Assembly (NCBI RefSeq): GCF_900104745.1
Contig: NZ_LT629732.1
Coordinates: 3,149,981 to 3,213,980, forward strand
DNA length: 64,000 nucleotides
Source: Actinopolymorpha singaporensis
GTDB lineage: Bacteria; Actinomycetota; Actinomycetes; Propionibacteriales; Actinopolymorphaceae
Direction of reading: 5' to 3'
Under the pieces are notes generated by a model that was not told the DNA's origin, made no database searches, and saw only the letters and a program-made list of their open reading frames with translations. Shown one piece after another: positions 1-64,000 of this stretch. Each line of letters starts with the position of its first letter. The first letter of the stretch is position 1. Both the position numbers and the translations under genes were made by a program.

Positions 1-1989
1 GACGGACCGGCCGAGGGACTGCTGGTCCGCGCCCACACGCTGCACCACGAGGGCACCGGCGTGACCGAGGCCTGGGTCGAGGTCACCAACGGCGGCGACC
101 GCGACGTCGTGGTCGACCGGCTGGACTCGGTGACTCTCGACCTGCCCGAGCCGTCCGCGGGCGGTTACGAGCTGAGCTACTACACCAGCGGCTGGGGCCA
201 GGAGTTCGGCCCTGTCGACGAGCCCCTGCGCACGCCGCGGGTGCTCGAGTCCCTGGCCGGGCGTTCCTCGGCCACCACCCACCCCTGGTGTGCGCTGCAC
301 GGCCCGGACGGGGTGGTCGTGGTGAGCGTCGCCTGGTCGGGCAACTGGATCCTGCGGTTCACCGAGGGCGCCGACGGCGGCGTACGCATCACCGGCGGAC
401 TGCACGACACCGGCTTCGCCAAGACGCTCGCCCCCGGCCAGAGCGTGCGCGGCCCCCGGGTGGTGGTGGCCACCGGCGCCGACCTCAACGACGCCTCGGT
501 CCAGCTCGCGGAGGTGGGCCGGGTGCAGTGGTACCCACGCAACGAGTTCGCCGAGTCGCTGCCGCTGGAGTGGAACCACTGGTGGAGCTATGAGGACCAC
601 AGCATCGACGAGGACGTCTTCCGCGCCAACGCCGACGTGGCCGCCGAGCTCGGATTCGACATCTGCACGCTGGACGCCGGGTGGTTCGGGCCGTCCGACC
701 CCGGCACGCACTGGGTCGACTACCGCGGCGACTGGCACCTGGTCAACGCCCGCCGGTTCCCGTCCGGGTTGCGGGCACTGGCCGATCACGTGCACGGCAA
801 GGGGATGCGGTTCGGGCTGTGGTGTGAGATCGAGGCGCTCGGCCCGAAGGCCGCGCTGGGCAAGGAGCGGCCCGAGCTGGTGGCCCTGCGCGAGGGCGAG
901 CCGCTGGGGTACGTCTGCCTCGGCAGCCCCACCGCCCAGGACTGGGCGTACGACACTCTCACCCGGCTGGTCGAGGAACACGGCGCCGACTGGATCAAGC
1001 TCGACTTCAACCTCGACCCCGGCCTCGGCTGTGACCGCACCGACCACGGTCACGGCGCCGGCGACGGCCTTTTCGAGCACTACACCGGCTACTACGCCGT
1101 GCTGGAGCGGGTGCGGGCCGAGCATCCGGAGGTGGTTCTGGAGAACTGCTCCTCCGGAGGGCTGCGCATCGACCTGGGCCTGGCCCGCCAGACCCACCTG
1201 ACGTTCCTGAGCGACCCGGACTGGCCCGAGCACGGGCTGCAGCTGCTGTGGGGCGGGTCGACCATGCTGCACCCGTCCCGGATGCTGCACTGGGGCTGGT
1301 CGCAGTGGTGGAAGTCCGATCACCCGCACCAGAACTTCGAGCCGGCCGAGCCCGGGCTCACCGCCGACCAGCTCGACTACTACCGCCGGATCGCCATGGT
1401 CGGTGCTTACGGCCTGTCCTGGAAGCTTCCCGAGGCGCCCGAACCCGTGCGGGCGCGGCTGCGGGCGCTGCACGGGGAGTACCGCCGGACGATCGCGCCG
1501 TTCGTCGCCGAGGGGGAACTGCGCCGGCTCACCGGGCAGCCGCAGCGCTTCGGCGGCGGGCAGCGGTGGGCCGGGTTCCAGTACACCCTGCCGGTGCCCG
1601 CCGACGGTCCGGCCGACGTGACCGGCGACCTGACCGGCGAGGTGGCCGCGAGTGCGCCCGGGGAGGACTCCGGCGACCACCTGCTGCTGCTCTTCCGGCT
1701 GTCCGGCGGGGAGCCGACGCGCACGATCCGGCCGCTGGCGCTGGACCCGGAAGCGGAGTACGCCGTGGAGTGGACCGCCCCGGCCGGCGCCGGGCCCACG
1801 GCCACCTCTGGCGGCGCCGACACCACGGGCCTCGCCGGCGGCGCCGACACCACGGGCCTCGCCGGCGGCGGCGACCGGCGTACGGGCGCGGACCTGCTGG
1901 CGTCCGGCTGGACCGTGTCACTGCCCGAGGAGGGGTCGGCCGTGGTCGTCCTGCGCCGCGTCCGGGGCCAGGGGAGCGGCGGCCGATGA
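1..1989 (+). CDS. GH36-type alpha-galactosidase (5' end outside window)
   Basis: The frame is already open at base 1, so the amino terminus is missing and 662 residues are visible. It reads as a glycoside hydrolase family 36 alpha-galactosidase: a beta-sandwich is followed by a TIM barrel with the segments WNHWWSYE and DAGWFG, the nucleophile motif KLDFN (Asp codon 1003-1005), a CSSGG loop at 1147-1161, and FLSDPDW, whose Asp at 1213-1215 is the likely acid/base. The family releases terminal alpha-linked galactose or N-acetylgalactosamine; the exact substrate cannot be read off. A secretion signal cannot be judged. Near the C terminus a 27-bp unit is perfectly duplicated. The stop overlaps the ATG of the next gene (ATGA), so the two are probably translationally coupled parts of a sugar-use operon. 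Confidence 0.85.
   Translation, partial: DGPAEGLLVRAHTLHHEGTGVTEAWVEVTNGGDRDVVVDRLDSVTLDLPEPSAGGYELSYYTSGWGQEFGPVDEPLRTPRVLESLAGRSSATTHPWCALHGPDGVVVVSVAWSGNWILRFTEGADGGVRITGGLHDTGFAKTLAPGQSVRGPRVVVATGADLNDASVQLAEVGRVQWYPRNEFAESLPLEWNHWWSYEDHSIDEDVFRANADVAAELGFDICTLDAGWFGPSDPGTHWVDYRGDWHLVNARRFPSGLRALADHVHGKGMRFGLWCEIEALGPKAALGKERPELVALREGEPLGYVCLGSPTAQDWAYDTLTRLVEEHGADWIKLDFNLDPGLGCDRTDHGHGAGDGLFEHYTGYYAVLERVRAEHPEVVLENCSSGGLRIDLGLARQTHLTFLSDPDWPEHGLQLLWGGSTMLHPSRMLHWGWSQWWKSDHPHQNFEPAEPGLTADQLDYYRRIAMVGAYGLSWKLPEAPEPVRARLRALHGEYRRTIAPFVAEGELRRLTGQPQRFGGGQRWAGFQYTLPVPADGPADVTGDLTGEVAASAPGEDSGDHLLLLFRLSGGEPTRTIRPLALDPEAEYAVEWTAPAGAGPTATSGGADTTGLAGGADTTGLAGGGDRRTGADLLASGWTVSLPEEGSAVVVLRRVRGQGSGGR
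1810..1863 (+). repeat. 27-bp perfect tandem duplication in GH36 gene
   Basis: Two identical 27-bp units (1810-1836 and 1837-1863) encode GGADTTGLA twice, followed by a partial third copy. The repeat lies in a Gly/Ala/Thr-rich linker near the C terminus and keeps the frame, so copy-number change would only alter linker length. Confidence 0.95.
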
Positions 1990-3176
1990 CACCTCCGGCG
2001 GTCGAGGCGATCGACTTCTTCTACCTGTCGATGCCGCGGATCGAGGACATCGGCGACGGCAGCCAGGACATGCTGCTGGTCCGGGTGCGCGCTGGGGACC
2101 ACACCGGCTGGGGCGAGTGCGAGGCGTCACCGTTGCCCACCATCGCCGGGCTGGTCTGCCCCATGTCGCACAGCGCGTGCAAGCCGGTCGCCGCGTCGGT
2201 GCTCGGGCAGCGGCTGGCCGACCCGGCCGACATCGCCCGGATCAGCCGGGACGTACGCGCCAACAGCCTCGATCTGCTGCAGGCGGCACACGTGCTGTCC
2301 GGCATCGAGATCGCGCTGTGGGACCTGCTCGGCCGCCGGTCGGAGGTGCCCGTCCACACGCTGCTCGGCTACCCGCGCGCGTACCCGAAGACGGCGTACG
2401 CCTCGGCGCTGTTCGGCGACACCCCGGCGGAGACCGAGGCGAAGGCGGCGAAGGTCCGTGCGGACGGTTTCCGGGCGGCGAAGTTCGGCTGGGGACCCTA
2501 CGGGCGTGGCGACGTGGCCGCGGACGCCGAGCAGGTACGCGCCGCCCGTGCCGGCCTCGGCCCCGACCTGCACCTGCTGGTGGACGCGGGCACCGTCTGG
2601 GGCGAGGACGTCGAGGCCGCCACCGCCCGGCTGCCCGCGCTGGAGGAGTGCGACGTCACCTGGCTGGAGGAGCCGTTCGAGACCGGTGCACTGCGGGCGT
2701 ACGCCGAACTCGCCCGGCGTTGCCGCGGTGTACGGCTCGCGGGCGGGGAGGGCGCGCATCACCCGCACCTCGCCCAGCACCTCGTCGACTACGGCGGGAT
2801 CGGGTTCGTCCAGATCGACACCGGCCGGATCGGCGGCATCGGCCCGGCCCGCGAGGTCGCGGCGTACGCCGTCGAGGCCGGGGTGACGTTCGTCAACCAC
2901 ACCTTCACGTCGCCCCTGGCGCTGTCGGCGTCACTGCAGCCGTACGCCGGGCTCGCCGAGCACGTGCTGTGTGAGTTTCCGGTGGAGGCGTCGCCGCTGG
3001 CCCGGGCCGCGACGACCACGCCTATGGTGCCCGACGCCGACGGGCAGGTGTGCCTGCCGGACGCACCCGGGCTCGGCCTGGAGGTCAGCCCGGACGCCCT
3101 GCGGCCGTACCTCCGCGACGTGGAGATCACCGTCGACGGCACGACTCTCTACCGCACCCCCGACCTCACCACCTGA
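1986..3176 (+). CDS. Enolase-superfamily (mandelate racemase/muconate lactonizing) enzyme
   Basis: A 396-residue enolase-superfamily protein of the mandelate racemase type. An N-terminal capping domain (about 1-130) precedes the barrel. Visible active-site residues are Lys166 (AAKFGWG), the metal ligands Asp200 (LLVDAG), Glu228 (WLEEP) and Glu255 (GGEG), and the Asp278/His305 dyad (QIDTG, VNHTF). Such enzymes abstract the proton alpha to a carboxylate, usually to dehydrate or racemise acid sugars. The start is fixed by the ATGA overlap with the alpha-galactosidase gene, which suggests a role downstream of galactoside breakdown, for example on a sugar acid; that substrate is inference. Length and motifs are complete. 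Confidence 0.8.
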   Translation: MTPPAVEAIDFFYLSMPRIEDIGDGSQDMLLVRVRAGDHTGWGECEASPLPTIAGLVCPMSHSACKPVAASVLGQRLADPADIARISRDVRANSLDLLQAAHVLSGIEIALWDLLGRRSEVPVHTLLGYPRAYPKTAYASALFGDTPAETEAKAAKVRADGFRAAKFGWGPYGRGDVAADAEQVRAARAGLGPDLHLLVDAGTVWGEDVEAATARLPALEECDVTWLEEPFETGALRAYAELARRCRGVRLAGGEGAHHPHLAQHLVDYGGIGFVQIDTGRIGGIGPAREVAAYAVEAGVTFVNHTFTSPLALSASLQPYAGLAEHVLCEFPVEASPLARAATTTPMVPDADGQVCLPDAPGLGLEVSPDALRPYLRDVEITVDGTTLYRTPDLTT

Positions 3177-3283
3177 TTCGTGGCTCCCCGCAACGTGCCC
3201 GGCTGCGTTGTCGCCGCCGCGCGTAGAACACCCCTACGCGACTCCTCCTCCGCCTTGCCGGCCACGCGCGGATGAGCCACGAA
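3177..3283. repeat. Intergenic inverted-repeat element
   Basis: A 10-bp sequence TTCGTGGCTC (3177-3186) recurs as its exact reverse complement at 3274-3283. Between them lies a small hairpin, CGCGTAG/CTACGCG with a 7-base loop. The element fills the gap between two convergent genes. It may be a bidirectional terminator or a member of a dispersed palindromic intergenic family; only one copy was found in this window. Confidence 0.5.
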
Positions 3284-3293
3284 CACTCTTGGG

Positions 3294-3638
3294 TCAGATC
3301 CTGATGTCGAGGTCGGGCTCGCCCAGGTCCTCGAGCTCGGTGACGAGGTAGGCGGCCGCCGTCGGCAGCTCCTCGTGGGCGACCCGGCGGCCGCGGAAGA
3401 CCCACACCCGCGCGCCCGAACGGGACTCGGGCGGGTAGGAGCCCGGGTTGTCTCCGAAGACCTCCAGCCGCTGACCTCCGATGAGGCTGTTGGGGTTGTC
3501 CAGCAGCCAGTCCTGCAGGAGCCCGCGGGCGGTCTCCTTGGGGTCGCGGTCAGGAATCTGGGCGAGGTCACCGGTGTCGGTGATCCGCCACGCGTCACCA
3601 GTGTGCAGCGCGACTTCGTACGAGTAGTCGTCGGCCAT
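3294..3638 (-). CDS. Small hypothetical protein, 114 aa
   Basis: I do not recognise a family. The protein is acidic and soluble, without membrane segments, cysteines or obvious catalytic motifs; it contains an ETARGLLQDWLLDNP helix and a strand-rich centre (RLEVFGDNP, RVWVFRGRRV). It starts three bases after the stop of the flavoprotein gene upstream (3642-4067) and is probably the last gene of the same minus-strand unit, so a role connected with that enzyme is possible but unproven. The ATG at 3638 follows the upstream stop directly, which supports this start. Confidence 0.7.
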   Translation of the reverse strand: MADDYSYEVALHTGDAWRITDTGDLAQIPDRDPKETARGLLQDWLLDNPNSLIGGQRLEVFGDNPGSYPPESRSGARVWVFRGRRVAHEELPTAAAYLVTELEDLGEPDLDIRI

Positions 3639-3641
3639 GGT

Positions 3642-4067
3642 TCACACCCACCCTCGAAGCTTGGAGACGCTGACGCGGATCGGCACGCTGAACTCCTGCG
3701 CGAACGTCTCGTCGGTCATGCCCAGCGCCTCGATGCCCTCGGCGTACTTGCGGAAGTACCGCTCCGACTCCTCCTCGGTCGGCGGCTCCGCCGGAGCGCG
3801 GGCCTCGCCGGTCAGCACCACCACGTCGTTGCCCGCGCTGTTGCTGTCCAGGTGCAGGCCGACCCGGGGGTTGCGGGCGATGTGCCGCAGCTTCGGCTTG
3901 TCCGGCTGGCTGCGGATGAGAAGCTCACCGTCGGTCCACAGGAACCACACCAGGCTGGGCTGGGGCGTGCCGTCGGCACTCACGGTGGTGAGCCAGATGA
4001 GCCGGTCGCGTTCGAGACGCTCGGCGACGTGCGCGCCGAACGTCGTGGAGGTGTCGACCACCGTCAT
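3642..4067 (-). CDS. PPOX-class (F420-type) pyridoxamine 5'-phosphate oxidase-fold protein
   Basis: A 141-residue single-domain split-barrel flavin/deazaflavin-binding protein. The typical pattern is visible: RDRLIWLTTVSADGTPQPSL followed by VWFLWTDGELLI and a basic RSQPDKPKLRHIARNP stretch, then LHLDSN and VVLTGEA. It resembles the TIGR03667/Rv3369 family of probable F420-dependent reductases. Because the window also encodes F420 synthesis (fbiA, fbiB), deazaflavin use is plausible, but the cofactor cannot be assigned from sequence. The ATG at 4067 overlaps the stop of the CoA-binding gene (ATGA) and has GGAGATCCTC upstream, which fixes the start. Confidence 0.8.
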   Translation of the reverse strand: MTVVDTSTTFGAHVAERLERDRLIWLTTVSADGTPQPSLVWFLWTDGELLIRSQPDKPKLRHIARNPRVGLHLDSNSAGNDVVVLTGEARAPAEPPTEEESERYFRKYAEGIEALGMTDETFAQEFSVPIRVSVSKLRGWV

Positions 4068-4498
4068 GAGGATCTCCCGTTCTTCCCGTCGCGACGGGAA
4101 AGCTCGACCGCCGCGCAGCGGTCCATCACCATGACCGTTCCGGTGGCCGTGGTGCGGTTGTAGGCTTCCTCGTCGAGGATGCCGAGCTGGAACCACACCG
4201 CCTTGGCGCCGATCGCGACCGCCTCGTCGGCGACGGCGCCGGCGAGCTCGGATCGTACGAACACATCGACGCAGTCGACCGGGAACGGGATGTCGGAGAG
4301 CTTGGCATAGCCCTGCTCGCCGTGCACGGTCTCCGCGCGCGGATGCACGGGGACGATGCGCTTGCCATGCTTCTGCAGGGTCTGGGCGACGCGGAAGGCG
4401 GCGCGTTCAGCGTTGGTGGACAGGCCGACGACGGCCCAGGTCTCACACTCGGCGAGGATCTCGTCGACGATCTGCGGATCGGTCCAGGGTTGCGTCAC
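4064..4498 (-). CDS. CoA-binding (YccU-like) Rossmann protein
   Basis: A 144-residue protein with one CoA_binding Rossmann fold: VVGLSTNAERAAF forms the nucleotide loop, followed by IVPVHPRA, VDCVDVFVRSE, and AVWFQLGILDEEA, the pattern of the YccU/COG1832 family. The family binds CoA-type nucleotides but has no established reaction. A GTG at 4498 is the first plausible start, giving VTQPWTDPQ. The gene lies 68 bases after ugd and overlaps the following flavoprotein gene by four bases, so it sits in the middle of a minus-strand transcription unit. Confidence 0.8.
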   Translation of the reverse strand: MTQPWTDPQIVDEILAECETWAVVGLSTNAERAAFRVAQTLQKHGKRIVPVHPRAETVHGEQGYAKLSDIPFPVDCVDVFVRSELAGAVADEAVAIGAKAVWFQLGILDEEAYNRTTATGTVMVMDRCAAVELSRRDGKNGRSS

Positions 4499-4566
4499 GA
4501 TCCGATCATGCCCGGTCGCGGCGGCTACGGCACGCGACCTGACCGAACGACGTCGCGGCGAACGGG

Positions 4567-5883
4567 TCAGGAGCGGCCGAGGCCGCGGTAGTGCCACCCG
4601 GCCCGGCGCCAGGTCGGGCGGTCCAGGCAGTTCTGACCGTCGATCACGTTGCGGGTCGCGACCGTCTTCGCCAGCACGGCCGGGTCGAGCTCCCGGAACT
4701 CCTGCCAGGCGGTCAGGTGCAGGACGACGTGTGCGCCCTGGCAGGCGTCCATCACCGAATCGGCGTAGCGCAAGGTCGGGAACGACCGGCGGGCGTTGTC
4801 CATCGCCTTCGGGTCGTAGACACTCACCGCGGCGCCGTGCAGGTGGATCCGGCCGGCGACGTTGAGGGCGGGGGAGTCGCGGATGTCGTCGGTGTTGGGC
4901 TTGAACGCCGCACCGAGCACCGCTACCCGCTTGCCGATCCACTGGTTGCCGAGCACGTCGGCGGTCACGTCGACGACCTTCTGGCGCCGGCGCATGTTGA
5001 TCGCGTCCACCTCGCGCAGGAAGGTCAGTGCCTCCTCCGCGCCGAGCTCGCCGGCTCGGGCCATGAAGGCGCGCAGGTCCTTGGGCAGGCAGCCGCCGCC
5101 GTAGCCGAGCCCGGCGTTGAGAAACTGCCGCCCGATCCTCTCGTCGTGGCCGAGCGCGTCGGCGAGCAGCGTCACGTCGGCGCCGGTGGTGTCGCACAGC
5201 TCGGCCATGGCGTTGATGTAGGAGATCTTGGTGGCCAGGAAGGAGTTGGCACCGACCTTGACCAGCTCGGCGGTGGCGTAGTCGCAGACGACGACCGGGG
5301 ACCCCGCGTCGATGACCGGCGCGAACACCTCCCGCAGCACCTTCTCCGCGTACTCGGACCGGACGCCGAACACCAGTCGGTTGGGGCGCAGGGTGTCCTC
5401 GACGGCCAGGCCCTCACGGGTGAACTCCGGGCTCCAGGCCAGCTCGACGGGCGCCGCCGGCGCCAGCTCGGCGATCCGGTCGGCCAGCCGGCTCGCGGTG
5501 CCCACCGGGACGGTGGACTTGCCGACGATCAGCGCGGGCCGGGTCAGCAGCGGCACCAGGCTCTCGATGGCGGAGTCGACGTACGACATGTCCGCGGCGT
5601 ACTCTCCGTCACGCTGCGGCGTTCCCACGCACAGGAAGTGCACGTCGCCGAACTCCGCCGCCTCCTCGTAGGAGGTGGTGAAGCGCAGCCGGCCGGACTC
5701 GACGTGCTTGCGCAGCAGCGGCTCCAGCTCGGGCTCGAAGAACGGCACGTGCCCGTCGTTGAGAGAGGCGACCTTCGCCGGCTCGAGGTCGACGCCGAGG
5801 ACTTCGTAGCCCAGCTCGGCCATGCAGGCGGCATGGGTGGCGCCGAGGTAGCCGGTACCGAGAACGGTGATGCGATAGGACAC
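4567..5883 (-). CDS. ugd: UDP-glucose 6-dehydrogenase
   Basis: A full-length 438-residue UDP-glucose/GDP-mannose dehydrogenase that oxidises UDP-glucose to UDP-glucuronate with two NAD+. The N-terminal Rossmann motif GTGYLG (9-14), the STVPVGT segment (123-129), EFTREG (153-158), the central helix with Lys209 and the GYGGGCLPKDL motif with catalytic Cys265 are all present. The GTG start at 5883 is preceded by GGAGG at a spacing of eight bases. UDP-glucuronate fits the abundance of envelope glycosyltransferases nearby. It is the first gene of a minus-strand set with the CoA-binding and flavoprotein genes. Confidence 0.92.
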   Translation of the reverse strand: MSYRITVLGTGYLGATHAACMAELGYEVLGVDLEPAKVASLNDGHVPFFEPELEPLLRKHVESGRLRFTTSYEEAAEFGDVHFLCVGTPQRDGEYAADMSYVDSAIESLVPLLTRPALIVGKSTVPVGTASRLADRIAELAPAAPVELAWSPEFTREGLAVEDTLRPNRLVFGVRSEYAEKVLREVFAPVIDAGSPVVVCDYATAELVKVGANSFLATKISYINAMAELCDTTGADVTLLADALGHDERIGRQFLNAGLGYGGGCLPKDLRAFMARAGELGAEEALTFLREVDAINMRRRQKVVDVTADVLGNQWIGKRVAVLGAAFKPNTDDIRDSPALNVAGRIHLHGAAVSVYDPKAMDNARRSFPTLRYADSVMDACQGAHVVLHLTAWQEFRELDPAVLAKTVATRNVIDGQNCLDRPTWRRAGWHYRGLGRS

Positions 5884-6187
5884 GAGTCGAGCCTCCAGCG
5901 TGCGGACGTCCCGGCGATGGTCGGCAGGCTACCGTACCCCGCCCACATCGTCGGATGCGATTCGTAACGAACTCGTCGCACAGTGGTCTGACCCTGGTCG
6001 TCGACGACCGCGGAACACCGCGCGGGAGACTTGCGGAAGTGTGTGTTCCTTGCTGGTCGTCCCTGACCGCCGGGCGTATGTTACCTGGCAGTAGTGTCGC
6101 CGTCTGCAGGAATCGGATCGCGCCCGCACGCGACCGCCGAACACGGCCCGGCAGAGTCCCGCCCGGCGACCGCTCGAGGAGGTACCC
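5884..6187. other. Divergent promoter region between ugd and acyl-CoA dehydrogenase
   Basis: This gap of about 300 bases separates two divergent genes and contains no convincing small gene. Candidate -10 hexamers of the TANNNT type are TACGGT on the minus strand (5931-5936, about 48 bases before ugd) and TATGTT (6077-6082) or TAGTGT (6092-6097) on the plus strand. None has a good -35 box. A clear GAGGAGG ribosome binding site lies just before the GTG at 6188. Confidence 0.4.
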
Positions 6188-7339
6188 GTGAACGACGTCC
6201 CGCTCTTCGCCCCCACCGACGAGCACGAGGCGGTACGCGCCGCCTGCCGGGATCTCTGCCGCGCCAAGGTGGCGCCGCACGCGGCCGACGTCGACCGGTC
6301 CGCGTCCTTCCCCCAGGCGGCCTACGACGCCCTGCGGGCCGCCGACTTCCACGCACCGCACATCCCGGAGACCTTCGGCGGCGTCGGCGCCGACGCGCTG
6401 GCCACCGCCATCGTGATCGAGGAGGTGGCCCGGGCCTGCGCGTCGAGCTCGCTGATCCCGGCGGTGAACAAGCTCGGGACGATGCCGCTGCTCCTCGCCG
6501 GGTCGGAGGAACTGAACAAGCGCTACCTCACCCCGGTCGCGGCAGGTGAGGCGATGTTCTCGTACTGCCTGTCCGAACCCGATGCCGGCAGCGACGCGGC
6601 GGCGATGCGCACCCGCGCGGTCCGTGACGGTGACGGCTGGCGGCTGAACGGCGTCAAGCGGTGGATCACCAACGCGGGCGTGTCCGACTACTACACCGTG
6701 TTCGCCAGCACCGAGCCCGACCGCGGCGCCCGCGGCATCTCCGCGTTCGTGGTGGAGAAGACCGACGCCGGGGTGAGCTTCGGCGCACCGGAGAAGAAGC
6801 TCGGCATCAAGGGCTCGCCCACGTGCGAGGTCTACCTCGACGACGTACGCCTGCCCGGGAGCCGGCTCGTCGGCGTCGAGGGGGAGGGGTTCAAACTGGC
6901 GCTGCGCACGCTGGACCACACCCGGGTGACCATCGCCGCGCAGGCCGTAGGGATCGCGCAGGGTGCGCTCGACTACGCGGTGGGCTACGTCAAGGACCGC
7001 CGGCAGTTCGGGCAGTCGATCGCGGACTTCCAGGGTGTGCAGTTCATGCTCGCCGACATGGCGACGAAGCTGGAGGCCGCCCGGCAGCTGACCTATGCCG
7101 CCGCCGCGCGCTCGGAGCGCTCCGACCCCGACCTGACGTTCTTCGGCGCCGCAGCCAAGTGCTTCGCCTCCGACATGGCGATGGAGGTGACCACCGACGC
7201 GGTGCAACTGCTCGGTGGCTACGGCTACGTGCAGGACTACCCCGTCGAGCGGATGATGCGCGACGCGAAGATCACCCAGATCTACGAGGGCACCAATCAG
7301 ATCCAGCGGGTGGTGCTCGCCCGCCAGGTGCTGAAGTAG
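6188..7339 (+). CDS. Acyl-CoA dehydrogenase
   Basis: A 383-residue flavoprotein of the short/medium-chain acyl-CoA dehydrogenase family, which makes the first trans double bond in beta-oxidation or branched-chain amino acid breakdown. The three domains are recognisable: N-terminal helices (1-120), the beta domain with the FAD/substrate signature YCLSEPDAGSD (126-136) and WITNAG (159-164), and the C-terminal helical domain with RRQFGQ and the catalytic Glu367 in the IYEGTNQIQR motif. The GTG start has a strong GAGGAGG site. It stands alone, so electron-transfer flavoprotein partners must lie elsewhere. Chain-length specificity cannot be assigned. Confidence 0.9.
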   Translation: MNDVPLFAPTDEHEAVRAACRDLCRAKVAPHAADVDRSASFPQAAYDALRAADFHAPHIPETFGGVGADALATAIVIEEVARACASSSLIPAVNKLGTMPLLLAGSEELNKRYLTPVAAGEAMFSYCLSEPDAGSDAAAMRTRAVRDGDGWRLNGVKRWITNAGVSDYYTVFASTEPDRGARGISAFVVEKTDAGVSFGAPEKKLGIKGSPTCEVYLDDVRLPGSRLVGVEGEGFKLALRTLDHTRVTIAAQAVGIAQGALDYAVGYVKDRRQFGQSIADFQGVQFMLADMATKLEAARQLTYAAAARSERSDPDLTFFGAAAKCFASDMAMEVTTDAVQLLGGYGYVQDYPVERMMRDAKITQIYEGTNQIQRVVLARQVLK

Positions 7340-7355
7340 CGCACGGACTCGCTGG

Positions 7356-7646
7356 TCAGCGGTCCAGGCGGTCGAGGGCGCGGCGGCCGGACGACATCAG
7401 CCCCTCCGCCCAGACGACGTCCGGGCAGATCCAGCGTTCGGCGCACACCACGCACCGAGCCTGCCGCAGGTGCGGGACCGGCACCACCCGCCAGACCCAC
7501 CGCACCGTGAGCCGGGACCGGTCGGGCCGGTGGTTGCGTTCGATCTCCCGGGCCAGCGCCTCGACCCACTCCGCGCCGTACTCGCTGGCGAGGGTGACCG
7601 AACGGATGAGGGAACGCGGGGACAACTGAGGTGTCCGCGGGGCCAT
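7356..7646 (-). CDS. Small Cys-motif protein (RCxxCAxxWxC family), paralogue A
   Basis: A 96-residue basic protein of unknown function. Its C-terminal half carries RCVVCAERWICPDVVWAEG, three cysteines in a C-x2-C-x4-W-x-C arrangement that could bind zinc or an iron-sulfur cluster. A second protein of the same design is encoded at 20215-20604, sharing RC-x2-CA-x2-W-x-C-x4-WA. The ATG at 7646 has GGAGG seven bases upstream and is preferred over the in-frame ATG at 7745. It lacks the four-Cys arrangement of WhiB proteins. Its place at the edge of the LCP/polyol-phosphate locus, with its paralogue at the other edge, is suggestive but not evidence of function. Confidence 0.65.
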   Translation of the reverse strand: MAPRTPQLSPRSLIRSVTLASEYGAEWVEALAREIERNHRPDRSRLTVRWVWRVVPVPHLRQARCVVCAERWICPDVVWAEGLMSSGRRALDRLDR

Positions 7647-7824
7647 GGGACGTCCTCCACGAGCAGCTTGGGCGAGCTCCCTCCGGGAATTCGGAGCGAG
7701 GTTCCCGAGCATGTCGGCGGGGGAGCGGACCAGGCGAGGGTCCACGGCGGACCTACGGAGGACGGGGCGAGGGCCGGTAGGGACCTCGCGGACTCGCCCG
7801 CGGGAGAGGCGGTCCCCGGGCGGT

Positions 7825-7880
7825 CAGTCGTGGGGGATCAGTCGTGGGGGATCAGTCGTGGGGGATCAGTCGTGGGGGAT
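7825..7880 (+). repeat. Four perfect 14-bp tandem repeats at the 3' end of an LCP gene
   Basis: The unit CAGTCGTGGGGGAT occurs four times without interruption (7825-7838, 7839-7852, 7853-7866, 7867-7880). The copy nearest the gene encodes the last residues of the LCP protein (IPHD), and the stop codon lies across the junction with the next copy; the remaining copies are untranslated. Confidence 0.97.
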
Positions 7881-9299
7881 CAGGCTGGGCGGGATCGGTC
7901 CGCCGTCGCGGAGCGCATGGAAGAGGTTGAGCGCCCGCTGGCGGTCCCAGCGGACCGCGCTTCCGACCGGTGTGCTCACCGAGGTGCTGGAGACCGGCAC
8001 GGTGAGCGTCGTACCGCTGCCGGACGACAGCGACCGCATCGCCAGCCCGAACCGCGCCATGTCGACCACCGTCGTGCCCTCGCCGACGGTCAGCGCGTCG
8101 CCCGCGGACAGCCCGACCCGGGTGTAGCGGATCGGGTTGACGATCGTGCCGGGGCTCGCGGTCTTCTTCACCACCGCGGACAGGAACTGCCGCTGACGCT
8201 CCACCCGGCCGAGGTCGCCCTTCGGGTCGAAGTAGCGGGCACGGACGTAGCCCAGGGCGTTCTTGCCGTCGAGATTCTGGCAGCCGGCCGGCAGGTCGAT
8301 GTGCGCCTTCTCGTCCTTGATCGCCTTGGGCAGGCACATGTTGACGCCGCCGAGCCCCTCGACCACGCCGACGAAGCCACCGAAGCCGATCTCGACGTAG
8401 CTGTCCATCCGCAGGCCGGTGGCGTTCTCCACCGTCTCGGTGAGGAGCTTGGGGCCGCCGATGGAGAAGGCGGCGTTGATCTTGTTCCGGCCGTGTCCGG
8501 GGACCGGGACGTAGGAGTCGCGGGGCAGGGACACCAGCGTCGGCGAACCGGCGAGGCTCGGCACGTGCAGGATCATGATCGTGTCCGTGCGCTGACCGGC
8601 CGCGCGCCCGGTGCCCAGGGCGTTGCGCTGCTCGGCGGTGAGGCCCTGCCTGCTGTCGGAGCCGACCAGCAGGAAGTTGGTGCCCGAGCCGTTCGCGGGG
8701 CGTTCGGCGGCCGGTTCGTACGGCACCTTGGTGACCCGGCTCCAGGCGACGACGGGTACGCCGATCAGGATGATCAGCCAGGCGACGAGCAGGAAGAGGA
8801 GAACCCGCCGCAGCCGGATCCCGGACCTTCGGCGAGGTCGCCGGGGCTCGGGCAGCAGCCGGCCACCCGGGCCCCTGGCCGGTGGGGCGGCGCGGCCGCC
8901 ACCGCGGGGACGACCGGACTGCTCCCGCGGGGTCGACCGGCCGCGGTCGTCGCGGGGATCGGAGTACTCGTCCCGATGGTCGTTGCCGTAGCCGTAGTCG
9001 TTGGAGTACTGGTCGCGACCTTCGCCGGCGTGTCCGGCGTACTCACCGCGGCCACCGCCGCGCTGTGAACCCGGCGGGGGACCCGGGGGGTACTGTCCCC
9101 GCTCGCGGTCAGGCCGGGAACGGGTGGGCATCGCCCTGGTGGCCTCCTCCGGCGGCGCCTCGCCCCGGCGGGCTCGGGAGCGGTTCTCGCGCGCGGATCG
9201 CTCCCGGCCGGCTCCGTCGTAGAGCCAGCCGTACTGTGCGGAATCGCGACCTGCGTCGTCGGGCTGACGCGGTCGTTGCGGGCGGCCGGCGTTCGGCAT
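7866..9299 (-). CDS. LytR-CpsA-Psr (LCP) family phosphotransferase
   Basis: A 477-residue LCP protein. LCP enzymes transfer undecaprenyl-linked glycopolymers such as teichoic acids or arabinogalactan to peptidoglycan on the outer face of the membrane. An unusually long, charged, low-complexity cytoplasmic tail (1-160, rich in Arg, Gly, Asp, Pro) precedes one membrane segment (166-186) and the LCP domain from about 207. Characteristic residues are GSDSR (213-217), TDTIM, LVSLPRDSYV, KINAAFSIGG and YVRARYFDPKGDLGRVERQ. The C terminus ends in a 14-bp tandem repeat. The minus-strand TACGGT hexamer six bases upstream of the ATG suggests a leaderless transcript. It is divergent from a second LCP gene. 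Confidence 0.9.
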   Translation of the reverse strand: MPNAGRPQRPRQPDDAGRDSAQYGWLYDGAGRERSARENRSRARRGEAPPEEATRAMPTRSRPDRERGQYPPGPPPGSQRGGGRGEYAGHAGEGRDQYSNDYGYGNDHRDEYSDPRDDRGRSTPREQSGRPRGGGRAAPPARGPGGRLLPEPRRPRRRSGIRLRRVLLFLLVAWLIILIGVPVVAWSRVTKVPYEPAAERPANGSGTNFLLVGSDSRQGLTAEQRNALGTGRAAGQRTDTIMILHVPSLAGSPTLVSLPRDSYVPVPGHGRNKINAAFSIGGPKLLTETVENATGLRMDSYVEIGFGGFVGVVEGLGGVNMCLPKAIKDEKAHIDLPAGCQNLDGKNALGYVRARYFDPKGDLGRVERQRQFLSAVVKKTASPGTIVNPIRYTRVGLSAGDALTVGEGTTVVDMARFGLAMRSLSSGSGTTLTVPVSSTSVSTPVGSAVRWDRQRALNLFHALRDGGPIPPSLIPHD

Positions 9300-9305
9300 G
9301 GAGGC

Positions 9306-9311
9306 ACCGTA
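9306..9311 (-). promoter_or_regulatory. -10 hexamer TACGGT of LCP gene, leaderless spacing
   Basis: On the minus strand TACGGT is followed by six bases and then the ATG at 9299. This spacing would place transcription initiation on or next to the start codon. No good -35 box is visible. Confidence 0.5.
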
Positions 9312-9404
9312 CCCGTTCGGCCTGGATCCGGCACATCCGGTCAGATGACGTCCGGCTCGGCGTGGCGATGATGATCACGTCACCCGATGTGTTGGTATGC
9401 CGCC

Positions 9405-11156
9405 ATGACGGGGTGGGACCAGCGGCATGGGCCGCGCTCGGGGGATGTCCGCGGCCGGCCGAGCGCCGGGCGGCGTCCTCGTCCCTCCCGCACCCCCGCG
9501 TTCTCCCGCGACACCGCCTCGTCCCGCGACACCGCCTCGTCCGGCCGGTTGCGGCCGACGGTGACGCAAAGGTCGCCCGGAGGTGGTGCCGGCGGCCGCG
9601 ACGACCCTCGCCGGAACGACCGTCGCCGGGACGACCTGCGGCGCGGTGCCCCACGGCGAGACCCCGAGAGCGGCCGGTGGTGCCGGCGGGCGGTCTGCCT
9701 GCTGATGATGACGCTGGTGGCGCCCGGCTCGGCGCAGTTGGTGGCGGGCAACCGTGCGGTGGGGAAGGTCGCGCTGCGGGTGGCGGTGGCCATACTCTCC
9801 GTCGCCGTACTGCTGGGACTGGTGGGACTGGTCTCCCTGCGCACCCTGGTGTCCCTGATCTCCAACCCCGACGTGCTCCGCTTCGGCCAGATCGTGCTGG
9901 TCCTCGTGGCCGTGGGCTGGCTGGCGCTGTTCGTGGACGCCTGGCGGCTCGGGCGCCCGCTCCGGATGCCGCAGAAGCTGCGGCTGACCTCGACCGTCAC
10001 CATGGTGGCCGCGTCCGTACTCGCGGTGAGCCTGGTGCTCACCTCGGCCCACTACGTCGGGGTGGCCCGCACCTCCATCTCCCGGATCTTCGCGGGCACC
10101 ACCGCGACCGACCCGACCGCCGGGCGGTACAACCTGCTGCTGCTCGGGGCCGACGCCGGCAAGGACCGGGTGGGCCTGCGCCCGGACAGCATCACGCTGG
10201 TGTCCATCGACGAGCGGACCGGCCGGGCCGCGATGTTCAGCTTTCCCCGCAACCTCCAGCGGGTGCCGTTCCCACCCGGCACGGTGATGCACAAGCAGTT
10301 CCCGAACGGCTTCGACTGCGGTGACGAGTGCCTGCTGAACGCCGTCTACACCTGGGCAACCGACCACAAGCAGCTGTTCCCCGGCGACTCGAACCCCGGC
10401 ATCACCGCCACCGAGGACGCGATCCGGCAGTTGACCGGACTGCGGGTCAACTACTACGCACTGATCGACATGGGGGGCTTCGAGCAGCTGGTCGACGCGG
10501 TCGGTGGCGTACGGGTGAACGTCAGGGCCGACGTGCCGATCACCGGCCGGGACGGTGCACTGCGCGGCGTCATCAAGGCAGGCGACCAGCGACTGGATGG
10601 TTACCACGCGTTGTGGTACTCCCGGTCGCGGGCGACCACCAGCGACTACGACCGGATGGCCCGGCAGCGCTGTGTGATGGCCGCCATGTTGCACCAGCTG
10701 GACCCGTCCACCGTGCTGCTGAAGTTCCAGAAGATCGCCGAGGCCGGGGAGCAGATCGTCTCCACCGACATCCCCGCCAGCGAGCTGGACACCATGGTCG
10801 ACCTCGCGCTGAAGGCGAAGAGGCAGAAGATCGTCTCGGTGCAGTTCGTGCCACCGCTGATCAAGACGGCGCGGCCGGACTTCTCGGTGATCAGGGAGAA
10901 CGTGAGCGCCGCGATCGAGGCGTCCAGGGCAGCGGCCGGCCCCACTCCCACGGCGAAGTCCGCGGGGAAGCCCGGATCTGGCGCGGACCAGGGATCGGGT
11001 TCGGACGCCGGCGGTACGTCGGAGTCCGGCGGAAGCGGCGGCGGTACCAGCGGACGCGGTGGCGGCGGACGCGGTGGCGGCAGCGGCAGCGGCGGATCGG
11101 CAGACAACGGGACGCCGGCCGTGCACGAGCTCGGCGAGGTCTGCTCCGCGGGCTGA
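9405..11156 (+). CDS. LCP family phosphotransferase with four-segment membrane anchor
   Basis: A second LCP protein, 583 residues, with a different membrane part. After an Arg-rich cytoplasmic tail of about 95 residues come four hydrophobic segments, beginning at VCLLMMTLVAPG, VALRVAVAILSV, IVLVLVAVGWLAL and VTMVAASVLAVS. The LCP domain follows, with LLLLGADAGKDR, RPDSITLVSID, FSFPRNL, LLNAVYTW and WYSRSRATTSDYDRMARQR. The C-terminal 80 residues are a Gly/Ser-rich tail. The domain should act outside the membrane on a lipid-linked polymer, as for the divergent LCP neighbour. The start at ATG 9405 is chosen over 9387 because it matches the family length; neither has a strong ribosome site. Confidence 0.88.
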   Translation: MTGWDQRHGPRSGDVRGRPSAGRRPRPSRTPAFSRDTASSRDTASSGRLRPTVTQRSPGGGAGGRDDPRRNDRRRDDLRRGAPRRDPESGRWCRRAVCLLMMTLVAPGSAQLVAGNRAVGKVALRVAVAILSVAVLLGLVGLVSLRTLVSLISNPDVLRFGQIVLVLVAVGWLALFVDAWRLGRPLRMPQKLRLTSTVTMVAASVLAVSLVLTSAHYVGVARTSISRIFAGTTATDPTAGRYNLLLLGADAGKDRVGLRPDSITLVSIDERTGRAAMFSFPRNLQRVPFPPGTVMHKQFPNGFDCGDECLLNAVYTWATDHKQLFPGDSNPGITATEDAIRQLTGLRVNYYALIDMGGFEQLVDAVGGVRVNVRADVPITGRDGALRGVIKAGDQRLDGYHALWYSRSRATTSDYDRMARQRCVMAAMLHQLDPSTVLLKFQKIAEAGEQIVSTDIPASELDTMVDLALKAKRQKIVSVQFVPPLIKTARPDFSVIRENVSAAIEASRAAAGPTPTAKSAGKPGSGADQGSGSDAGGTSESGGSGGGTSGRGGGGRGGGSGSGGSADNGTPAVHELGEVCSAG

Positions 11157-11332
11157 GCGCGGCGCGACCAAGGGGAGCGGGCAGGGGCGAGGTGGCGCCC
11201 CCGCCCCAGGACGGCCGTGGAACGACGGCTCGGTAAGTTGGTCCCCCGCCAGTCCGGCCCGGCGGCTTCGGCTGGACCGGCCGCCTCCCCCGCCCCTCGC
11301 CGTCTCCACCGTCTTCGTTCGAAAGGGCCGCC

Positions 11333-12379
11333 GTGACGGGAACACCCCAGCCCGTAACCGCCGACACCGACTGGCCGGGCGTCTCGGTGGTGATGCCGGT
11401 CCGCAACGAGGAGCGCCATCTGCGGACCTCCGTCGGACAGGTCCTGGCCCAGGACTACCCCGGCCGGCTGGAACTGGTGATCGCCGTCGCCCCGTCCCGT
11501 GACCGTACGCAGCAGATCGCCGAGGAGATCGTCGCCGCCGACCCCCGCGTCCGATTGGTGCAGAACCCCGTAGGCATCGCGCCGACCGGGCTGAACGCCG
11601 CGATCGGGCAGGCGCGGTACGAGGTCGTCGTACGCGTCGACGGACACGGCATCCTGTCGCCGGGCTACATCCGGCGTGCGGTCGAACTCCTCGCCGAGAC
11701 CGGGGCGGACAACGTGGGCGGGGTGATGGCGGCCGAGGGCGAGCCCGGCTTCGAGGAGGCGGCCGCCAAGGCGTACGTCAGCCCGATCGGGCTCGGTGGC
11801 GCCCGCTTCCACGTCGGCGGCGAGGCCGGACCGGTCGACTCGGTTTACCTCGGTGTCTTCCGCCGGGAGACCCTCGAGCGGCTGGGCGGGTTCGACGACA
11901 CGTTCGTCCGGGCGCAGGACTGGGAGCTCAACCACCGGATCCGCCAGGCGGGCGGAACGGTGTGGTTCAGCCCCGAGCTCCGGGTGACCTACCACCCTCG
12001 GTCAAGGCTGTCCGACCTGGTGCGGCAGTTCTACCTCACCGGCAAGTGGCGCCGCGCGATCGGCCGTACCCACCCCGGCACGTTCAACTACCGCTACCTC
12101 GCCCCGCCGCTGGCCGTCCTCGGTTGTGCGCTGGGACTCGTGGCCGGGCTGGTCGGCCTGCTCGCCGGCCTGCCGTGGCTGCTGCTCGGCTTCGTACTCC
12201 CCGCCGGCTACCTGCTCCTGGTGCTCGCCGCCTCCCTGGTGGAGGGGCGGGGGATGTCCCTGCGCGGCCGGCTGTGGCTGCCCGTGGTGGTGGCCACCAT
12301 GCACCTGACGTGGGGGACCGGTTTCCTCGTGAGCCCGCGCTCGCTGGGCCGGCGTACGCCCGAGCCCGCGAGGACCTGA
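11333..12379 (+). CDS. Family 2 glycosyltransferase, ExoA-like, membrane-attached
   Basis: A 348-residue GT2 enzyme resembling succinoglycan-type ExoA. The GT-A domain shows VVMPVRNEERHL near 20, RVDGHG with the metal-binding Asp at 103, the acceptor region GGFDDTFVRAQDWELNHRI (185-203), then three C-terminal hydrophobic segments (about 258-280, 282-302 and 315-333). It should transfer a sugar from a nucleotide donor to a lipid-linked acceptor at the inner membrane face. The GTG at 11333 follows GAAAGGGCC. It lies 176 bases downstream of the LCP gene and converges with the ABC exporter genes, suggesting participation in the same polymer pathway. Confidence 0.82.
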   Translation: MTGTPQPVTADTDWPGVSVVMPVRNEERHLRTSVGQVLAQDYPGRLELVIAVAPSRDRTQQIAEEIVAADPRVRLVQNPVGIAPTGLNAAIGQARYEVVVRVDGHGILSPGYIRRAVELLAETGADNVGGVMAAEGEPGFEEAAAKAYVSPIGLGGARFHVGGEAGPVDSVYLGVFRRETLERLGGFDDTFVRAQDWELNHRIRQAGGTVWFSPELRVTYHPRSRLSDLVRQFYLTGKWRRAIGRTHPGTFNYRYLAPPLAVLGCALGLVAGLVGLLAGLPWLLLGFVLPAGYLLLVLAASLVEGRGMSLRGRLWLPVVVATMHLTWGTGFLVSPRSLGRRTPEPART

Positions 12380-12432
12380 GGCGTTCCGAGGATCGGGGAG
12401 GGCCCGGGGAGTTGCGGGCTCGGACCCCCGGG

Positions 12433-13254
12433 TCAGTGGCTGGTGGCCGAGCTGTAGGCCTTGACGACCGACTCCGCGTCGCCGTCCATCTTGATCTGGC
12501 CCTTGTCCAGCCAGATCACCCGGCTGCAGGTCTCGGTCACGACGTCCAGGCTGTGGCTGACCAGGAACACCGAGCCGGCCTCGTCGCGCAGCTCGCGGAT
12601 GCGTTGCTCGCTGCGCTTGCGGAACTCCGCGTCACCGGTGGCCAGCGCTTCGTCGATCATCAGCACGTCGTGGCTCTTCACCGCCGCGATCGCGAACCGG
12701 AGCCGCTGCTGCATGCCCGAGGAGTAGGTCTGCATGGGCAGGTCGATGAAGTCGCCGATGCCGGCGAACTCCACGATGTCGTCGTAGCGTTCTCTCGCCT
12801 GCTCGGGTGTGAGGCCCATGGCCAGGCAACCGAGGATGACGTTGCGTTCACCGCTCAGACCGGTCATCAGGGCGGCATTGACGCCGAGCAGGGTGGGCTG
12901 CCCGTCGGTGAACACCGCGCCCTGGGTGGGCGGCAGCAGGCCCGCGATGGCGCGGAGCAGGGTGCTCTTGCCGGACCCGTTGCGTCCGATCAGCCCGACG
13001 GACTCACCGCGGCGTACGGTGAACGTCACCCCGCGGATGGCCTTCACCTCGCGCAGGGCCGGAGAGTTCTGCCGCTTGAGGATCCGCTTGAACGCCGCGG
13101 GTGCGTTGCCCTTGCCCGCGGTCGCGCCGTAGACGCGGTAGGTGATGTGCAGGTCGTCCACGATCACGGTCGGCGGGGTGTCCCGCGAGGGGGGCTCGGG
13201 GCGCACGGCCCGGCCGTGAGCGTCGGTCAGGTCGCCGGTCAGATGCTCAGCCAC
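12433..13254 (-). CDS. ABC transporter ATP-binding protein, polysaccharide/teichoic-acid exporter (Wzt/TagH-type)
   Basis: A 273-residue ATPase of the polymer-export subfamily. Walker A is GRNGSGKST (90-98), the signature SSGMQQ begins at 178, and Walker B is VLMIDEA with Asp201/Glu202; the H-loop lies in SHSLDV. There is no long C-terminal carbohydrate-binding domain of the E. coli O9a Wzt kind, so the protein resembles TagH/KpsT. It overlaps the permease gene by eight bases and is the last gene of the minus-strand polyol-phosphate operon. The cargo is expected to be a lipid-linked glycopolymer made by the upstream enzymes. Confidence 0.9.
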   Translation of the reverse strand: MAEHLTGDLTDAHGRAVRPEPPSRDTPPTVIVDDLHITYRVYGATAGKGNAPAAFKRILKRQNSPALREVKAIRGVTFTVRRGESVGLIGRNGSGKSTLLRAIAGLLPPTQGAVFTDGQPTLLGVNAALMTGLSGERNVILGCLAMGLTPEQARERYDDIVEFAGIGDFIDLPMQTYSSGMQQRLRFAIAAVKSHDVLMIDEALATGDAEFRKRSEQRIRELRDEAGSVFLVSHSLDVVTETCSRVIWLDKGQIKMDGDAESVVKAYSSATSH

Positions 13255-14113
13255 GGCCGTACTTCTCCTCGGCTCCCCAGAAGTACCAGAACCCGACCAC
13301 GAACCCGACGATCGCCCAGGCGACGGCGAGCTGCCAGGCGTGGTGCGGTGCGTCGTGGCGTTCGATGAACGCGTCCCGGACCAGCTCGATGTAGACCGAG
13401 GCCGGGTTGGCCATCATGATCTCTCTCATCGTGGGGTTGTGTACTCGCTGCGGGATCAGGAAGAACACGCCGGAGAAGTAGAGCCAGACGCGGGTGATGA
13501 ACGGCAGCAGCTGGCTGATGTCCGGGACCGTGGCGCCGATCCGGGCCATGGTCAGGCTCAGCCCGATGTTGAACATCGTCTGCAGCGCCAGCGCGGGGAC
13601 AACCAGCAGCCACGACCAGGTGAGTGGCTCGCCGGTAGCCAGCACGATCAGGCAGAGCACGACCATCGACACCAGCATCTGCTGCAGCTCGACGATCGTG
13701 GAGGAGAACGGCAGCGTCGCCCGCGGGAAGTGCAGCGCCCTGATCATGGCGAGGTTTCCGGAGATCGCGCGGGCCCCGGAGGTGACCGAACGCGTGCAGA
13801 ACGACATCACGAAGACGCCGGTGACCAGGAACGCGGTGAAGTTGTCGATGTTGTGCTTGGTGTTGAACAGCACGCCGAAGATCAGGTAGTAGACCGCGGC
13901 GTTCATAAGCGGCGTGAGGACCTGCCAGAGCTGGCCGAGGCGGGCTCCGGAGTACATCGTCACGGTCCGCGAGGTCGCGAACGCGGTGATGAAGTGCCGT
14001 CGCTGCCACAGCTGCCGGACGTAGTCACCCAGCGGCGGACGAGCCGAACTGGGCGCCAGGCCGTACTGCGCGGCGAGTTCGGCCGGTGAGGCGGAGGTCG
14101 TGGTGGTGGTCAC
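13247..14113 (-). CDS. ABC transporter permease, polysaccharide exporter (Wzm/TagG-type)
   Basis: A 288-residue ABC-2 type integral membrane protein. Six hydrophobic segments are visible after a cytoplasmic N terminus ending in YVRQLWQRRHFI, which has the amphipathic interface-helix character typical of Wzm/TagG. It includes AVYYLIFGVLF, FLVTGVFVMSF and FSGVFFLIPQ. Together with the ATPase encoded by the overlapping gene it should flip and export a lipid-linked polymer. The GTG start at 14113 lies 79 bases after the GT2 gene. Confidence 0.9.
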   Translation of the reverse strand: MTTTTTSASPAELAAQYGLAPSSARPPLGDYVRQLWQRRHFITAFATSRTVTMYSGARLGQLWQVLTPLMNAAVYYLIFGVLFNTKHNIDNFTAFLVTGVFVMSFCTRSVTSGARAISGNLAMIRALHFPRATLPFSSTIVELQQMLVSMVVLCLIVLATGEPLTWSWLLVVPALALQTMFNIGLSLTMARIGATVPDISQLLPFITRVWLYFSGVFFLIPQRVHNPTMREIMMANPASVYIELVRDAFIERHDAPHHAWQLAVAWAIVGFVVGFWYFWGAEEKYGRG

Positions 14114-14192
14114 CGATGCCTCCCGGAATGCACCGAACGCATGCCGTCGAGATTACGACATGCCGGGCGGTCGGCCGGGTTCTCCCAGATCG

Positions 14193-15074
14193 TCATACCA
14201 GTGGAGGCCTTCCCAGGCGGGTCATGCGCCACACGGTGCGCCAGGCGATCGGTTTGCGCCTGCCGCACGGGGTGCGGAGGCCTTCCAGCAAGCCGGTCGA
14301 CCAGGCGCTCAGCCCCGAGAGCGTACGCGTACGAGCCAGGGTCAGTGCCACCCAGGTGGCCAGATAGGCGACCGCGACCGGTTTGGGGAGGTTGCGTTTG
14401 GCCAGCCAGACGCGGTTGCGGGCGTTGAGCCGGAAGTACGTCTGGTGCCGGGTCGGCGACGTCGCCGGGTGGCAGAGCACGGAGTCGGCGTCGTAGCGGA
14501 TCCGCCAGCCGGCGTCCAGGGCACGCCAGGCGAGGTCGGTCTCCTCGTGGGCGTAGAAGAACGCCGCCGGGAACGTTCCCACGTCGTCGAAGACCGCCTG
14601 CCGGATGGCCGCGGCGCCGCCCAGGAACGTCGTCACCTCCGACGACTCGCCCGGGTCGCCCACGCGCACCCGCGGCACGTGCCGGCGCTGGGTCACCCCG
14701 GACTCGGGGTCGACGATGCGGAACGACACGATGCCCAGCCGGGGGTCCGCGGCGAACAGTTCGCGCAGCCGCTCGGCCGTGGTCGGCCGGGGAAGCCACC
14801 CGTCGTCGTCGACGAACATCACGATGTCGGCGTTCGCCGCGGCCAGGCCGGCGTTGCGCCCGCCCGGAATGCCGGCGTTGGCCGGCAGGGTCACCACCTT
14901 GACACCGTCCGGCACTTCCGGGGCGGGCACTCCGTTGGCCACCACCACGATCTCGACCGGATCGCCGAGCTGGTCGGAGACGCTGCGGATCGCCCGGTGG
15001 AGCTCGGCCGGCCGGTCGCCCATGGTGAGGAAGACGGCGGCGATCCGCAGCGGCGCGTCCGGCGTACTGCTCAC
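14193..15074 (-). CDS. Family 2 glycosyltransferase
   Basis: A 293-residue soluble GT2 (rhamnosyltransferase-like) enzyme. The N-terminal strand IAAVFLTMGDRP is followed by NAGIPGGRNAGL, the metal-binding MFVDDDG (Asp89-91), GGAAAIRQAVF and the catalytic region YAHEETDLAWRALDAGW (174-190). The donor sugar is unknown. The GTG at 15074 overlaps the stop of the upstream phosphatidyltransferase gene (GTGA); the first internal Met would cut the first beta strand, so the GTG is the right start. It is the fifth gene of the polyol-phosphate operon and probably adds a sugar to the product of that pathway. Confidence 0.85.
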   Translation of the reverse strand: MSSTPDAPLRIAAVFLTMGDRPAELHRAIRSVSDQLGDPVEIVVVANGVPAPEVPDGVKVVTLPANAGIPGGRNAGLAAANADIVMFVDDDGWLPRPTTAERLRELFAADPRLGIVSFRIVDPESGVTQRRHVPRVRVGDPGESSEVTTFLGGAAAIRQAVFDDVGTFPAAFFYAHEETDLAWRALDAGWRIRYDADSVLCHPATSPTRHQTYFRLNARNRVWLAKRNLPKPVAVAYLATWVALTLARTRTLSGLSAWSTGLLEGLRTPCGRRKPIAWRTVWRMTRLGRPPLV

Positions 15075-15859
15075 GAGAGCCGCCGGGACACCAGGATGCT
15101 CACCAGGTGCAGCACGACCTGGATGCCCGCGATCACCGCGACCGCGACCGTCAGCACGTGGGTGGCGAGGAGGTTGCCCAGCAGGGCGTCGGCGATCGCG
15201 GCCACCACGATCACCAGGGACAGCTCGATGGCCAGGATGAGCCGGTAGAACTTCAGGACGAGGGCCACCCGCCGGGCCTTGGCCAGCGCCGACCCGCGCG
15301 GCTCCACCGCGTCCTCGGTCACCGCCTCCTTGCCGCTGCGGGCACGGGCGATGTCGACCAGGTCGGTCTCGGCCTTGATCAGGACCGCTCCGAGGGCGGC
15401 GGCCAGGCCGAGGACGGCGTACCCGGTCGGGTGCACCTGCGCGGCCCGGAACCCCAGGCCGACGAGGACCGCCGCCTCGCACATGTAGTGGCCCACCCGG
15501 TCGAGGTAGACGCCGGTGATGCTGGTCCGCCCGGTGTAGCGGGCGACCTCGCCGTCGCTGCAGTCGAGCAGGAGGTAGAGCTGGACCAGCAGGGCGGCGA
15601 GGATCGCGCCCGGCAGGCCGGGGATCAGCAGCGCGAAGCCGGCCGCGACACCGGCCACGATCATCAGGCCGGTGAGCTGGTTGGGGGACAGGCCGGTGGC
15701 GAGGAACCCGCGGGTGGCGTACAGCGAGATCCGGCGCATGTAGAGCCGGCCCGCCCAGTGCTCGCCGCTGCGGCGTTCGAGCAGGCCCGGCGGTTGCGCC
15801 TTGGCGCGCAGCTCAGCGATCGTCGGCAGGTCGGTCATGAGTACGTCCGCTCTCCTCAC
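15071..15859 (-). CDS. CDP-alcohol phosphatidyltransferase with altered fourth catalytic Asp
   Basis: A 262-residue membrane enzyme of the CDP-alcohol phosphatidyltransferase family, which displaces CMP from a CDP-alcohol with another alcohol. The signature DCSDGEVAR (99-107) is followed by G116 and Asp120, but the position of the fourth Asp, normally the catalytic base, is His124 (LDRVGH). The sister enzyme at 17789 keeps all four. Several hydrophobic segments follow. The start may be the GTG at 15859, overlapping the upstream stop, or the ATG at 15838. It lies between a glycerol-1-phosphate dehydrogenase-like gene and a GT2 gene, so a phosphoglycerol or phosphopolyol acceptor is more likely than an ordinary phospholipid; that is inference. 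Confidence 0.82.
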   Translation of the reverse strand: MRRADVLMTDLPTIAELRAKAQPPGLLERRSGEHWAGRLYMRRISLYATRGFLATGLSPNQLTGLMIVAGVAAGFALLIPGLPGAILAALLVQLYLLLDCSDGEVARYTGRTSITGVYLDRVGHYMCEAAVLVGLGFRAAQVHPTGYAVLGLAAALGAVLIKAETDLVDIARARSGKEAVTEDAVEPRGSALAKARRVALVLKFYRLILAIELSLVIVVAAIADALLGNLLATHVLTVAVAVIAGIQVVLHLVSILVSRRLS

Positions 15860-16938
15860 CTTTCGCGGCTTTCACGCAGTTGCCGGGCGAACTCCCGCAC
15901 GGCGGCCGCCACCCCTGCCTGGTCGAGGTCGCGGTGTTCCAGGATGGTGAACCTACCCGGGCGGGTCTGCGGCGCCCGGGCCACGGCCGCGGTGAACTCC
16001 TCCCAGGTGAAGCCCAGCCCGGCCGGGTCGACGGGGAGTCCGTGCCGCACCAGGCACCGGGTGATCAGTTCGCCACGGGCCCGGCCGTCGGGATCGTCCC
16101 ACAGTGTGGACGCGAAGGCCGCGCCGACGCCGACCTGCTCACCGTGCGCGCCGGAGCGGGCCGGAAACAGCAGGTCGATGGCGTGGGAGATCTCGTGGCA
16201 GGCGCCGCTGCAGGGCCGGCTGGACCCCGCGACCACCATCGCGATGCCGGACAGCACCAGGCCCTCGGCGAGGACGCGGAGGAAGTCGTCGTCGGTCAGC
16301 GTCCCCGGGTGGTGCAGGACCGCCTCGGCGGCCGTGCGGGCCAGCGCCACCGCCAGCCCGTCCAGCGGCTCGCCGTGCACGTCGTGGGCGAGCTCCCAGT
16401 CGGCGATCGCGGACAGGTTGGAGGCCACCTCACCGATTCCGGCCCGGACCGAGCGGGCCGGCGCCCGGCGTACGACGTCCAGGTCGACCACCACCGCCAA
16501 CGGCGCGGCGACCCCGTAGGAGCCGCGGCCGGCGTCGTTGTCCAGGATGCTGACCGGCGAGCCGATGCCGTCGTGGGCGAGGTTGGTGGCCACCGCGACC
16601 ATGGGCAGGCCGACCCGGGCCGCGGCGAACTTCGTGGCGTCCAGCACCTTTCCGCCGCCGATCCCGACGATCGCGTCGTACGACCCGCCGCGGACGCGGG
16701 AGGCGAGGTCCAGCGCGGCGTCGACGGTGCCGTCTGACACGGGGAAGAAGTCGGCTTCGGTGAGGTAGGGGCGTACCTGGGCGGCCAGCGCCTCACCCGA
16801 GCGCGGCCCGACGGCGATGGCCACCCGGCCGGATGCCGAGATGCGCTGGTCGGCGAGCAGGCCGGCGAGGTCGGCGATGGCGCCCCGGCGTACGTCGACG
16901 ACGACGGGTGTGGGGATCATGCGGGCGAGCAGTGGCAC
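15856..16938 (-). CDS. sn-Glycerol-1-phosphate dehydrogenase-like enzyme (AraM/EgsA family)
   Basis: A 360-residue member of the iron/zinc alcohol dehydrogenase superfamily, closest to glycerol-1-phosphate dehydrogenases, which reduce dihydroxyacetone phosphate to the archaeal-type sn-glycerol-1-phosphate. Supporting motifs are GIGGGKVLDATK (92-103), NLAHDGIGSP (119-128), the acidic metal-site residue Glu170 in GIGEVASN, CHEISHAID (247-255) and AHGEQVG with His265. In the operon it follows a sugar-type nucleotidyltransferase and precedes a CDP-alcohol transferase, so its product may be activated with CTP and built into a polymer. Reduction of another keto-phosphate is possible. The GTG start overlaps the upstream TAG by one base; the Met at position 7 is an alternative. 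Confidence 0.78.
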   Translation of the reverse strand: MPLLARMIPTPVVVDVRRGAIADLAGLLADQRISASGRVAIAVGPRSGEALAAQVRPYLTEADFFPVSDGTVDAALDLASRVRGGSYDAIVGIGGGKVLDATKFAAARVGLPMVAVATNLAHDGIGSPVSILDNDAGRGSYGVAAPLAVVVDLDVVRRAPARSVRAGIGEVASNLSAIADWELAHDVHGEPLDGLAVALARTAAEAVLHHPGTLTDDDFLRVLAEGLVLSGIAMVVAGSSRPCSGACHEISHAIDLLFPARSGAHGEQVGVGAAFASTLWDDPDGRARGELITRCLVRHGLPVDPAGLGFTWEEFTAAVARAPQTRPGRFTILEHRDLDQAGVAAAVREFARQLRESRER

Positions 16939-17792
16939 TAGCGCTCCAGCCCGGGCTCGGCCGTGGTGCCTGGGGCCGGGTCAGGGGTCGGGTCGGGGGC
17001 CGGGTCTGGGTCGGTGCCGGCGATGGCCGCCAGTACCTCGGCCGACCGGGCCAGGTCGGCGTGGTCGTCGATCTCGACCCACGGCAGGTCGCCGATCGGG
17101 GCGACGTCGACCCGGAAGCCCGCGTCGACGGCCGCCTGGTAACCGTCCTCGTAGTAGAGGGTGGGGTCCTTGCGCCACGTCTCCTCGAGCGCGGCGGTGA
17201 GCGGCTCGGCCGCTGCCGGCCCGATCAGGCTCACCCCGATGTACTCCCCGGTGGCGGACCCCGGGTCGAGCTCCTTGGTGATCCGGGTGACGCCGCGGTC
17301 GGGCGACCACACCACCTTCATCTCCTCCTCGGCCAGCGGCTTCACCGTGTCCAGGGCGAGCAGCAGGTCGGGGGCGGCACCGGCGCCGGGGCTCACCGCG
17401 GCGAGCAGGGCGTGTTCGACCTGGACCGGGTGCACCGTGTCTCCGTTCGCGAGCAGGCAGCCCTGCGGGAAGAGGTGACGCGCGCACCACAGCGAGTAGC
17501 AGTTGTTCCAGGTGGTGGCCCGGTCGTTGTGGATGAGGTCCAGGGTGACGCCGTGGGTGCGTTCGAGATGGTCGCGGCGCTCGTGGACGGCCTGCGCGGC
17601 ATAGCCGACCACCACCGCCACGTCGGTCACCCCGACGCGGGCGAAGTTGGCGAGGATCGTGTCCAGTGGCGTGAGCGGGTAGTCGGCCTCCGCCCGGTGC
17701 TCGCCCGCCAGCGGCACCAGCGCCTTGGGGAGGGTGTCGGTGTACGGACGCAGTCGCCGGCCGGTGCCGGCGGCGAGGACCAGGCCGATCAT
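16938..17792 (-). CDS. Nucleotidyltransferase (sugar/polyol-phosphate cytidylyltransferase type)
   Basis: A 284-residue NTP_transferase-fold enzyme. The N terminus has the nucleotide loop LAAGTGRRLRPYT and PKALVPL; later DRATTWNNCYSLWC, LANGDTVHP and ELDPGSATGEYIGVSLI carry the acidic metal-site residues, and the C terminus reads DLPWVEIDDHADLARS. This pattern resembles phosphocholine, inositol-1-phosphate and other polyol-phosphate cytidylyltransferases. With the neighbouring dehydrogenase and two CDP-alcohol transferases it probably makes a CDP-polyol. The last 30 residues are Pro/Asp-rich and look dispensable. It overlaps the upstream gene by ATGA and the downstream gene by one base. Confidence 0.8.
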   Translation of the reverse strand: MIGLVLAAGTGRRLRPYTDTLPKALVPLAGEHRAEADYPLTPLDTILANFARVGVTDVAVVVGYAAQAVHERRDHLERTHGVTLDLIHNDRATTWNNCYSLWCARHLFPQGCLLANGDTVHPVQVEHALLAAVSPGAGAAPDLLLALDTVKPLAEEEMKVVWSPDRGVTRITKELDPGSATGEYIGVSLIGPAAAEPLTAALEETWRKDPTLYYEDGYQAAVDAGFRVDVAPIGDLPWVEIDDHADLARSAEVLAAIAGTDPDPAPDPTPDPAPGTTAEPGLER

Positions 17793-19708
17793 CGGGCGGC
17801 TCCAGCGGTGGCTTCGGCGGCCGGTGCCCCGGTCGCGTCACGGTCACGGACCTGCGCCGCCGTGGCGGTGACGCTCTCGGCGACGAACACCACCGCGAGC
17901 GCGATCGCGAGGACGGTCAGCCCCACCTGGAACACCGTCGCGCCGCCGAGTGCGAGCAGCGCGATGACCAGCATCCGGCCGTCGTGCCCGCCGGTGACGA
18001 CGGTGAGCCGGCGGCGGGGATGGGTGCCGTCCTCGCTCAGGCGGTAGATGGTGTCGTAGTGGTGGAACGCGCACGCAGCGACGTAGCCGAACGCCGCCGG
18101 CAGTGCGGCCGGGGCGAGGGCGGCGGCGAGGACGATCACCAGGGCGTACTCCGCGGCACGGAACGTCGGCGGGAGCACCCAGTCGGCCCAGCCGTTGAGC
18201 GGCTGCCGGCTGGCGAACCCCACGATCAGGACGTACCACAGCACGCCGAGCAGCACCCAGCCCACGCCGACGGCCGGGATCACCGCGAGGGAGAACGTCA
18301 GCGCCAGCAGGGCGACGAGCGCGGCCAGCGGTGCCGGCAGCGAGCGGCCCGGCAGGGAGGAGTGCACGATCCAGCCGAGCGGCCCGACGTCGACCAGCGC
18401 GCCCAGGGACAGCCCGGCCGACTTCGACCAGGGCCGGCGTACCCGGCGCAGGCTGCGCAGGAAACGGCCGAGGAAGGCGTACGCCGCGGCGATCACGCCG
18501 ACCGCGAGCAGCACCACGAACACCACCTGCGGAGTGGTGAAGGCGACCAGCAGGCAGATCAGCGCCGACCGCTCGCCCTGGGGAAGGACGATCGCCCGGC
18601 GCAGCCAGACCTTCCAGCGGCTTCCGCTGATGCGCGCCTGCACCTGGTCGGCAAGCGCCGGCGCGTCCTCGGCGGGTCCGGCGCTGACCTGCTCGTACGC
18701 CGCGTGCATCTGGTGCCGGACGGTCTGGAACGCCATCGCCGCCGCCGCCAGCCACCAGATGTGCGGGTCGCCGTCACGGGCTGCCCCGATCGCCAGCCCG
18801 GCGAACAGGGCGTACTCCTTCACCCGGTCGAAGGTGAGGTCCATCCGGGCGCCGAGCCTGCTGAAGGAGACGGTGTAGCGGGCGAGGTCGCCGTCGATGC
18901 AGTCCAGCGAGAACGCCGCGTGGAACAGCAGCGCGCCCAGCACGTAGCCCGCCCTCGTGCCGGTGGCGACCGTCGCCGCGGCGCCGAGGGCGACGATCAG
19001 GGACAGGATCGTGACGTGGTTGGGGCCGAGCCCGAGCCGGGCGAACCACCGGGCGGCGTACCCGGAGTAGCTGCGGACGAAGAACGTCGTGAACGCGGTG
19101 TCCCCGGCCTTGACCGCGCTCTTCAGCCGGAACGCCTCCTCGTCGACGGCGCGGGCCCGCGCCTCCAGGGCCGCCCGCTCCTGCGGGGACTCGGCGATGC
19201 CGGCCACCAGCGGGGCGGGGTCGGTCCTCGCCACGGTGACGTTCGCGGCGAGCGCGTCGGCGACCCGGGCGATGTCCACGGGCGAGTCGTCCAGCGGCGA
19301 GGACTTCGGGGGCGCGGACGGCGGGGACGTGACGTCCGCGCGCGGCGCCGCCGTCGCTGCGGTCGTCGCGGTGACGGCGTTCAGGGCGTCGACCAGGTGG
19401 TGGCGGGCCGACGGTGCCACGGCGAGCGTTCCGGGCCCGGCGAGCACCTCCGGCCGCGAGTCGCACACGGCCCGTCGCAGTGCGTGCAGGTGGCCCACGA
19501 ACCGGCTGTCGACGAGTGCGACCCGTCCGCGTGGCGCGGAGGCCACCGCCGCCGGCAGGTGTGCGAACGCGTCCACCTCGACCACGTCGTAACCCAGCGC
19601 ACGCAGGTGGCGCGCGACGGGCAGGGGCCCCGGTCCGGCGGAGACGACGGGTCCGACGAGGAACGCGGTCGGCAGCGGGATCACCCCTGTCTGGTGGAGT
19701 CGGCTCAT
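17789..19708 (-). CDS. CDP-alcohol phosphatidyltransferase fused to N-terminal unknown domain and C-terminal DUF5941-type membrane domain
   Basis: A 639-residue multidomain protein and the first gene of the polyol-phosphate operon. Residues 10-110 form an alpha/beta domain (FLVGPVVSAGPGPLPVARHL, RVALVDSRFVGH) in the position where dimyo-inositol-phosphate synthases carry a cytidylyltransferase, but without its nucleotide loop. After a linker, residues 195-400 form a CDP-alcohol transferase with intact DCIDGDLAR (269-277), Asp290 and Asp294. The remaining 240 residues hold about six hydrophobic segments of the actinobacterial DUF5941 type. The ATG at 19708 has a poor ribosome site; a GTG at 19684 is an alternative, because a TAGGAT hexamer overlaps the ATG. 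The product is unknown. Confidence 0.78.
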   Translation of the reverse strand: MSRLHQTGVIPLPTAFLVGPVVSAGPGPLPVARHLRALGYDVVEVDAFAHLPAAVASAPRGRVALVDSRFVGHLHALRRAVCDSRPEVLAGPGTLAVAPSARHHLVDALNAVTATTAATAAPRADVTSPPSAPPKSSPLDDSPVDIARVADALAANVTVARTDPAPLVAGIAESPQERAALEARARAVDEEAFRLKSAVKAGDTAFTTFFVRSYSGYAARWFARLGLGPNHVTILSLIVALGAAATVATGTRAGYVLGALLFHAAFSLDCIDGDLARYTVSFSRLGARMDLTFDRVKEYALFAGLAIGAARDGDPHIWWLAAAAMAFQTVRHQMHAAYEQVSAGPAEDAPALADQVQARISGSRWKVWLRRAIVLPQGERSALICLLVAFTTPQVVFVVLLAVGVIAAAYAFLGRFLRSLRRVRRPWSKSAGLSLGALVDVGPLGWIVHSSLPGRSLPAPLAALVALLALTFSLAVIPAVGVGWVLLGVLWYVLIVGFASRQPLNGWADWVLPPTFRAAEYALVIVLAAALAPAALPAAFGYVAACAFHHYDTIYRLSEDGTHPRRRLTVVTGGHDGRMLVIALLALGGATVFQVGLTVLAIALAVVFVAESVTATAAQVRDRDATGAPAAEATAGAAR

Positions 19709-20214
19709 CCTAGAGCGTCGGCGTCGGCCGGCCGTAGTGCCCGCCAGTGCCCGTCTGTCCCCGTGGGTGCACGTGGGCGCGCGGGGGTGGACCGCCGCCG
19801 CCCACTGGTCGGCGGGCGCGTCCGGCTCCGGCCCGCCGCACCCACCGTGGGCGCGGCGCCCTGACGGTAGCCGCCCCGGCGGGTTCGCGCACCACCCACC
19901 ACCGCTGCCGCTGGGACCGGTAGGGGGCAGTTCGGCGGCCGTTGCCGTCCGTACGGGCGGCAGGTGCAGATCGTTCCCGCAGGTCGCCGTGCACCGGACC
20001 ACCGGCCGGCCGTTCATTGGAGGGAGATCATTAAAGGGAAAATTTGCACACGAAATCTGCAGAGTTACTGTCATCGCGTCGTGACAGTCCGTACGATCAC
20101 CAGCACGAACCGAGATGGCAGGTGGTTGCCCGGGCCGGGCGGGCCGCCTCCGCGATCCATCGACACAAAGCGGGTCCCCGCAGACCTGCTGCGAAGGAGA
20201 GAAGAGGGAGGTCG
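19709..20214. other. Divergent control region with a strikingly AT-rich core
   Basis: About 500 bases separate the operon at 17789-19708 from the small gene at 20215. Most is very GC-rich and holds no convincing gene, but 20013-20075 is far richer in A+T than its surroundings. A possible plus-strand promoter is TTGCAC (20044-20049) with TACTGT (20066-20071) at 16-base spacing. For the minus strand, TAGGAT lies at 19708-19713. The AT-rich core is a likely place for regulator or nucleoid-protein binding. Confidence 0.45.
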
Positions 20215-20604
20215 ATGTCGATGGCGACGTCATTCGTGACGTCGACGGCGGTGTCCCCGCACCGGAGCGAGGCACCGGTTTTCGTACCCGGCTACGGATG
20301 GGTGGAGTGGTCGAAGGAACTCCTCGACGCCCAGGCGAGGTATCTCCTGTTGCTCCACCAACCCGACCAGACCTGGACGAAGCTCCGCCTCGTGGGATCC
20401 CGCCGCGTGGACGGGCCGCGTTGCCTCTACTGCGCCCAGGAGTGGACCTGTGCCGAGGCCGCCTGGGCGAGTTCCCGGTTGTCCCCGTTCGGGCGCCTGT
20501 GGCGCCACCCGCGCGAACGCGGTGGCAGACACCGTGCACCCGGGCCGGCCAGGGTGAGCGGCGTCGGGACCGGCCGCCGCGTCATCTGGGACCACCCAGC
20601 CTGA
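20215..20604 (+). CDS. Small Cys-motif protein (RCxxCAxxWxC family), paralogue B
   Basis: A 129-residue protein of unknown function, paralogous to the product of 7356-7646. The shared core is RCLYCAQEWTCAEAAWASS, matching C-x2-C-x4-W-x-C-x4-W. Before it the two proteins also share a Trp-containing strand and an Arg-rich turn (WTKLRLVGSRRVDGP here). Three cysteines could bind metal with a further ligand. A GGGAGG site precedes two in-frame ATGs (20215 and 20221); the second has the better spacing. The gene has a promoter region of its own and diverges from the polyol-phosphate operon, so a regulatory link is conceivable but not shown. Confidence 0.65.
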   Translation: MSMATSFVTSTAVSPHRSEAPVFVPGYGWVEWSKELLDAQARYLLLLHQPDQTWTKLRLVGSRRVDGPRCLYCAQEWTCAEAAWASSRLSPFGRLWRHPRERGGRHRAPGPARVSGVGTGRRVIWDHPA

Positions 20605-20762
20605 ACCCGCACCGTGAACCGTTTCACCGAGGCCCGCATCACCTGAGGACGGCGGGATCGTCCGGGTCGCCCGTGGGGGGCGAAGGGGGTGGCTCCGGGC
20701 GGTTCCCGATCATTCTCCGGCGCAGGACACCGCGCATCGGCGTACCTCGCCGACCTTCGCAC

Positions 20763-20768
20763 TAGGGT
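20763..20768 (+). promoter_or_regulatory. -10 hexamer TAGGGT of galE, leaderless spacing
   Basis: TAGGGT is followed by six bases and the galE ATG at 20775; no ribosome binding site is visible, as expected for a leaderless message. Confidence 0.5.
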
Positions 20769-20774
20769 GCAGCC

Positions 20775-21809
20775 ATGACCTGGCTCGTCACCGGAGGCGC
20801 CGGCTTCATCGGCGCGCACGTCGTCCATGCTCTTCATGCCGCCGGAGAACAGATCGTGGTGCTCGACGATCTGTCCACCGGGGTGCCCGCCCGGATCGCC
20901 GACCTCGACGACGTTCCGCTCGTCCGGGGTTCGGTGCAGGCGACCAGCCTGGTTGCCAAACTGTTGCGGGAGTACGAGATCAGCGGTGTCGTGCACGTGG
21001 CCGCGAAGAAGCAGCCTGGGGAGTCGGTCGACAACCCGCTGCTCTACTACCGCGAGAACGTCGGCGGCCTCGAGTCGCTGCTGCGGGCGATGACCGACGT
21101 CGGCGTTGACGCGCTGGTCTTCTCCTCCAGCGCCTCCACCTACGGCGACCAGGAAACCGACGTCCTGACCGAGGACGCGACGTGCCGGCCGGTCTCTCCG
21201 TACGGCGAGACCAAGCTCGTCGGGGAGTGGATGATCGCGGACGTGGCCCGGAGCACCGGACTGCGGTACGTCTGCCTGCGCTACTTCAACGCCGCCGGTG
21301 CCGCCGCTCCCGAGCTCGCCGACACCGGCGCGTTCAACCTCATCCCGATGGTGTTCGAACGCCTGACCTCCGGCCTGCCGCCGAAGATCTTCGGCGACGA
21401 CTACCCGACCCCGGACGGCACCACCATCCGCGACTACATCCACGTCGGCGACATCGCCTCGGCGCACGTCGCCGCGGCCCGGCACCTCACCGCGGGCCAC
21501 GAGGTGCGCAAGGTCCTCAACGTAGGTACGGGCAGGGGATCGTCCACCCGCGAGATCGTGGAGACCATCCTCGACGTCTCCGGCCACACCGACCTCAAGC
21601 CCGAGGTGCTCGCCCGCCGGCCCGGAGACCCGGCGGTGTCGATCGCGGGCGCGGACCGGATCCGCGAGGTGCTCGGCTGGTCGGCCGAACACGACATGCG
21701 GTCCACGGTCGCGGCGGCCTGGCAAGGATGGCTGTTCCACCATCCGGAGGCCGGTCGCGAGAACGGGAAGGCGGCCGGGGGTGCGGAGGCAGGAGCCCGG
21801 GATGAGTGA
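20775..21809 (+). CDS. galE: UDP-glucose 4-epimerase
   Basis: A 344-residue short-chain dehydrogenase/reductase-type epimerase that interconverts UDP-glucose and UDP-galactose through a bound NAD+. The Rossmann motif is TGGAGFIG (6-13), the catalytic Ser lies in SSSASTYG (117-124) and the YxxxK pair is Tyr143/Lys147 (PYGETK). The substrate region includes NAAGA and RDYIHVGDIASAH. It supplies UDP-galactose to the local envelope glycosyltransferases. The last eight bases overlap the start of the acetoacetyl-CoA synthetase gene, exactly where that gene's 15-bp repeat begins, an odd partner for a sugar epimerase. The -10 box just upstream suggests leaderless transcription. Confidence 0.9.
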   Translation: MTWLVTGGAGFIGAHVVHALHAAGEQIVVLDDLSTGVPARIADLDDVPLVRGSVQATSLVAKLLREYEISGVVHVAAKKQPGESVDNPLLYYRENVGGLESLLRAMTDVGVDALVFSSSASTYGDQETDVLTEDATCRPVSPYGETKLVGEWMIADVARSTGLRYVCLRYFNAAGAAAPELADTGAFNLIPMVFERLTSGLPPKIFGDDYPTPDGTTIRDYIHVGDIASAHVAAARHLTAGHEVRKVLNVGTGRGSSTREIVETILDVSGHTDLKPEVLARRPGDPAVSIAGADRIREVLGWSAEHDMRSTVAAAWQGWLFHHPEAGRENGKAAGGAEAGARDE

Positions 21810-23949
21810 GGCCGGTACGAGTGAAGCCGGTACGAGTGAGGCCGGTACGAGTGAGGCCGGTACGAGTGAGGCCGGTACGAGTGAGGCCGGTACGAGTGAG
21901 GCCGGTACGAGTGAGGCCGGTACGTGTGAGCAGGGCCGGGTCCTGTGGAGCCCGCCGGCCGACGTACTCGGCCGGACCAGGATCGGCGACTACCTGCGGT
22001 GGCTCGAACGCGAACGCTCGCTGCGGTTCGCCGACTACGCGTCCCTGTGGCGGTGGTCGGTGGACGACCTGCCGGCGTTCTGGGCCAGCGTGTGGGACTA
22101 CTTCCAGGTGCGCGGCCGGCGCGGCGGCACCGTCCTCGCCGACGACGCCATGCCCGGTGCGCGGTGGTTCCCCGGCGCCCGGCTGAACTACGCCGAGCAG
22201 ATGCTGGCCGACCTTCCCGCCGAGGGGCCGGTGGTGGTGGCGCGGTCGCAGACCCGGGAGCCGGTCGAGCTGACCGCGGCGCAGCTGAGGGCGGAGGTGG
22301 CCCGGGCGCGGGCCGGGCTCGCCCGGCTCGGCGTGGGGCCGGGCGACCGCGTCGCGGCGTACCTCCCGAACATCCCGGAGACCCTCGTCCTGCTGCTGGC
22401 CACCGCCAGCCTGGGCGCGGTGTTCTCCTCCTGCGCTCCGGAGTTCGGCACCCGCAGCGTGGTCGACCGGTGGAGCCAGATCGAGCCGAAGGTGCTGGTG
22501 GCGGTGGACGGCTACCGCTACGGCGCGAAGGACATCGACCGGACCGACGAGCTGGCCGCCGTCCGCGCGGCACTGCCTTCGCTGGAGCACGTGGTCGTGG
22601 TGCCCTACCTGTCCGAGGACGCGGCGCGGCGGATTCCGGAGGCGTCCGGCTGGGCGGATCTGCTGGCCGGGCCCGACCCGGGCGAGCCGGAGTTCGAGCC
22701 GGTGGCGTTCGACCATCCGCTGTACCTCCTGTACTCCTCGGGCACCACCGGGCTGCCCAAGCCCATCGTGCACGGGCACGGCGGCATCCTGCTCGAGCAC
22801 CTGAAGACGCTCGCCCTCCACTTCGACCTGGGGCCGGGCGACCGGTTCTTCTGGTTCTCCACCACCGGCTGGATGATGTGGAACGTCGTGGTGTCCGGCC
22901 TGCTCGTCGGTGCCACCGTCGTCCTGGTCGACGGCAACCCCGCGCAGCCCGACCTCGGCTACCTGTGGCGGCTGGCCGACGAGTGTGGTGTGACGTTCTT
23001 CGGGACGAGCGCGCCGTTCCTGATGAGCTGCCGCCGGGCCGGGCTGCGTCCGGCCGAGGTGGCCGACCTGTCCCGGATCCGCGTCCTGGGGTCGACGGGC
23101 GCGCCGCTGCCGCCCGAGGGTTTCGGCTGGGTGTACGAGAACGTCAACCCCACCTTGCTGCTGCAGTCGTTCTCCGGCGGGACCGACCTGTGCACGGGGT
23201 TCGTGGGCGGCTCGCCGCTGCTTCCGGTGTACGCGGGCGAGCTGTCCTGCGCGTGCCTGGGCGCGGCGGTGGCGGCGTACGACCCGGCCGGCCACCCGGT
23301 CGTCGGGCAGCTGGGCGAGCTGGTGCTGGAGCGGCCGATGCCGTCCATGCCGGTGGGGTTCTGGGGCGACCAGGACGGCTCCCGCTACCGCGCCGCGTAC
23401 TTCGCCGACTTCCCCGGTGTGTGGCGGCACGGCGACTGGGTGGAGATCACGCCGCGGGGCACCTGTGTGATCACCGGGCGCTCCGACGCGACCCTGAAGC
23501 GGGGCGGGGTACGCATGGGCACCGCGGAGTTCTACTCCGTGGTCGACGGGTTCCCCGAGATCGCCGACAGTCTGGTCGTCCACCTGGAAAACCCGCGGCC
23601 CGGCCGCGCAGGTGCGGACGCCTCCGGCGGGAGGGCCGCAGCGGACGCGGGTGAGGAGCTGCTGCTGTTCGTCGTCCTCGCCGAGGGGACCGACCTGGAC
23701 GACGACCTTCGCCGCCGGCTGGCCGCCGACCTGCGCCGCCAGCTGTCTCCCCGGCACGTGCCGGACGAGATCGTCGCGGTGCGCGCGATCCCGCGGACGC
23801 TGTCCGGCAAGAAGCTGGAGGTGCCGGTCAAGCGGATCCTGGAGGGCCGGCCGGTGGAGGAGGCGGCGAGTACGGGTGCGTTGTCGGACCCGGGCGCCCT
23901 TGCGGCGTTCGAGGCGTACGCCCGGAACCGGCACGGGGCATCCGAGTAG
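21802..23949 (+). CDS. Acetoacetate-CoA ligase with repetitive N terminus
   Basis: A 715-residue ATP-dependent acyl-CoA synthetase of the acetoacetyl-CoA synthetase type, forming acetoacetyl-CoA from acetoacetate. AMP-binding motifs are YSSGTTGLPKPIVHGHGG, STTGWMMWN, GGTDLCTGF and, in the C-terminal subdomain, GRSDATLKRGGVRMGTAE and the adenylation lysine in TLSGKKLEVP. Residues 2-41 are eight copies of SEAGT, which no known member needs; the conserved protein begins near GRVLWSPPADVL. The ATG at 21802 has AGGAG upstream and lies inside the end of galE. If the repeat is ignored, no other good start exists before the conserved region. A short Gly/Ala-rich insertion lies near ADASGGRAAADAG. Confidence 0.88.
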   Translation: MSEAGTSEAGTSEAGTSEAGTSEAGTSEAGTSEAGTSEAGTCEQGRVLWSPPADVLGRTRIGDYLRWLERERSLRFADYASLWRWSVDDLPAFWASVWDYFQVRGRRGGTVLADDAMPGARWFPGARLNYAEQMLADLPAEGPVVVARSQTREPVELTAAQLRAEVARARAGLARLGVGPGDRVAAYLPNIPETLVLLLATASLGAVFSSCAPEFGTRSVVDRWSQIEPKVLVAVDGYRYGAKDIDRTDELAAVRAALPSLEHVVVVPYLSEDAARRIPEASGWADLLAGPDPGEPEFEPVAFDHPLYLLYSSGTTGLPKPIVHGHGGILLEHLKTLALHFDLGPGDRFFWFSTTGWMMWNVVVSGLLVGATVVLVDGNPAQPDLGYLWRLADECGVTFFGTSAPFLMSCRRAGLRPAEVADLSRIRVLGSTGAPLPPEGFGWVYENVNPTLLLQSFSGGTDLCTGFVGGSPLLPVYAGELSCACLGAAVAAYDPAGHPVVGQLGELVLERPMPSMPVGFWGDQDGSRYRAAYFADFPGVWRHGDWVEITPRGTCVITGRSDATLKRGGVRMGTAEFYSVVDGFPEIADSLVVHLENPRPGRAGADASGGRAAADAGEELLLFVVLAEGTDLDDDLRRRLAADLRRQLSPRHVPDEIVAVRAIPRTLSGKKLEVPVKRILEGRPVEEAASTGALSDPGALAAFEAYARNRHGASE
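21805..21924 (+). repeat. Eight in-frame 15-bp tandem repeats encoding SEAGT
   Basis: The unit AGTGAGGCCGGTACG occurs eight times in direct succession; the second copy has one silent change (GAA for GAG). The first copy includes the galE stop codon. Fifteen bases keep the frame, so copy number can vary without destroying the downstream enzyme. Confidence 0.97.
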
Positions 23950-23985
23950 CTCCCCGCTCTCGCGGCCGTGCGCCGATCGAATCCG

Positions 23986-24753
23986 TCACCGGCCGGCCGC
24001 GCGGAGCCGGGTGACGGTGACCTTCTCCACCTCACAGCGCCGGTCGACCTGGGCGAGGTCGGGGTTGCGGACCAGGATCACCGAGCCCCGCTGCGTCAGC
24101 GGGGCCAGCAGTGCGTCCAGGCAGCCGTACGGATCGGCCGGGTTGGCGTCGGTGAGCAGCCGCCCGCCCGGCTCCAGGCCGATCTCCGCAGCACGCCGCC
24201 CGGCGGCCGCGACGAGTTCCTCGCCGGTGAGGGTGGCGTCGGGGGCGACCAGGGCGGGAGAGTGCGGATCGACCGGGACGTACGCCGTGAACTGGTCGGC
24301 GTACCCCGGCACCTCCGCGCCGTAGTCCAGCACCCCCGCGGGCAGCGGCTCGGTGAACGGCCCGCCCAGCGGGCGCAGCGCGAGCGCCACCGTGTCCCCG
24401 GCACCGGCGGCGGGTCCGGTCGTCAGCTCGGCCAGCCGGTCCGGCCCGGTGACCACGAGGTCGGCGCCGGCTCCCTCGTCCACCGTGACGGTGAGCCCGG
24501 CCGACCACGCGGCGAGCATCCACACCGCGCCCTGCCAGTGCGGCGGCAGCATGATCGCCACCCGGCCGCCGGGGTCGACCCCCAGGCCGTCCTGGAGGAG
24601 GTTCGCGGTCTTGGCGACCCAGTTGTCCAACGTCGCGAGGGACAGCTCCACGCGTTCGCCGGTCGCGTCGTCGTAGAAGGTGAGGAACGGCGTCGCCGGG
24701 TCGGCCGCCAGGGCCGCGGCCAGCACGCGCGCGGGAGTGTTCGGAGTCGCCAC
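23986..24753 (-). CDS. TIGR03089-type protein, AMP-binding-like N-terminal half
   Basis: A 255-residue protein of the actinobacterial TIGR03089 family. It looks like the N-terminal part of an AMP-dependent synthetase (TPFLTFYDDATGERVELSLATL, NWVAKTANLLQD, GGRVAIMLPPHWQ), but the ATP loop SGTTG-x-PK and the C-terminal subdomain are absent, so adenylating activity is unlikely. Function is unknown. A GTG at 24753 is used; a minus-strand TAGGCT lies six bases upstream, a spacing that fits leaderless transcription. It is divergent from the guanylyltransferase gene. Confidence 0.82.
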   Translation of the reverse strand: MATPNTPARVLAAALAADPATPFLTFYDDATGERVELSLATLDNWVAKTANLLQDGLGVDPGGRVAIMLPPHWQGAVWMLAAWSAGLTVTVDEGAGADLVVTGPDRLAELTTGPAAGAGDTVALALRPLGGPFTEPLPAGVLDYGAEVPGYADQFTAYVPVDPHSPALVAPDATLTGEELVAAAGRRAAEIGLEPGGRLLTDANPADPYGCLDALLAPLTQRGSVILVRNPDLAQVDRRCEVEKVTVTRLRAAGR

Positions 24754-24759
24754 CCGCCG

Positions 24760-24765
24760 AGCCTA
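24760..24765 (-). promoter_or_regulatory. -10 hexamer TAGGCT of TIGR03089 gene, leaderless spacing
   Basis: Minus-strand TAGGCT is followed by six bases and the GTG at 24753. Confidence 0.5.
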
Positions 24766-24867
24766 GGGCATGGCCAGTGGAGGCCCGCGGATCATCTGCT
24801 GCCACGCTTCGCGACCAATCCGCCACGCCGGGGCGCGTGATCCGCCACGGTGGGCACGAGTCTCCCG

Positions 24868-24873
24868 TAGGCT
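24868..24873 (+). promoter_or_regulatory. -10 hexamer TAGGCT of mannose-1-P guanylyltransferase gene, leaderless spacing
   Basis: TAGGCT is followed by seven bases and the ATG at 24881. The hexamer is identical to that of the divergent TIGR03089 gene about 100 bases away. Confidence 0.5.
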
Positions 24874-24880
24874 CGCGGTC

Positions 24881-26002
24881 ATGCGGTATGCGGTCATCAA
24901 CGCGGGGGGCGCGGGCACAAGGTTGTGGCCGCTCTCGCGCGCAAGCTTCCCGAAGCAGCTGCTGAGCGTCCGGGGCGGCAAGAGCCTGCTCCGGCTCGCC
25001 TACGAGCGGCTGGAGGGCTTCGTCCCCGACGAGCGGATCTTCGTCTGCGCCGGCACCACGCACCAGCAGGTGATCATGGAGCACCTGCCGGAGCTTCCGG
25101 AGGAGAACTTCCTCGGTGAACCGGTCGCCCGCGACACCGCCAACGCGATCGGCCTGGCCTGCGCGGTGATCGTCGAGCGGGATCCGGACGCGGTGGCCGC
25201 GTTCGTCACGGCCGACCACGTGATCGAACCCGTGGAGTCCTTCCGCGAGGCGCTGGGCACCGCGTTCGCCACGGTCGAGGCCCACCCGCAGATGCTGGCG
25301 ACGTTCGGCGTACCGCCCACGTCGGCACACACCGGTCTCGGTTACATCGAACGCGCCGAGCCGCTGCCGGACGCGCCCGGGAGCGCCGGTCCCGGCGGTG
25401 GGCCCGCGGTGTTCGGCGTCACGGCCTTCACCGAGAAGCCGGACGCGGCGACCGCGCAGGCCTACGTCGCCGGCGGCCGTCACCTCTGGAACTCCGGCAT
25501 GTTCGTGTGGCGGGCCGACACCCTGCTCACCCAGCTTCACCGGCACCTGCCGGGCGCCTACGACGGCGTGACCCGGATCGCCAAGGCGTGGGACACCCCC
25601 GAACGCACGACCGTGGCGGAGAAGGCCTACGCCGAGCTGCCCAAGATCAGCATCGACTACGCCGTGATGGAGCCCGCGGCGCGAGGCGAGGACGAGGCCC
25701 GCGTCGTGGTGGTCCCGATGTCGGTCGACTGGATCGACGTCGGCGCCTGGCCGGCCCTGGCGCGCACGCTCGCCAACGACCCGGCCCACAACGCCAGCAA
25801 CGCCGTCACGGTGCTGGTCGACTCCGAGGGCAACATCGTGGTCAGTGACGACCCCGAGCACCTGGTGGCGACCGTCGGACTGCGCGACACGATCGTCGTG
25901 CACACCCCGGACGTCACGATGGTGTGCCCGAAGAACGACGCCGAGCGGGTGAAGGACCTCGTGGCCCGGGTCCGCCAGACCCACGGCGACCGGTACGCCT
26001 GA
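24881..26002 (+). CDS. manC: Mannose-1-phosphate guanylyltransferase
   Basis: A 373-residue GDP-mannose pyrophosphorylase that makes GDP-mannose from mannose-1-phosphate and GTP. The pyrophosphorylase signature GGAGTRLWPLSRASFPKQLL begins at residue 9; FVTADHVI, GYIERAE, FTEKPD, LWNSGMFVW and VDWIDVGAW follow in the expected order. There is no C-terminal isomerase domain, so it is the short type. It corresponds in position to Rv3264c (called manB in mycobacteria) and supplies GDP-mannose together with the phosphomannomutase and isomerase encoded at 38.9-42.9 kb. Confidence 0.9.
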   Translation: MRYAVINAGGAGTRLWPLSRASFPKQLLSVRGGKSLLRLAYERLEGFVPDERIFVCAGTTHQQVIMEHLPELPEENFLGEPVARDTANAIGLACAVIVERDPDAVAAFVTADHVIEPVESFREALGTAFATVEAHPQMLATFGVPPTSAHTGLGYIERAEPLPDAPGSAGPGGGPAVFGVTAFTEKPDAATAQAYVAGGRHLWNSGMFVWRADTLLTQLHRHLPGAYDGVTRIAKAWDTPERTTVAEKAYAELPKISIDYAVMEPAARGEDEARVVVVPMSVDWIDVGAWPALARTLANDPAHNASNAVTVLVDSEGNIVVSDDPEHLVATVGLRDTIVVHTPDVTMVCPKNDAERVKDLVARVRQTHGDRYA

Positions 26003-26019
26003 GGCTGCCGGCCCGCGGC

Positions 26020-26730
26020 TCAGGGGCCCTGGGGCTCAGGAGAGTCGGTGGCGGGGAACTTCCTCATGAACCGCGCGATCGCCTGCCCACTCACCTTCGC
26101 CGCGTACTGACGTCGCCCTGCGGCCGTCGACCAGTGGGTGAAGGCGAGGTGCTTGCCGGCGGGAAAGGCGCCCTCGCCCCTCTTCCACGGGGCGACGACG
26201 AGCTTCCTGGCGTTGTCGAACTCGGTGGACTCGTACCGCCTGGCGATGTTGCGCAGGGCGGCCAACTGCGCGGGATCGTCCGCGATCGTGTCGTCGTACC
26301 ACACGACAGTGTAGCCGTGTTCGAGATTGTGCACGAGCGTCTCGATGGCGGGGCGGTCCCTGGCGTCGTAGAACTTCCGCGAAAAGCTCGCCGGCTGCGC
26401 CCAGTGCGGTCCGGCGGACGGCGGAACCGTGCGGTAGGCGATCACCTCGCCGGTCGGCCGGTGGTCGTTGATGCCGGCGGAACTGTCGTTCTGTACGGCA
26501 CTCAGCCCGGCCTGCGCGGCGGGCACCCCGAGCGCGGGGAAGGCCTTGGCGTCCCGGCGGTCCATCCAGTTCCCGACGGGTACCCAGGCCGCCGCGCCGA
26601 CGACCACCAGGCCGACCAGTACGCAGACCGCGACAAGGGTGAGCCTCCTGCGACGCTCGGTGCGCTCGTGCTCCTCACGCGCCTGCTCGATCTGCAGCAG
26701 CCTCGTCGTGTCCTGCTTCTTCTTCGCCAC
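26020..26730 (-). CDS. DUF3105 domain membrane-anchored protein
   Basis: A 236-residue protein with a short basic cytoplasmic N terminus, a charged helix (LLQIEQAREEHERTERRRRL), one membrane segment (TLVAVCVLVGLVVVGAAAW) and an extracytoplasmic DUF3105 domain. Typical features of that family are the PPSAGPHW segment and the His-rich core LVHNLEHGYTVVWYD. The conserved histidines suggest metal binding, but no activity is established. The GTG at 26730 follows GAGGGACGG and gives the lysine-rich start VAKKKQ. It converges with the guanylyltransferase gene. Confidence 0.85.
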   Translation of the reverse strand: MAKKKQDTTRLLQIEQAREEHERTERRRRLTLVAVCVLVGLVVVGAAAWVPVGNWMDRRDAKAFPALGVPAAQAGLSAVQNDSSAGINDHRPTGEVIAYRTVPPSAGPHWAQPASFSRKFYDARDRPAIETLVHNLEHGYTVVWYDDTIADDPAQLAALRNIARRYESTEFDNARKLVVAPWKRGEGAFPAGKHLAFTHWSTAAGRRQYAAKVSGQAIARFMRKFPATDSPEPQGP

Positions 26731-26869
26731 GGCCGTCCCTCGCTCGTGCGCCCGGTCACGTGGCGCTCGGTTCGTCCTGGGAGTGTACGAAAGATCACCG
26801 GCGAAGCGACCGGACCTTCCGGTGCGGCCGGTACGCCGTCGAGGCCGGGCGTCCAGCAGACTGGACCCC

Positions 26870-27796
26870 ATGTCCGCGCCGACCGTCGAACGCACCCGCA
26901 CGGTGGTGACCGAAGCTCCGGTCGACCCGGTGGTGACGTTGCGCAGCCTGCGGCGCGGAGGCGGCGACCCCGTGCACCGCACCGCTCCCGACGGCTCGAT
27001 CTGGCGCGGCACCCGGACCCCCGACGGCGTGGCCACCGTGGTGATCTCGGCCCGGCCCGCCGACGGTGCGATCGAGGGACGCGCGTGGGGGCCAGGCGCA
27101 GACTGGATCCTCGACCACCTGCCCGGGCTGGTGGGCGCGGAGGACGACCCGGCCGGCTTCGAGCCCGGCCTCGCGCTGCTGGAACGCCTGCACCGCCGGT
27201 TCGCCGGCTGGCGGGTGTGCCGTACCGGCCTGGTGATGGAGTCCCTGACGCCCGCGATCCTGGAACAGAAGGTCACCTCCACCGAGGCGTGGCGGTCCTG
27301 GCGCGAACTCGTGTGGCGGTTCGGTGAGCGGGCGCCCGGCCCGGCGCCGTTCCCGCTGTGGGTGCAGCCGGACGCCCGTACGCTCGCCGGCCTGCCGTCG
27401 TGGGAGTGGCACCGCGCGGGCGTCGGTCCGCAGCGGGCGCAGACCCTGGTCCGCTGCGCCCGGCTGGCCACCGCCCTGGAGCGTACGGTCGGGCTGGACT
27501 TCGCCGAGGTCGAACGCCGGCTGCGCAGCGTTCCGGGCGTAGGGGTGTGGACCGCGGCCGAGGTGATGCAGCGGGCGCACGGGAACGCCGACGCGGTGTC
27601 GGTGGGCGACTTCCACGTCGCCAAGTCGGTCGGCTGGGCACTCGCCGCCGAGCCGTACGACGACGAGACCATGCTGGCAGTGCTGGAACGCTGGCGCGGT
27701 CATCGGTACCGCGTCACCCGGCTGATCGAACTCGCCGGAATCACTGCACCGCGCCGCGGCCCGCGGTTCGCCCCGCGCGACTACCGAGCGTTCTGA
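26870..27796 (+). CDS. HhH-GPD family DNA glycosylase (AlkA-like)
   Basis: A 308-residue DNA repair glycosylase of the helix-hairpin-helix superfamily, related to 3-methyladenine DNA glycosylase II. The N-terminal half has the mixed strand region of AlkA-type enzymes; the core begins at VMESLTPAILEQKVTS, the hairpin is LRSVPGVGVWTAAEV, and the catalytic Asp lies in SVGDFHVAKSVGW. No C-terminal iron-sulfur cysteines are present, in contrast to endonuclease III. It should excise alkylated bases. The 3' end overlaps the convergent fbiB gene by 16 bases. Confidence 0.82.
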   Translation: MSAPTVERTRTVVTEAPVDPVVTLRSLRRGGGDPVHRTAPDGSIWRGTRTPDGVATVVISARPADGAIEGRAWGPGADWILDHLPGLVGAEDDPAGFEPGLALLERLHRRFAGWRVCRTGLVMESLTPAILEQKVTSTEAWRSWRELVWRFGERAPGPAPFPLWVQPDARTLAGLPSWEWHRAGVGPQRAQTLVRCARLATALERTVGLDFAEVERRLRSVPGVGVWTAAEVMQRAHGNADAVSVGDFHVAKSVGWALAAEPYDDETMLAVLERWRGHRYRVTRLIELAGITAPRRGPRFAPRDYRAF

Positions 27797-29019
27797 GCGG
27801 CGCGCTCGGCAGCTTTCCGGGCACCGTTCTCGGCGGGGTTCTGCGCAGCGTTCCGGCCGGTGCCGATCGCCAGCGCCCCGACCGGTTCGGCGCCCGCGGG
27901 CAGTACATGGCGTACCGCTTCCCCGGCGGCCTCGGCAGGGACCCACTGGCAGGCCAGCCCCTCGACCACGCAGGAACGCACCAGTCGCTCGCGCAGTCCA
28001 CCCGCACCGAGCAGGACGTCGGTGCGGCCGGCTTCACCGTCGGCACGGACATGGACGATGACCAGGACGGGCACCGAGGAGGGCAGGCCGAGCGCGTCCA
28101 GGATCGGTTTGAGAACCCGCGCCTCGGTCACCTCGACCGCACCCCACCGCCCGGGGGTCCCCGGCTCGGCCGTCATACCTGCGGGCTCAGCCGTGGTGTC
28201 GGCCAGGCCGGACAGCGCCCGGCGTACCTGGTCGGCGTCCACCGCCACGTCGGCGAGCGGCTCGGTGGCGACCGGGAGCCGAAGTGCCTCCCGCCTGGCT
28301 TCCCGTGCGCCGAGCCGGAACATGTCGTCCTCGGCGGACCGGACCAGCGCGCGCACGCCCGGCCCGTCCTCGTCGGTGACGAGCGCCGCGAGCCCGCGCA
28401 CGACGGCCACCGGGACCTGTGCGCTCTTGCCCTTGACGAGTTCGGCCGCACCGGCGATCTCGTCCGCGTGCGCCGGGGCTGTGACGACGAGTTCGTTGCC
28501 GTACGCGTCGACCCGGCCGCGGTGCTCCTCGACCACGCGTACGCCGGCGGCGCCGATGGCGAGGTCGGTCTGGCCGAGCCGCCAGGGCCGGCCGAAGGTG
28601 TCGGTGACGACCACGCCGACCCGCACGCCGAGGCGTTCGGTCACCCCGCGACGGAGCCGGCGTGCGGACTCGTCGGAGTCCAGCGGGAGCAGCAGGAGGC
28701 GGCCGGGCTCGACGTTGGACGCGTCCACGCCGGCGGCGGCCATCACGAACCCGTGCCGGGTCTGGACGATCTGGGTGGGTCCGCGTTCGGCGACCACCCG
28801 GACGGTCTCGGAGCGGATCGCGGCGAACCGGTCGTCGCCCGCGACCACGCGGCCCTCGGACTTGCTGACGATCTTGCTGGACACCACCAGCACGTCGCCG
28901 TCGCGGACGTCGGTGGCGTGGTCGGCCACCAGCGCGGCGAGGTCGTCGCCCTCCCTGACCTCGGGGATCCCGAGGACGGGGATGACGAGGATCGAGCCGG
29001 TACGCGGGTCGTCGCTCAC
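27781..29019 (-). CDS. fbiB: Coenzyme F420:L-glutamate ligase with shortened nitroreductase-like C terminus
   Basis: A 412-residue FbiB homologue. Residues 5-245 form the CofE ligase, which adds gamma-linked glutamates to F420-0; VVSSKIVSKSEG (45-56), DTFGRPWRLGQTD (140-152) and DAYGNE (171-176) mark its active site. Actinobacterial FbiB normally continues with a complete FMN nitroreductase domain that reduces dehydro-F420-0. Here only about 120 recognisable residues remain, ending in LLGAGGLRERL, EGLACQWVP and PVGALAIG; the usual RRSVR FMN-binding start is missing. The GTG at 29019 overlaps the fbiA stop. Oligoglutamylation is confident; reduction by this protein is doubtful. Confidence 0.87.
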   Translation of the reverse strand: MSDDPRTGSILVIPVLGIPEVREGDDLAALVADHATDVRDGDVLVVSSKIVSKSEGRVVAGDDRFAAIRSETVRVVAERGPTQIVQTRHGFVMAAAGVDASNVEPGRLLLLPLDSDESARRLRRGVTERLGVRVGVVVTDTFGRPWRLGQTDLAIGAAGVRVVEEHRGRVDAYGNELVVTAPAHADEIAGAAELVKGKSAQVPVAVVRGLAALVTDEDGPGVRALVRSAEDDMFRLGAREARREALRLPVATEPLADVAVDADQVRRALSGLADTTAEPAGMTAEPGTPGRWGAVEVTEARVLKPILDALGLPSSVPVLVIVHVRADGEAGRTDVLLGAGGLRERLVRSCVVEGLACQWVPAEAAGEAVRHVLPAGAEPVGALAIGTGRNAAQNPAENGARKAAERAAQNAR

Positions 29020-29993
29020 CGGCGAACCTCCTCGGCGAGTTCCAGGGCGACCCCGGCCATCGCGGCGGTGGTCGCGACGTCGGTCATCATCAACGGCACG
29101 GCGCGCGCGGCGATGCCCGCCTCCCGGATCCGGCCCACCGACTCGGCGTCGCGTTCGTCGACCAGCCACCCGTCCAGCAGCCCGCCGTCGCCGCGGGCAC
29201 CGAAGTGCAGCGCGACACCGGCCGCGGAGGTGTCGACGCCGATGGACGGGAGAAGCTTGTCCGCCATCCCGCGTACCGGTGCGCCGCCCACGATCGGGGA
29301 CAGCCCGACCACCGGCGCGGAGGCGGAGCGGACCGCGTCACGGACGCCGGGCACGGAGAGGATCGGCCCGACGCTCACCACCGGGTTGGACGGGGGCAGC
29401 AGGAGAAGGTCGGCGCCGGTGATCGCCTCGAGTACGCCGGGAGCGGGGGTCGCCTCACCGACGCCCTCGACGTCGACCGTGACCACGGGCAGGGACGCGT
29501 GGTGACGGACCCAGTACTCCTGGAAGTGCAGCCGGCGCCGGCCGTCGGGGGAGTCCGGGTCCTCCACGACGACGTGGGTCTCCACCCGGTCGTCGGTCAT
29601 CGGGATGAGGCGTACCGGCAGCCGCCAGCGAGCGGTGAGCGCGGCGGTCGCCTCCGAGAGCGTCCGGCCCTCGGCCAGCATCGCCGTTCGGACCAGGTGG
29701 GTCCCGATGTCGCGGTCCCCGAGCCCGAACCACGACGGCACCGAGTCGTACGCCCGGATCTCCTCCAGGGCGTTCCAGGACTCGTCCGCGCGGCCCCAGC
29801 CCCGGGCCTCGTCGTTGCCGCCGCCCAGGGTGTACATGACCGTGTCCAGGTCGGGGGAGACGCGCAGGCCGTAGAGAGTGAGGTCGTCACCGGTGTTGCC
29901 GATGACCGTGACTTCGGCGTCGGGGGAGTGGGCGAGCAGGCCGCGCAGGAAGCGCGCTGCGCCGATCCCGCCGGCGAGAACCGTGATCCGCAC
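29016..29993 (-). CDS. fbiA: 2-phospho-L-lactate/phosphoenolpyruvate transferase for F420 synthesis
   Basis: A 325-residue CofD/FbiA enzyme that transfers the phosphoenolpyruvyl or phospholactyl unit from its guanosine diphosphate carrier to Fo. Family marks are the N-terminal AGGIGAARFLRGL, IGNTGDD, LDTVMYTLGG, WFGLGDRDIGTHL, PPSNPVVSVGPIL and GLSPIVGG. The GTG at 29993 gives VRITVLAGG, the normal CofD start. The adjacent fbiB overlaps by GTGA, so both are co-transcribed; the guanylyltransferase FbiD/CofC and the Fo synthase are not in this window. F420 so made could serve the PPOX-type protein at 3642. Confidence 0.92.
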   Translation of the reverse strand: MRITVLAGGIGAARFLRGLLAHSPDAEVTVIGNTGDDLTLYGLRVSPDLDTVMYTLGGGNDEARGWGRADESWNALEEIRAYDSVPSWFGLGDRDIGTHLVRTAMLAEGRTLSEATAALTARWRLPVRLIPMTDDRVETHVVVEDPDSPDGRRRLHFQEYWVRHHASLPVVTVDVEGVGEATPAPGVLEAITGADLLLLPPSNPVVSVGPILSVPGVRDAVRSASAPVVGLSPIVGGAPVRGMADKLLPSIGVDTSAAGVALHFGARGDGGLLDGWLVDERDAESVGRIREAGIAARAVPLMMTDVATTAAMAGVALELAEEVRR

Positions 29994-30217
29994 GCCACCA
30001 GTGTGCCCCCTCCGCATGGCCGGGCTCTCGCCGCGTCTGTCCACAGGCCGGTCGGGACGGATCGGGCGATCTGCGCCATAGTGGTGCCGGTCGCCGGGGG
30101 GCCCGCCGCGACCAGCCGCCCAACGGATCGACTTTGGGCCCACCACGTGGGTCCCCACGTCGGGCCACCGTGTGGGAGGCTGCAGCCCGACATCACACCC
30201 AGATTTGGGGGTAGCAC

Positions 30218-31825
30218 GTGGTTACCGAGACGACCAAGCCGCAGCGTGAGCTGTTCGCGTGGGTGCTGCTGGGCGCCGGCATCCTGGTCGGCCTGGTGGC
30301 GGTGTCGCGACTCGGCATCGACAGCGGCTCCGGCTTCGCGCTGACGGCGTTCGCCTACCAGGGCCGATTCGTACAGCCGGTGCTCGTGGCCCTCCTTGTG
30401 CTCGCGGTGGTCCTCGTGACCCACCTCGGCGAGCCCACGCCGAAGGCGCGCGTCATCACCCTGGTCGCGCTGGCGGTGCTGACGATCCTGACCCTGCTGG
30501 GGCTGGTGACCTGGCTCGGCGGGATGGCCGCCGACGTTCGCCTGCCCAGCGGCGTGGGCGCCTTCGGCATCGACGGCAAGCTGGCCACCGCGGTGCAGCA
30601 GCTCGCCTACCTCGCGATCGCCGGCGCCGCCCTCTTCTTCGTGTTCACCACGCTGAAGGCGCTGCCGCAGCCGGTGGGCAGCCTGGCCGACAGTCTGGGC
30701 GGCAGTCTGGGCGGCGGCAAGCGGGAGGGCCGCAAGGACAAGCGCGGGCAGGACAAGTCCGGTGGACTCCTCGGCCGGTTCGGCGGCGAGCAGCAGGGCA
30801 GCGGACACGACCAGCGTGACGAGCAGCAGCAGGGTCAGTACGCCCAGTCGGCGTACGCGCAGGGCGGCTACGACCAAGGCGGGTACGACCAGGGCGGGTA
30901 CGACCAGGCCGGGTACTACGCCCAGGGCCAGGACCAGTACGCCCAGCAGGGCTACGACCAGTACGCCCAGCAGGGCTACGACCAGTACGGCGGACAGGGC
31001 TACGCCCAGCAGGGCCAGTACGGCGAGTACGCCCAGCAGGGCTACGACCAGTACGGCGGACAGGGCTACGCCCAGCAGGGCCAGTACGGCGAGTACGCCC
31101 AGCAGGGCCAGTACGACCAGCAGCCGTACGGCCGGCCCGACCAGGGTCACTACCCGCAGCCCGCTCAGTACGGTCAGCCCGACCAGGGCCAGCACGGCCA
31201 GCAGGGCTACGGCCAGCACGGCCAGTACGGCCAGGGTGAGTACGACCAGGGTCAGGACGACCAGCGGAATGCCTACGGTCAGCAGGGCCGGTACGACCAG
31301 CCGGGGCACGCCCCACAGGAGGGGCCGTTCGACCACGGCCGGCAGGAGCAGTACGGCCGGCCGGAGTACGGCCAGGGCGACGCCGGGCAGCAGTACGCCG
31401 CCTACTCCTCGTTCGGTCCGGACGCCGGCCGGGACTCCGGGGCGAACGAACACGGTGGGCCCTACCACAACCAGCCCGGCGACCGCGAGCCGCAGCACGA
31501 CCAGGGCCGGCCCGACCACGATCGTCCCGCGGGCCGCGCTGCGCGGCGCGATCCGGACAGCACGCAGTTCTTCGGCCGCGACTACCCCGAGCCGGTCGAC
31601 GCGCCGGATGCCCGGCCGTCCGAGCCAGCTGCCCCGGCGTCCGGGGCGGACGACGAGGACGACGACCACACCCGGGTCGTCCACATGGGAAACCTCGACG
31701 GGCCTGACAGTGAGCCGGGGCTGGACGAGGGCCGACCCGGCCAGGGCCGCGGTGACGAGGGCCGTGGTGACCAGGGCAGGGCTCGTGAGGAACAGCAGAG
31801 CTGGTGGTCGCAGCCGCCACGCTGA
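30218..31825 (+). CDS. Four-helix membrane protein with long Q/G/Y-rich disordered tail
   Basis: A 535-residue protein with two unlike parts. Residues 1-155 contain four hydrophobic segments (starting at FAWVLLGAGILVG, VLVALLVLAVVLV, ITLVALAVLTILTLL and LAYLAIAGAALFFVF). The remaining 370 residues are dominated by Gln, Gly, Tyr, Asp and Ala in units such as GYDQYGGQ and YAQQGQYGEYAQQ, including an exact 66-bp tandem duplication, and end in an acidic stretch and a Trp-Trp pair. The tail is predicted disordered and resembles prion-like domains. I know no function. The GTG follows GGGGG. A strong terminator lies directly downstream. Confidence 0.75.
   Translation: MVTETTKPQRELFAWVLLGAGILVGLVAVSRLGIDSGSGFALTAFAYQGRFVQPVLVALLVLAVVLVTHLGEPTPKARVITLVALAVLTILTLLGLVTWLGGMAADVRLPSGVGAFGIDGKLATAVQQLAYLAIAGAALFFVFTTLKALPQPVGSLADSLGGSLGGGKREGRKDKRGQDKSGGLLGRFGGEQQGSGHDQRDEQQQGQYAQSAYAQGGYDQGGYDQGGYDQAGYYAQGQDQYAQQGYDQYAQQGYDQYGGQGYAQQGQYGEYAQQGYDQYGGQGYAQQGQYGEYAQQGQYDQQPYGRPDQGHYPQPAQYGQPDQGQHGQQGYGQHGQYGQGEYDQGQDDQRNAYGQQGRYDQPGHAPQEGPFDHGRQEQYGRPEYGQGDAGQQYAAYSSFGPDAGRDSGANEHGGPYHNQPGDREPQHDQGRPDHDRPAGRAARRDPDSTQFFGRDYPEPVDAPDARPSEPAAPASGADDEDDDHTRVVHMGNLDGPDSEPGLDEGRPGQGRGDEGRGDQGRAREEQQSWWSQPPR
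30974..31105 (+). repeat. Exact 66-bp tandem duplication in Q/G/Y-rich tail
   Basis: Bases 30974-31039 recur unchanged at 31040-31105; each copy encodes 22 residues beginning GYDQYGGQ and ending GEYAQQ. Identity at synonymous sites indicates a recent duplication or gene conversion. Shorter imperfect repeats of the same motifs surround it. Confidence 0.95.
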
Positions 31826-31858
31826 GGCGTGAAGCGCGAGGCGCCACCGCGGGCGAGA

Positions 31859-31902
31859 CGATCGGGCCCGGCCAGAACCCAGCTTCTGGCCGGGCCCGAT
31901 CG
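31859..31902 (+). terminator. Strong hairpin terminator
   Basis: A perfect 19-bp inverted repeat, CGATCGGGCCCGGCCAGAA and its complement, flanks a six-base loop. No T-tract follows, common in high-GC actinobacteria. It ends the transcript of the membrane protein gene and isolates whiB2. Confidence 0.85.
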
Positions 31903-32239
31903 CGTTGTCGGCGATTCAGATCCCTTGTGTGGTTGGGATTCTCTCCCATACCGGCTCCGATCGCCTTGCCCCGTTGAGGTTTCCGCCATGCTCCGGGTGG
32001 CTATGTCCGCTTATAGCAGACCTCAAGTTGACGTAGCGGGATTTCCAGCATGTAATTTCAGCTGTGTCATTCCCGCCGTTCCGGGGAAGTACCAGAACGG
32101 TGTGACACGGAAGCACCGCTCGGAGTTTGGTGCGGGGACGGACGGCGACGTCGACCCGGTCTGCGCCGCGAGCAACCCGAGTAACTGGTCGGCAACGGGG
32201 ATTTTTCTCACGGGGACGTGGGTCGAGGAGGCGAGGACC
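31903..32239 (+). other. whiB2 promoter and long untranslated leader
   Basis: This gene-free stretch holds a near-consensus vegetative promoter (32028-32056) and then a leader of roughly 175 bases before the GTG. The A+T content is higher than in the neighbouring genes, especially at 31980-32060. No further gene or clear riboswitch is visible. Confidence 0.6.
32028..32056 (+). promoter_or_regulatory. Near-consensus promoter of whiB2
   Basis: TTGACG (32028-32033) and TGTAAT (32051-32056) are separated by 17 bases, five of six matches at each box to the vegetative consensus. This is the best promoter seen in the window. Initiation is expected near 32063. Confidence 0.75.
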
Positions 32240-32497
32240 GTGGCAGAGCCCAGCCTGCTGCACGGCAGCGCCGAGGAAGAGCTCAGCTGGCAGGAACGCG
32301 CGCTGTGCGCGCAGACCGACCCGGAGGCGTTCTTTCCGGAAAAAGGTGGATCCACCCGCGAAGCGAAGCGGGTGTGCATGGTGTGCGAGGTCAGATCGGC
32401 GTGCCTGACCTATGCACTGGAACACGACGAACGCTTCGGTATCTGGGGCGGCCTCTCCGAGCGGGAGCGCCGTCGGATGAAGAAGCGCGCGGTCTGA
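32240..32497 (+). CDS. whiB2: WhiB2-type iron-sulfur transcriptional regulator
   Basis: An 85-residue Wbl protein. Four cysteines (23, 46, 49, 55) in C-x22-C-x2-C-x5-C should bind a [4Fe-4S] cluster; GIWGG (68-72) is the turn that contacts the primary sigma factor region 4, followed by a basic ERERRRMKKR tail for DNA. WhiB2/WhmD/WhiB proteins are essential for septation and control of division genes in mycobacteria and streptomycetes. Position beside fbiA and the mannose genes matches Rv3260c. The GTG at 32240 has GAGGAGG upstream and gives the usual family length. Confidence 0.93.
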   Translation: MAEPSLLHGSAEEELSWQERALCAQTDPEAFFPEKGGSTREAKRVCMVCEVRSACLTYALEHDERFGIWGGLSERERRRMKKRAV

Positions 32498-32520
32498 GCG
32501 ACAGATCCCGGGCCGCCTCG

Positions 32521-32557
32521 GCGCGGGACCGTGGGCCGGACGCCTGCGGTCCCGTGC
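32521..32557 (+). terminator. Hairpin terminator after whiB2
   Basis: GCGCGGGACCG (32521-32531) pairs with CGGTCCCGTGC (32547-32557) with one mismatch around a 15-base loop, 24 bases after the whiB2 stop. Confidence 0.6.
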
Positions 32558-32704
32558 TGTCCAACCCGGCGTCGGGGGGCTTCCCCGACGCGTCTGCCCT
32601 GAGGTGAGCGCCCGACCTGTCCCAGCCTGAGGCCGTTCGTCGGAAGCGTCGCGTAGTGTGTGGGCTTGCACCGAGCCCCCCACCTGTGAGGTTCCGCTTT
32701 CCGC

Positions 32705-35700
32705 ATGAGCGAGCGTTCAGGAGCCGAGGCGTCGTCGCGCCCGATCGTCACCGCCGTCGTCGTGTCCCACAACGGCGCGCCGTGGCTGCATGAGCTGATC
32801 GCCGGGATCCAGGCCCAGACCCGCCCGCCGGACCGCGTGGTGACCGTCGACACCGGCAGCCTCGACGACTCCCGCGACCTGCTGGTAGGCAAGCTCGGCG
32901 GCCCGGTCATCGACGCCCCGGCACGGACCGGCTTCGGCGCCGCCGTCGACCGCGCGGTTCAGGCACTGCCTCCCGCCGAGCCGGGCGAGTGGCTGTGGCT
33001 GCTGCACGACGACTGCGCTCCCGATCCGGGCGCGCTGGAGGCGCTGCTGCGCCAGGCCGAGTCCGCTCCGGGAGCCGCGGTCCTCGGTCCCAAGCTGCGC
33101 GACTGGCCCAACGGCCGGCGGTTGCTCGAGGTCGGAGTGACCATCGCCGGCAGCGGAGCCCGCGAGACCGGCCTGGAGTTCGGCGAGTACGACCAGGGCC
33201 AGCACGACGGCGTACGCGAGGTCCTCGCGGTCAGCACCGCCGGCATGTTCGTCCGGCGCGACGTGTTCGAGCACCTCGGCGGCTTCGATCCCCAGCTGCG
33301 CCTCTTCCGTGACGACGTCGACTTCGGCTGGCGCGTCGTCCGCGCGGGCCACCAGGTGCTGACCTGCCCCGACGCGGTGGTGCACCACGCGGAGGCGGGT
33401 CACCGCCGGTACCGCCTACTGGACGCCGTGCCTCATCGGCCGCGGCTGACCGACCGCCGCAACGCGCTCTACACCCTCCTGGTCAACTCCGCGGCCTGGC
33501 GGGTTCCCTTCCTCCTCGTCCGGCTGGCCGTGGGCTCGCTGCTGCGGGTGCTCGGCCTGCTGGTCGCGAAGTGGCCCGACGCGGCGTACGACGAGTTCCG
33601 TGCTTTCGCCGGTGCCTACTCCCGGCCCGACCTGATCCTGCGGGCACGACGCCGACGGGCCCGGACGGCCCGGGTCGGCAGTGGCGCCGTCCGCCGGCTG
33701 CTTCCGCCCCCGTGGATCGGGCTGCAACACGCCTTCGACGGGCTGATGGCGCTGGTCTCGGCCCGCTCCGGCACGCACGTCGGCACCGGCCGGCGATCAC
33801 GTCGGGTGATCGAGACCGGCCCGGTCGCGGAGGAAACCGAGGAACTCGACGACGACACCCCGGGCGTCTGGCGGTGGCTGGTCGCCCGCCCGGCGCTGCT
33901 GGTCGTGCTGGCGGTGACCGTGGTGACGCTGGTCGCGTGCCGCAACCTGCTCGGCGGCGGCGAGCTTGGCGGCGGAGCACTGCTGCCGGCCCCCGACGGC
34001 GCGGCCGACCTGTGGCGCCGGGCGTACGAAGGCTGGCACCCGGTCGAGCTCGGCAGCGGCCGGCCCGCGCCGCCGTACCTCACCGTCCTGGCCCTGGTCA
34101 GCTCGCTCCTCCTCGGCAAGGCCTGGCTGGCTGTCGACGTACTCCTGCTCGGTTCGGTGCCGCTGGCCGCGATCACCTGCTACCTCCTGATGCGGCCGGT
34201 GGTGGCGACCCGGCCGCTGCGCCTGTGGGCGACGGCGACGTACGCCCTGCTGCCGGTGGTGACCGGTGCGGTCGCGGCCGGCCGGATCGGCACGTGCGTG
34301 GCCATCGTGGTCCTGCCGCTGGTGGCGCTGGCGGTGCTGCGGACCTACGGACCGGGGGTCACCGTCGGCAGCTGGAGCGCCGCCTGGGCCGCCGGCCTGC
34401 TGCTCGCCGTCCTCACCGCGTTCGTCCCCCTCGGCTACGTCGCGGCGCTGCTGCTGGGGCTGGTGGCGATCGCGTTGCCCACGCTGCGCAAGCCCGGAAG
34501 CGTGGGCCGGATCGTGGTGGCGCTCGCGGTGCCGCCGCTGGCGCTGTTGCCCTGGCTTCCGGTCGTCGCCCGTGATCCCGGTGTCCTGCTGGGTGAGGCC
34601 GGGCTGGCGGTGCCGGGGCTGGCCGACTCGCACCTGGCTCCGCTGCGCCTGGCGTTCGGCAGCCCGGGCGGCCCCGGTGGGGCACCGGCGTGGATGTTCG
34701 GCCTGCTGTGCGTGGTGGCGCTGGTGGCGCTGCTGCGCCGTGACCGGGCACGTGGCGTCCTCGCGGCCTGGGGACTCAGCCTGGCCGGTCTCGCGCTCGG
34801 GCTGGTGCAGAGCAGGCTGACGGTCGTCACCGAGTGGGTGCCCGTCGGGGTCCCGGCCTGGCCCGGTCTGGCCTCGGTACTCATCCTGGCCGGCTGGATC
34901 CTCGCGATCGTGCACGGCGCCGACGGCGCCCGCCGCGTCTTCCGGCAGCGGAGCTTCTCCTGGCGTCAGCCGGGCATCGGCGTGGCCGTCGTGGTCGCGG
35001 TGACCGCTCCGGTGCTCGTCGCCGGGTGGTGGGTCATCCGGGGCGCGGACGGCCCGATCAACCGGGACGCCGGGCCCGCGGTCCCGGCATACATGCGGGC
35101 CGCGCAGAAGTCCGCCGCCCAACCACGGGCCCTGGTCGTCCAGGCCGACGCCGGCGCGGTTCGCTACGCACTGCTACGCGGTGCCGCCGCACGCCTCGGC
35201 GATGCCCAGACCGGTGCGCCCGTCCGCACGCTCGACCGCCTGGACACCACCGTCGGCGACCTGCTCGGTGATTCCCAGCGGGAGACCACCGCCGCCCGCC
35301 TGGCCGGCTACGACATCGGGTACGTCTACCTCCCGGCCCCCGCCGACGCGGCGTCGGCCGAGCGGCTGGACGCGACCCCCGGTCTCGTCCGGTCCAGCGC
35401 GCCGGACGGCGCGGCCGCGTGGAAGGTCGACCTGCCGGTCGGCCGGCTGCGGATCCTCGACCCACGGGGCGCGGCCGGGGCCGGCACCTCCTCGGGAGCC
35501 TCGTCGGCCGCGGTCGTCGGAGTCGACCCCGGCGGTGCCGCGGTCACGGTGCCGGACGGTCCGGCAGGCCGGTTGCTGGTGCTCGCCGAGGCCTACGACC
35601 GGTCGTGGCGGGCCAGCCTGGCCGGTGAGCACCTCAAGCCGGTGCGCCACGACGGGTGGGCGCAGGCGTTCGAGCTGCCCGCGAGCGGCGGCCGCCTGGT

Positions 35701-36025
35701 CCTCGACTCCACCCCGAAGCTGCACGGCGAACTCCTCGCGGTCCAGGGGTTCCTGGTGCTGGTGTTCCTGATCCTCGCGCTGCCCACCCGGCCGCGGCGG
35801 GATCCGCTGCCGATGGAGCCGGCGGGCGGCCGGCGCGTGGGCGGCTCGTTCGGCACCGACGGCAGGCCCGGCAGGCGCTCGGCCGCGGCCGGCGCACGAT
35901 CCGGCGCGGCCTCGACGGGCGACACACTGACCGGCAGCACCCTGACCGGCAGCACCTCGACCGGCAGCACCTCGACCGGTCGAGGTGCTGCCGGTCGACC
36001 TCGTGAGGGGGTTCGAAACCGATGA
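32705..36025 (+). CDS. Large GT2 glycosyltransferase with multi-pass membrane C terminus
   Basis: An 1106-residue protein. Residues 12-240 form a GT2 catalytic domain: VVVSHNGAPWL, DTGSLDDS, LHDDCAPDPGALEALL with the metal-binding Asp102/103, GGFDPQLRLFRDDVDFGWRV. Two hydrophobic helices near 255-285 are followed by a basic loop and then about ten membrane segments between 395 and 790, an extracytoplasmic region of about 230 residues, a last membrane segment (VQGFLVLVFLILAL) and a repetitive Gly/Thr/Ser tail. The layout suggests a glycan-assembling enzyme with an external acceptor or polymer domain. It overlaps the DUF5719 gene by ATGA, so the two proteins probably act together. No substrate can be named. 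Confidence 0.8.
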   Translation: MSERSGAEASSRPIVTAVVVSHNGAPWLHELIAGIQAQTRPPDRVVTVDTGSLDDSRDLLVGKLGGPVIDAPARTGFGAAVDRAVQALPPAEPGEWLWLLHDDCAPDPGALEALLRQAESAPGAAVLGPKLRDWPNGRRLLEVGVTIAGSGARETGLEFGEYDQGQHDGVREVLAVSTAGMFVRRDVFEHLGGFDPQLRLFRDDVDFGWRVVRAGHQVLTCPDAVVHHAEAGHRRYRLLDAVPHRPRLTDRRNALYTLLVNSAAWRVPFLLVRLAVGSLLRVLGLLVAKWPDAAYDEFRAFAGAYSRPDLILRARRRRARTARVGSGAVRRLLPPPWIGLQHAFDGLMALVSARSGTHVGTGRRSRRVIETGPVAEETEELDDDTPGVWRWLVARPALLVVLAVTVVTLVACRNLLGGGELGGGALLPAPDGAADLWRRAYEGWHPVELGSGRPAPPYLTVLALVSSLLLGKAWLAVDVLLLGSVPLAAITCYLLMRPVVATRPLRLWATATYALLPVVTGAVAAGRIGTCVAIVVLPLVALAVLRTYGPGVTVGSWSAAWAAGLLLAVLTAFVPLGYVAALLLGLVAIALPTLRKPGSVGRIVVALAVPPLALLPWLPVVARDPGVLLGEAGLAVPGLADSHLAPLRLAFGSPGGPGGAPAWMFGLLCVVALVALLRRDRARGVLAAWGLSLAGLALGLVQSRLTVVTEWVPVGVPAWPGLASVLILAGWILAIVHGADGARRVFRQRSFSWRQPGIGVAVVVAVTAPVLVAGWWVIRGADGPINRDAGPAVPAYMRAAQKSAAQPRALVVQADAGAVRYALLRGAAARLGDAQTGAPVRTLDRLDTTVGDLLGDSQRETTAARLAGYDIGYVYLPAPADAASAERLDATPGLVRSSAPDGAAAWKVDLPVGRLRILDPRGAAGAGTSSGASSAAVVGVDPGGAAVTVPDGPAGRLLVLAEAYDRSWRASLAGEHLKPVRHDGWAQAFELPASGGRLVLDSTPKLHGELLAVQGFLVLVFLILALPTRPRRDPLPMEPAGGRRVGGSFGTDGRPGRRSAAAGARSGAASTGDTLTGSTLTGSTSTGSTSTGRGAAGRPREGVRNR
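35927..35971 (+). repeat. Three 15-bp tandem repeats at the 3' end of the large GT2 gene
   Basis: Units CTGACCGGCAGCACC (twice) and TCGACCGGCAGCACC encode the LTGST/STGST residues near the C terminus. The last unit forms most of the left arm of the adjoining perfect palindrome. Confidence 0.9.
35957..35998. repeat. 42-bp perfect palindrome
   Basis: The 21 bases at 35957-35977 are followed directly by their exact reverse complement at 35978-35998, without a loop. It lies inside the last 70 bases of the large GT2 gene and 24 bases before the ATG of the DUF5719 gene, and arises next to the 15-bp repeats, as if one unit had been copied in inverted orientation. In RNA it would form a very stable hairpin that could slow translation or transcription between the two coupled genes. 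Confidence 0.97.
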
Positions 36026-37566
36026 GCAACCCCTTCGTCCGGCTCGGCGCCGTCGTGGTCGCCGCGGCCGTGCTGGTCGGCGGCGCGACCCTGGCCGGCC
36101 CGGCGCTGACCTCGGCCGACGAGCCGGCCCGGGCGTCCGGCCGGCCCACCCGCGTCCCCGTGGACCGCGCGACACTGGTGTGCCCGGAGTCCCGCTACGT
36201 GTCCTCGGAGAGCAGCGCCACCGACGTGGCCGCCGTGTCCGCGCCGGCGCGGATCGACGCACCCGGTGTGGGGGCGGAGGCTGCCCGGCGGGCCGAGGCC
36301 GCCCCCGGCCAGCTCGCCGTACTACCCCTCGGCTCGGCCAAGCCGCTGGCCTCGGTCGACCAGCGCGAACGCCTGGCCGCCTACTCCGTCCGCAAGGCCG
36401 ACACTCCGCCGCTGCTGGTGAGCGCGCAGGGCGCGGTGGCCCCCGGAGCCGCTGCCGGCCAGCTCACCCGGTCCGGGTCGGGCCCGCTGCGTGGCCTGGC
36501 GGAGGCGCCGTGCACCCAGCCCGGCACGCAGTTCTGGTTCGTCGGCACCGGCAGCGCGCTGGGCCAGCACGGCCGCCTCTACCTCACCAACACCGACGAG
36601 GGCTCGGCCCAGGTGGACCTGCGCCTGTACGACGAGAAGGGACCGGTCGACGCCGACGCCGCCCGCGGGCTCACCGTGGCGCCGGGGCGGCAGACCGTCG
36701 TCGAACTCGACAAGCTGGCGCCCACCAGCAAGCGGCTCGCGGTCGCGGTCGTGGCCCAGCGCGGCCGGGTCGCGGCGGCACTGCGCAACGACGCGCAGAA
36801 CGCCGACACCGCGATGGGTGTCGACTGGATCCCCTCGGCGACATCGCCGGCCAAGCAGGTCGTCGTGCCGGGCGTCGCCCCCGGTGACGGCGACCGCGTC
36901 CTCAGCGTGGTGGCCCCGGCAGACTCCACCGCCAGCGTGAACCTCTCCGTGCTCGGCCCCGACGGCACGTTCCGCCCGTCCGGGCTCGGCGACCTGGAGG
37001 TCAAGCCCGGCACGGTCGCGGAGATCCCCCTGCAGGACGCTCTCCGCAAGCAGGCGGGTGCGGTCCGGGTGGAGTCCGACGTGCCCGTCACCGCCTCGGT
37101 CCGAAGCGTGTTCGGCTCCGGCTCCAAGCCGCACGACGTGGCGTACTCCGCGGCGTCCTCTCCGCTCTCCGGCCCGGCCGTGGTGCCGTCCACCGACGCC
37201 GGCAAGGGCAGGTCTGCCAGCCTGCTGCTGTCCAGTCCCTCCCAGCAGGCGGTCAAGGCCTCCGTGCGGTTGTACTCCGACGACGGTCGCGAGGTGGGCT
37301 CGACGAAGGTGACGGTTCGGCCCGGCAGCACGGAGGAGACCAGGCTGGAGCCGAAGGAGGTCAGCCGCTACACCGTGGTGGTCACGCCCGACGGCGGCGG
37401 CCCGTTGTACGGGAGCAGGCTACGGGTCGAGGACGACCCGGACGGGCCGATGGCCTCGTCGTGGCCGCTGACGTCCGCCGAGGCGACGGTCGTACGCCCG
37501 GCTGCGCGGTCCGACATCGGCGCGGGGATCGGAGTCCGGGAGACCGTCGACCCGATGTTCCGGTAG
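36022..37566 (+). CDS. DUF5719-type exported protein
   Basis: A 514-residue protein with an N-terminal signal or anchor segment (LGAVVVAAAVLVGGATLAGPAL, about 8-29) and a large extracytoplasmic region of the DUF5719 type. It is rich in beta strands, with repeated immunoglobulin-like patterns (QVDLRLYDEKGPVD, ASVNLSVLGPDGTF, ASVRLYSDDGREV) and only two Cys residues that could pair. No catalytic motif is seen. It overlaps the large GT2 gene by ATGA and is likely its secreted partner, perhaps binding a glycan. Function is unknown in the family. Confidence 0.8.
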   Translation: MSNPFVRLGAVVVAAAVLVGGATLAGPALTSADEPARASGRPTRVPVDRATLVCPESRYVSSESSATDVAAVSAPARIDAPGVGAEAARRAEAAPGQLAVLPLGSAKPLASVDQRERLAAYSVRKADTPPLLVSAQGAVAPGAAAGQLTRSGSGPLRGLAEAPCTQPGTQFWFVGTGSALGQHGRLYLTNTDEGSAQVDLRLYDEKGPVDADAARGLTVAPGRQTVVELDKLAPTSKRLAVAVVAQRGRVAAALRNDAQNADTAMGVDWIPSATSPAKQVVVPGVAPGDGDRVLSVVAPADSTASVNLSVLGPDGTFRPSGLGDLEVKPGTVAEIPLQDALRKQAGAVRVESDVPVTASVRSVFGSGSKPHDVAYSAASSPLSGPAVVPSTDAGKGRSASLLLSSPSQQAVKASVRLYSDDGREVGSTKVTVRPGSTEETRLEPKEVSRYTVVVTPDGGGPLYGSRLRVEDDPDGPMASSWPLTSAEATVVRPAARSDIGAGIGVRETVDPMFR

Positions 37567-37575
37567 CCGATCGCG

Positions 37576-37590
37576 CCGCCGCTTCGGCGG
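37576..37590. terminator. Short hairpin between convergent genes
   Basis: CCGCC and GGCGG form a five-base-pair stem around GCTTC in the 57-base gap between convergent genes. Weak, possibly bidirectional. Confidence 0.3.
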
Positions 37591-37623
37591 GGCCAAGGAC
37601 AGGTACGCCTCGCCGCCTGCCGG

Positions 37624-38184
37624 CTATTCCTCGCCGTAGTCCGGGTCGACGTCGGCGGGCCCGAGCCCCAGCAGGTCCGCGACCTGTTCGACCACGACGT
37701 CGTGCACGAGTTCGGACAACTCCGACGTCCCGACCGCCCGGAGTTCGATCGGGCGGCGGTAGAGCACGATCCGGGCGGGTTCGTCGCGTTCGGACGACGC
37801 CAGCACCGCGCCGAGCGGGATGTCCACCAGCCCGTGGTCCCGGCGCGGGTCCGGAACGTCCTCGACCGCGAACTCCACGCCGTCCAGTTCGGTGGCGAAC
37901 CGGCGTTCGAGCTCCTCGACCGCATCCAGGACGTACTCGTCGAACCGCTCGGCGCGGCTGCGGGCGATCGGCACGCCGCCCGGCGCCAGCGGACCGCGAA
38001 CGGCGATCGGGCCGCGCATGCCCCGGCCGTGCCGGTCCCGGCGACGCGCGGGCCGTCCGTTGGGCCCGCCGGCCGCCGGAGCGGTGGACTCGGCCTGGGC
38101 AGCCGACAGCGGGGACCCGGGCGGGTCCGTGGGGGGTACCGATCGGCCGGCACCGGCGTCGTCTGGTGCCTCGGGTGCGCTCAC
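37624..38184 (-). CDS. Metallopeptidase-like protein (COG3824/Rv3259 type) lacking HExxH
   Basis: A 186-residue protein. After a low-complexity N terminus (1-75) comes the conserved actinobacterial domain: ERFDEYVLDAVEELERR, VEFAVEDVP, IVLYRRPIEL and ELVHDVVVEQVADLLG. COG3824 proteins elsewhere carry HExxH in the last helix; here the corresponding text is VHDVVVEQV, so the zinc-protease signature is not intact. It corresponds to Rv3259 in position. Function unknown. The GTG at 38184 has TAAGCT six bases upstream on the minus strand. Confidence 0.8.
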   Translation of the reverse strand: MSAPEAPDDAGAGRSVPPTDPPGSPLSAAQAESTAPAAGGPNGRPARRRDRHGRGMRGPIAVRGPLAPGGVPIARSRAERFDEYVLDAVEELERRFATELDGVEFAVEDVPDPRRDHGLVDIPLGAVLASSERDEPARIVLYRRPIELRAVGTSELSELVHDVVVEQVADLLGLGPADVDPDYGEE

Positions 38185-38190
38185 GATCCG

Positions 38191-38196
38191 AGCTTA
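38191..38196 (-). promoter_or_regulatory. -10 hexamer TAAGCT of COG3824-like gene, leaderless spacing
   Basis: Minus-strand TAAGCT is followed by six bases and the GTG at 38184; no ribosome site is visible. Confidence 0.5.
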
Positions 38197-38402
38197 GGGC
38201 GTGTCCCGCGGACACGTCCCGGGGCGCGCACGCAGGCCCGGCTTGCCGTGGCACATGCCCGCCGGGACCCACTTCCGGTCCGGTACGGCGAAAGGTGACC
38301 GGAATGCCCGGTCCGGTACCGACCCGCAGGCGGCAACCGACCGCTTTGCCGGTCTGCGACAGGTATGAGCGTGTTAGGTGGTCTGCCGAGACGGCAGGCA
38401 GG

Positions 38403-38408
38403 TACCAT
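38403..38408 (+). promoter_or_regulatory. -10 hexamer TACCAT of DUF3499 gene
   Basis: TACCAT is followed by eight bases and the GTG at 38417, consistent with leaderless or almost leaderless transcription. Confidence 0.45.
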
Positions 38409-38416
38409 CCCACCTC

Positions 38417-38770
38417 GTGGGCACGCTCAGGAAATGTTCTCGTACGGCGTGCTCGCGCCCTGCCGTGACGACGCTCACCTACGTCTACGCCGACTCCACG
38501 GCCGTGCTCGGGCCCCTCGCCACCTACGCAGAGCCGCACTGTTACGACCTGTGTTCCGAGCACGCCGAGCGCCTCACCGTTCCCCGCGGCTGGGAGGTCA
38601 TCCGGCTCGCTCCCGACCCGGAGTCGTTGCGGCCCTCCGCCGACGATCTCGAGGCCCTGGCCAACGCCGTCCGCGAGGCGGCCCGCCCGCGTGACACCGC
38701 TCCGGAGCCGCCGGCCGAGGTGGGCCGGCGGGGCCACCTGCGTGTGCTGCGCAATCCCGACAACACCTGA
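38417..38770 (+). CDS. DUF3499 zinc-ribbon-like protein
   Basis: A 117-residue protein of the actinobacterial DUF3499 family (Rv3258c position). The conserved block CSRTACSRPAVTTLTYVYAD is followed by LGPLATYAEPHCYDLCSEHAERLTVPRGWEV; four cysteines and two histidines suggest a zinc site. The acidic C terminus is variable. No function is established. The GTG at 38417 places the Cys motif near the N terminus as usual; an in-frame ATG-like start at 38378 would add 13 poorly conserved residues. Confidence 0.85.
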   Translation: MGTLRKCSRTACSRPAVTTLTYVYADSTAVLGPLATYAEPHCYDLCSEHAERLTVPRGWEVIRLAPDPESLRPSADDLEALANAVREAARPRDTAPEPPAEVGRRGHLRVLRNPDNT

Positions 38771-38872
38771 CCCGGCGTGAGGCGGCCCTGCCGGGTCGGT
38801 TCGCGCGCACGGTCGGCCGGGGACTTCGCAGCGTGATCGGCGTGCTACGCCTCCGGTGGCGGTTTGGGCAGT

Positions 38873-38878
38873 TATGGT
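38873..38878 (+). promoter_or_regulatory. -10 hexamer TATGGT of phosphomannomutase gene, leaderless spacing
   Basis: TATGGT is followed by six bases and the GTG at 38885. Confidence 0.5.
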
Positions 38879-38884
38879 GGCCAG

Positions 38885-40264
38885 GTGTCCGACCCGGAGA
38901 AGATTTTCAAGGCGTACGACATCCGCGGGGTCGTGCCCGACGACCTCGACGCCGACCTCGTACGCGCGATCGGCGAGGCCTACGTGGAGGTGCTCGACCG
39001 ACCGGCCGCCGTGGTGGTCGGCCGTGACATGCGGGTGGCCTCACCAAAGCTGGCCGAGGCGTTCGCCGCGGGTGTGACCAGCCGCGGCTGCGATGTCGTC
39101 GACATCGGCCTGGCCTCCACCGACGAGCTGTACTTCGCCAGCGGGCACCTGGACCTGCCCGGCGCCATGTTCACCGCGAGCCACAACCCGCCGGACTACG
39201 GCGGGATCAAGCTGTGCCGGGCGGGTGCGGCGCCGGTCGGGCAGGAGACCGGGCTGGCCCGGCTGCGGTCGCTGGTGGAGCAGGGCCGGCAGGGTCACCA
39301 GGGCGCGGACCGCGACGTCGTACCGGCGGGGAAGGTCGAGCGCCGGGACCTCCTCTCCGCGTATGCCGGCCACCTGCGCGGGCTGGTCGACCTGTCCGGC
39401 ATCCGGCGGCTCACGGTCGCGGTCGACGCGGGCAACGGCATGGCCGGGCTGACCGTGCCGGCGGTGTTCGAGGGGCTGCCGATCGACCTGGTGCCGATGT
39501 ACTTCGAGCTGGACGGCACCTTCCCCAACCACGAGGCCAACCCGATCGAGCCGGCCAACCTGGTCGACCTGCAGGCGAAGGTGCGCGAGGTGGGTGCCGA
39601 CATCGGCCTGGCGTTCGACGGCGACGCCGACCGCTGCTGGGTGATCGACGAGAACGCCCGATCGGTCTCGCCCTCGGCGATCACCGCCCTGATCGCCGTG
39701 CGCGAGCTGGCCCGGGAGCCCGGCGCGGCCGTCATTCACAACCTGATCACGTCCCGGGCGGTGCCGCAGATCATCCACGAACACGGCGGCAGACCGGTGC
39801 GCGAACGCGTCGGCCACTCCTTCATCAAGGCCACGATGGCGCGCACGGGTGCGGTCTTCGGCGGCGAGCACTCCGCGCACTTCTACTTCCGGGACTTCTG
39901 GCGCGCCGACTCTGGGCTGCTCGCCGCGCTGCACACGCTTGCCGCGCTGGGGGAGCAGGACCAACCGCTGTCGAAGCTCCTCGAGGAGTACGACCGGTAC
40001 GCTGCCTCCGGCGAGATCAACAGCCGGGTCGACGACCAGGCTGCCACGATGGCGCGGGTGAAGGCCGCCTACGCCGATCGGGTGGGCGTGACCGTCGACG
40101 AGTTGGATGGGCTTACGGTTGAGCACGCCGACTGGTGGTTCAACCTCCGCCCGTCCAACACCGAGCCGGTGCTCCGGCTCAACGCGGAGGCGGCCGACCA
40201 GGCGACGATGGAACGCCTGCGCGACGAGGTCCTCGGCCTCGTCCGCGGCACCGTGAACGCGTGA
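38885..40264 (+). CDS. manB: Phosphomannomutase/phosphoglucomutase
   Basis: A 459-residue alpha-D-phosphohexomutase converting mannose-6-phosphate to mannose-1-phosphate. The catalytic phosphoserine is Ser99 in TASHNP, the Mg2+ loop is DGDADR (245-250), the sugar loop GGEHSAH and the phosphate-binding loop RPSNTEP near the C terminus; all four domains are present. It corresponds to Rv3257c and heads a tight plus-strand run with the Trm112-like, SIS and manA genes. Together with manC at 24.9 kb these enzymes make GDP-mannose for envelope mannosides. Confidence 0.92.
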
Positions 40265-40340
40265 GGCCGCACCACCGAAGGCCGATCGCCCGAAGACGAA
40301 GAGCGGCCGTGCCGGAACGCGGCACCCGAAGGGACCACAG

Positions 40341-40598
40341 GTGAATCTCAACCCCGCGCTGCTGGAGATCCTGGCCTGCCCGGCCTGTCGTTCCCCGCTG
40401 CACCCCGACGACGCCGCTTCGGAACTGGTGTGCACCAACGCCGCCTGCGGGCTGGCCTTCCCCGTGCGTGACGACATCCCGGTGCTGCTGGTCGACGAGG
40501 CCCGCCGGCCAGACGCCGGCGCGAGCGGGTCCGCAGGTGAGTCCGGTTCGGACGCCGGCCCCACCGACGGGAACTCCCCGACGGCCACCGACGCTTGA
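40341..40598 (+). CDS. Trm112-family small zinc protein
   Basis: An 85-residue protein; residues 1-55 are a Trm112/YcaR-type zinc ribbon with CPACRSPL and CTNAAC followed by [11 protein letters not shown]. In eukaryotes Trm112 activates methyltransferases; bacterial members are uncharacterised accessory proteins. The C-terminal 30 residues are disordered. The gene begins with GTG and lies between the phosphomannomutase and SIS genes with only six bases to the latter, so it belongs to the same operon. Confidence 0.88.
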
Positions 40599-40604
40599 AC
40601 CACC

Positions 40605-41654
40605 GTGAGCGCCGAACACTTCGACGACGGCCTCCTCGACGACGAGGCCGTGCTGGCCCGTGCCGACACCGCGCTGCGTGAGCTGGCCGAGGCCGGCGCC
40701 CGGGTCCGCCGGGAGGCCGAGGCCGCCAAGGGCGTCGAGGAGGGTCTCCGGGGCGCCGGCCGCCCGCGTGCCGTGGTCGCCGTCGGTGCCGACGCTCGCC
40801 TGCTGCGGGCGGTGCTGGAGCCGTGGTGCCCGGTGCCGTTCGTCGCCTGGCCCGGCCCGGGGCTACCCGGCTGGGTGGGTGCGCTTGACCTCGTGGTGGT
40901 GCTCGCTCCCCGCGGCGGTGACGCCGAGACTGCCTCTGCGGTGCACGATGCCGTACGTCGGGGGAGCACGGTCATCCTGGCCTGTCCGCGCGAGTCGGCG
41001 CTGGCCGAGGCGGGGCAGGGCCGCGACACCACGCTGATCCCCGCGCAGACCGGCGACCCGCTGGCCCTGGCGGTCGTCGTACTTCAGCTTCTGCACGTGG
41101 TCGAGCTGGGCCCGGAGGTGTCGGCGGAGTCGGTGGCCCTGGCGCTGGACGAGGTGGCGTCGCGCTGCTCGCCGCACGCCGACCTGGCCGCCAATCCCGC
41201 CAAGGACCTTGCCCTCGTACTCGCCGACGCGCTGCCGCTCATCTGGGGCGGTTCGGTACTCGCGGCCCGCGCCGCCCGCCGGGTGGTGGAGACCCTGCGC
41301 CGGGCCTCCAACCGGCCGGCGCTGGCGGCCGACGCCGACCACCTGATGCCGGTCCTGGAGGGCGCGGCGCCACGGGACCTGTTCGCCGACCCGTTCAGCG
41401 ACCCGTTCGCCGAAGGGGGCACGGCCGCGCTGCGCCCGGCGCTGTTCGTCCTCGACGACGGAGCCGAACAGCCCTCGATCCGGGAGGCTCGGGGCCGGCT
41501 GCTCGCCGCGGCCGAGTCCCGCGGTCTGCACGTACGCACCCTGCGCTGGAACGAAGGACCGGAGGTGGCGAGGTACGCCGCCCTCCAGTCGCTCGGCACC
41601 TACGCCGCCGTCTATCTCGCGGTCGGCCTGGGCCGCTACTCCCCATCCACCTGA
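40605..41654 (+). CDS. SIS-domain protein, phosphomannose isomerase-like (Rv3256c type)
   Basis: A 349-residue protein resembling the actinobacterial SIS-domain proteins found between pmm and manA, distantly related to phosphoglucose/phosphomannose isomerases. A Rossmann-like half with VVAVGADARLLRAVLEPW and LDLVVVLAPRGG is followed by a helical region, LALVLADALPLIWGGS, and a C-terminal half ending LQSLGTYAAVYLAVGLGRY. The usual Ser/Thr-rich sugar-phosphate loop is poorly conserved, so enzymatic activity is uncertain; a structural or regulatory role in mannose metabolism is possible. Confidence 0.78.
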   Translation: MSAEHFDDGLLDDEAVLARADTALRELAEAGARVRREAEAAKGVEEGLRGAGRPRAVVAVGADARLLRAVLEPWCPVPFVAWPGPGLPGWVGALDLVVVLAPRGGDAETASAVHDAVRRGSTVILACPRESALAEAGQGRDTTLIPAQTGDPLALAVVVLQLLHVVELGPEVSAESVALALDEVASRCSPHADLAANPAKDLALVLADALPLIWGGSVLAARAARRVVETLRRASNRPALAADADHLMPVLEGAAPRDLFADPFSDPFAEGGTAALRPALFVLDDGAEQPSIREARGRLLAAAESRGLHVRTLRWNEGPEVARYAALQSLGTYAAVYLAVGLGRYSPST

Positions 41655-41698
41655 GCCGGCCAGGCACCTTTCCCGACCGGCCACTACCTGAGGACGTC

Positions 41699-42862
41699 AT
41701 GCATCTGCTCGACAACCCGATCCGTCCGTACGCCTGGGGTTCGCCGACCGCGATTCCCGCCATGCTCGGCGTCAAGCCGACAGGTGAGCCACAGGCCGAG
41801 TTGTGGATGGGCGCGCACCCCGGGTCGCCGTCCGGTCTGGTCGGGAAGGAGCAGACCCTCCTCGACCTGATCAGTGCCGACCCGGAGGGCGAGCTGGGTT
41901 CGCCCTGCGTACGCGAGTTCGGGCCGCGGCTGCCGTTCCTGCTCAAGGTGCTGGCGGCGGAGAACCCCCTGTCCCTGCAGGCGCACCCCGACCCCGAACA
42001 GGCGAAGGCAGGCTTCGAGCGCGAGAACGCCGACGGCGTCCCGCTGTCGGCGCCGCACCGCAACTACAAGGACGGCGACGCCAAGCCCGAGCTGATCTGC
42101 GCGCTCACCGACTTCGAGGCGCTGGTCGGGTTCCGGCCGCCGGCGGAGACGCTGGAGGTGGTCGGCGAGTTCGGCGTCTCCGAGCTCGAGCCCCTCCTGG
42201 CCCAGCTGCGAGAACAGCCCGACGAGGAGGGGATGCGGGCGGCGTTCACCATGCTGATGACGGCACCGGCCGACCGCCAGCGGGCGGTGGTCGACGCGGT
42301 GGTGGCTGCCTGCGCGGGCCGCTCCGGGCCGGCCGCCGATCTGGCCTGCCGGCTGGGGGAGAAGTATCCCGGTGACCCCGGGGTGGTGGCCGCGCTGCTG
42401 CTCAACCACGTCCGGCTCGCCCCCGGTGAGGCGCTGTACCTCCCGGCGGGCAACCTGCACGCGTACGTCCATGGTGTCGGCGTGGAGATCCTCGCCAACT
42501 CCGACAACGTCCTGCGGGGCGGGCTGACCAGCAAGCACATCGACCTTCCCGAGCTGCTGCGGATCCTCGACTTCACGCCCCGGCCGGCGGAGATCCTCAC
42601 GGCCGACGACGAGGGCCGCTACGCCACGCCGGCCAGCGAGTTCCGGCTGTCCCGGCACGTGGTCACCGGTGGTACGGAAGTCACCCTGGACCCCGCCGGC
42701 CCGCAGATCCTGCTGTGCGTCGAGGGGACGGTGGCCGCCCGGGGAGAGACCGGCAAGGTCGACCTCACGCCGGGCCGGTCGGCGTGGGCCGGCGCCGCCG
42801 AGGGCACGGTCACCCTGGCCGGGGACGGCGTCGTGTTCCGGGCCACCGCGGGCATCGGCTGA
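41699..42862 (+). CDS. manA: Mannose-6-phosphate isomerase, class I
   Basis: A 387-residue zinc-dependent cupin isomerase linking fructose-6-phosphate and mannose-6-phosphate. Motifs are NPIRPYAWGSPTAIP at the start, GELWMG-like AELWMGAHP, FLLKVLAAENPLSLQAHPD with zinc-ligand Gln and His, YKDGDAKPEL with Glu, GEALYLPAGNLHAYVHG with His, and the catalytic-loop Arg in NVLRGGLTSKH. Complete length. It is the last mannose gene of the 38.9-42.9 kb run. Confidence 0.93.
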   Translation: MHLLDNPIRPYAWGSPTAIPAMLGVKPTGEPQAELWMGAHPGSPSGLVGKEQTLLDLISADPEGELGSPCVREFGPRLPFLLKVLAAENPLSLQAHPDPEQAKAGFERENADGVPLSAPHRNYKDGDAKPELICALTDFEALVGFRPPAETLEVVGEFGVSELEPLLAQLREQPDEEGMRAAFTMLMTAPADRQRAVVDAVVAACAGRSGPAADLACRLGEKYPGDPGVVAALLLNHVRLAPGEALYLPAGNLHAYVHGVGVEILANSDNVLRGGLTSKHIDLPELLRILDFTPRPAEILTADDEGRYATPASEFRLSRHVVTGGTEVTLDPAGPQILLCVEGTVAARGETGKVDLTPGRSAWAGAAEGTVTLAGDGVVFRATAGIG

Positions 42863-42945
42863 CGGCGGACCGGCTCAGCGGATCGCTCCCGGGCAGGGCA
42901 GGATAGGGACCTCTCCCACCGGCCGACGCCCGACAGGAATCGTTC

Positions 42946-43893
42946 ATGAGCGCAGAAGGCGGCTCCAAGGCCGTGATCGCGGCCCTGCTGGCCAACCTCG
43001 GGATCGCGGTCACGAAGTTCCTGGCGTTCCTGCTGACCCTGTCCTCGTCGATGCTCGCGGAGTCGATCCACTCCGTCGCCGACTCCGGCAACCAACTGCT
43101 GTTGCTGCTCGGCAAGAGACAGGCGCGGCGCGGTGCCTCCCCACTGCACCCGTTCGGGCACGGCCGGGAGCGCTACATCTACGGCTTCATCGTCGCGGTC
43201 GTGCTGTTCTCCGTGGGCGGGTTGTTCGCGCTGTACGAGGGCTGGCACAAGATCCAGGACCCGCACGGCATCGAGAGCTGGAAGTGGGTGCCGGTCGCCG
43301 TCCTCGTGGCCGCCCTGGCGATGGAGGGGCTGTCCTTCCGTACGGCCGTCCGCGAGGCCAACCAGGTCCGCGGCGACGTGAACTGGCCCGGCTTCATCCG
43401 CCGCGCCCGCAGCCCCGAGCTCCCGGTGATCCTGCTGGAGGACTCCGCGGCGCTGGTCGGCCTGTTCTTCGCGCTGGTCGGCGTACTGCTCACCCTGGCC
43501 ACCGGCAACGGCGTGTGGGACGGCCTCGGGTCGATCGCGATCGGCCTGCTCCTGGTGTGCGTGGCGATCGTGCTGGCCGCGGAGATGAAGAGCCTGCTGG
43601 TCGGTGAGTCCGCGACCCGCGAGGACGTACGCCGGATCGAGGAGGCGCTCGCGGCCGAGCCGCTGGTCGACCGGATCATCCACATGAAGACGATGCACCT
43701 CGGCCCGGACGAGTTGCTGGTGGCGGCCAAGATCGCGGTCACCCCCACCGACTCCGCGGCCGAGGTCGCCCATGCGATCGACGCGGCCGAGGTGCGGATC
43801 CGGGACGCGGTGCCGATCGCCCGGCTGATCTACCTCGAACCCGACCTGGACCGCAGGCTGCAGCGCGAGGGCAGGACCGAGCCGCGGCGTTGA
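42946..43893 (+). CDS. Cation diffusion facilitator family transporter
   Basis: A 315-residue membrane protein of the CDF family, exporting divalent metals such as Zn2+ or Fe2+ against protons. Transmembrane helix 2 carries the metal-site pattern MLAESIHSVADSGNQ and helix 5 VILLEDSAALVG; HPFGHGRERY is the characteristic cytoplasmic loop. A C-terminal cytoplasmic domain (210-300) follows. The metal cannot be assigned. The stop codon directly abuts that of the convergent MerR-type gene, without one base between. Confidence 0.88.
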   Translation: MSAEGGSKAVIAALLANLGIAVTKFLAFLLTLSSSMLAESIHSVADSGNQLLLLLGKRQARRGASPLHPFGHGRERYIYGFIVAVVLFSVGGLFALYEGWHKIQDPHGIESWKWVPVAVLVAALAMEGLSFRTAVREANQVRGDVNWPGFIRRARSPELPVILLEDSAALVGLFFALVGVLLTLATGNGVWDGLGSIAIGLLLVCVAIVLAAEMKSLLVGESATREDVRRIEEALAAEPLVDRIIHMKTMHLGPDELLVAAKIAVTPTDSAAEVAHAIDAAEVRIRDAVPIARLIYLEPDLDRRLQREGRTEPRR

Positions 43894-44388
43894 TCAGCGC
43901 GGCCTGGGCCGGGGCGGCTGGAGAACACCGCTGCGGCCGAGCCAACGCAGGGCGCGTTCCTTGTCGATCTCGGCCGCCCGGGCCGCCGGCGTGGGCAGTC
44001 GGCCGAGGCGTTCGCCCAGCTCCCGCACGGCGGCGCCGACGGCCGGCTCGGAGAAGGCGCGCAGCGCGAACGCCACCGCGAGCGGGGTGACGTCGTACTT
44101 CTCCTCCAGCTGGGCGGCCAGCGCGATCGTGCGCAGGTCCTCCTCGGTGTACTGCCGGTGGCCGGGCCGGCTCCCGCGGGCGTGACCGCTGGACCGGTCC
44201 GGCGGCCGGGGTCGGCTCTGGTTCTGGCCCCGCGGCTGGACGGGGGTGAAGTCGGCGCCGTCCTGCCTCGGCCGCCACCACGAGTCGGTCCGGCCGCGGG
44301 GGACCAGTCCCAGTCGTTCGCGGTAGCGCAGCATCCGGGGGGACATTCCGAGGGCCTGGGCCGCCTGGCTGATCCGCATGACGCTCAT
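43894..44388 (-). CDS. MerR-type transcriptional regulator
   Basis: A 164-residue protein. The N-terminal winged helix MRISQAAQALGMSPRMLRYRERLGLVP is typical of MerR; an Arg/Pro-rich insertion of about 40 residues interrupts the wing before RQYTEEDLRTIALAAQLEE. The C terminus has no effector cysteines. ATG codons at 44388 and 44379 are both possible. The palindrome at 44391-44406, directly before the gene, is a natural operator for autoregulation. Targets could include divergent ahcY or the convergent metal exporter; neither is shown. Confidence 0.75.
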   Translation of the reverse strand: MSVMRISQAAQALGMSPRMLRYRERLGLVPRGRTDSWWRPRQDGADFTPVQPRGQNQSRPRPPDRSSGHARGSRPGHRQYTEEDLRTIALAAQLEEKYDVTPLAVAFALRAFSEPAVGAAVRELGERLGRLPTPAARAAEIDKERALRWLGRSGVLQPPRPRPR

Positions 44389-44390
44389 TC

Positions 44391-44408
44391 TGACAAACTT
44401 GTGTCAAG
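44391..44408. promoter_or_regulatory. Palindromic operator candidate upstream of MerR-type gene
   Basis: TGACAAACTTGTGTCA (44391-44406) is an inverted repeat of TGACA/TGTCA with a six-base centre and overlaps a second palindrome CTTGTGTCAAG (44398-44408). MerR proteins bind such dyads. The minus strand also reads TTGACA here, a possible -35 box. Confidence 0.5.
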
Positions 44409-44494
44409 AACGCGCGTCGCGCCTGCGAGGAAGCGGCAAGGCCCCATAGGCTCGCCGAACTGGGTTCCATCCGATACGGAGGTGCAAAACGCCC

Positions 44495-45943
<1,449 letters not shown>

Positions 45944-45995
45944 GCCGATCCCGGGTCAGCACGCGTTCGCGCCGGGCTCCTCGCCCGGTCGGCCA

Positions 45996-46040
45996 CGCCC
46001 GGCAGGCGGGCTCCATCGTGAGGCCGCCCGCCGGGCGTTT
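45996..46040. terminator. Hairpin terminator between ahcY and RDD gene
   Basis: CGCCC and GGCGGGC (45996-46011, with a four-base bulge) pair with GCCCGCC and GGGCG (46026-46037), followed by TTT. It lies in the gap between convergent genes and may serve both. Confidence 0.55.
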
Positions 46041-46099
46041 CGCGTCCCCGGTGAACGCCCGCCCGCGTGGCAGGACAGAGTGCGGCAGGTTTCGCGCGG

Positions 46100-46960
46100 T
46101 CAGCGGGGCGGTGTGAAGCCGCCGGTGGCGGGCGGCTCCTCGGCCGAAGGAGCGGCCGGCTGTGGGGCGTACGGCTGTGGGGCGTACGGCTGTTGGGCGT
46201 ACGGCTGCTGCGGATGCGGCTGTTCCCCGAAGGCCCGGCGACGGCGTTCGGCGAGCACGGCCGCGAGGTAGGCCCACGGCGGCAGCCCGGCCGGCGGGGC
46301 GGGTGCGACGTACCGCGCTACCGACGCCGCCAGTTGCCCTCCCAGCTCCTCCCGGGCGGCGGGGGTGAGCTCGTGGTAGCGGCCGAGGAAGGACCGGGCC
46401 GACAGCGCCAGCTGGTCGGGCAGCGTGGACAGCTCGAGCCGCGCCGACCAGGCTTCCAGCCCGGGTGGCGGCTCCGGCACGGCCGAGGGTGCCGCCGGCG
46501 CCCGGTCGCGCAGGACGAGGGTGCCGGCCAGCATGTCGCCGACCCGTTTGCCGCCCGGTGAGAGCATCGCGGTGAGGAACCCCACGCAGCCGGACGTGAC
46601 GAAGAAGTCGACGAACACCCCGCACAGGGCGCGCACGAACGCGTGCCGGAACCGCACCGGCCCGCCGTCGTCGCGCACCACCCGCAACCCCAGGGCGTAC
46701 TTTCCGACGCTCTTGCCGCGGGTGAGCGTCTCGACCGTCGTGGTGTAGCCGACGAACGTGAGCACGGCGCAGGCGATGATCAGTCCGGCGACCAGCGACT
46801 CGCTCGCGTCGTCGCCGGTGACCAGCGCGACCGGGATCATCAGCAGGCCGAAGAGCAGGACCTCAAGGAGCAGGTCGATGCCCAGGGCCAGCGCCCTGGT
46901 CGCCGGCCGGGCCAGCCGCAGGTCGAGGACCACGGCCTCGCCGGTGACGGGTTCGCTCAC
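46100..46960 (-). CDS. RDD-family membrane protein
   Basis: A 286-residue protein with an RDD domain (residues 10-150): the start LRLARPATRALALGIDLLLE carries the Arg and Asp of the family name, followed by hydrophobic segments and RGKSVGKYALGLRVVRDDGGPVRF. The C-terminal 130 residues are soluble, with a helical stretch and a Gln/Pro/Tyr-rich end (repeats of QPYA). RDD proteins are suspected transporters or membrane scaffolds. GTG at 46960 has AAGGGA upstream. It is divergent from the SpoIIM-like gene, a pairing common in actinobacteria. Confidence 0.85.
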   Translation of the reverse strand: MSEPVTGEAVVLDLRLARPATRALALGIDLLLEVLLFGLLMIPVALVTGDDASESLVAGLIIACAVLTFVGYTTTVETLTRGKSVGKYALGLRVVRDDGGPVRFRHAFVRALCGVFVDFFVTSGCVGFLTAMLSPGGKRVGDMLAGTLVLRDRAPAAPSAVPEPPPGLEAWSARLELSTLPDQLALSARSFLGRYHELTPAAREELGGQLAASVARYVAPAPPAGLPPWAYLAAVLAERRRRAFGEQPHPQQPYAQQPYAPQPYAPQPAAPSAEEPPATGGFTPPR

Positions 46961-46986
46961 GTGTGGTCCCTTCGAATCGGTGCCAT

Positions 46987-46992
46987 TAGTGT
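46987..46992 (+). promoter_or_regulatory. -10 hexamer TAGTGT of SpoIIM-type gene, leaderless spacing
   Basis: TAGTGT is followed by six bases and the GTG at 46999; only 38 bases separate the divergent start codons. Confidence 0.5.
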
Positions 46993-46998
46993 GCCAGC

Positions 46999-48000
46999 GT
47001 GGACGTGGACGCGTACGCCGCCGCACATCAGGCGGAGTGGGACCGGCTGGAGGCCCTGGTCCGCCGCCGCGGCCGGCTCACCGGCGCGGAGGCCGACGAA
47101 CTGGTCACGCTCTACCAGCGGGTGGCGAGCCACCTGTCCGTCGTCCGGTCGAGTGCTCCCGACGTCGTGCTCGTCGGCCGGCTGTCCGCGCTGGTCGGCC
47201 GGGCGCGGGCCGCGGTGACCGGCGCCCACACTCCGGCCTGGCGCGAGGTGGGGCGGTTCTTCACCGTGTCGTTCCCGGCGGCGCTCTACCGCTGCGCGCC
47301 CTGGTGGCTGGGCACGGCCGCGGCGTTCCTCGCCGTCTGCGCGGGCATCGGCTGGTGGGTCGCGACGCACCCGCTGGTACGCACGGCGCTGCTGCCTCCG
47401 GCCGCGGTCGACCAGCTCGTCGAGCACGACTTCGCCGACTACTACAGCTCCGCACCGGCCGCGGAGTTCGCGTTCGGGGTGTGGACCAACAACGCCTGGG
47501 TGGCGGCGGGCAGCCTGGCCCTGGGAGTCCTGCTCGGCGTCCCGGTGGTCTACATCCTGTGGCAGAACGCCGCGAACGTCGGCGTGGCCGCCGGGCTGAT
47601 GGTGGCCGGCGACCGGGGTGACGTGTTCTTCGGCCTGATCCTGCCGCACGGGCTGCTGGAGATCACGGCCGTCCTCGTGGCCGGCGGAGCGGGCATCCGG
47701 CTCGGCTGGACCGTCGTCGCGCCCGGCGCGCGTACCCGGTTGCGCGCGCTGGCCGAGACCGGGCGGGAGACGGTCGGGATGGCTCTCGGGCTGGCCGCGG
47801 TGCTGCTGGTGTCCGGGGTGATCGAGGGGTTCGTCACGCCGTCCGGCCTGCCCACCTGGGCGCGCGTGGGCATCGGGGTGCTGGCCGAGGTGGCGTTCCT
47901 GACGTACGTCTTCTGGCTCGGCCGGCGGGCGGTGCGTGCCGGGGAGACCGGCGACGTCGCGGCGGACGAGCGCGGCGACCTGCTGCCCACCGCCGCCTGA
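46999..48000 (+). CDS. Stage II sporulation protein M-like (DUF95) membrane protein
   Basis: A 333-residue integral membrane protein of the SpoIIM/DUF95 superfamily. A helical cytoplasmic N-terminal region with the family pattern EWDRLEALVRRRGRLTGAEADELVTLY precedes about six membrane segments (for example FLAVCAGIGWWVATHPLV, GSLALGVLLGVPVVYILW, EITAVLVAGGAGIRLGW). NNAWVAAG and GDVFFGLILPHGLLEI are characteristic. In actinobacteria these proteins accompany RDD, MoxR and DUF58 genes and their role is not known; sporulation need not be involved. Confidence 0.87.
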   Translation: MDVDAYAAAHQAEWDRLEALVRRRGRLTGAEADELVTLYQRVASHLSVVRSSAPDVVLVGRLSALVGRARAAVTGAHTPAWREVGRFFTVSFPAALYRCAPWWLGTAAAFLAVCAGIGWWVATHPLVRTALLPPAAVDQLVEHDFADYYSSAPAAEFAFGVWTNNAWVAAGSLALGVLLGVPVVYILWQNAANVGVAAGLMVAGDRGDVFFGLILPHGLLEITAVLVAGGAGIRLGWTVVAPGARTRLRALAETGRETVGMALGLAAVLLVSGVIEGFVTPSGLPTWARVGIGVLAEVAFLTYVFWLGRRAVRAGETGDVAADERGDLLPTAA

Positions 48001-48054
48001 GGTCCTCGTTGCGGACGCTCCGGATCCCTACTTCGTCAGTGCCTCGTCAGTGCC

Positions 48055-49395
48055 TCAGAGCCGGCCGGCCTTCTTGAGGGCGAGGTAGGTGTCGGCCAGC
48101 GCGGGGGCGATCTCGTCCGGAGGCCGGTCGACGACGGTGACGCCGAGGCGTTCCAAGGTGGAGGTGACCTGCCGGCGTTCGGCCCTGGCCTGCTCGGCGG
48201 CGGCCGCGGCGTACACCTCCCGCGCGTCTGCCCGGCCCCGCGCGAGCTCCTCCACCCGCGGGTCGGCCACGGCGGCGAGCAGGACCTCGTGCCGACGGGT
48301 CAGGGCGCCGAGCACCGGGAGCCAGCCCTCCTCGACGACGGCGGTGTCCAGCCCGGTGAGCAGCACCACCAGCGACCGCTGGGTGGCCCGCAGTGCGATC
48401 GCGGCGGCGAGGCCGCGGTGGTCGGCCTCGACGAGCTCGCTGGAAAGCGGCGCCATCGCGGCGGTGAACCGCTGCAGGACCTCGCGCGGCGCGGCCCGGC
48501 GTACGTCCGCGCGGACCGTCCGGTCGTACGCCAGCAGGTCGACCCGGTCACCGGCCCTGGTCGCCAGCGCGGCCAGCAGCAGGCCCGCGTCCATCGCGTG
48601 GTCCAGCCGGGGCGCGTCGCCGACCCGGCCGGCGGAGGTGCGGCCGGTGTCCAGGACGACGAGGACGTGCCGGTCGCGTTCGGGGCGCCAGGTGCGCACC
48701 ACCACGCCGCCGCGCCGGGCGGTGGCCCGCCAGTCGACGGAGCGTACGTCGTCACCCACCACGTAGTCGCGCAGCGAGTCGAACTCCGTCCCCTGGCCGC
48801 GCACCAGCACGCTGGCCCGCCCGTCGAGCTCGCGCAGCCGGGCCAGCCGGGACGGAAGGTGCTTGCGGCTGTCGAACGCCGGCAACGCCCGCACCGTCCA
48901 GGGAACCTCGTGCGAACCCTGGCGGCCGGCCAGGCCGAGCGGCCCGAGCGAGCGCACGGTCACCCGGTGGGCGTGCTTGTCTCCCCGCCGGGTGGGGCGG
49001 AGGACCGTGGTGACGCGGCGGCGTTCGCCCGGCGAGAGCTCGAGCGGATGCCGCTGGCCGGCCGCTCCCGCCGAGGGCGGCCAGGCGTCGCGCAGGGTGC
49101 CGCGTACCGGCCGCCGGCCCGGGTTGGCGACGAGCAGGGACACCTGCGTCGTCTCGCCCAGCCGGACGCCGCTGACCGTACCGAACGCCCCGGCCCCCGC
49201 TCGCCCGGCGGTGTCGCCGGTGACCTCCCGCCGGAACGTCAGCGGCCGCACCGCTCCCGCCAGCGCGACGTCGACCAGGGCGAGCAGCACGACAGCGGCG
49301 GTGACCAGTGCGATGCCGGACCGGGAGGGTACGGCGAACGCCACGACGACCACCCCGGCGGCGGCCAGCAGTGCGGCGCGGTAGGTCAGGGTCAT
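48055..49395 (-). CDS. DUF58 domain protein
   Basis: A 446-residue protein with two N-terminal membrane helices (AALLAAAGVVVVAFAVPS and VTAAVVLLALVDVALAG), a beta-rich extracytoplasmic or linker part, and a C-terminal DUF58/von Willebrand A-like domain with DSLRDYVVGDDVRSVDWRATARRG and VLVVLDTGRTSAGRVG, where the MIDAS-type DxGxS is visible. DUF58 proteins work with MoxR AAA+ ATPases, probably as metal-dependent chaperone or assembly partners. It is the last gene of a five-gene minus-strand operon, eight bases after the MoxR gene. Confidence 0.88.
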   Translation of the reverse strand: MTLTYRAALLAAAGVVVVAFAVPSRSGIALVTAAVVLLALVDVALAGAVRPLTFRREVTGDTAGRAGAGAFGTVSGVRLGETTQVSLLVANPGRRPVRGTLRDAWPPSAGAAGQRHPLELSPGERRRVTTVLRPTRRGDKHAHRVTVRSLGPLGLAGRQGSHEVPWTVRALPAFDSRKHLPSRLARLRELDGRASVLVRGQGTEFDSLRDYVVGDDVRSVDWRATARRGGVVVRTWRPERDRHVLVVLDTGRTSAGRVGDAPRLDHAMDAGLLLAALATRAGDRVDLLAYDRTVRADVRRAAPREVLQRFTAAMAPLSSELVEADHRGLAAAIALRATQRSLVVLLTGLDTAVVEEGWLPVLGALTRRHEVLLAAVADPRVEELARGRADAREVYAAAAAEQARAERRQVTSTLERLGVTVVDRPPDEIAPALADTYLALKKAGRL

Positions 49396-49403
49396 CGGCG
49401 GAC

Positions 49404-50444
49404 CTACCGGGGGACGGGTACGGCGGCCAGAATCCCGTCCAGCACACCGTCCGCGGACACACCCTCCAGCTCCGCCTCCGGCCGCAGTTCCACCCGGTGG
49501 CGAAGCGTCGGCAGCGCCAGCGCCTTCACGTCGTCGGGCGTCACGTAGTCACGGCCGGAAAGCCACGCCCAGGCGCGGGCCGCCCGCATCAGGGCGGTGG
49601 CGCCTCGCGGGGAGACGCCGAGCCGCAGCGACGGCGACTCGCGCGTGGCCCGGCACACGTCGACGACGTACCCCAGCACCTCCTCACCGAGGGACACCTC
49701 GGCGACGGCCCTGCGCGCGGCGGCCAGGTCGTCCACCCCGGCCACCGCAGAGAGCCCGGCGCCGGCGAGGTCGCGCGGGTCGAACCCGTGCGCGTGCCGG
49801 CCGACCACCGCCACCTCCTCCTCCCGCGAGGGCAGGGTGAGGTGCAGCTTGAGCAGGAAGCGGTCCAACTGGGCCTCGGGCAGCGGATAGGTGCCTTCGT
49901 ACTCGATCGGGTTCTGCGTCGCCGCCACCAGGAACGGCTCGGGCAGCGGCCGGGCGGCGCCCTCCACCGAGACCTGGTTCTCCTCCATCGCCTCCAGCAG
50001 GGCTGCCTGCGTCTTGGGTGGGGTGCGGTTGATCTCGTCGGCCAGCAGCAGGTGGGTGAAGACCGGTCCCTCCCGGAACTCGAACGCTGCCGTTCGCGCG
50101 TCGTAGACCAGGGAGCCCAGCACGTCGCCGGGCATCAGGTCGGGCGTGAACTGCACGCGCTTGCTGTCCAGCCGCAACGCGGCGGCGAGAGATCGCACCA
50201 GCAGCGTCTTGGCGACGCCCGGCACCCCTTCCAGCAGCACGTGCCCGCGGCACAGCAACGCGATCAGCAGTCCGGTGACGGCCGAGTCCTGGCCGACCAC
50301 GGCCTTGGCCACCTCGGCGCGGACGGCGAGGAGCGCCGCCCGGGCGTCCCCGGCCGGTGATCCGGCGGGGCGGGCCGGTGCTCCGGCGTGGTTGCCGTCG
50401 GCGGTGTGGTCGGCGTCGTCGGTCACGGTCGCCTGGTCGGTCAC
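49404..50444 (-). CDS. MoxR-family AAA+ ATPase
   Basis: A 346-residue AAA+ protein. Walker A is EGVPGVAKT, Walker B LLLADEINR, with sensor 1 in FLVAATQNP and the MoxR-specific GTYPLPEAQLDRF. The first 45 residues are disordered. MoxR ATPases remodel or activate partner proteins with vWA domains, here the DUF58 neighbour. The GTG at 50444 overlaps the stop of the DUF4350 gene by GTGA; a second GTG seven codons on is an alternative. Cytoplasmic. Confidence 0.9.
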   Translation of the reverse strand: MTDQATVTDDADHTADGNHAGAPARPAGSPAGDARAALLAVRAEVAKAVVGQDSAVTGLLIALLCRGHVLLEGVPGVAKTLLVRSLAAALRLDSKRVQFTPDLMPGDVLGSLVYDARTAAFEFREGPVFTHLLLADEINRTPPKTQAALLEAMEENQVSVEGAARPLPEPFLVAATQNPIEYEGTYPLPEAQLDRFLLKLHLTLPSREEEVAVVGRHAHGFDPRDLAGAGLSAVAGVDDLAAARRAVAEVSLGEEVLGYVVDVCRATRESPSLRLGVSPRGATALMRAARAWAWLSGRDYVTPDDVKALALPTLRHRVELRPEAELEGVSADGVLDGILAAVPVPR

Positions 50445-51814
50445 GATCGGCGTACCTCCTGCTCCAGCGTGTCGAGTTCGGCGGCCAGCCGAACGAGGGC
50501 CGCGTCGTCCTCGGGGGTCTGCCCGCCCGCGGCGCACTCGGCGAGCAGCCGGCGCAGCTGCCCGGCGTCGCGCCCGGTGCGGCCGGCGACGGCCGCGACC
50601 AGTGTCTCCGGTCCCTGGCCGAGGACGCGACCCGTGTCCCGGCCGGAGCCCGGACTCCCCGGGTGAGGCAGGCCGAGCAGCGGCGCCAGCCGGGCGGCGG
50701 TGGCCGCGCGCAGCGCGTCGGCGGCCCGGGCTCGGGCCCGGGCGCGGTGGTAGAGCCGGGCTCGTCCCTCGACCGCCTCCGACGCGCGGACGACGACGGG
50801 AAGGGGCTCGGGTACGACCGGGCCGAGCCGCCGGGCGGCGGCCAGCATCAGCAGGGCTACGGCGACCGCGGCCTGGCCCGCGCCGAACCGTACGCCGTCG
50901 GGGAGCAGCGAGGTCAGGCTCCGCGGCTCGCGTCCACCGGGCGTGCCGGGCGGTGCGGCCGACGGATCGGACAGCGAAGGGACGTACCAGACCAGTTCGC
51001 GTTCGCTGCCGAGCAGGTTCAGTGCCAGCGCGGCGTTGCCGTGCTCGGCCAGCCGGGAGTTGGCGAACGACGTGGCCGGGCCCACCACGTCGACGGTCCG
51101 GCCGCCGCCGATCCTGGCCGTCGAGCCGGGATCGGCGCCGCCACCGGGATGCGCGGTCGGCTGGTGCGCGAGCCGGAGCAGGCCGAAGCTGCTCCCGTCG
51201 CCGTAGCAGCCGACGGCGTTCGCACCGGGCAGCGCGCGGTACATCGGTCCGTCGACGCGTACGGGTCCGGCTCGGCGGGCGGCCCGCAGGGCGCATCGAG
51301 GCGTCCGCGTGGCCGGGGTGAAGGTGTCCCCGGCGCGCACGGCGTCCGGTGCCAGCACCCGCAGGGCCTCGTCACCGGGCGCGAAGAGGACCAGATGGCC
51401 CGAGCCGGCCCGCACCAGCCGGTCCAGTTGTACGGGCACCAGCAGGTCGGGCTGGGCCACCACGAGGGTGCTGCCGCGGGTCGCCAGCCGGAGCGCTCCG
51501 TCGAGGTTGTCCACCCGGCGCACTCCGACACCGCGGTCGCCGAGCAGGACCGCCAGCGCGCGGCCACCGGACTGGCGTGCGGACGCCGGGTCGAGGGGGC
51601 TGCCCTCGGTGCGGCCGAGCAGCACCGCCGAGACCAGGCCGCCGAGGACGAGTACGGCGACGATCGCCAGGGTCCCCCGCGAGCGACGCCACCCCTGCCG
51701 GGCGTTCGGCTCGACGGACCGGCTGGCCGGGGTGCCGGGGTCCGGACTCGTCCCGGCGTCCGGACTCGTCCCGGCGTACGCCGAGGCGGCCGGGTATCTC
51801 GTGGGCGCGCTCAC
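50441..51814 (-). CDS. DUF4350 domain membrane protein
   Basis: A 457-residue protein with a disordered Pro/Ser/Thr tail, one N-terminal membrane segment (GTLAIVAVLVLGGLVSAVLLG), an external DUF4350 domain resembling the GATase-like fold of gliding and ABC auxiliary proteins (ALAVLLGDRGVGVRRVDNL, STLVVAQPDLLVP, HLVLFAPGDEAL), a second membrane segment (AAVAVALLMLAAARRLG) and a cytoplasmic helical tail. Function unknown; it always travels with MoxR/DUF58/DUF4129 genes. GTG 51814 overlaps the preceding stop. Confidence 0.83.
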   Translation of the reverse strand: MSAPTRYPAASAYAGTSPDAGTSPDPGTPASRSVEPNARQGWRRSRGTLAIVAVLVLGGLVSAVLLGRTEGSPLDPASARQSGGRALAVLLGDRGVGVRRVDNLDGALRLATRGSTLVVAQPDLLVPVQLDRLVRAGSGHLVLFAPGDEALRVLAPDAVRAGDTFTPATRTPRCALRAARRAGPVRVDGPMYRALPGANAVGCYGDGSSFGLLRLAHQPTAHPGGGADPGSTARIGGGRTVDVVGPATSFANSRLAEHGNAALALNLLGSERELVWYVPSLSDPSAAPPGTPGGREPRSLTSLLPDGVRFGAGQAAVAVALLMLAAARRLGPVVPEPLPVVVRASEAVEGRARLYHRARARARAADALRAATAARLAPLLGLPHPGSPGSGRDTGRVLGQGPETLVAAVAGRTGRDAGQLRRLLAECAAGGQTPEDDAALVRLAAELDTLEQEVRRS

Positions 51815-52542
51815 CGAGGTGCTCCGCCCAGCGGCACGGTGCCGGCGGCACTGCCCAGGGCACGCAGCCCGGGCTGGTCTGCCGGTCGGCGGATCCGGCG
51901 TACGGCATCGTCCGCGGCCCGGATCTCGTCGTACGCCCGGGCCGTCGCGGCCCGCCCGCCGTAGCAGACCTCGTCGAACTCCCGGGCGGCCGTCCGCAGC
52001 GGCGCAGCGGCCTCCGGTGCGACCACCGAACCCTCCCGGGCCACCTCGTCGGCGGTCCGGCCCGGCCGCTCGTCGAGGAAGGTGCGTTCCTCCAGCTCCC
52101 GTACCAACGCCCGGAAGCCGTCCCGGACCGCGGCCTCGTGGTCGCCACGAGCGGCGGCCGCCCGCGCCGCCTCGCGGTACTCGGCCGCCGACCGAACCGT
52201 CCCGCCGAAGACCACGCCGCCGGCCCGGGCGCGGGTCCTGGCCGGCGCACCCACCCTCCAGCGGACCACGACCACCGCGAGCACGACGACCGCGGCCAGG
52301 GCGACCAGTCCCGACCAGCCACCGGGGGACACCGCGGCGATCCGGGCGAACACGTCGGCCAGCCAGTCCCGAGCCCAGACGAGGAAGCGGGACACCAGGC
52401 CGGGTTCGTCGCGGTGGTAGATGCCCTTCGTCAGTTCGTCCCGCGCCGCGCGGGCAGCGTCTGCGCCCCCGATGTCGACCGGCGGCTCTCCCGGCAACCA
52501 CCCGGCCAGGACGCTCCCCGAAACGATCACCGAAGCGATCAC
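51811..52542 (-). CDS. DUF4129 domain membrane protein
   Basis: A 243-residue protein with a single membrane helix near the middle (GLVALAAVVVLAVVVVRW) and a C-terminal cytoplasmic DUF4129 domain (AAEYREAARAAAARGDHEAAVRDGFRALVRELEER, then FDEVCYGGRAA). The N-terminal part has the usual ARDELTKGIYHRDEP. The start is a GTG at 52542; a second GTG at 52530 is nearly equal, and the frame has no other Met or Val codon back to the open region. The lack of overlap with the upstream gene is unusual in this operon. Function unknown. Confidence 0.78.
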   Translation of the reverse strand: MIASVIVSGSVLAGWLPGEPPVDIGGADAARAARDELTKGIYHRDEPGLVSRFLVWARDWLADVFARIAAVSPGGWSGLVALAAVVVLAVVVVRWRVGAPARTRARAGGVVFGGTVRSAAEYREAARAAAARGDHEAAVRDGFRALVRELEERTFLDERPGRTADEVAREGSVVAPEAAAPLRTAAREFDEVCYGGRAATARAYDEIRAADDAVRRIRRPADQPGLRALGSAAGTVPLGGAPR

Positions 52543-52594
52543 CGAACCGCCGCCCGCAGAACCGCTCGCCGGAGAACTCTCCGTGGTGGACCCG

Positions 52595-53824
52595 TCATCG
52601 GGCCCCCCACGGGGACGGCGGCTCGGCGCCCGGTATCGGCGGCAACGTGGTGCCGCCTGCGCCGACCGGGCCGCCGACCGGGCCGCCGACCGGGTCCGCG
52701 GCGGCGTACTGCGCGAGGGTGATGTCCAGCCCCTCGCCGCGCATCCTGGCGTCGACGTAGACCAGCGCGGTGACCGCGGCGAGGAAGGCGATCTGGAGCA
52801 CCGACGCCGCGAGGCCGCCGATGCCCGCGACCACGAGAGTGAGGAACTCGCCTCCCCTGAAGGAGTCACCGAGTCCGAGCCCCAGGCCGGTGGCCAGCAG
52901 GGTGAACGCCGTCTGGATCACCGACGACACCACCGAGCCGACCACGTTGGCGACGGCCAGGATCCCGAACGTGCGGAAGGTCCGCCCGCGGACGAGGCCC
53001 CACGAACGCCGGATCGCCGACACCACGGAGATCGGCCGCTGGCCGGCGTACGGCTGCGTCGCGTCCACCGGCTCGATCTCCAGCACCAGTGCCGCCGAGG
53101 AGAGTGCGGTCCGGGTGCCGAACACGACCGCGGCGAAGATCAGCCCGAGGCCGAGGATGACGGCGGCGACGATCCCGAGTGCGGTGCTGGTGACGAACGC
53201 CAGCACCACGACCAGAACCACCACCGCGAGCGTGACGACGTAGGCCAGGGCGAGCAGGAAGGTCACCGCGAGCAGGCGGAGAACGTGCGGCCTGGTCACT
53301 CTCCACACCTCGCCGACGCTCGCCGGCTGGCCGAGGACGCCGCGGGCGACCGTGACCGTGATCATGCCGGTCAGCACCGACTGGGCGACCCAGTAGGCCA
53401 GCGCGAGAGCGGCTCCGCTGGCGGCCAGGCCGACCCATGTCGCGTCGCTGATCCGGGTGAGCTCGTCCGCCGTCGGCGCGACCATCCCTCCGAATCCCAC
53501 GAAGAGGGTCAGGAAGTACGCGGTGGTGAGGACGGCCATCACCGCCGTGGACAGCCCGAGCATGATCTTCGGGTAGCGCTGCACGGTGGTGAAGGCGCCG
53601 TCCAGGACCTCCCCGAAACCCAACGGGCGCAGGGGAACGACACCCGGCTTGGGTGCCTGCGGACGCGCGGCGCCCCACGGTGCACCACCCCAGCGCGGCG
53701 GGGCGGCACCCCAGCCGGGAGCGGCCGGAGGCGGGCCCGGGTCACCCCAGCCGTCGCCCCATCCGGGGCGGCCGGCCGGCGTCTCGCCGGGGGGTCCACC
53801 AGGCGGCGTCCCGGTGTCGGTCAT
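52595..53824 (-). CDS. Multi-pass membrane protein (GPDPase membrane-domain-like)
   Basis: A 409-residue protein. A Pro/Gly/Trp-rich cytoplasmic tail of 65 residues precedes the conserved start PLRPLGFGEVLDGAFTTVQR, followed by about six long hydrophobic segments and RRSWGLVRGRTFRTFGIL. It resembles the membrane domain found in some glycerophosphodiester phosphodiesterases, but carries no catalytic domain. It is the first gene of the minus-strand DUF4129-DUF4350-MoxR-DUF58 operon and diverges from mtrA with 76 bases between. Role unknown, perhaps an envelope stress or assembly module. Confidence 0.8.
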   Translation of the reverse strand: MTDTGTPPGGPPGETPAGRPGWGDGWGDPGPPPAAPGWGAAPPRWGGAPWGAARPQAPKPGVVPLRPLGFGEVLDGAFTTVQRYPKIMLGLSTAVMAVLTTAYFLTLFVGFGGMVAPTADELTRISDATWVGLAASGAALALAYWVAQSVLTGMITVTVARGVLGQPASVGEVWRVTRPHVLRLLAVTFLLALAYVVTLAVVVLVVVLAFVTSTALGIVAAVILGLGLIFAAVVFGTRTALSSAALVLEIEPVDATQPYAGQRPISVVSAIRRSWGLVRGRTFRTFGILAVANVVGSVVSSVIQTAFTLLATGLGLGLGDSFRGGEFLTLVVAGIGGLAASVLQIAFLAAVTALVYVDARMRGEGLDITLAQYAAADPVGGPVGGPVGAGGTTLPPIPGAEPPSPWGAR

Positions 53825-53900
53825 CTGGCGCACCTCACGTCTGGGGTATCCCGCGGGTCGTGTCGAGCCATCGTGCCACGCGCAGTGGGACCATGGACTC

Positions 53901-54578
53901 ATGAAAGGTCGCATTCTGGTCGTCGACGACGACATGGCACTCGCCGAGATGCTCGGGATCGTGCTGCGCGCGGAGGGCCTCGAGGCGGTGTTCTGCGAGT
54001 CCGGCGAAGGGGCGATGGCGAAGGTGCGGGAGACCAAACCCGACGTCGTGCTGCTGGACCTGATGCTGCCCGGCAAGGATGGGATCGAGGTGTGCCGGGA
54101 GATCCGAGCAGAGTCCGACGTGCCCATCGTGATGCTCACCGCCAAGACCGACACGGTCGATGTGGTCCTCGGCCTGGAGTCCGGCGCCGACGACTATGTC
54201 GTCAAGCCCTTCAAGCCCAAGGAACTCGTGGCCCGGATCCGTGCCCGCCTTCGCCGGTCGGACCGGGCCGTGCCGGAGACGCTGCACATCGGCGACCTGG
54301 TGATCGACGTACCCGGCCACTCGGTCAAGCGGGGCAACGAGTCGCTCGCCCTGACCCCGTTGGAGTTCGACCTCCTGGTGTGCCTGGCCCGCAAACCCTG
54401 GCAGGTGTTCGGCCGGGAGGAACTCCTGGAGCAGGTGTGGGGCTACCGCCACGCCGCCGACACCCGGCTGGTCAACGTCCACGTGCAACGGCTGCGCAGC
54501 AAGATCGAGCAGGACCCGGAGCACCCGGAGATCGTGGTGACCGTCCGCGGCGTCGGCTACAAGGCGGGTCCCTCGTAG
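53901..54578 (+). CDS. mtrA: Response regulator MtrA
   Basis: A 225-residue OmpR-type regulator. The receiver domain has the acidic pair Asp10/Asp11, phosphoacceptor Asp53 (LLDLMLPG), Thr80 and Lys102 (VKPFKP); the C-terminal winged helix includes LALTPLEFDLL, WGYRHAADTRLVNVHVQRLRSKIE and the wing VRGVGYKAG. Actinobacterial MtrA is essential or near-essential and controls replication, division and wall hydrolase genes. MtrB and LpqB lie downstream in the classical order. The ribosome site is weak. Confidence 0.95.
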   Translation: MKGRILVVDDDMALAEMLGIVLRAEGLEAVFCESGEGAMAKVRETKPDVVLLDLMLPGKDGIEVCREIRAESDVPIVMLTAKTDTVDVVLGLESGADDYVVKPFKPKELVARIRARLRRSDRAVPETLHIGDLVIDVPGHSVKRGNESLALTPLEFDLLVCLARKPWQVFGREELLEQVWGYRHAADTRLVNVHVQRLRSKIEQDPEHPEIVVTVRGVGYKAGPS

Positions 54579-54790
54579 GCGCCTCCGCGGGGGAGGCCCT
54601 CGCCGAAGGCGCGTGCCGACGGGCCTGTCGGCGTTCGGACGTACGATCGGAGCGGTTCGCCGGCGGCCGACGACCCGGTGCCGGGTGGACCACCTGTCAC
54701 CACAGCGCGCCCCTGTGTCACCGGTGACCCTCCCTCCGCCTGCCCGGCACCCGCACGGCGCAGCCCTCCGAGCCTCCCTGGACGCACCGC
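54579..54790 (+). promoter_or_regulatory. mtrA-mtrB spacer with hairpin and GTCACC direct repeats
   Basis: The 212-base gap is wide for an operon in which the next genes overlap. It contains a small hairpin GCCTCC/GGAGGC at 54580-54597 and two direct GTCACC hexamers at 54696-54701 and 54717-54722, 21 bases apart. MtrA sites in relatives are direct repeats of similar GTCAC-like sequence, so self-control of mtrB is possible. Confidence 0.35.
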
Positions 54791-56584
54791 ATGCAGACCC
54801 TGGCCAGCATCCTCCGACCGGCGGCACGCCTCGCCCGCCGGCCGGCTGGTGTGTGGCGCCGGTCCCTGCACCTGCGGGTGGTCACCGGCACGCTGGTCCT
54901 GTCTGCGCTGGTCACCGTGTTCGTCGGGTGGATCCTGCTGCGCCAGGTGACCGACGGCGTGGTGCACGCCAAGGTGGTCGCCTCGGTGGGTGAGGCCTCG
55001 GCGGGTTTCCGGTCCGCCCAGGCCGCGATCGACGCCGCCGAGCCGAGCGGGGACCCGAGCGAACTCACCACCCAGCTGGCCCAGGACATCGCGCTGCGCG
55101 GCGCGTCCGGCGGGTTGTACGACGTGGTGCTCGACGTCCTGCCCGCCGAGGGCGGCTCACAGACGGTGGCGCGTTCGACCCGGGCGACGGTCCTGCCCGC
55201 CAGCGTCCCGGCCGACCTGCGCGCCCAGGTCCAGCGCGACAAGGTGGCCTACCGTTACACCCTGATCCGGCGAGCGAACGAGCCGGACAGCCCCGGCATC
55301 GCGGTCGGTTCCCAGCTGGTGGAGCCGCGCAGCGGCGCCACTCTCGACATCTACTACCTCTTCGACCTCCAGCAGCAACAGGACACCCTGAACCTCCTGC
55401 GGCGGTCGCTGGTCGCGGTCGGCGTGCTCATCGTCGTCCTGCTGGGCTGTGTGGCGTGGTTCGTCACCCGCCAGGTGGTCACGCCGGTCCGGATGGCCCG
55501 CCAGGTCGCCGAACGCCTCGCCGCCGGCCTGCTCGACCAGCGGATGCGGGTGCGCGGCGAGGACGACCTCGCCCGCCTCGCCGGCTCGTTCAACCAGATG
55601 GCGACCAGCCTCCAGCGGCAGATCCGCCAACTGGAGGAGCTGTCCCGCGTGCAGCGCCGGTTCGTCTCCGACGTGTCCCACGAGTTGCGGACGCCGCTCA
55701 CCACGGTGCGGATGGCCGCCGACGTGCTGTACGAAGCGAGGAAGGAGTTCGACCCCAGCGTGGCCCGGGCCAGCGAGCTGCTGCAGGCCGAGCTGGACCG
55801 GTTCGAGGCGCTGCTCGGCGACCTGCTGGAGATCAGCAGGTTCGACGCCGGAGCGGCCGCGCTTCTTCTGGAGGATGCCGACCTGCGCGAGATCGCCCGC
55901 CGGGTGGTCGAGGCAGCCCAGCCCATTGCCAACCGCAAGGGCAGTGGGCTCGACCTGCATCTGCCGCACACGCCGGTCGTGGCGGAGATGGACTCCCGCC
56001 GTATCGAGCGCGTGCTCCGCAACCTCGTCATCAACGCGATCGAGTACGGCGAGGGCCGCGACGTCGTCGTACGCGTCGCCGGTGACGGAGAGGCGGCCGC
56101 GGTGTCCGTGCGTGACCACGGCATCGGCCTCAAACCGGGGGAGTCGGCGATGGTCTTCGAACGCTTCTGGCGGGCCGACCCCGCCCGGGCGCGCACCACC
56201 GGGGGCACCGGCCTGGGTCTCGCCATCGCGCTGGAGGACGTCCTGTTGCACGGCGGCTGGCTGCAGGCCTGGGGGGAGCCGGGGCGCGGCGCCCACTTCC
56301 GCCTCACGCTTCCGCGCACGGTCGGGGACACCCTCGACCACTCACCGATCGCGCTGGTTCCCGGTGAGGGCGGTACGCCGCGGCTCGCGCGTGCCGACAT
56401 CCCCAGGGCGCTGGGCCCGGGTACGTCCCCGCCGTCTCCCTCGATCTCGGCCACCTCTTCCACGTCGACCTCGAGCACGTCCACGATGTCACCGTCCTCG
56501 CCGTCCTCGACGCCACCGTCCTCGCCGTCCTCGTCCGCACCGTCCTCCACCCAGTCCGGCGGCGCCGCGGGAGGTGCCCGGTGA
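54791..56584 (+). CDS. mtrB: Sensor histidine kinase MtrB
   Basis: A 597-residue membrane kinase partner of MtrA. Two membrane segments (about 29-50 and 205-228) bracket an external sensor domain; a HAMP domain (229-281), HisKA with His297 (VSDVSHELRTPL) and an HATPase domain with NLVINAIEYG, DHGIGL and GGTGLGLAIA follow. The C-terminal 60 residues are an extreme Ser/Thr/Pro run that looks disordered and is not part of the kinase. The stop overlaps the lpqB GTG (GTGA). Confidence 0.95.
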   Translation: MQTLASILRPAARLARRPAGVWRRSLHLRVVTGTLVLSALVTVFVGWILLRQVTDGVVHAKVVASVGEASAGFRSAQAAIDAAEPSGDPSELTTQLAQDIALRGASGGLYDVVLDVLPAEGGSQTVARSTRATVLPASVPADLRAQVQRDKVAYRYTLIRRANEPDSPGIAVGSQLVEPRSGATLDIYYLFDLQQQQDTLNLLRRSLVAVGVLIVVLLGCVAWFVTRQVVTPVRMARQVAERLAAGLLDQRMRVRGEDDLARLAGSFNQMATSLQRQIRQLEELSRVQRRFVSDVSHELRTPLTTVRMAADVLYEARKEFDPSVARASELLQAELDRFEALLGDLLEISRFDAGAAALLLEDADLREIARRVVEAAQPIANRKGSGLDLHLPHTPVVAEMDSRRIERVLRNLVINAIEYGEGRDVVVRVAGDGEAAAVSVRDHGIGLKPGESAMVFERFWRADPARARTTGGTGLGLAIALEDVLLHGGWLQAWGEPGRGAHFRLTLPRTVGDTLDHSPIALVPGEGGTPRLARADIPRALGPGTSPPSPSISATSSTSTSSTSTMSPSSPSSTPPSSPSSSAPSSTQSGGAAGGAR

Positions 56585-58374
56585 CGGCCGAAGCGCGCCG
56601 GCCGAGCCGGCCGAGCCACGGTCTCTGCCTGGTCGGGGCGGTCGCGCTGGCGGTGTCGCTGGTCGCTCTGGTCGCAGGTTGCTCGACGGTTCCGAGCAGC
56701 GGCCCGGTGATGTTCGAGCCGATGGGCACCCAGGCAGCCACGGAGACCTCGCTGCCGGTTCTGGTCAACGGCCCCGAGCCGGGCGACAGCCCCCAGCAGG
56801 TCGCCCGCGGCTTCCTCGACGCGATGGCGAGTTACCAGGCCGGCCAGCCCGTCGCCCGCAAGTACCTCACGCCCGCGATGAGCGAACGCTGGCAGCCCAA
56901 CCAGGTGTTCATCTACGACAGCACCCCAGTGCCCCTCGCCGAGCCGAAGTCCGGGAAGGTGTTCATCGACGTACGCAAGGTCGGCGGCCTCGGCGTCAAC
57001 GGCGACTGGACGTCGGCGCGCCCCGGTGAGCGACTGCGGCTCGACCTCGGGATGACGAAGGTGGCCGGACAGTGGCGGGTCGGCCGCCCGCCGGCCGCCC
57101 TGGTGATGTCGATCTACAACTTCCAGCGGGAGTACGAGTCCTACAACCTGTACTTCTTCGACCCCAACTTCGAGATCCTCGTCCCCGACCCGATCTACCT
57201 GCCGATCCGCAGCCATGTGGAGACGCTGCTGGTCAACGCCTTGCTGCGCGGGCCTTCCGCCTGGTTGAAGCCGACGGTGCGGACGGCCTTCCCCGAGCGC
57301 ACGACGCTCGCCGCCCCCTCGGTGACCGTCGAGGGGAACGTCGCCACCGTCGACCTGGACCCGCGAGTCGACAGTCTGTACGAGCCGCAGCGGCGGTATC
57401 TCCTCGCCCAGCTGAGCTGGACCCTCGACCAGATTCCCAAGGTCAAGAAGATCCAGGTGACGGCCGGCCGGGCGCCGTTCAGCGTCGGCGGCAACGGCGG
57501 CTCCAACACCACCAGCGCCGACCAGTGGGCAACCTACGACCCCCGGGTCGCCGGTGCGGCCACGGGCGCGTACGCCCTCAACGACCGCAAGGTCGTCCTC
57601 GTCGGCTCCGACCGGACGGTTCCGGTGAGCAGCCTGGCCGGCCGCCCGGTGGAGGCCCGCTCGATCGCGGTGGGGATCTTCGGCGAGCGCAGCTCTCCGG
57701 GACGCCTCGGGCCGGAGGATCCGCGCGGATCGGCCGACTGGCTGGCCGCGGTGTCAACCGACGGCAGGAAGGTCAACCTCTACGGCGCCAACCGCTCGTC
57801 TCCGCACATCGTCTGGCAGGGCCGGGACATCCTGGAGCCGTCCTGGGACCGCACCGGCAAGTTGTGGATGGTCGACCGCAACCGGGGCCGCGCGCGGATC
57901 GAGGTCCTCGACGAACGCGACCGTCTCGGCACGGTCGACGCGCCCGGGCTCAACGGCAAGGACGTCCGCGGGCTGAAGATCTCCCGGGAGGGCTCCCGGG
58001 CGGCCGTGCTCGTCCGGCAGGGCAACCGCACCGTCTTGATGGTCGGCCGGGTGGAGCGCGGCGAGGGGCTGGCCATCCGCGGCCTGCGCGAGCTTCCGCT
58101 CGACCTCACGAGGATGACCGACCTCGCGTGGTCCCAGCTCGACGAGGTGACCGTGATCGGGTCGGAGGGCCAGGCCGCCGCCTCGCGCGCGGTCAAAGTG
58201 AGCGTGGACGGCTACTCCATGACCCCGCTCACCGGCCCCGACTCCACGTCACTGGCGGCCGCGCCCGGCCAGCCGGTGCTGCTCGGCGGGAGCGACGGGG
58301 TGCTGCAACGCGAGGACAAGACGTACATGTGGAGCAACCAGGGGGCGGGCCGTTGCCCGGCCTACCCCGGATGA
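56581..58374 (+). CDS. lpqB: Lipoprotein LpqB
   Basis: A 597-residue lipoprotein with a signal sequence ending in the lipobox LVAGC (Cys34). A GerMN-like domain (about 180-310: PIYLPIRSHVETLLVNALLRGPS, VATVDLDP) and a C-terminal beta-propeller-like region follow, the standard LpqB architecture. In relatives it interacts with the external domain of MtrB and modulates MtrA phosphorylation. GTG start overlapping mtrB, stop overlapping comF (ATGA), so all three are translationally coupled. Confidence 0.94.
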   Translation: MTAEARRPSRPSHGLCLVGAVALAVSLVALVAGCSTVPSSGPVMFEPMGTQAATETSLPVLVNGPEPGDSPQQVARGFLDAMASYQAGQPVARKYLTPAMSERWQPNQVFIYDSTPVPLAEPKSGKVFIDVRKVGGLGVNGDWTSARPGERLRLDLGMTKVAGQWRVGRPPAALVMSIYNFQREYESYNLYFFDPNFEILVPDPIYLPIRSHVETLLVNALLRGPSAWLKPTVRTAFPERTTLAAPSVTVEGNVATVDLDPRVDSLYEPQRRYLLAQLSWTLDQIPKVKKIQVTAGRAPFSVGGNGGSNTTSADQWATYDPRVAGAATGAYALNDRKVVLVGSDRTVPVSSLAGRPVEARSIAVGIFGERSSPGRLGPEDPRGSADWLAAVSTDGRKVNLYGANRSSPHIVWQGRDILEPSWDRTGKLWMVDRNRGRARIEVLDERDRLGTVDAPGLNGKDVRGLKISREGSRAAVLVRQGNRTVLMVGRVERGEGLAIRGLRELPLDLTRMTDLAWSQLDEVTVIGSEGQAAASRAVKVSVDGYSMTPLTGPDSTSLAAAPGQPVLLGGSDGVLQREDKTYMWSNQGAGRCPAYPG

Positions 58375-59120
58375 CCGGTCACCCGCCGCCCGCCGCGCGC
58401 CTTCTGGCGTACGCCGACCGGTTGGTCCGCGACGATCTCGCCGATCTGGTGCTCGGTTGCCGGTGCGTGGGCTGCGGCCGGCCCGGCCGTGCCCTGTGCG
58501 GGCGGTGCGCGCCTGCTCTGCGTGCGCCCGCGTTCCGGACCGAGCCCGACCCCGTACCGCCCGGCCTTCCACCGGTCTGGGCCGTCGCGCCGTACGCCGG
58601 AGTGCCCAGGGCCGCGCTGCTCGCGCACAAGGAACGCGGCCGGACCAGTCTCGCGGGCCCGCTCGGAGCGGCCCTGGCGACCGCGGTGGCCGCCGCCACG
58701 TCACGACGGCCGGTGGTGCTGGTCCCGATCCCGTCCAGCACCGCCGTCACCCGTCGCCGCGGCCACGACCCGCTGTCGCGCATCGTGGTCCGCGCCGCCC
58801 GTGCGGCCCGGCGGGCGGGGCTACCGGTGACGGTGCGGTCCGCGCTGGCCGTCCGCCGCCGGGTGGCCGACCAGGCCGGACTGGACGCCCGCGCCCGCCG
58901 CGCCAACCTTGCCGGCGCGTTCGCCGTCCGGTCCCGGTCCCGTGAGCTGCTGGCCGGCCGGGCGGTCCTGCTGGTCGACGACGTACTCACCACCGGCGCG
59001 ACCCTGGCGGAGGCGACCAGGGTGCTGCGGGCGGCCGGTGTGCACGTCCGCGCGGCGGCCGTGGTGGCCGCGACCAGACGCCGGCATCCGGCCACGGCGC
59101 CCGGACCAGGCCCGGGCTGA
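58371..59120 (+). CDS. comF: ComF-family phosphoribosyltransferase-like protein
   Basis: A 249-residue protein with an N-terminal zinc ribbon of two CxxC pairs (CRCVGC and CGRC) and a type I phosphoribosyltransferase domain whose PRPP loop is VLLVDDVLTTGATLAEA. ComF proteins are linked to DNA uptake in Bacillus, but in actinobacteria their role is open. It is the last gene of the mtrB-lpqB-comF run and matches Rv3242c. The ATG at 58371 overlaps the lpqB stop. Confidence 0.88.
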   Translation: MTGHPPPAARLLAYADRLVRDDLADLVLGCRCVGCGRPGRALCGRCAPALRAPAFRTEPDPVPPGLPPVWAVAPYAGVPRAALLAHKERGRTSLAGPLGAALATAVAAATSRRPVVLVPIPSSTAVTRRRGHDPLSRIVVRAARAARRAGLPVTVRSALAVRRRVADQAGLDARARRANLAGAFAVRSRSRELLAGRAVLLVDDVLTTGATLAEATRVLRAAGVHVRAAAVVAATRRRHPATAPGPGPG

Positions 59121-59700
59121 CTGAGCGCGTGTACCGCGGCGTGTTTCGGGCGGGTTCCCGGGCGTGTCGGGTGCTGGGTCCCAGGGCCTGTCGTGGTCGC
59201 ACTCCGCACCTCGTGACATATCCGTGATTTCCCGGGTTCCGGGAAGCGGCCCGGGGCGCTAGCGTTTCGACATGGCACCCGCCCGGGTCCGTGGTTGCGC
59301 CGGACGACAGGTCGACTCTTCGGCCGCGTTCCGGCAAGCCGATGCCAGCCGCAGGCGAAACGGCCCACGTAAGGCGACTTCTCGTCGACCGATCACGGTG
59401 CGGCTTAGAAGTAAGCCCTGCCCCGCCGGAGGGTCAGATGCCCTCCGACCCGGGAGAAGGGGAGTAGTGGCATCCAGCAACCTTGCCGCCGCGAAACCCT
59501 CCGCAGGCGGATGTGGGGACGAAGACCAGGTCGGCCGGGCGGGTGCCTTCCGCACAACCACCTTTATCCCATCCAGATCCCATCCATCGTCATATTCGCA
59601 ACCTGGAGCGGGTATGACCTGAGCACGCCTTACCGGTCCTCCCACGGTAGGCCGGTGAGGTGCGAAACCCCGGAGTAGTACGACAGTTGGGGAGGTTCAC
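59121..59700 (+). other. Long gene-free leader region before hpf
   Basis: The 580 bases between comF and hpf hold no convincing gene: the open frames here have no homologous look and atypical composition. A TAGCGT hexamer at 59260-59265 may be the -10 box of a transcript beginning near 59272. Several clear hairpins lie between 59280 and 59560, described separately as a raiA-type RNA. The hpf ribosome site GGGGAGG is at the far right. Confidence 0.6.
59265..59570 (+). ncRNA. Probable raiA-type structured RNA upstream of hpf
   Basis: The class known as the raiA RNA motif lies upstream of hpf/raiA genes in many Actinomycetota and Bacillota. Here the intergenic region before hpf is long and rich in local structure: GGCTTA-GAAG-TAAGCC (59402-59417), CGGAGGG/CCCTCCG (59427-59447), and other GC-rich inverted segments between 59300 and 59520, with unpaired-looking A-rich stretches such as GGCGAAACGGCC and GCGAAACCC. 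The position is strong evidence; I could not check the consensus. Boundaries are approximate. Its function is not settled in the literature. Confidence 0.5.
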
Positions 59701-60444
59701 GTGGACGTTGTGGTCGTTGGTCGGCACTGCGCGGTGACCGATCGATTCCGTCGTCACGTCGAGGAGAAGCTGACGCGCCTGGAGCGGTTCACCGCCCGGG
59801 CCAGTCGGATCGAGATCGAGGTCTGCAAGGAGCGCACCCGCTCGGCGGGGGACTCCGAACGCGTCGAGCTGACCGTCTACTCGCGAGGCCCTCTGGTGCG
59901 CGCCGAGGCGTCCGCCGCGGACCGGTTCGCCGCTCTCGATCTGGCCCTCGACAAGTTGCTCGCCAGACTACGAAAGGCGGCCGACCGACGACGTGTCCAC
60001 CACGGTTCCCGTACCCCCATGTCGGTCGCGGAGGCGACCCTGGCGGAGACGGCGGCGGTACACGACCTCAACGGCCGGCGGTCGGGCCGCAACTCCGGCG
60101 CCGACGGCGCGGACGAATCCGACGACGACTTCACCCGCTATGCCGAGCCCAACGGCGTGGGGGAGGCCGACGGCCGCCCCGACACCGAGGTCGTCGCCGG
60201 GATCGAGGTGACCGGCGACGGACCGCTCGTCGTCCGGGTGAAGGAACACGCGGCCGCGCCGATGACCCTCGACCAGGCGCTGTACGAGATGGAGCTGGTC
60301 GGCCACGACTTCTACCTCTTCATCGACGCCGACAGCCAGCGCCCGAGCGTCGTCTACCGTCGCCGGGGTTACGACTACGGAGTGATCCGACTGGAGGAGG
60401 AGCAAGCCGCCGCGGCCGTCGCCGCGGCCGAACGCCGATCCTGA
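59701..60444 (+). CDS. hpf: Long-form ribosome hibernation promoting factor
   Basis: A 247-residue protein. Residues 1-105 are the S30AE domain that sits in the ribosomal decoding region (VVGRHCAVTDRFRRHVEEKLTRLERF), then a variable acidic linker, then the C-terminal dimerisation domain (about 180-240: DGPLVVRVKEHAAAPMTLDQALYEMELVGHDFYLFIDAD and RRRGYDYGVIRL), which lets long HPF join two 70S ribosomes into 100S dimers. GTG start with GGGGAGG upstream. In most relatives secA follows; here it does not, showing a rearrangement on this side. Confidence 0.94.
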   Translation: MDVVVVGRHCAVTDRFRRHVEEKLTRLERFTARASRIEIEVCKERTRSAGDSERVELTVYSRGPLVRAEASAADRFAALDLALDKLLARLRKAADRRRVHHGSRTPMSVAEATLAETAAVHDLNGRRSGRNSGADGADESDDDFTRYAEPNGVGEADGRPDTEVVAGIEVTGDGPLVVRVKEHAAAPMTLDQALYEMELVGHDFYLFIDADSQRPSVVYRRRGYDYGVIRLEEEQAAAAVAAAERRS

Positions 60445-60472
60445 GGGCGCCGTAGTCGCCCACGCGGATCTT

Positions 60473-60501
60473 GGCCGGCCCCGGATCGCCCGGGGCCGGC
60501 C
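60473..60501 (+). terminator. Hairpin terminator after hpf
   Basis: GGCCGGCCCCGG and its exact complement form a 12-bp stem around a five-base loop, 29 bases after the hpf stop. No T-tract. Confidence 0.75.
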
Positions 60502-60582
60502 GGGCGCGAGACAAGTGCCGCCGACGCAGCACGCGCCGCGCTCTTGGCCCAGACCCAGCCGAGACACATGCGGAGTCCTGTG

Positions 60583-61074
60583 ATGGACGCAACGTTCGTA
60601 GCAAAAGGTGCTGAAAGCGGCGAGATGCCATGTCATCATGCCTCGGTGGCCACCGCTGCAAGCTTGGGCGCCGGAGCGGGGGTCCCGACCCCACTTCGGG
60701 TGCTCCTCGTGGACGGTCAGGAGTTGCTCAGCAGGGGTCTACGACTACTGCTGGACCAGGAACACGACATCGAGGTCGTCGGTGAGGCCGGCGACGGCCG
60801 GACAGCGGAACGAGTCGTCGCCGAACGCCTGCCCGACGTCGTACTTCTGCGACGCGGGCACGCGTCGCGGGCGGTCGGCGAGGTGTGCCGCCGCCTGAAG
60901 TCCCTCCTTCCCACCACCCGCATCGTCCTGCTCACCGAGGGTGCGGAGTTGTCCGCGTCGGAGCTCGCCGAGGTCACGGGATCGGCCGGAGCCGACGGCC
61001 AGGTGCCCCGCGACAGCCCGGTCGACGACGTGGCCGCGGTGATCCGGGCGGTGGCCAACCGCGCCGCCGCCTGA
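60583..61074 (+). CDS. Degenerate response-regulator receiver protein without output domain
   Basis: A 163-residue protein; residues 38-160 have the receiver fold pattern of NarL/LuxR-type regulators ([44 protein letters not shown] and [10 protein letters not shown]), but the key residues are altered. The phosphoacceptor position after DVVLL is Arg90, one of the acidic pair is Gly45, and the Lys near 141 is absent. No DNA-binding helix follows. It is therefore probably a phosphorylation-independent partner protein or a decaying gene. The ATG at 60583 has GGAG seven bases upstream; a GTG at 60646 is an alternative. Confidence 0.65.
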
Positions 61075-61120
61075 GCCGGTCCGGTACGCCGCCCGAACCG
61101 GTCAGGCCCACGTGGCCGGT

Positions 61121-61172
61121 CTTCGGTCCGGTCGTTAGGGCTGGCCCTTCGGTCCGGTCGTTCGGGCTGGCC
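61121..61172 (+). repeat. Two 26-bp tandem repeats upstream of the AlkX-like gene
   Basis: CTTCGGTCCGGTCGTT-AGGGCTGGCC at 61121-61146 recurs at 61147-61172 with one change (A to C), and a decayed third copy follows up to about 61190. It lies between the receiver-like gene and the glycosylase gene, in the probable promoter region. Confidence 0.9.
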
Positions 61173-61217
61173 CTCGGTCTGGTCGGTTGTCGGTGGTGCG
61201 TGTCAGCATGTGCTGCC

Positions 61218-62420
61218 GTGGAACACCTCACCGTCGCCCAGGCCCGCCGGGTGGCTCTGGCCGCCCAGGGCTTCGCCGACCCCAGACCCCGCGGCGTTCC
61301 CGACGCCCGCTCCCTCGACCGCGTACTGGGCCGGGTCGGCCTGCTCCAGATCGACTCCGTCAACGTCGTGAGCAGGGCCCACTACCTCCCGCTGTGGAGC
61401 CGCCTCGGTGCCTACCCCACCAGCCTGCTCGACCGGGCGAGCGGCCGGGCGCCGCGCCGGCTGTTCGAGTACTGGGCGCACGTGGCGTCGCTGGTCCCGG
61501 TCTCCACCCAGCCCGCGCTGCGGTTCCGGATGGACCGCGCGAGCACCCAGGCCTGGGGATCGGTGCGGCGCATCGCCGACGAGCAGCCCGACTTCGTGCA
61601 GTGGGTCCACTCCGAGGTCCGCGACCGGGGCCCGCTCACCGCGCGGGAGATCGAGCACGACGTGCCCCGCCGCAAGGACCACTGGGGCTGGAACTGGAGC
61701 GCGGTCAAGACGGCGCTGGAGTGGTTGTTCTACTGCGGCGAGATCACCTCGGCGCGCCGCAACTCCGCGTTCGAGCGGGTGTACGACCTGCCAGAGCGGG
61801 TCCTTCCGGCGTCGGTGATCGCAACGCCGACGCCGTCGGTGGAGGAGGCACACCGGGAACTCGTCCGGATCGCCGCCCGTGCGTACGGCGTCGCCACCCT
61901 GCAGTGCCTGCGCGACTACTTCCGGCTGTCCGCGGCCGAGGCAGGGGTCGCGGTCGGTCAGCTCGTGGACGCCGGCGAACTGGTGCCGGCCCGCGTGGAG
62001 GGCTGGAACCGCCCCGCCTACCTCCACGCGGAGGCGCGGCTGCCCCGCCGGGTCCGTGCCCGCGCTCTCGTCGGCCCGTTCGACTCGCTGGTCTTCGAAC
62101 GCACCCGCACCGAGCAGTTGTTCGGCTTCCGCTACCGCATCGAGATCTACGTCCCGGCACCGCAGCGCGTCTACGGCTACTACGTCCTGCCGTTCCTGCT
62201 CGGTGACCGGTTGGTGGCCCGGGTCGACCTCAAGGCAGACCGGGCGGCCGGCGTGCTGCGGGTGCGTTCCGCGCACGCCGAGGACCACGCGCCGCCGGAC
62301 ACCGCGCCGGAGCTGGCCGCCGAGCTGATCGCGATGGCTGCGTGGCTTGGGCTTTCGGACGTCGACGTACACGAGCAGGGCGACCTGGCCACACCGCTGC
62401 GCAAGGCGCTGCTTGCCTGA
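61218..62420 (+). CDS. AlkZ/AlkX (YcaQ)-type winged-helix DNA glycosylase
   Basis: A 400-residue member of the HTH_42/COG3214 superfamily built of tandem winged helices. E. coli YcaQ (AlkX) unhooks interstrand DNA crosslinks with a catalytic Q-x-D motif, and Streptomyces AlkZ uses Q-x-Q for self-resistance. Here residues 44-46 read QID in [27 protein letters not shown], so the crosslink-repair type is favoured. Further family text is [35 protein letters not shown] and [29 protein letters not shown] at 61218 gives [19 protein letters not shown], the usual start. No toxin biosynthesis genes are nearby. Confidence 0.85.
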
Positions 62421-62600
62421 CCGACCGTTGCAGGCCGCGAGGGGCGTTCGCCGCGGCGGCCGTTTTCAGTCGCGGAATCTTCCCCCCGACTTCCCCAACG
62501 CGTCGGTGTGGTGGCATGCTCGGACACGCACTCGGCGGGGCCACGTCGCGTGGCCGACCTCACGAGGGGGTGCCGGCGACGAAGGCCACCGGGATCACTT

Positions 62601-62634
62601 GGGGCGGCCGTCCGGCGTGGGTGACGGCCGCCCC
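62601..62634 (+). terminator. Hairpin between convergent genes
   Basis: GGGGCGGCCGT (62601-62611) pairs perfectly with ACGGCCGCCCC (62624-62634) around 12 bases. It lies in the 262-base gap between the convergent glycosylase and acetyltransferase genes and may terminate both. Confidence 0.7.
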
Positions 62635-62682
62635 TCGCATCTCCTCGGTCCGCCCGGGGCCTCGGGTCGCTCGGTGGTTGAC

Positions 62683-63804
62683 TCAGGGAGTCACCTCGGC
62701 GGTGAGCCGGTCGTAGCCCACCAGGTCGTCGAAGCTGCCGTCGCCAAGTCGTTCGGCTGCCCGCCACACTCCTGCCCGGCGAAAGCCCGCGCGTTCGGCG
62801 ACCCGTTGCGAGGCGGTGTTGCCGGTGGCGGCGCGCAACGTCACCAGCCGCAGTCCGAGTCCACCGTCCTCGGCAGGCACGGCCGCGTGGCGCACGATCA
62901 GCCGGGTCGCCTCGGTGGCCACTCCGCGTCCCCGCGCGTCGGGGTGGACCCAGTAGCCGATCTCGCCGCTGCCGGTGGTCTGGTCGATGTCCATCAGCCC
63001 GAACGAGCCCACGCACTCGTCGGTGTCCGGGTCGGCGGCCGCCCAGTAGATGCCGCGCCCGCCCGCGTGCTCCTCCTCCCGGCTCTGGATGTAGCCGAGG
63101 GCCGCCGCCACGGTGTAGGGGCGGGGGAGCGCGCCCAGCCAGTGCTGGGTCACCGGGTCCGAGCACGCCGTGAGGACGGCGGGCACGTCGGTGTCCCGGA
63201 AACGCCGCAGCACGCAGCGTTCGCCGCGCAGGGTGGGTACGGGATACCACGGAGTGCCCGGCTCCCGCGGGTCGCCCGAGCGAAGCGAGCCGATCCAGCC
63301 GTCGTACCTGCGTCCCCGGGCCACGCACAGCCCGCGGACCGTCCCCTCGACCCGGAAGCCGCACCGCCAGGCGACCTTGCGGGACGGCCAGTTGCCGACC
63401 TGGGCCCGCCAGTGAACGACGTCGAGGTCCAGTCCGGCGGACGCGAACGCCCACTCCAGTACTGCCCGTACGGCGGTCGTCATCACCCCTCGGCCGCGCA
63501 CGGACCGGCGCAACCCGAAGCCCACCTCCGCACCGCCGGCCTCGTCCAGGCGCAGGTCGACGGTCCCCAGGAAGTCGTCGGAGCGCGCGTCGGCCACCGC
63601 GAGAGCGAGGTAGGACTCCTCCCGCCATCCGGCGGGCACCGCGTCGCGGACGTACTGCGCGGCGTGTGCCGCCGTGTAGGGGGAGGGCACGGTGGTCCAC
63701 GCCTGGGTCTCGGGGTCGGTGCACTGGTCGAGGACGCCGGCGATGTCGTCGTCGCGGTGCGGACGGAGGACGACCGGGCCGGCGGGGAGACGCACGGGAT
63801 CCAT
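62683..63804 (-). CDS. Tandem GNAT N-acetyltransferase
   Basis: A 373-residue protein made of two GNAT domains of the RimJ/RimL type. The first (residues 8-175) carries GFGLRRSVRGRGVMTTAVRA with the acetyl-CoA loop R-x-x-x-G-x-G; the second (188-365) has GYWVHPDARGRGVATEATRL, again with an R-G-x-G type loop. Both halves repeat the start pattern LRP/LRRFRDTDVPAVL and the NWPSRKVAWRCGFR / NTASQRVAERAGFR end motif, so the gene arose by duplication. Substrates are unknown, possibly protein N termini or an antibiotic. ATG at 63804; the sequence to the right end is gene-free. Confidence 0.85.
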   Translation of the reverse strand: MDPVRLPAGPVVLRPHRDDDIAGVLDQCTDPETQAWTTVPSPYTAAHAAQYVRDAVPAGWREESYLALAVADARSDDFLGTVDLRLDEAGGAEVGFGLRRSVRGRGVMTTAVRAVLEWAFASAGLDLDVVHWRAQVGNWPSRKVAWRCGFRVEGTVRGLCVARGRRYDGWIGSLRSGDPREPGTPWYPVPTLRGERCVLRRFRDTDVPAVLTACSDPVTQHWLGALPRPYTVAAALGYIQSREEEHAGGRGIYWAAADPDTDECVGSFGLMDIDQTTGSGEIGYWVHPDARGRGVATEATRLIVRHAAVPAEDGGLGLRLVTLRAATGNTASQRVAERAGFRRAGVWRAAERLGDGSFDDLVGYDRLTAEVTP

Positions 63805-64000
63805 GGCTGACGATCCTGGTGTAAGAAGGCCTGGGCGGGCAAAGTGGGGTAAGTCGGGGAAATGCCGTGTGGCGCGATCGCGGGCGGGTGCGGCGCGGCG
63901 GTGGCCGTCGCCTACCGTGGCCGTGAGCGTCGCCTACGATGGCCGAAGGCGCGTCGCGGGTGTTGGATGCACACTTGTGACACAACCTCTGACGGAATGT
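63805..64000. other. Right-end gene-free stretch with short direct repeat
   Basis: About 200 bases upstream of the GNAT gene hold no gene. CGTCGCCTAC recurs at 63907-63916 and 63928-63937 within a 21-bp imperfect repeat. It probably contains the GNAT promoter; a divergent gene may begin beyond the edge. Confidence 0.35.

Follow-up and report, generated by a model that had tools for sequence, protein, structure and literature searches.

A glycerol-1-phosphate dehydrogenase-like enzyme in an actinobacterial exporter gene cluster and a predicted route to archaeal-handed activated glycerol phosphate

Why does an actinobacterium carry a gene for an enzyme resembling sn-glycerol-1-phosphate dehydrogenase (G1PDH) next to the genes of a polymer exporter? 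The question is raised by a stretch of 64,000 nucleotides from Actinopolymorpha singaporensis (contig NZ_LT629732.1), referred to here in its full length as the window, in which seven minus-strand genes, A, B and D to H, occupy positions 12433-19708. Judging from the families, conservation and distribution of its genes, the cluster probably makes an archaeal-handed activated glycerol phosphate for a wall or membrane polymer, replacing TagD.

Gene content and recurrence of the cluster

A check of the open reading frames and coordinates found all seven genes of the kinds named in the first-pass annotation, with domains that fit (Table 1). The overlaps are 8 bases for A/B, 4 bases for D/E, E/F and G/H, and 1 base for F/G; the sole gap within the operon is the 79 bases between B and D. 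The top NCBIfam models for ATPase A are teichoic acid and galactan export ATPases. Neither an initiating sugar transferase nor a TagB/TagF gene is found among the seven genes. The operon had been described as facing two LytR-CpsA-Psr (LCP) ligases and a family 2 glycosyltransferase (GT2); LCP2 and GT2b do face it, but LCP1 shares its strand. The divergent GalE-type neighbour is a possible sugar supply for the operon. A gene of the UDP-glucose/GDP-mannose dehydrogenase family is more loosely associated, and a similar gene is found at locus L044.

Table 1. Genes of the cluster and its neighbours, in window positions
Gene	Positions	Strand	Assignment	Matches
A	12433-13254	-	Wzt/TagH-type ATPase of an ABC exporter; no C-terminal sugar-binding domain	PF00005
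B	13247-14113	-	ABC-2 permease, Wzm/TagG type	PF01061; NF050109 galactan permease, 59 bits
D	14193-15074	-	GT2	PF00535
E	15071-15859	-	CDP-alcohol phosphotransferase, AF2299 type	PF01066
F	15856-16938	-	G1PDH-like enzyme	Fe-ADH_2; NCBIfam G1PDH model, 223 bits
G	16938-17792	-	Predicted CTP:phospho-alcohol cytidylyltransferase, candidate CTP:glycerol-1-phosphate cytidylyltransferase	NTP_transferase; LicC-like
H	17789-19708	-	CDP-alcohol phosphotransferase + DUF5941	PF01066, PF19365
GT2b	11333-12379	+	Second GT2	PF00535
LCP2	9387-11156	+	LCP glycopolymer ligase	PF03816
LCP1	7866-9299	-	LCP glycopolymer ligase	PF03816
GalE-type	20775-21809	+	UDP-glucose 4-epimerase, divergent neighbour	TIGR01179, 322 bits
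UDP-glucose/GDP-mannose dehydrogenase family	4567-5883	-	Loosely associated neighbour	Pfam

Conservation of the gene set across Actinomycetota, a point raised by the first-pass annotation, was borne out: the core recurs at 100 loci, with E at 93, the exporter at 91-92, G at 90 and D at 89, and G and F are spaced by 2 bases at 80 of 90 loci. Given this recurrence, the association of the genes is more than chance. Actinobacteria carry the cluster widely, most of the sampled Streptomyces among them. GT2b, a conserved neighbour, is present at 12 of the 100 loci. In several other families LCP genes again lie next to the core. GDPD, IspD/TarI-type and Glyphos_transf genes also recur at related loci, one form of the IspD/TarI-type enzyme being fused to an SDR. 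Homologues of G from other classes (31-33% identity) lie near a G1PDH-like gene at L158, L161, L162 and L163, and at L163 the G-F pair has a GDPD and a transferase of TarF type (269 bits) as neighbours. Other G homologues are found together with a CDP-alcohol transferase and an aminotransferase of class V, the setting expected for a phosphonate head group. Weak G1PDH homologues scoring below 100 bits (L180-L184) were left out of the count of the same system because their genes do not adjoin G. Phytoene/squalene-synthase-like genes adjoin the cluster in Streptomyces (L039; PMC13118837); none is among the neighbours annotated at the window, so the Streptomyces setting was treated as a lineage-specific neighbourhood and a hopanoid link was rejected.

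Family and fold of the core enzymes

Within its family F is placed with the G1PDHs, and DHAP reduction is predicted. It scores 223 bits with the NCBIfam G1PDH model, 56 with glycerol dehydrogenase and 33 with DHQ synthase, and it aligns with G1PDH along its whole length, including the C-terminal [R/K]PxR[Y/F]T-type stretch of G1PDH alignments. In a profile search of the PDB, archaeal G1PDH structures scored 188-214 bits and typical glycerol dehydrogenases 54-76, with 3ce9 and the G1PDH entries ranked above the other glycerol dehydrogenases. The enzyme is named G1PDH-like rather than G1PDH because its score lies under the curated equivalog cut-off of NF002022 (413 bits); the bacterial members at L163 and L158 likewise fall under it, with 261-262 bits. 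The presumed metal ligands of the G1PDH family, Asp, His and His, include two His residues that are invariant and an Asp that is present in 48 of 51 homologues and is Glu in Actinopolymorpha F. DHQ synthase uses Glu at this position.

The description of G as a polyol-phosphate-type nucleotidyltransferase agrees with its profile matches, in which LicC (74 bits), 4jd0 (a T. maritima nucleotidyl transferase, 70 bits) and PntC (64 bits) outscore sugar nucleotidyltransferases (44 bits at most). G has no match to any named equivalog. It is nearest to the CTP-using cytidylyltransferases for phospho- and phosphono-alcohols, many of its motif residues are invariant among 14 relatives, and specificity for CTP and glycerol-1-phosphate is predicted.

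E and H differ in the CDP-alcohol phosphotransferase (CDP-AP) signature D1xxD2GxxAR...GxxxD3xxxD4. The best PDB match of E, by profile and by fold (Z 17.9), is AF2299, whose donor is CDP-glycerol (PMC4634129). D1-D3 and the CDP-AP fold are kept, but D4 is His in the window and Ala (60) or His (33) among the 93 family members, never Asp. D4 is thought to be the catalytic base, and in a related enzyme an Asp-to-Asn change at this residue leaves almost no activity (PMC4634129). E is classed as a divergent relative that has the CDP-AP fold without the likely catalytic base.

H consists of a cytidylyltransferase-like domain (residues 10-188), a CDP-alcohol phosphotransferase domain (190-425) and the DUF5941 helical module (430-637). 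Its signature is complete, with Asp as D4, in the window and in 74 of the 74 relatives in which the motif was found; the H-like protein has lost the motif at five loci (L047, L053-L056). The whole-protein model of H matches AF2299 over residues 12-420 and cholinephosphotransferase 1 over residues 200-625 (Z about 20), and 304-309 residues, DUF5941 included, align with cholinephosphotransferase/CEPT (Z about 20). The likeness of the model to the eukaryotic cholinephosphotransferase suggests that the acceptor of H is a lipid.

TagF, TagD and PcrB across genomes

F is present in 72 of 297 genomes, and 68 of these 72 also have strong members of the TagF family. No genome among the 297 combines F with TagD at 100 bits or more. 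Among the TagF-positive genomes, 68 have F only, 14 have TagD only, none has both and 33 have neither (p 1e-6). The association of F with TagF persists at the level of genus (p 1e-10) and family (p 3e-4). The exclusion of TagD is confounded by phylogeny: counted by genus it is not significant overall (p 0.19), and among TagF-positive genera p is 0.014. Some genomes with F have weaker TagD-like matches, of 50-86 bits; it was a judgement call, bearing on the claim of exclusivity, not to score these as TagD, and they were discounted because several true-TagD genomes carry one in addition. TagD (TIGR01518) has no match in the window's genome and is above the cut-off in none of 30 genomes with G and F. 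The window's genome has two divergent TagF-like proteins (33-34 bits), located outside the operon beside TarS-linker glycosyltransferases. PcrB is the one G1P-using enzyme known from bacteria. In a search that detects known carriers, PcrB/GGGPS was missing from the window's genome, and none of the 30 genomes with G and F had it above the cut-off.

A predicted pathway, its alternatives and known systems

It is proposed that F would reduce DHAP to sn-glycerol-1-phosphate (G1P) and that G would then activate G1P with CTP; the resulting CDP-1-glycerol would be the mirror image of what TagD makes. These two steps are considered fairly probable. The membrane phosphotransferases H and E would pass glycerol-1-phosphate on to an acceptor that is a lipid or is linked to one, D would add sugar, and TagF-family enzymes encoded elsewhere in the genome may extend the chain. 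The A/B exporter would carry the polymer across the membrane, where LCP proteins would attach it to peptidoglycan or where it would remain lipid-anchored. The chances that a polymer is made, exported and attached in this way are about even. The reading as a whole, in which the operon both supplies CDP-(sn-1)-glycerol and consumes it on the way to a glycerol-phosphate glycopolymer of teichoic-acid type, is given a probability of roughly 0.5.

The first-pass annotation had suggested this order from DHAP to the wall. It is now supported by the family placement of F and G, the phylum-wide G-F pairing, the absence of PcrB, the co-occurrence of TagF-family genes without overlap with TagD, and the nearby LCP, GDPD and TarF-type genes. 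It is better supported than a first reading of the sequence could know, though we still infer each chemical step and the handedness. Several observations speak against it: the score of F under the cut-off and its Glu ligand, the missing D4 of E, the phylogenetic confounding of the TagD exclusion, the weak TagD-like matches, the divergence of the window's TagF-like proteins, the lack of an initiating sugar transferase and of TagB/TagF in the operon, and the five motif-less H-like proteins.

Could the same logic serve another alcohol? F would then reduce another phosphorylated ketone, G would make a CDP- or NDP-polyol (for example of a four- or five-carbon polyol, or of inositol), and E and H would transfer it. 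The sub-threshold score of F, the lack of a named equivalog for G and the resemblance of E and H to DIPP/PIP synthases are consistent with this, and the IspD/TarI-type enzymes at related loci, one form SDR-fused, suggest a second CDP-polyol in the polymer. This is judged unlikely, however, since F fits G1PDH over its full length and far above glycerol dehydrogenase or DHQ synthase, AF2299, the nearest relative of E, accepts CDP-glycerol, and the association with TagF-family and GDPD genes points to glycerol. A product other than a wall polymer is quite unlikely as well. CDP-1-glycerol could be used by H on a lipid (diacylglycerol or a glycolipid) or by E on a small acceptor, yielding a phosphoglycerolipid or a glycerophosphodiester solute. 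The extra helices in cholinephosphotransferase/CEPT-type enzymes, with which H aligns through DUF5941, may serve a hydrophobic acceptor, and lipids are not substrates of AF2299 or DIPP synthase (PMC4634129), but an exporter of Wzm/Wzt type is tightly linked at 91-92 of 100 loci and a GT2 at 89 of 100, LCP genes lie close by in several families, and TagF-family genes co-occur, all of which speaks against such a product. A third reading, very improbable, is that the G1P goes into an ether lipid of archaeal type, as it does through AraM and PcrB in Bacillus, and that F stands in the operon incidentally. Such lipid synthesis is the only established role of a bacterial G1PDH (PMC6431249, PMC5059525), and according to Coleman et al. 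some Streptomyces carry the complete set of three archaeal lipid genes, but F is coupled to G rather than to prenyltransferases, and a PcrB-dependent lipid was rejected because PcrB is missing from the window's genome and passes the cut-off in none of the 30 genomes with G and F.

The proposed glycopolymer pathway shares with the poly(glycerol phosphate) wall teichoic acid pathway of B. subtilis (TagD-TagB-TagF-TagGH-LCP) a CDP-glycerol precursor, phosphoglycerol transfer, a TagGH-type exporter, an LCP ligase and decoration by glycosyltransferases. It differs in that G3P and TagD give way to a G1PDH-like enzyme with a nucleotidyltransferase of LicC type, and in having CDP-alcohol phosphotransferases in the operon where B. 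subtilis has TagB/TagF; the opposite glycerol stereochemistry is expected. A G1PDH family enzyme is also found in the AraM-PcrB system of Bacillus (heptaprenylglyceryl phosphate) and as archaeal EgsA, whereas here the G1PDH-like gene is operon-linked to a nucleotidyltransferase in a genome without PcrB/GGGPS. The logic of a nucleotidyltransferase plus a CDP-alcohol phosphotransferase is that of Archaeoglobus AF2299 and IPCT-DIPPS, which make soluble phosphodiesters and are the nearest folds of E and H; here G1PDH, GT2, exporter and LCP are added, H has its C-terminal DUF5941 and E lacks D4. The same gene set, an araM-tagGH-CDP-alcohol transferase block conserved in Streptomyces, was noted in 2026 from synteny and labelled teichoic-acid-related (PMC13118837); the passage on this block proposes no mechanism, pathway, stereochemistry, relation to TagD or distribution beyond Streptomyces.

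The first-pass annotation held that a polymer of archaeal-type glycerol would be new. This was mistaken, as Bacillus lipoteichoic acid is already known to be a polymer of sn-glycerol-1-phosphate with its unit from phosphatidylglycerol (PMC7086022). In the type I lipoteichoic acid of Firmicutes, LtaS draws that unit from phosphatidylglycerol outside the cell, whereas CDP-1-glycerol inside the cell is proposed here. What would be new, if confirmed, is CDP-1-glycerol as a polymer precursor in bacteria, from which it was judged likely to be absent in 2021 (PMC8262930). It would then join bacterial metabolism, and bacterial G1PDHs would gain a physiological role beyond the ether lipid of Bacillus. 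Bacterial G1PDH genes have been read as hints of archaeal-type lipids in the debate on the lipid divide (PMC6431249); in actinobacteria the product may enter a wall polymer instead.

PMC3196553 asks by what route Streptomyces, which has no LtaS, obtains its poly(glycerol phosphate) lipoteichoic acid, and the cluster offers a possible answer. Tentatively, most of the sampled Streptomyces, and with them a large branch of the Actinomycetota, might build glycerol teichoic acids from CDP-1-glycerol instead of CDP-3-glycerol, so that wall and/or lipoteichoic acids would be archaeal-handed. H, in that case a cholinephosphotransferase-like enzyme of prokaryotes with CDP-glycerol:lipid phosphotransferase activity, would start or anchor the chain, and this would account for the lipoteichoic acid of Streptomyces in the absence of LtaS. 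A search of the open-access literature found no paper on the absolute configuration of the glycerol phosphate that actinobacterial teichoic acids contain; GlpQ, which is specific for Gro3P, is an existing stereospecific enzyme able to probe the handedness directly.

Conservation of the gene set

All seven minus-strand genes described by the first-pass annotation are present in the window, which belongs to a 6.4 Mb genome, with overlaps of 8, 4, 4, 1 and 4 bases and a sole gap of 79 bases between B and D. The operon is adjoined, as described, by a pair of LCP genes and another GT2 gene; however, one LCP gene is on the operon strand and does not face it. The nearest named relative of gene F is from Actinopolymorpha rutila (96% identity).

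Features of the operon and its surroundings (window positions)
Feature	Position	Strand	Assignment
A		minus	exporter ATPase
B		minus	permease
D		minus	GT2
E	15071-15859	minus	CDP-alcohol phosphotransferase
F		minus	G1PDH-like
G		minus	nucleotidyltransferase
H	17789-19708	minus	CDP-alcohol phosphotransferase with DUF5941
GDP-mannose supply genes	24770-26002, 38864-40264, 40605-41654		mannose-1-phosphate guanylyltransferase-like, phosphomannomutase-like, phosphosugar isomerase-like
F420 cofactor genes	27781-30158		F420 ligase-like and CofD, overlapping
Large GT2-domain protein	32705-36025
DUF5719 protein	36022-37566

The gene set is real, conserved and coherent. Of the 297 genomes sampled from the class, 72 have an F orthologue. 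In a set of 100 loci, F has as neighbours G in 90, E in 93, the exporter in 91-92, D in 89 and H in 82, and the G-F spacing is 2 bases in 80 of the 90 loci. At L047 and L053-L056 H is split into a DUF5941-only protein and a CDP-alcohol-transferase-like protein that lacks the catalytic motif. In other classes, loci with strong G orthologues (L151, L152 and L154-L156) retain F, E and D, and in most cases H and the exporter too, while at L153 G and H occur with a TagF-family protein and F was not found near them. A synteny survey of 929 Streptomyces genomes (2026) grouped araM with tagG and tagH, and also with genes for a CDP-alcohol transferase, a GT2 and a sugar phosphate nucleotidyltransferase. 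It tied the group to teichoic acid synthesis, and its passage on the group gives no pathway (PMC13118837). Actinobacterial G1PDH has also been listed in a lipid context by Coleman et al. and Yokobori et al.

Remoter homologues of G (31-33% identity) at L158 and L161-L163 still have a G1PDH-like gene nearby. At L163 (7648-11311) genes for a GDPD, a TarF-type glycerophosphotransferase (269 bits), a G-like nucleotidyltransferase and a G1PDH-like protein are direct neighbours, which makes this locus a minimal form of the proposed system. At L157 (6311-9100) and L159 (2976-5707), from other actinobacterial classes, a CDP-alcohol phosphotransferase gene and a class V aminotransferase gene accompany a distant G homologue. 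These three-gene sets probably serve a phosphonate head group, for which the aminotransferase is the expected partner. Since G homologues pair with G1PDH-like proteins at some loci and with an aminotransferase at others, the partner appears to track the alcohol that is activated, and in the window operon that partner is the G1PDH. Related loci also have LCP, GDPD, IspD/TarI-type and Glyphos_transf genes. At L045 (13736-15142) and L057 (5081-6496) the IspD/TarI-type cytidylyltransferase is fused to an SDR reductase, and the core and a Glyphos_transf gene are close by. The fusion resembles the CDP-ribitol enzymes Bcs1 and Acs1, and a second CDP-polyol is likely in the same locus.

Family placement of the enzymes

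F scores 223 bits against the G1PDH model, below its equivalog cut-off of 413, and 56 and 33 bits against the glycerol dehydrogenase and DHQ synthase models. A profile of 15 F relatives matched archaeal G1PDH structures with 188-214 bits, 9h4x with 125 and 3ce9, which is G1PDH-like but carries the name glycerol dehydrogenase, with 222; the remaining glycerol dehydrogenases scored 54-76 bits. Both active-site histidines are invariant across 51 sequences, and the presumed Asp ligand position is Asp in 48 of them and Glu in the window protein. By profile, G is nearest to LicC (CTP:phosphocholine cytidylyltransferase), the nucleotidyl transferase 4jd0 (the Thermotoga maritima IPCT) and PntC, and sugar nucleotidyltransferases rank lower.

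The nearest relative of E is AF2299, both by profile (61 bits, next 31) and by predicted fold (Z 17.9). AF2299 holds the glycerol of its CDP-glycerol donor (PMC4634129). The fourth signature aspartate is missing from all 93 E-family sequences (60 Ala, 33 His), with the other motif residues kept; it is present in H (all 74 sequences in which the motif was found) and in the five other paralogues of the window's genome. An Asp-to-Asn change at this site nearly abolished activity in a relative (PMC4634129). An altered mechanism or a phosphate acceptor is possible for the E family; one speculation is that the acceptor is a phosphate and hence no base would be needed.

The H structure model (pLDDT 78) matches AF2299 over residues 12-420, including the N-terminal cytidylyltransferase-like domain (Z 21). 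It also matches cholinephosphotransferase 1 and CEPT1 over 304-309 residues, ending at 625 (rmsd 3.6-3.9, Z 20), whereas the predicted fold of E, which lacks DUF5941, matches them over about 199 residues (Z 10-12). For this reason DUF5941 (H residues 430-637) appears in the model to stand where these lipid-acceptor enzymes have their extra C-terminal helices, and this placement hints at a hydrophobic or lipid acceptor for H, a bacterial enzyme.

Distribution of PcrB, TagD and TagF

No bacterial enzyme other than PcrB/GGGPS is established as a user of G1P. Neither PcrB/GGGPS nor TagD was found in the window genome, and neither was above cut-off in any of 30 G/F genomes. Among the 297 genomes F occurs in 72, TagF-family proteins in 115 and TagD, called at a threshold of at least 100 bits chosen by the analysis, in 23. 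F and TagF occur together in 68 genomes (p 1e-30 by genome, 1e-10 by genus and 3e-4 by family), and F and TagD in none of the 297. Within TagF-positive genomes 68 have only F, 14 only TagD, none both and 33 neither (p 1e-6). The genomes are not independent, two genera supplying 18 of the 23 TagD genomes, and at the genus level the exclusion has p 0.19 overall and 0.014 in TagF-positive genera. TagD-like matches of 50-86 bits in some F genomes were judged to be paralogues because several TagD genomes also carry one.

In the window's own genome, L170 (6149-16625; contig about 5602100-5612600) encodes two divergent TagF-like Glyphos_transf proteins (33-34 bits) adjoining two glycosyltransferases that contain a TarS linker domain. 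This is probably the main teichoic acid locus of the organism, in a genome with no TagD.

Proposed pathway and known polymers

The system would be a variant of a teichoic-acid-type pathway. F would form G1P and G would convert it to CDP-1-glycerol, from which H and/or E would move glycerol-1-phosphate onto lipid or lipid-linked acceptors. D would add sugar, A/B would export the polymer and LCP would join it to the wall; TagF-family enzymes encoded elsewhere may draw on the same precursor. The similar route from DHAP to peptidoglycan in the first-pass annotation is partly supported. Gene content, pairing, folds and distribution were observed, and the distribution test strengthens the proposal; all of the chemistry and the handedness are what we infer from them.

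It had also been suggested that a polymer of archaeal-handed glycerol would be new in bacteria. Bacillus lipoteichoic acid is already a Gro1P polymer (PMC7086022), so that statement has to be made narrower. What would be new is the native use by bacteria of CDP-1-glycerol as a precursor, a compound considered likely absent from bacteria (PMC8262930). Streptomyces lipoteichoic acid is a poly(glycerol phosphate) made with no clear LtaS, and it has a backbone similar to that of the wall polymer (PMC3196553). The ribitol wall teichoic acid of S. griseus has a terminal glycerol phosphate (PMC13274773). No report of absolute configuration in actinobacteria was found among the open-access papers searched, though one may exist. 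Testing the stereochemistry would be simple, and if the claim holds it would change how a major group of bacteria is seen.

The window also holds genes for GDP-mannose supply and F420 cofactor synthesis, and a DUF5719 protein that follows a large GT2-domain protein.
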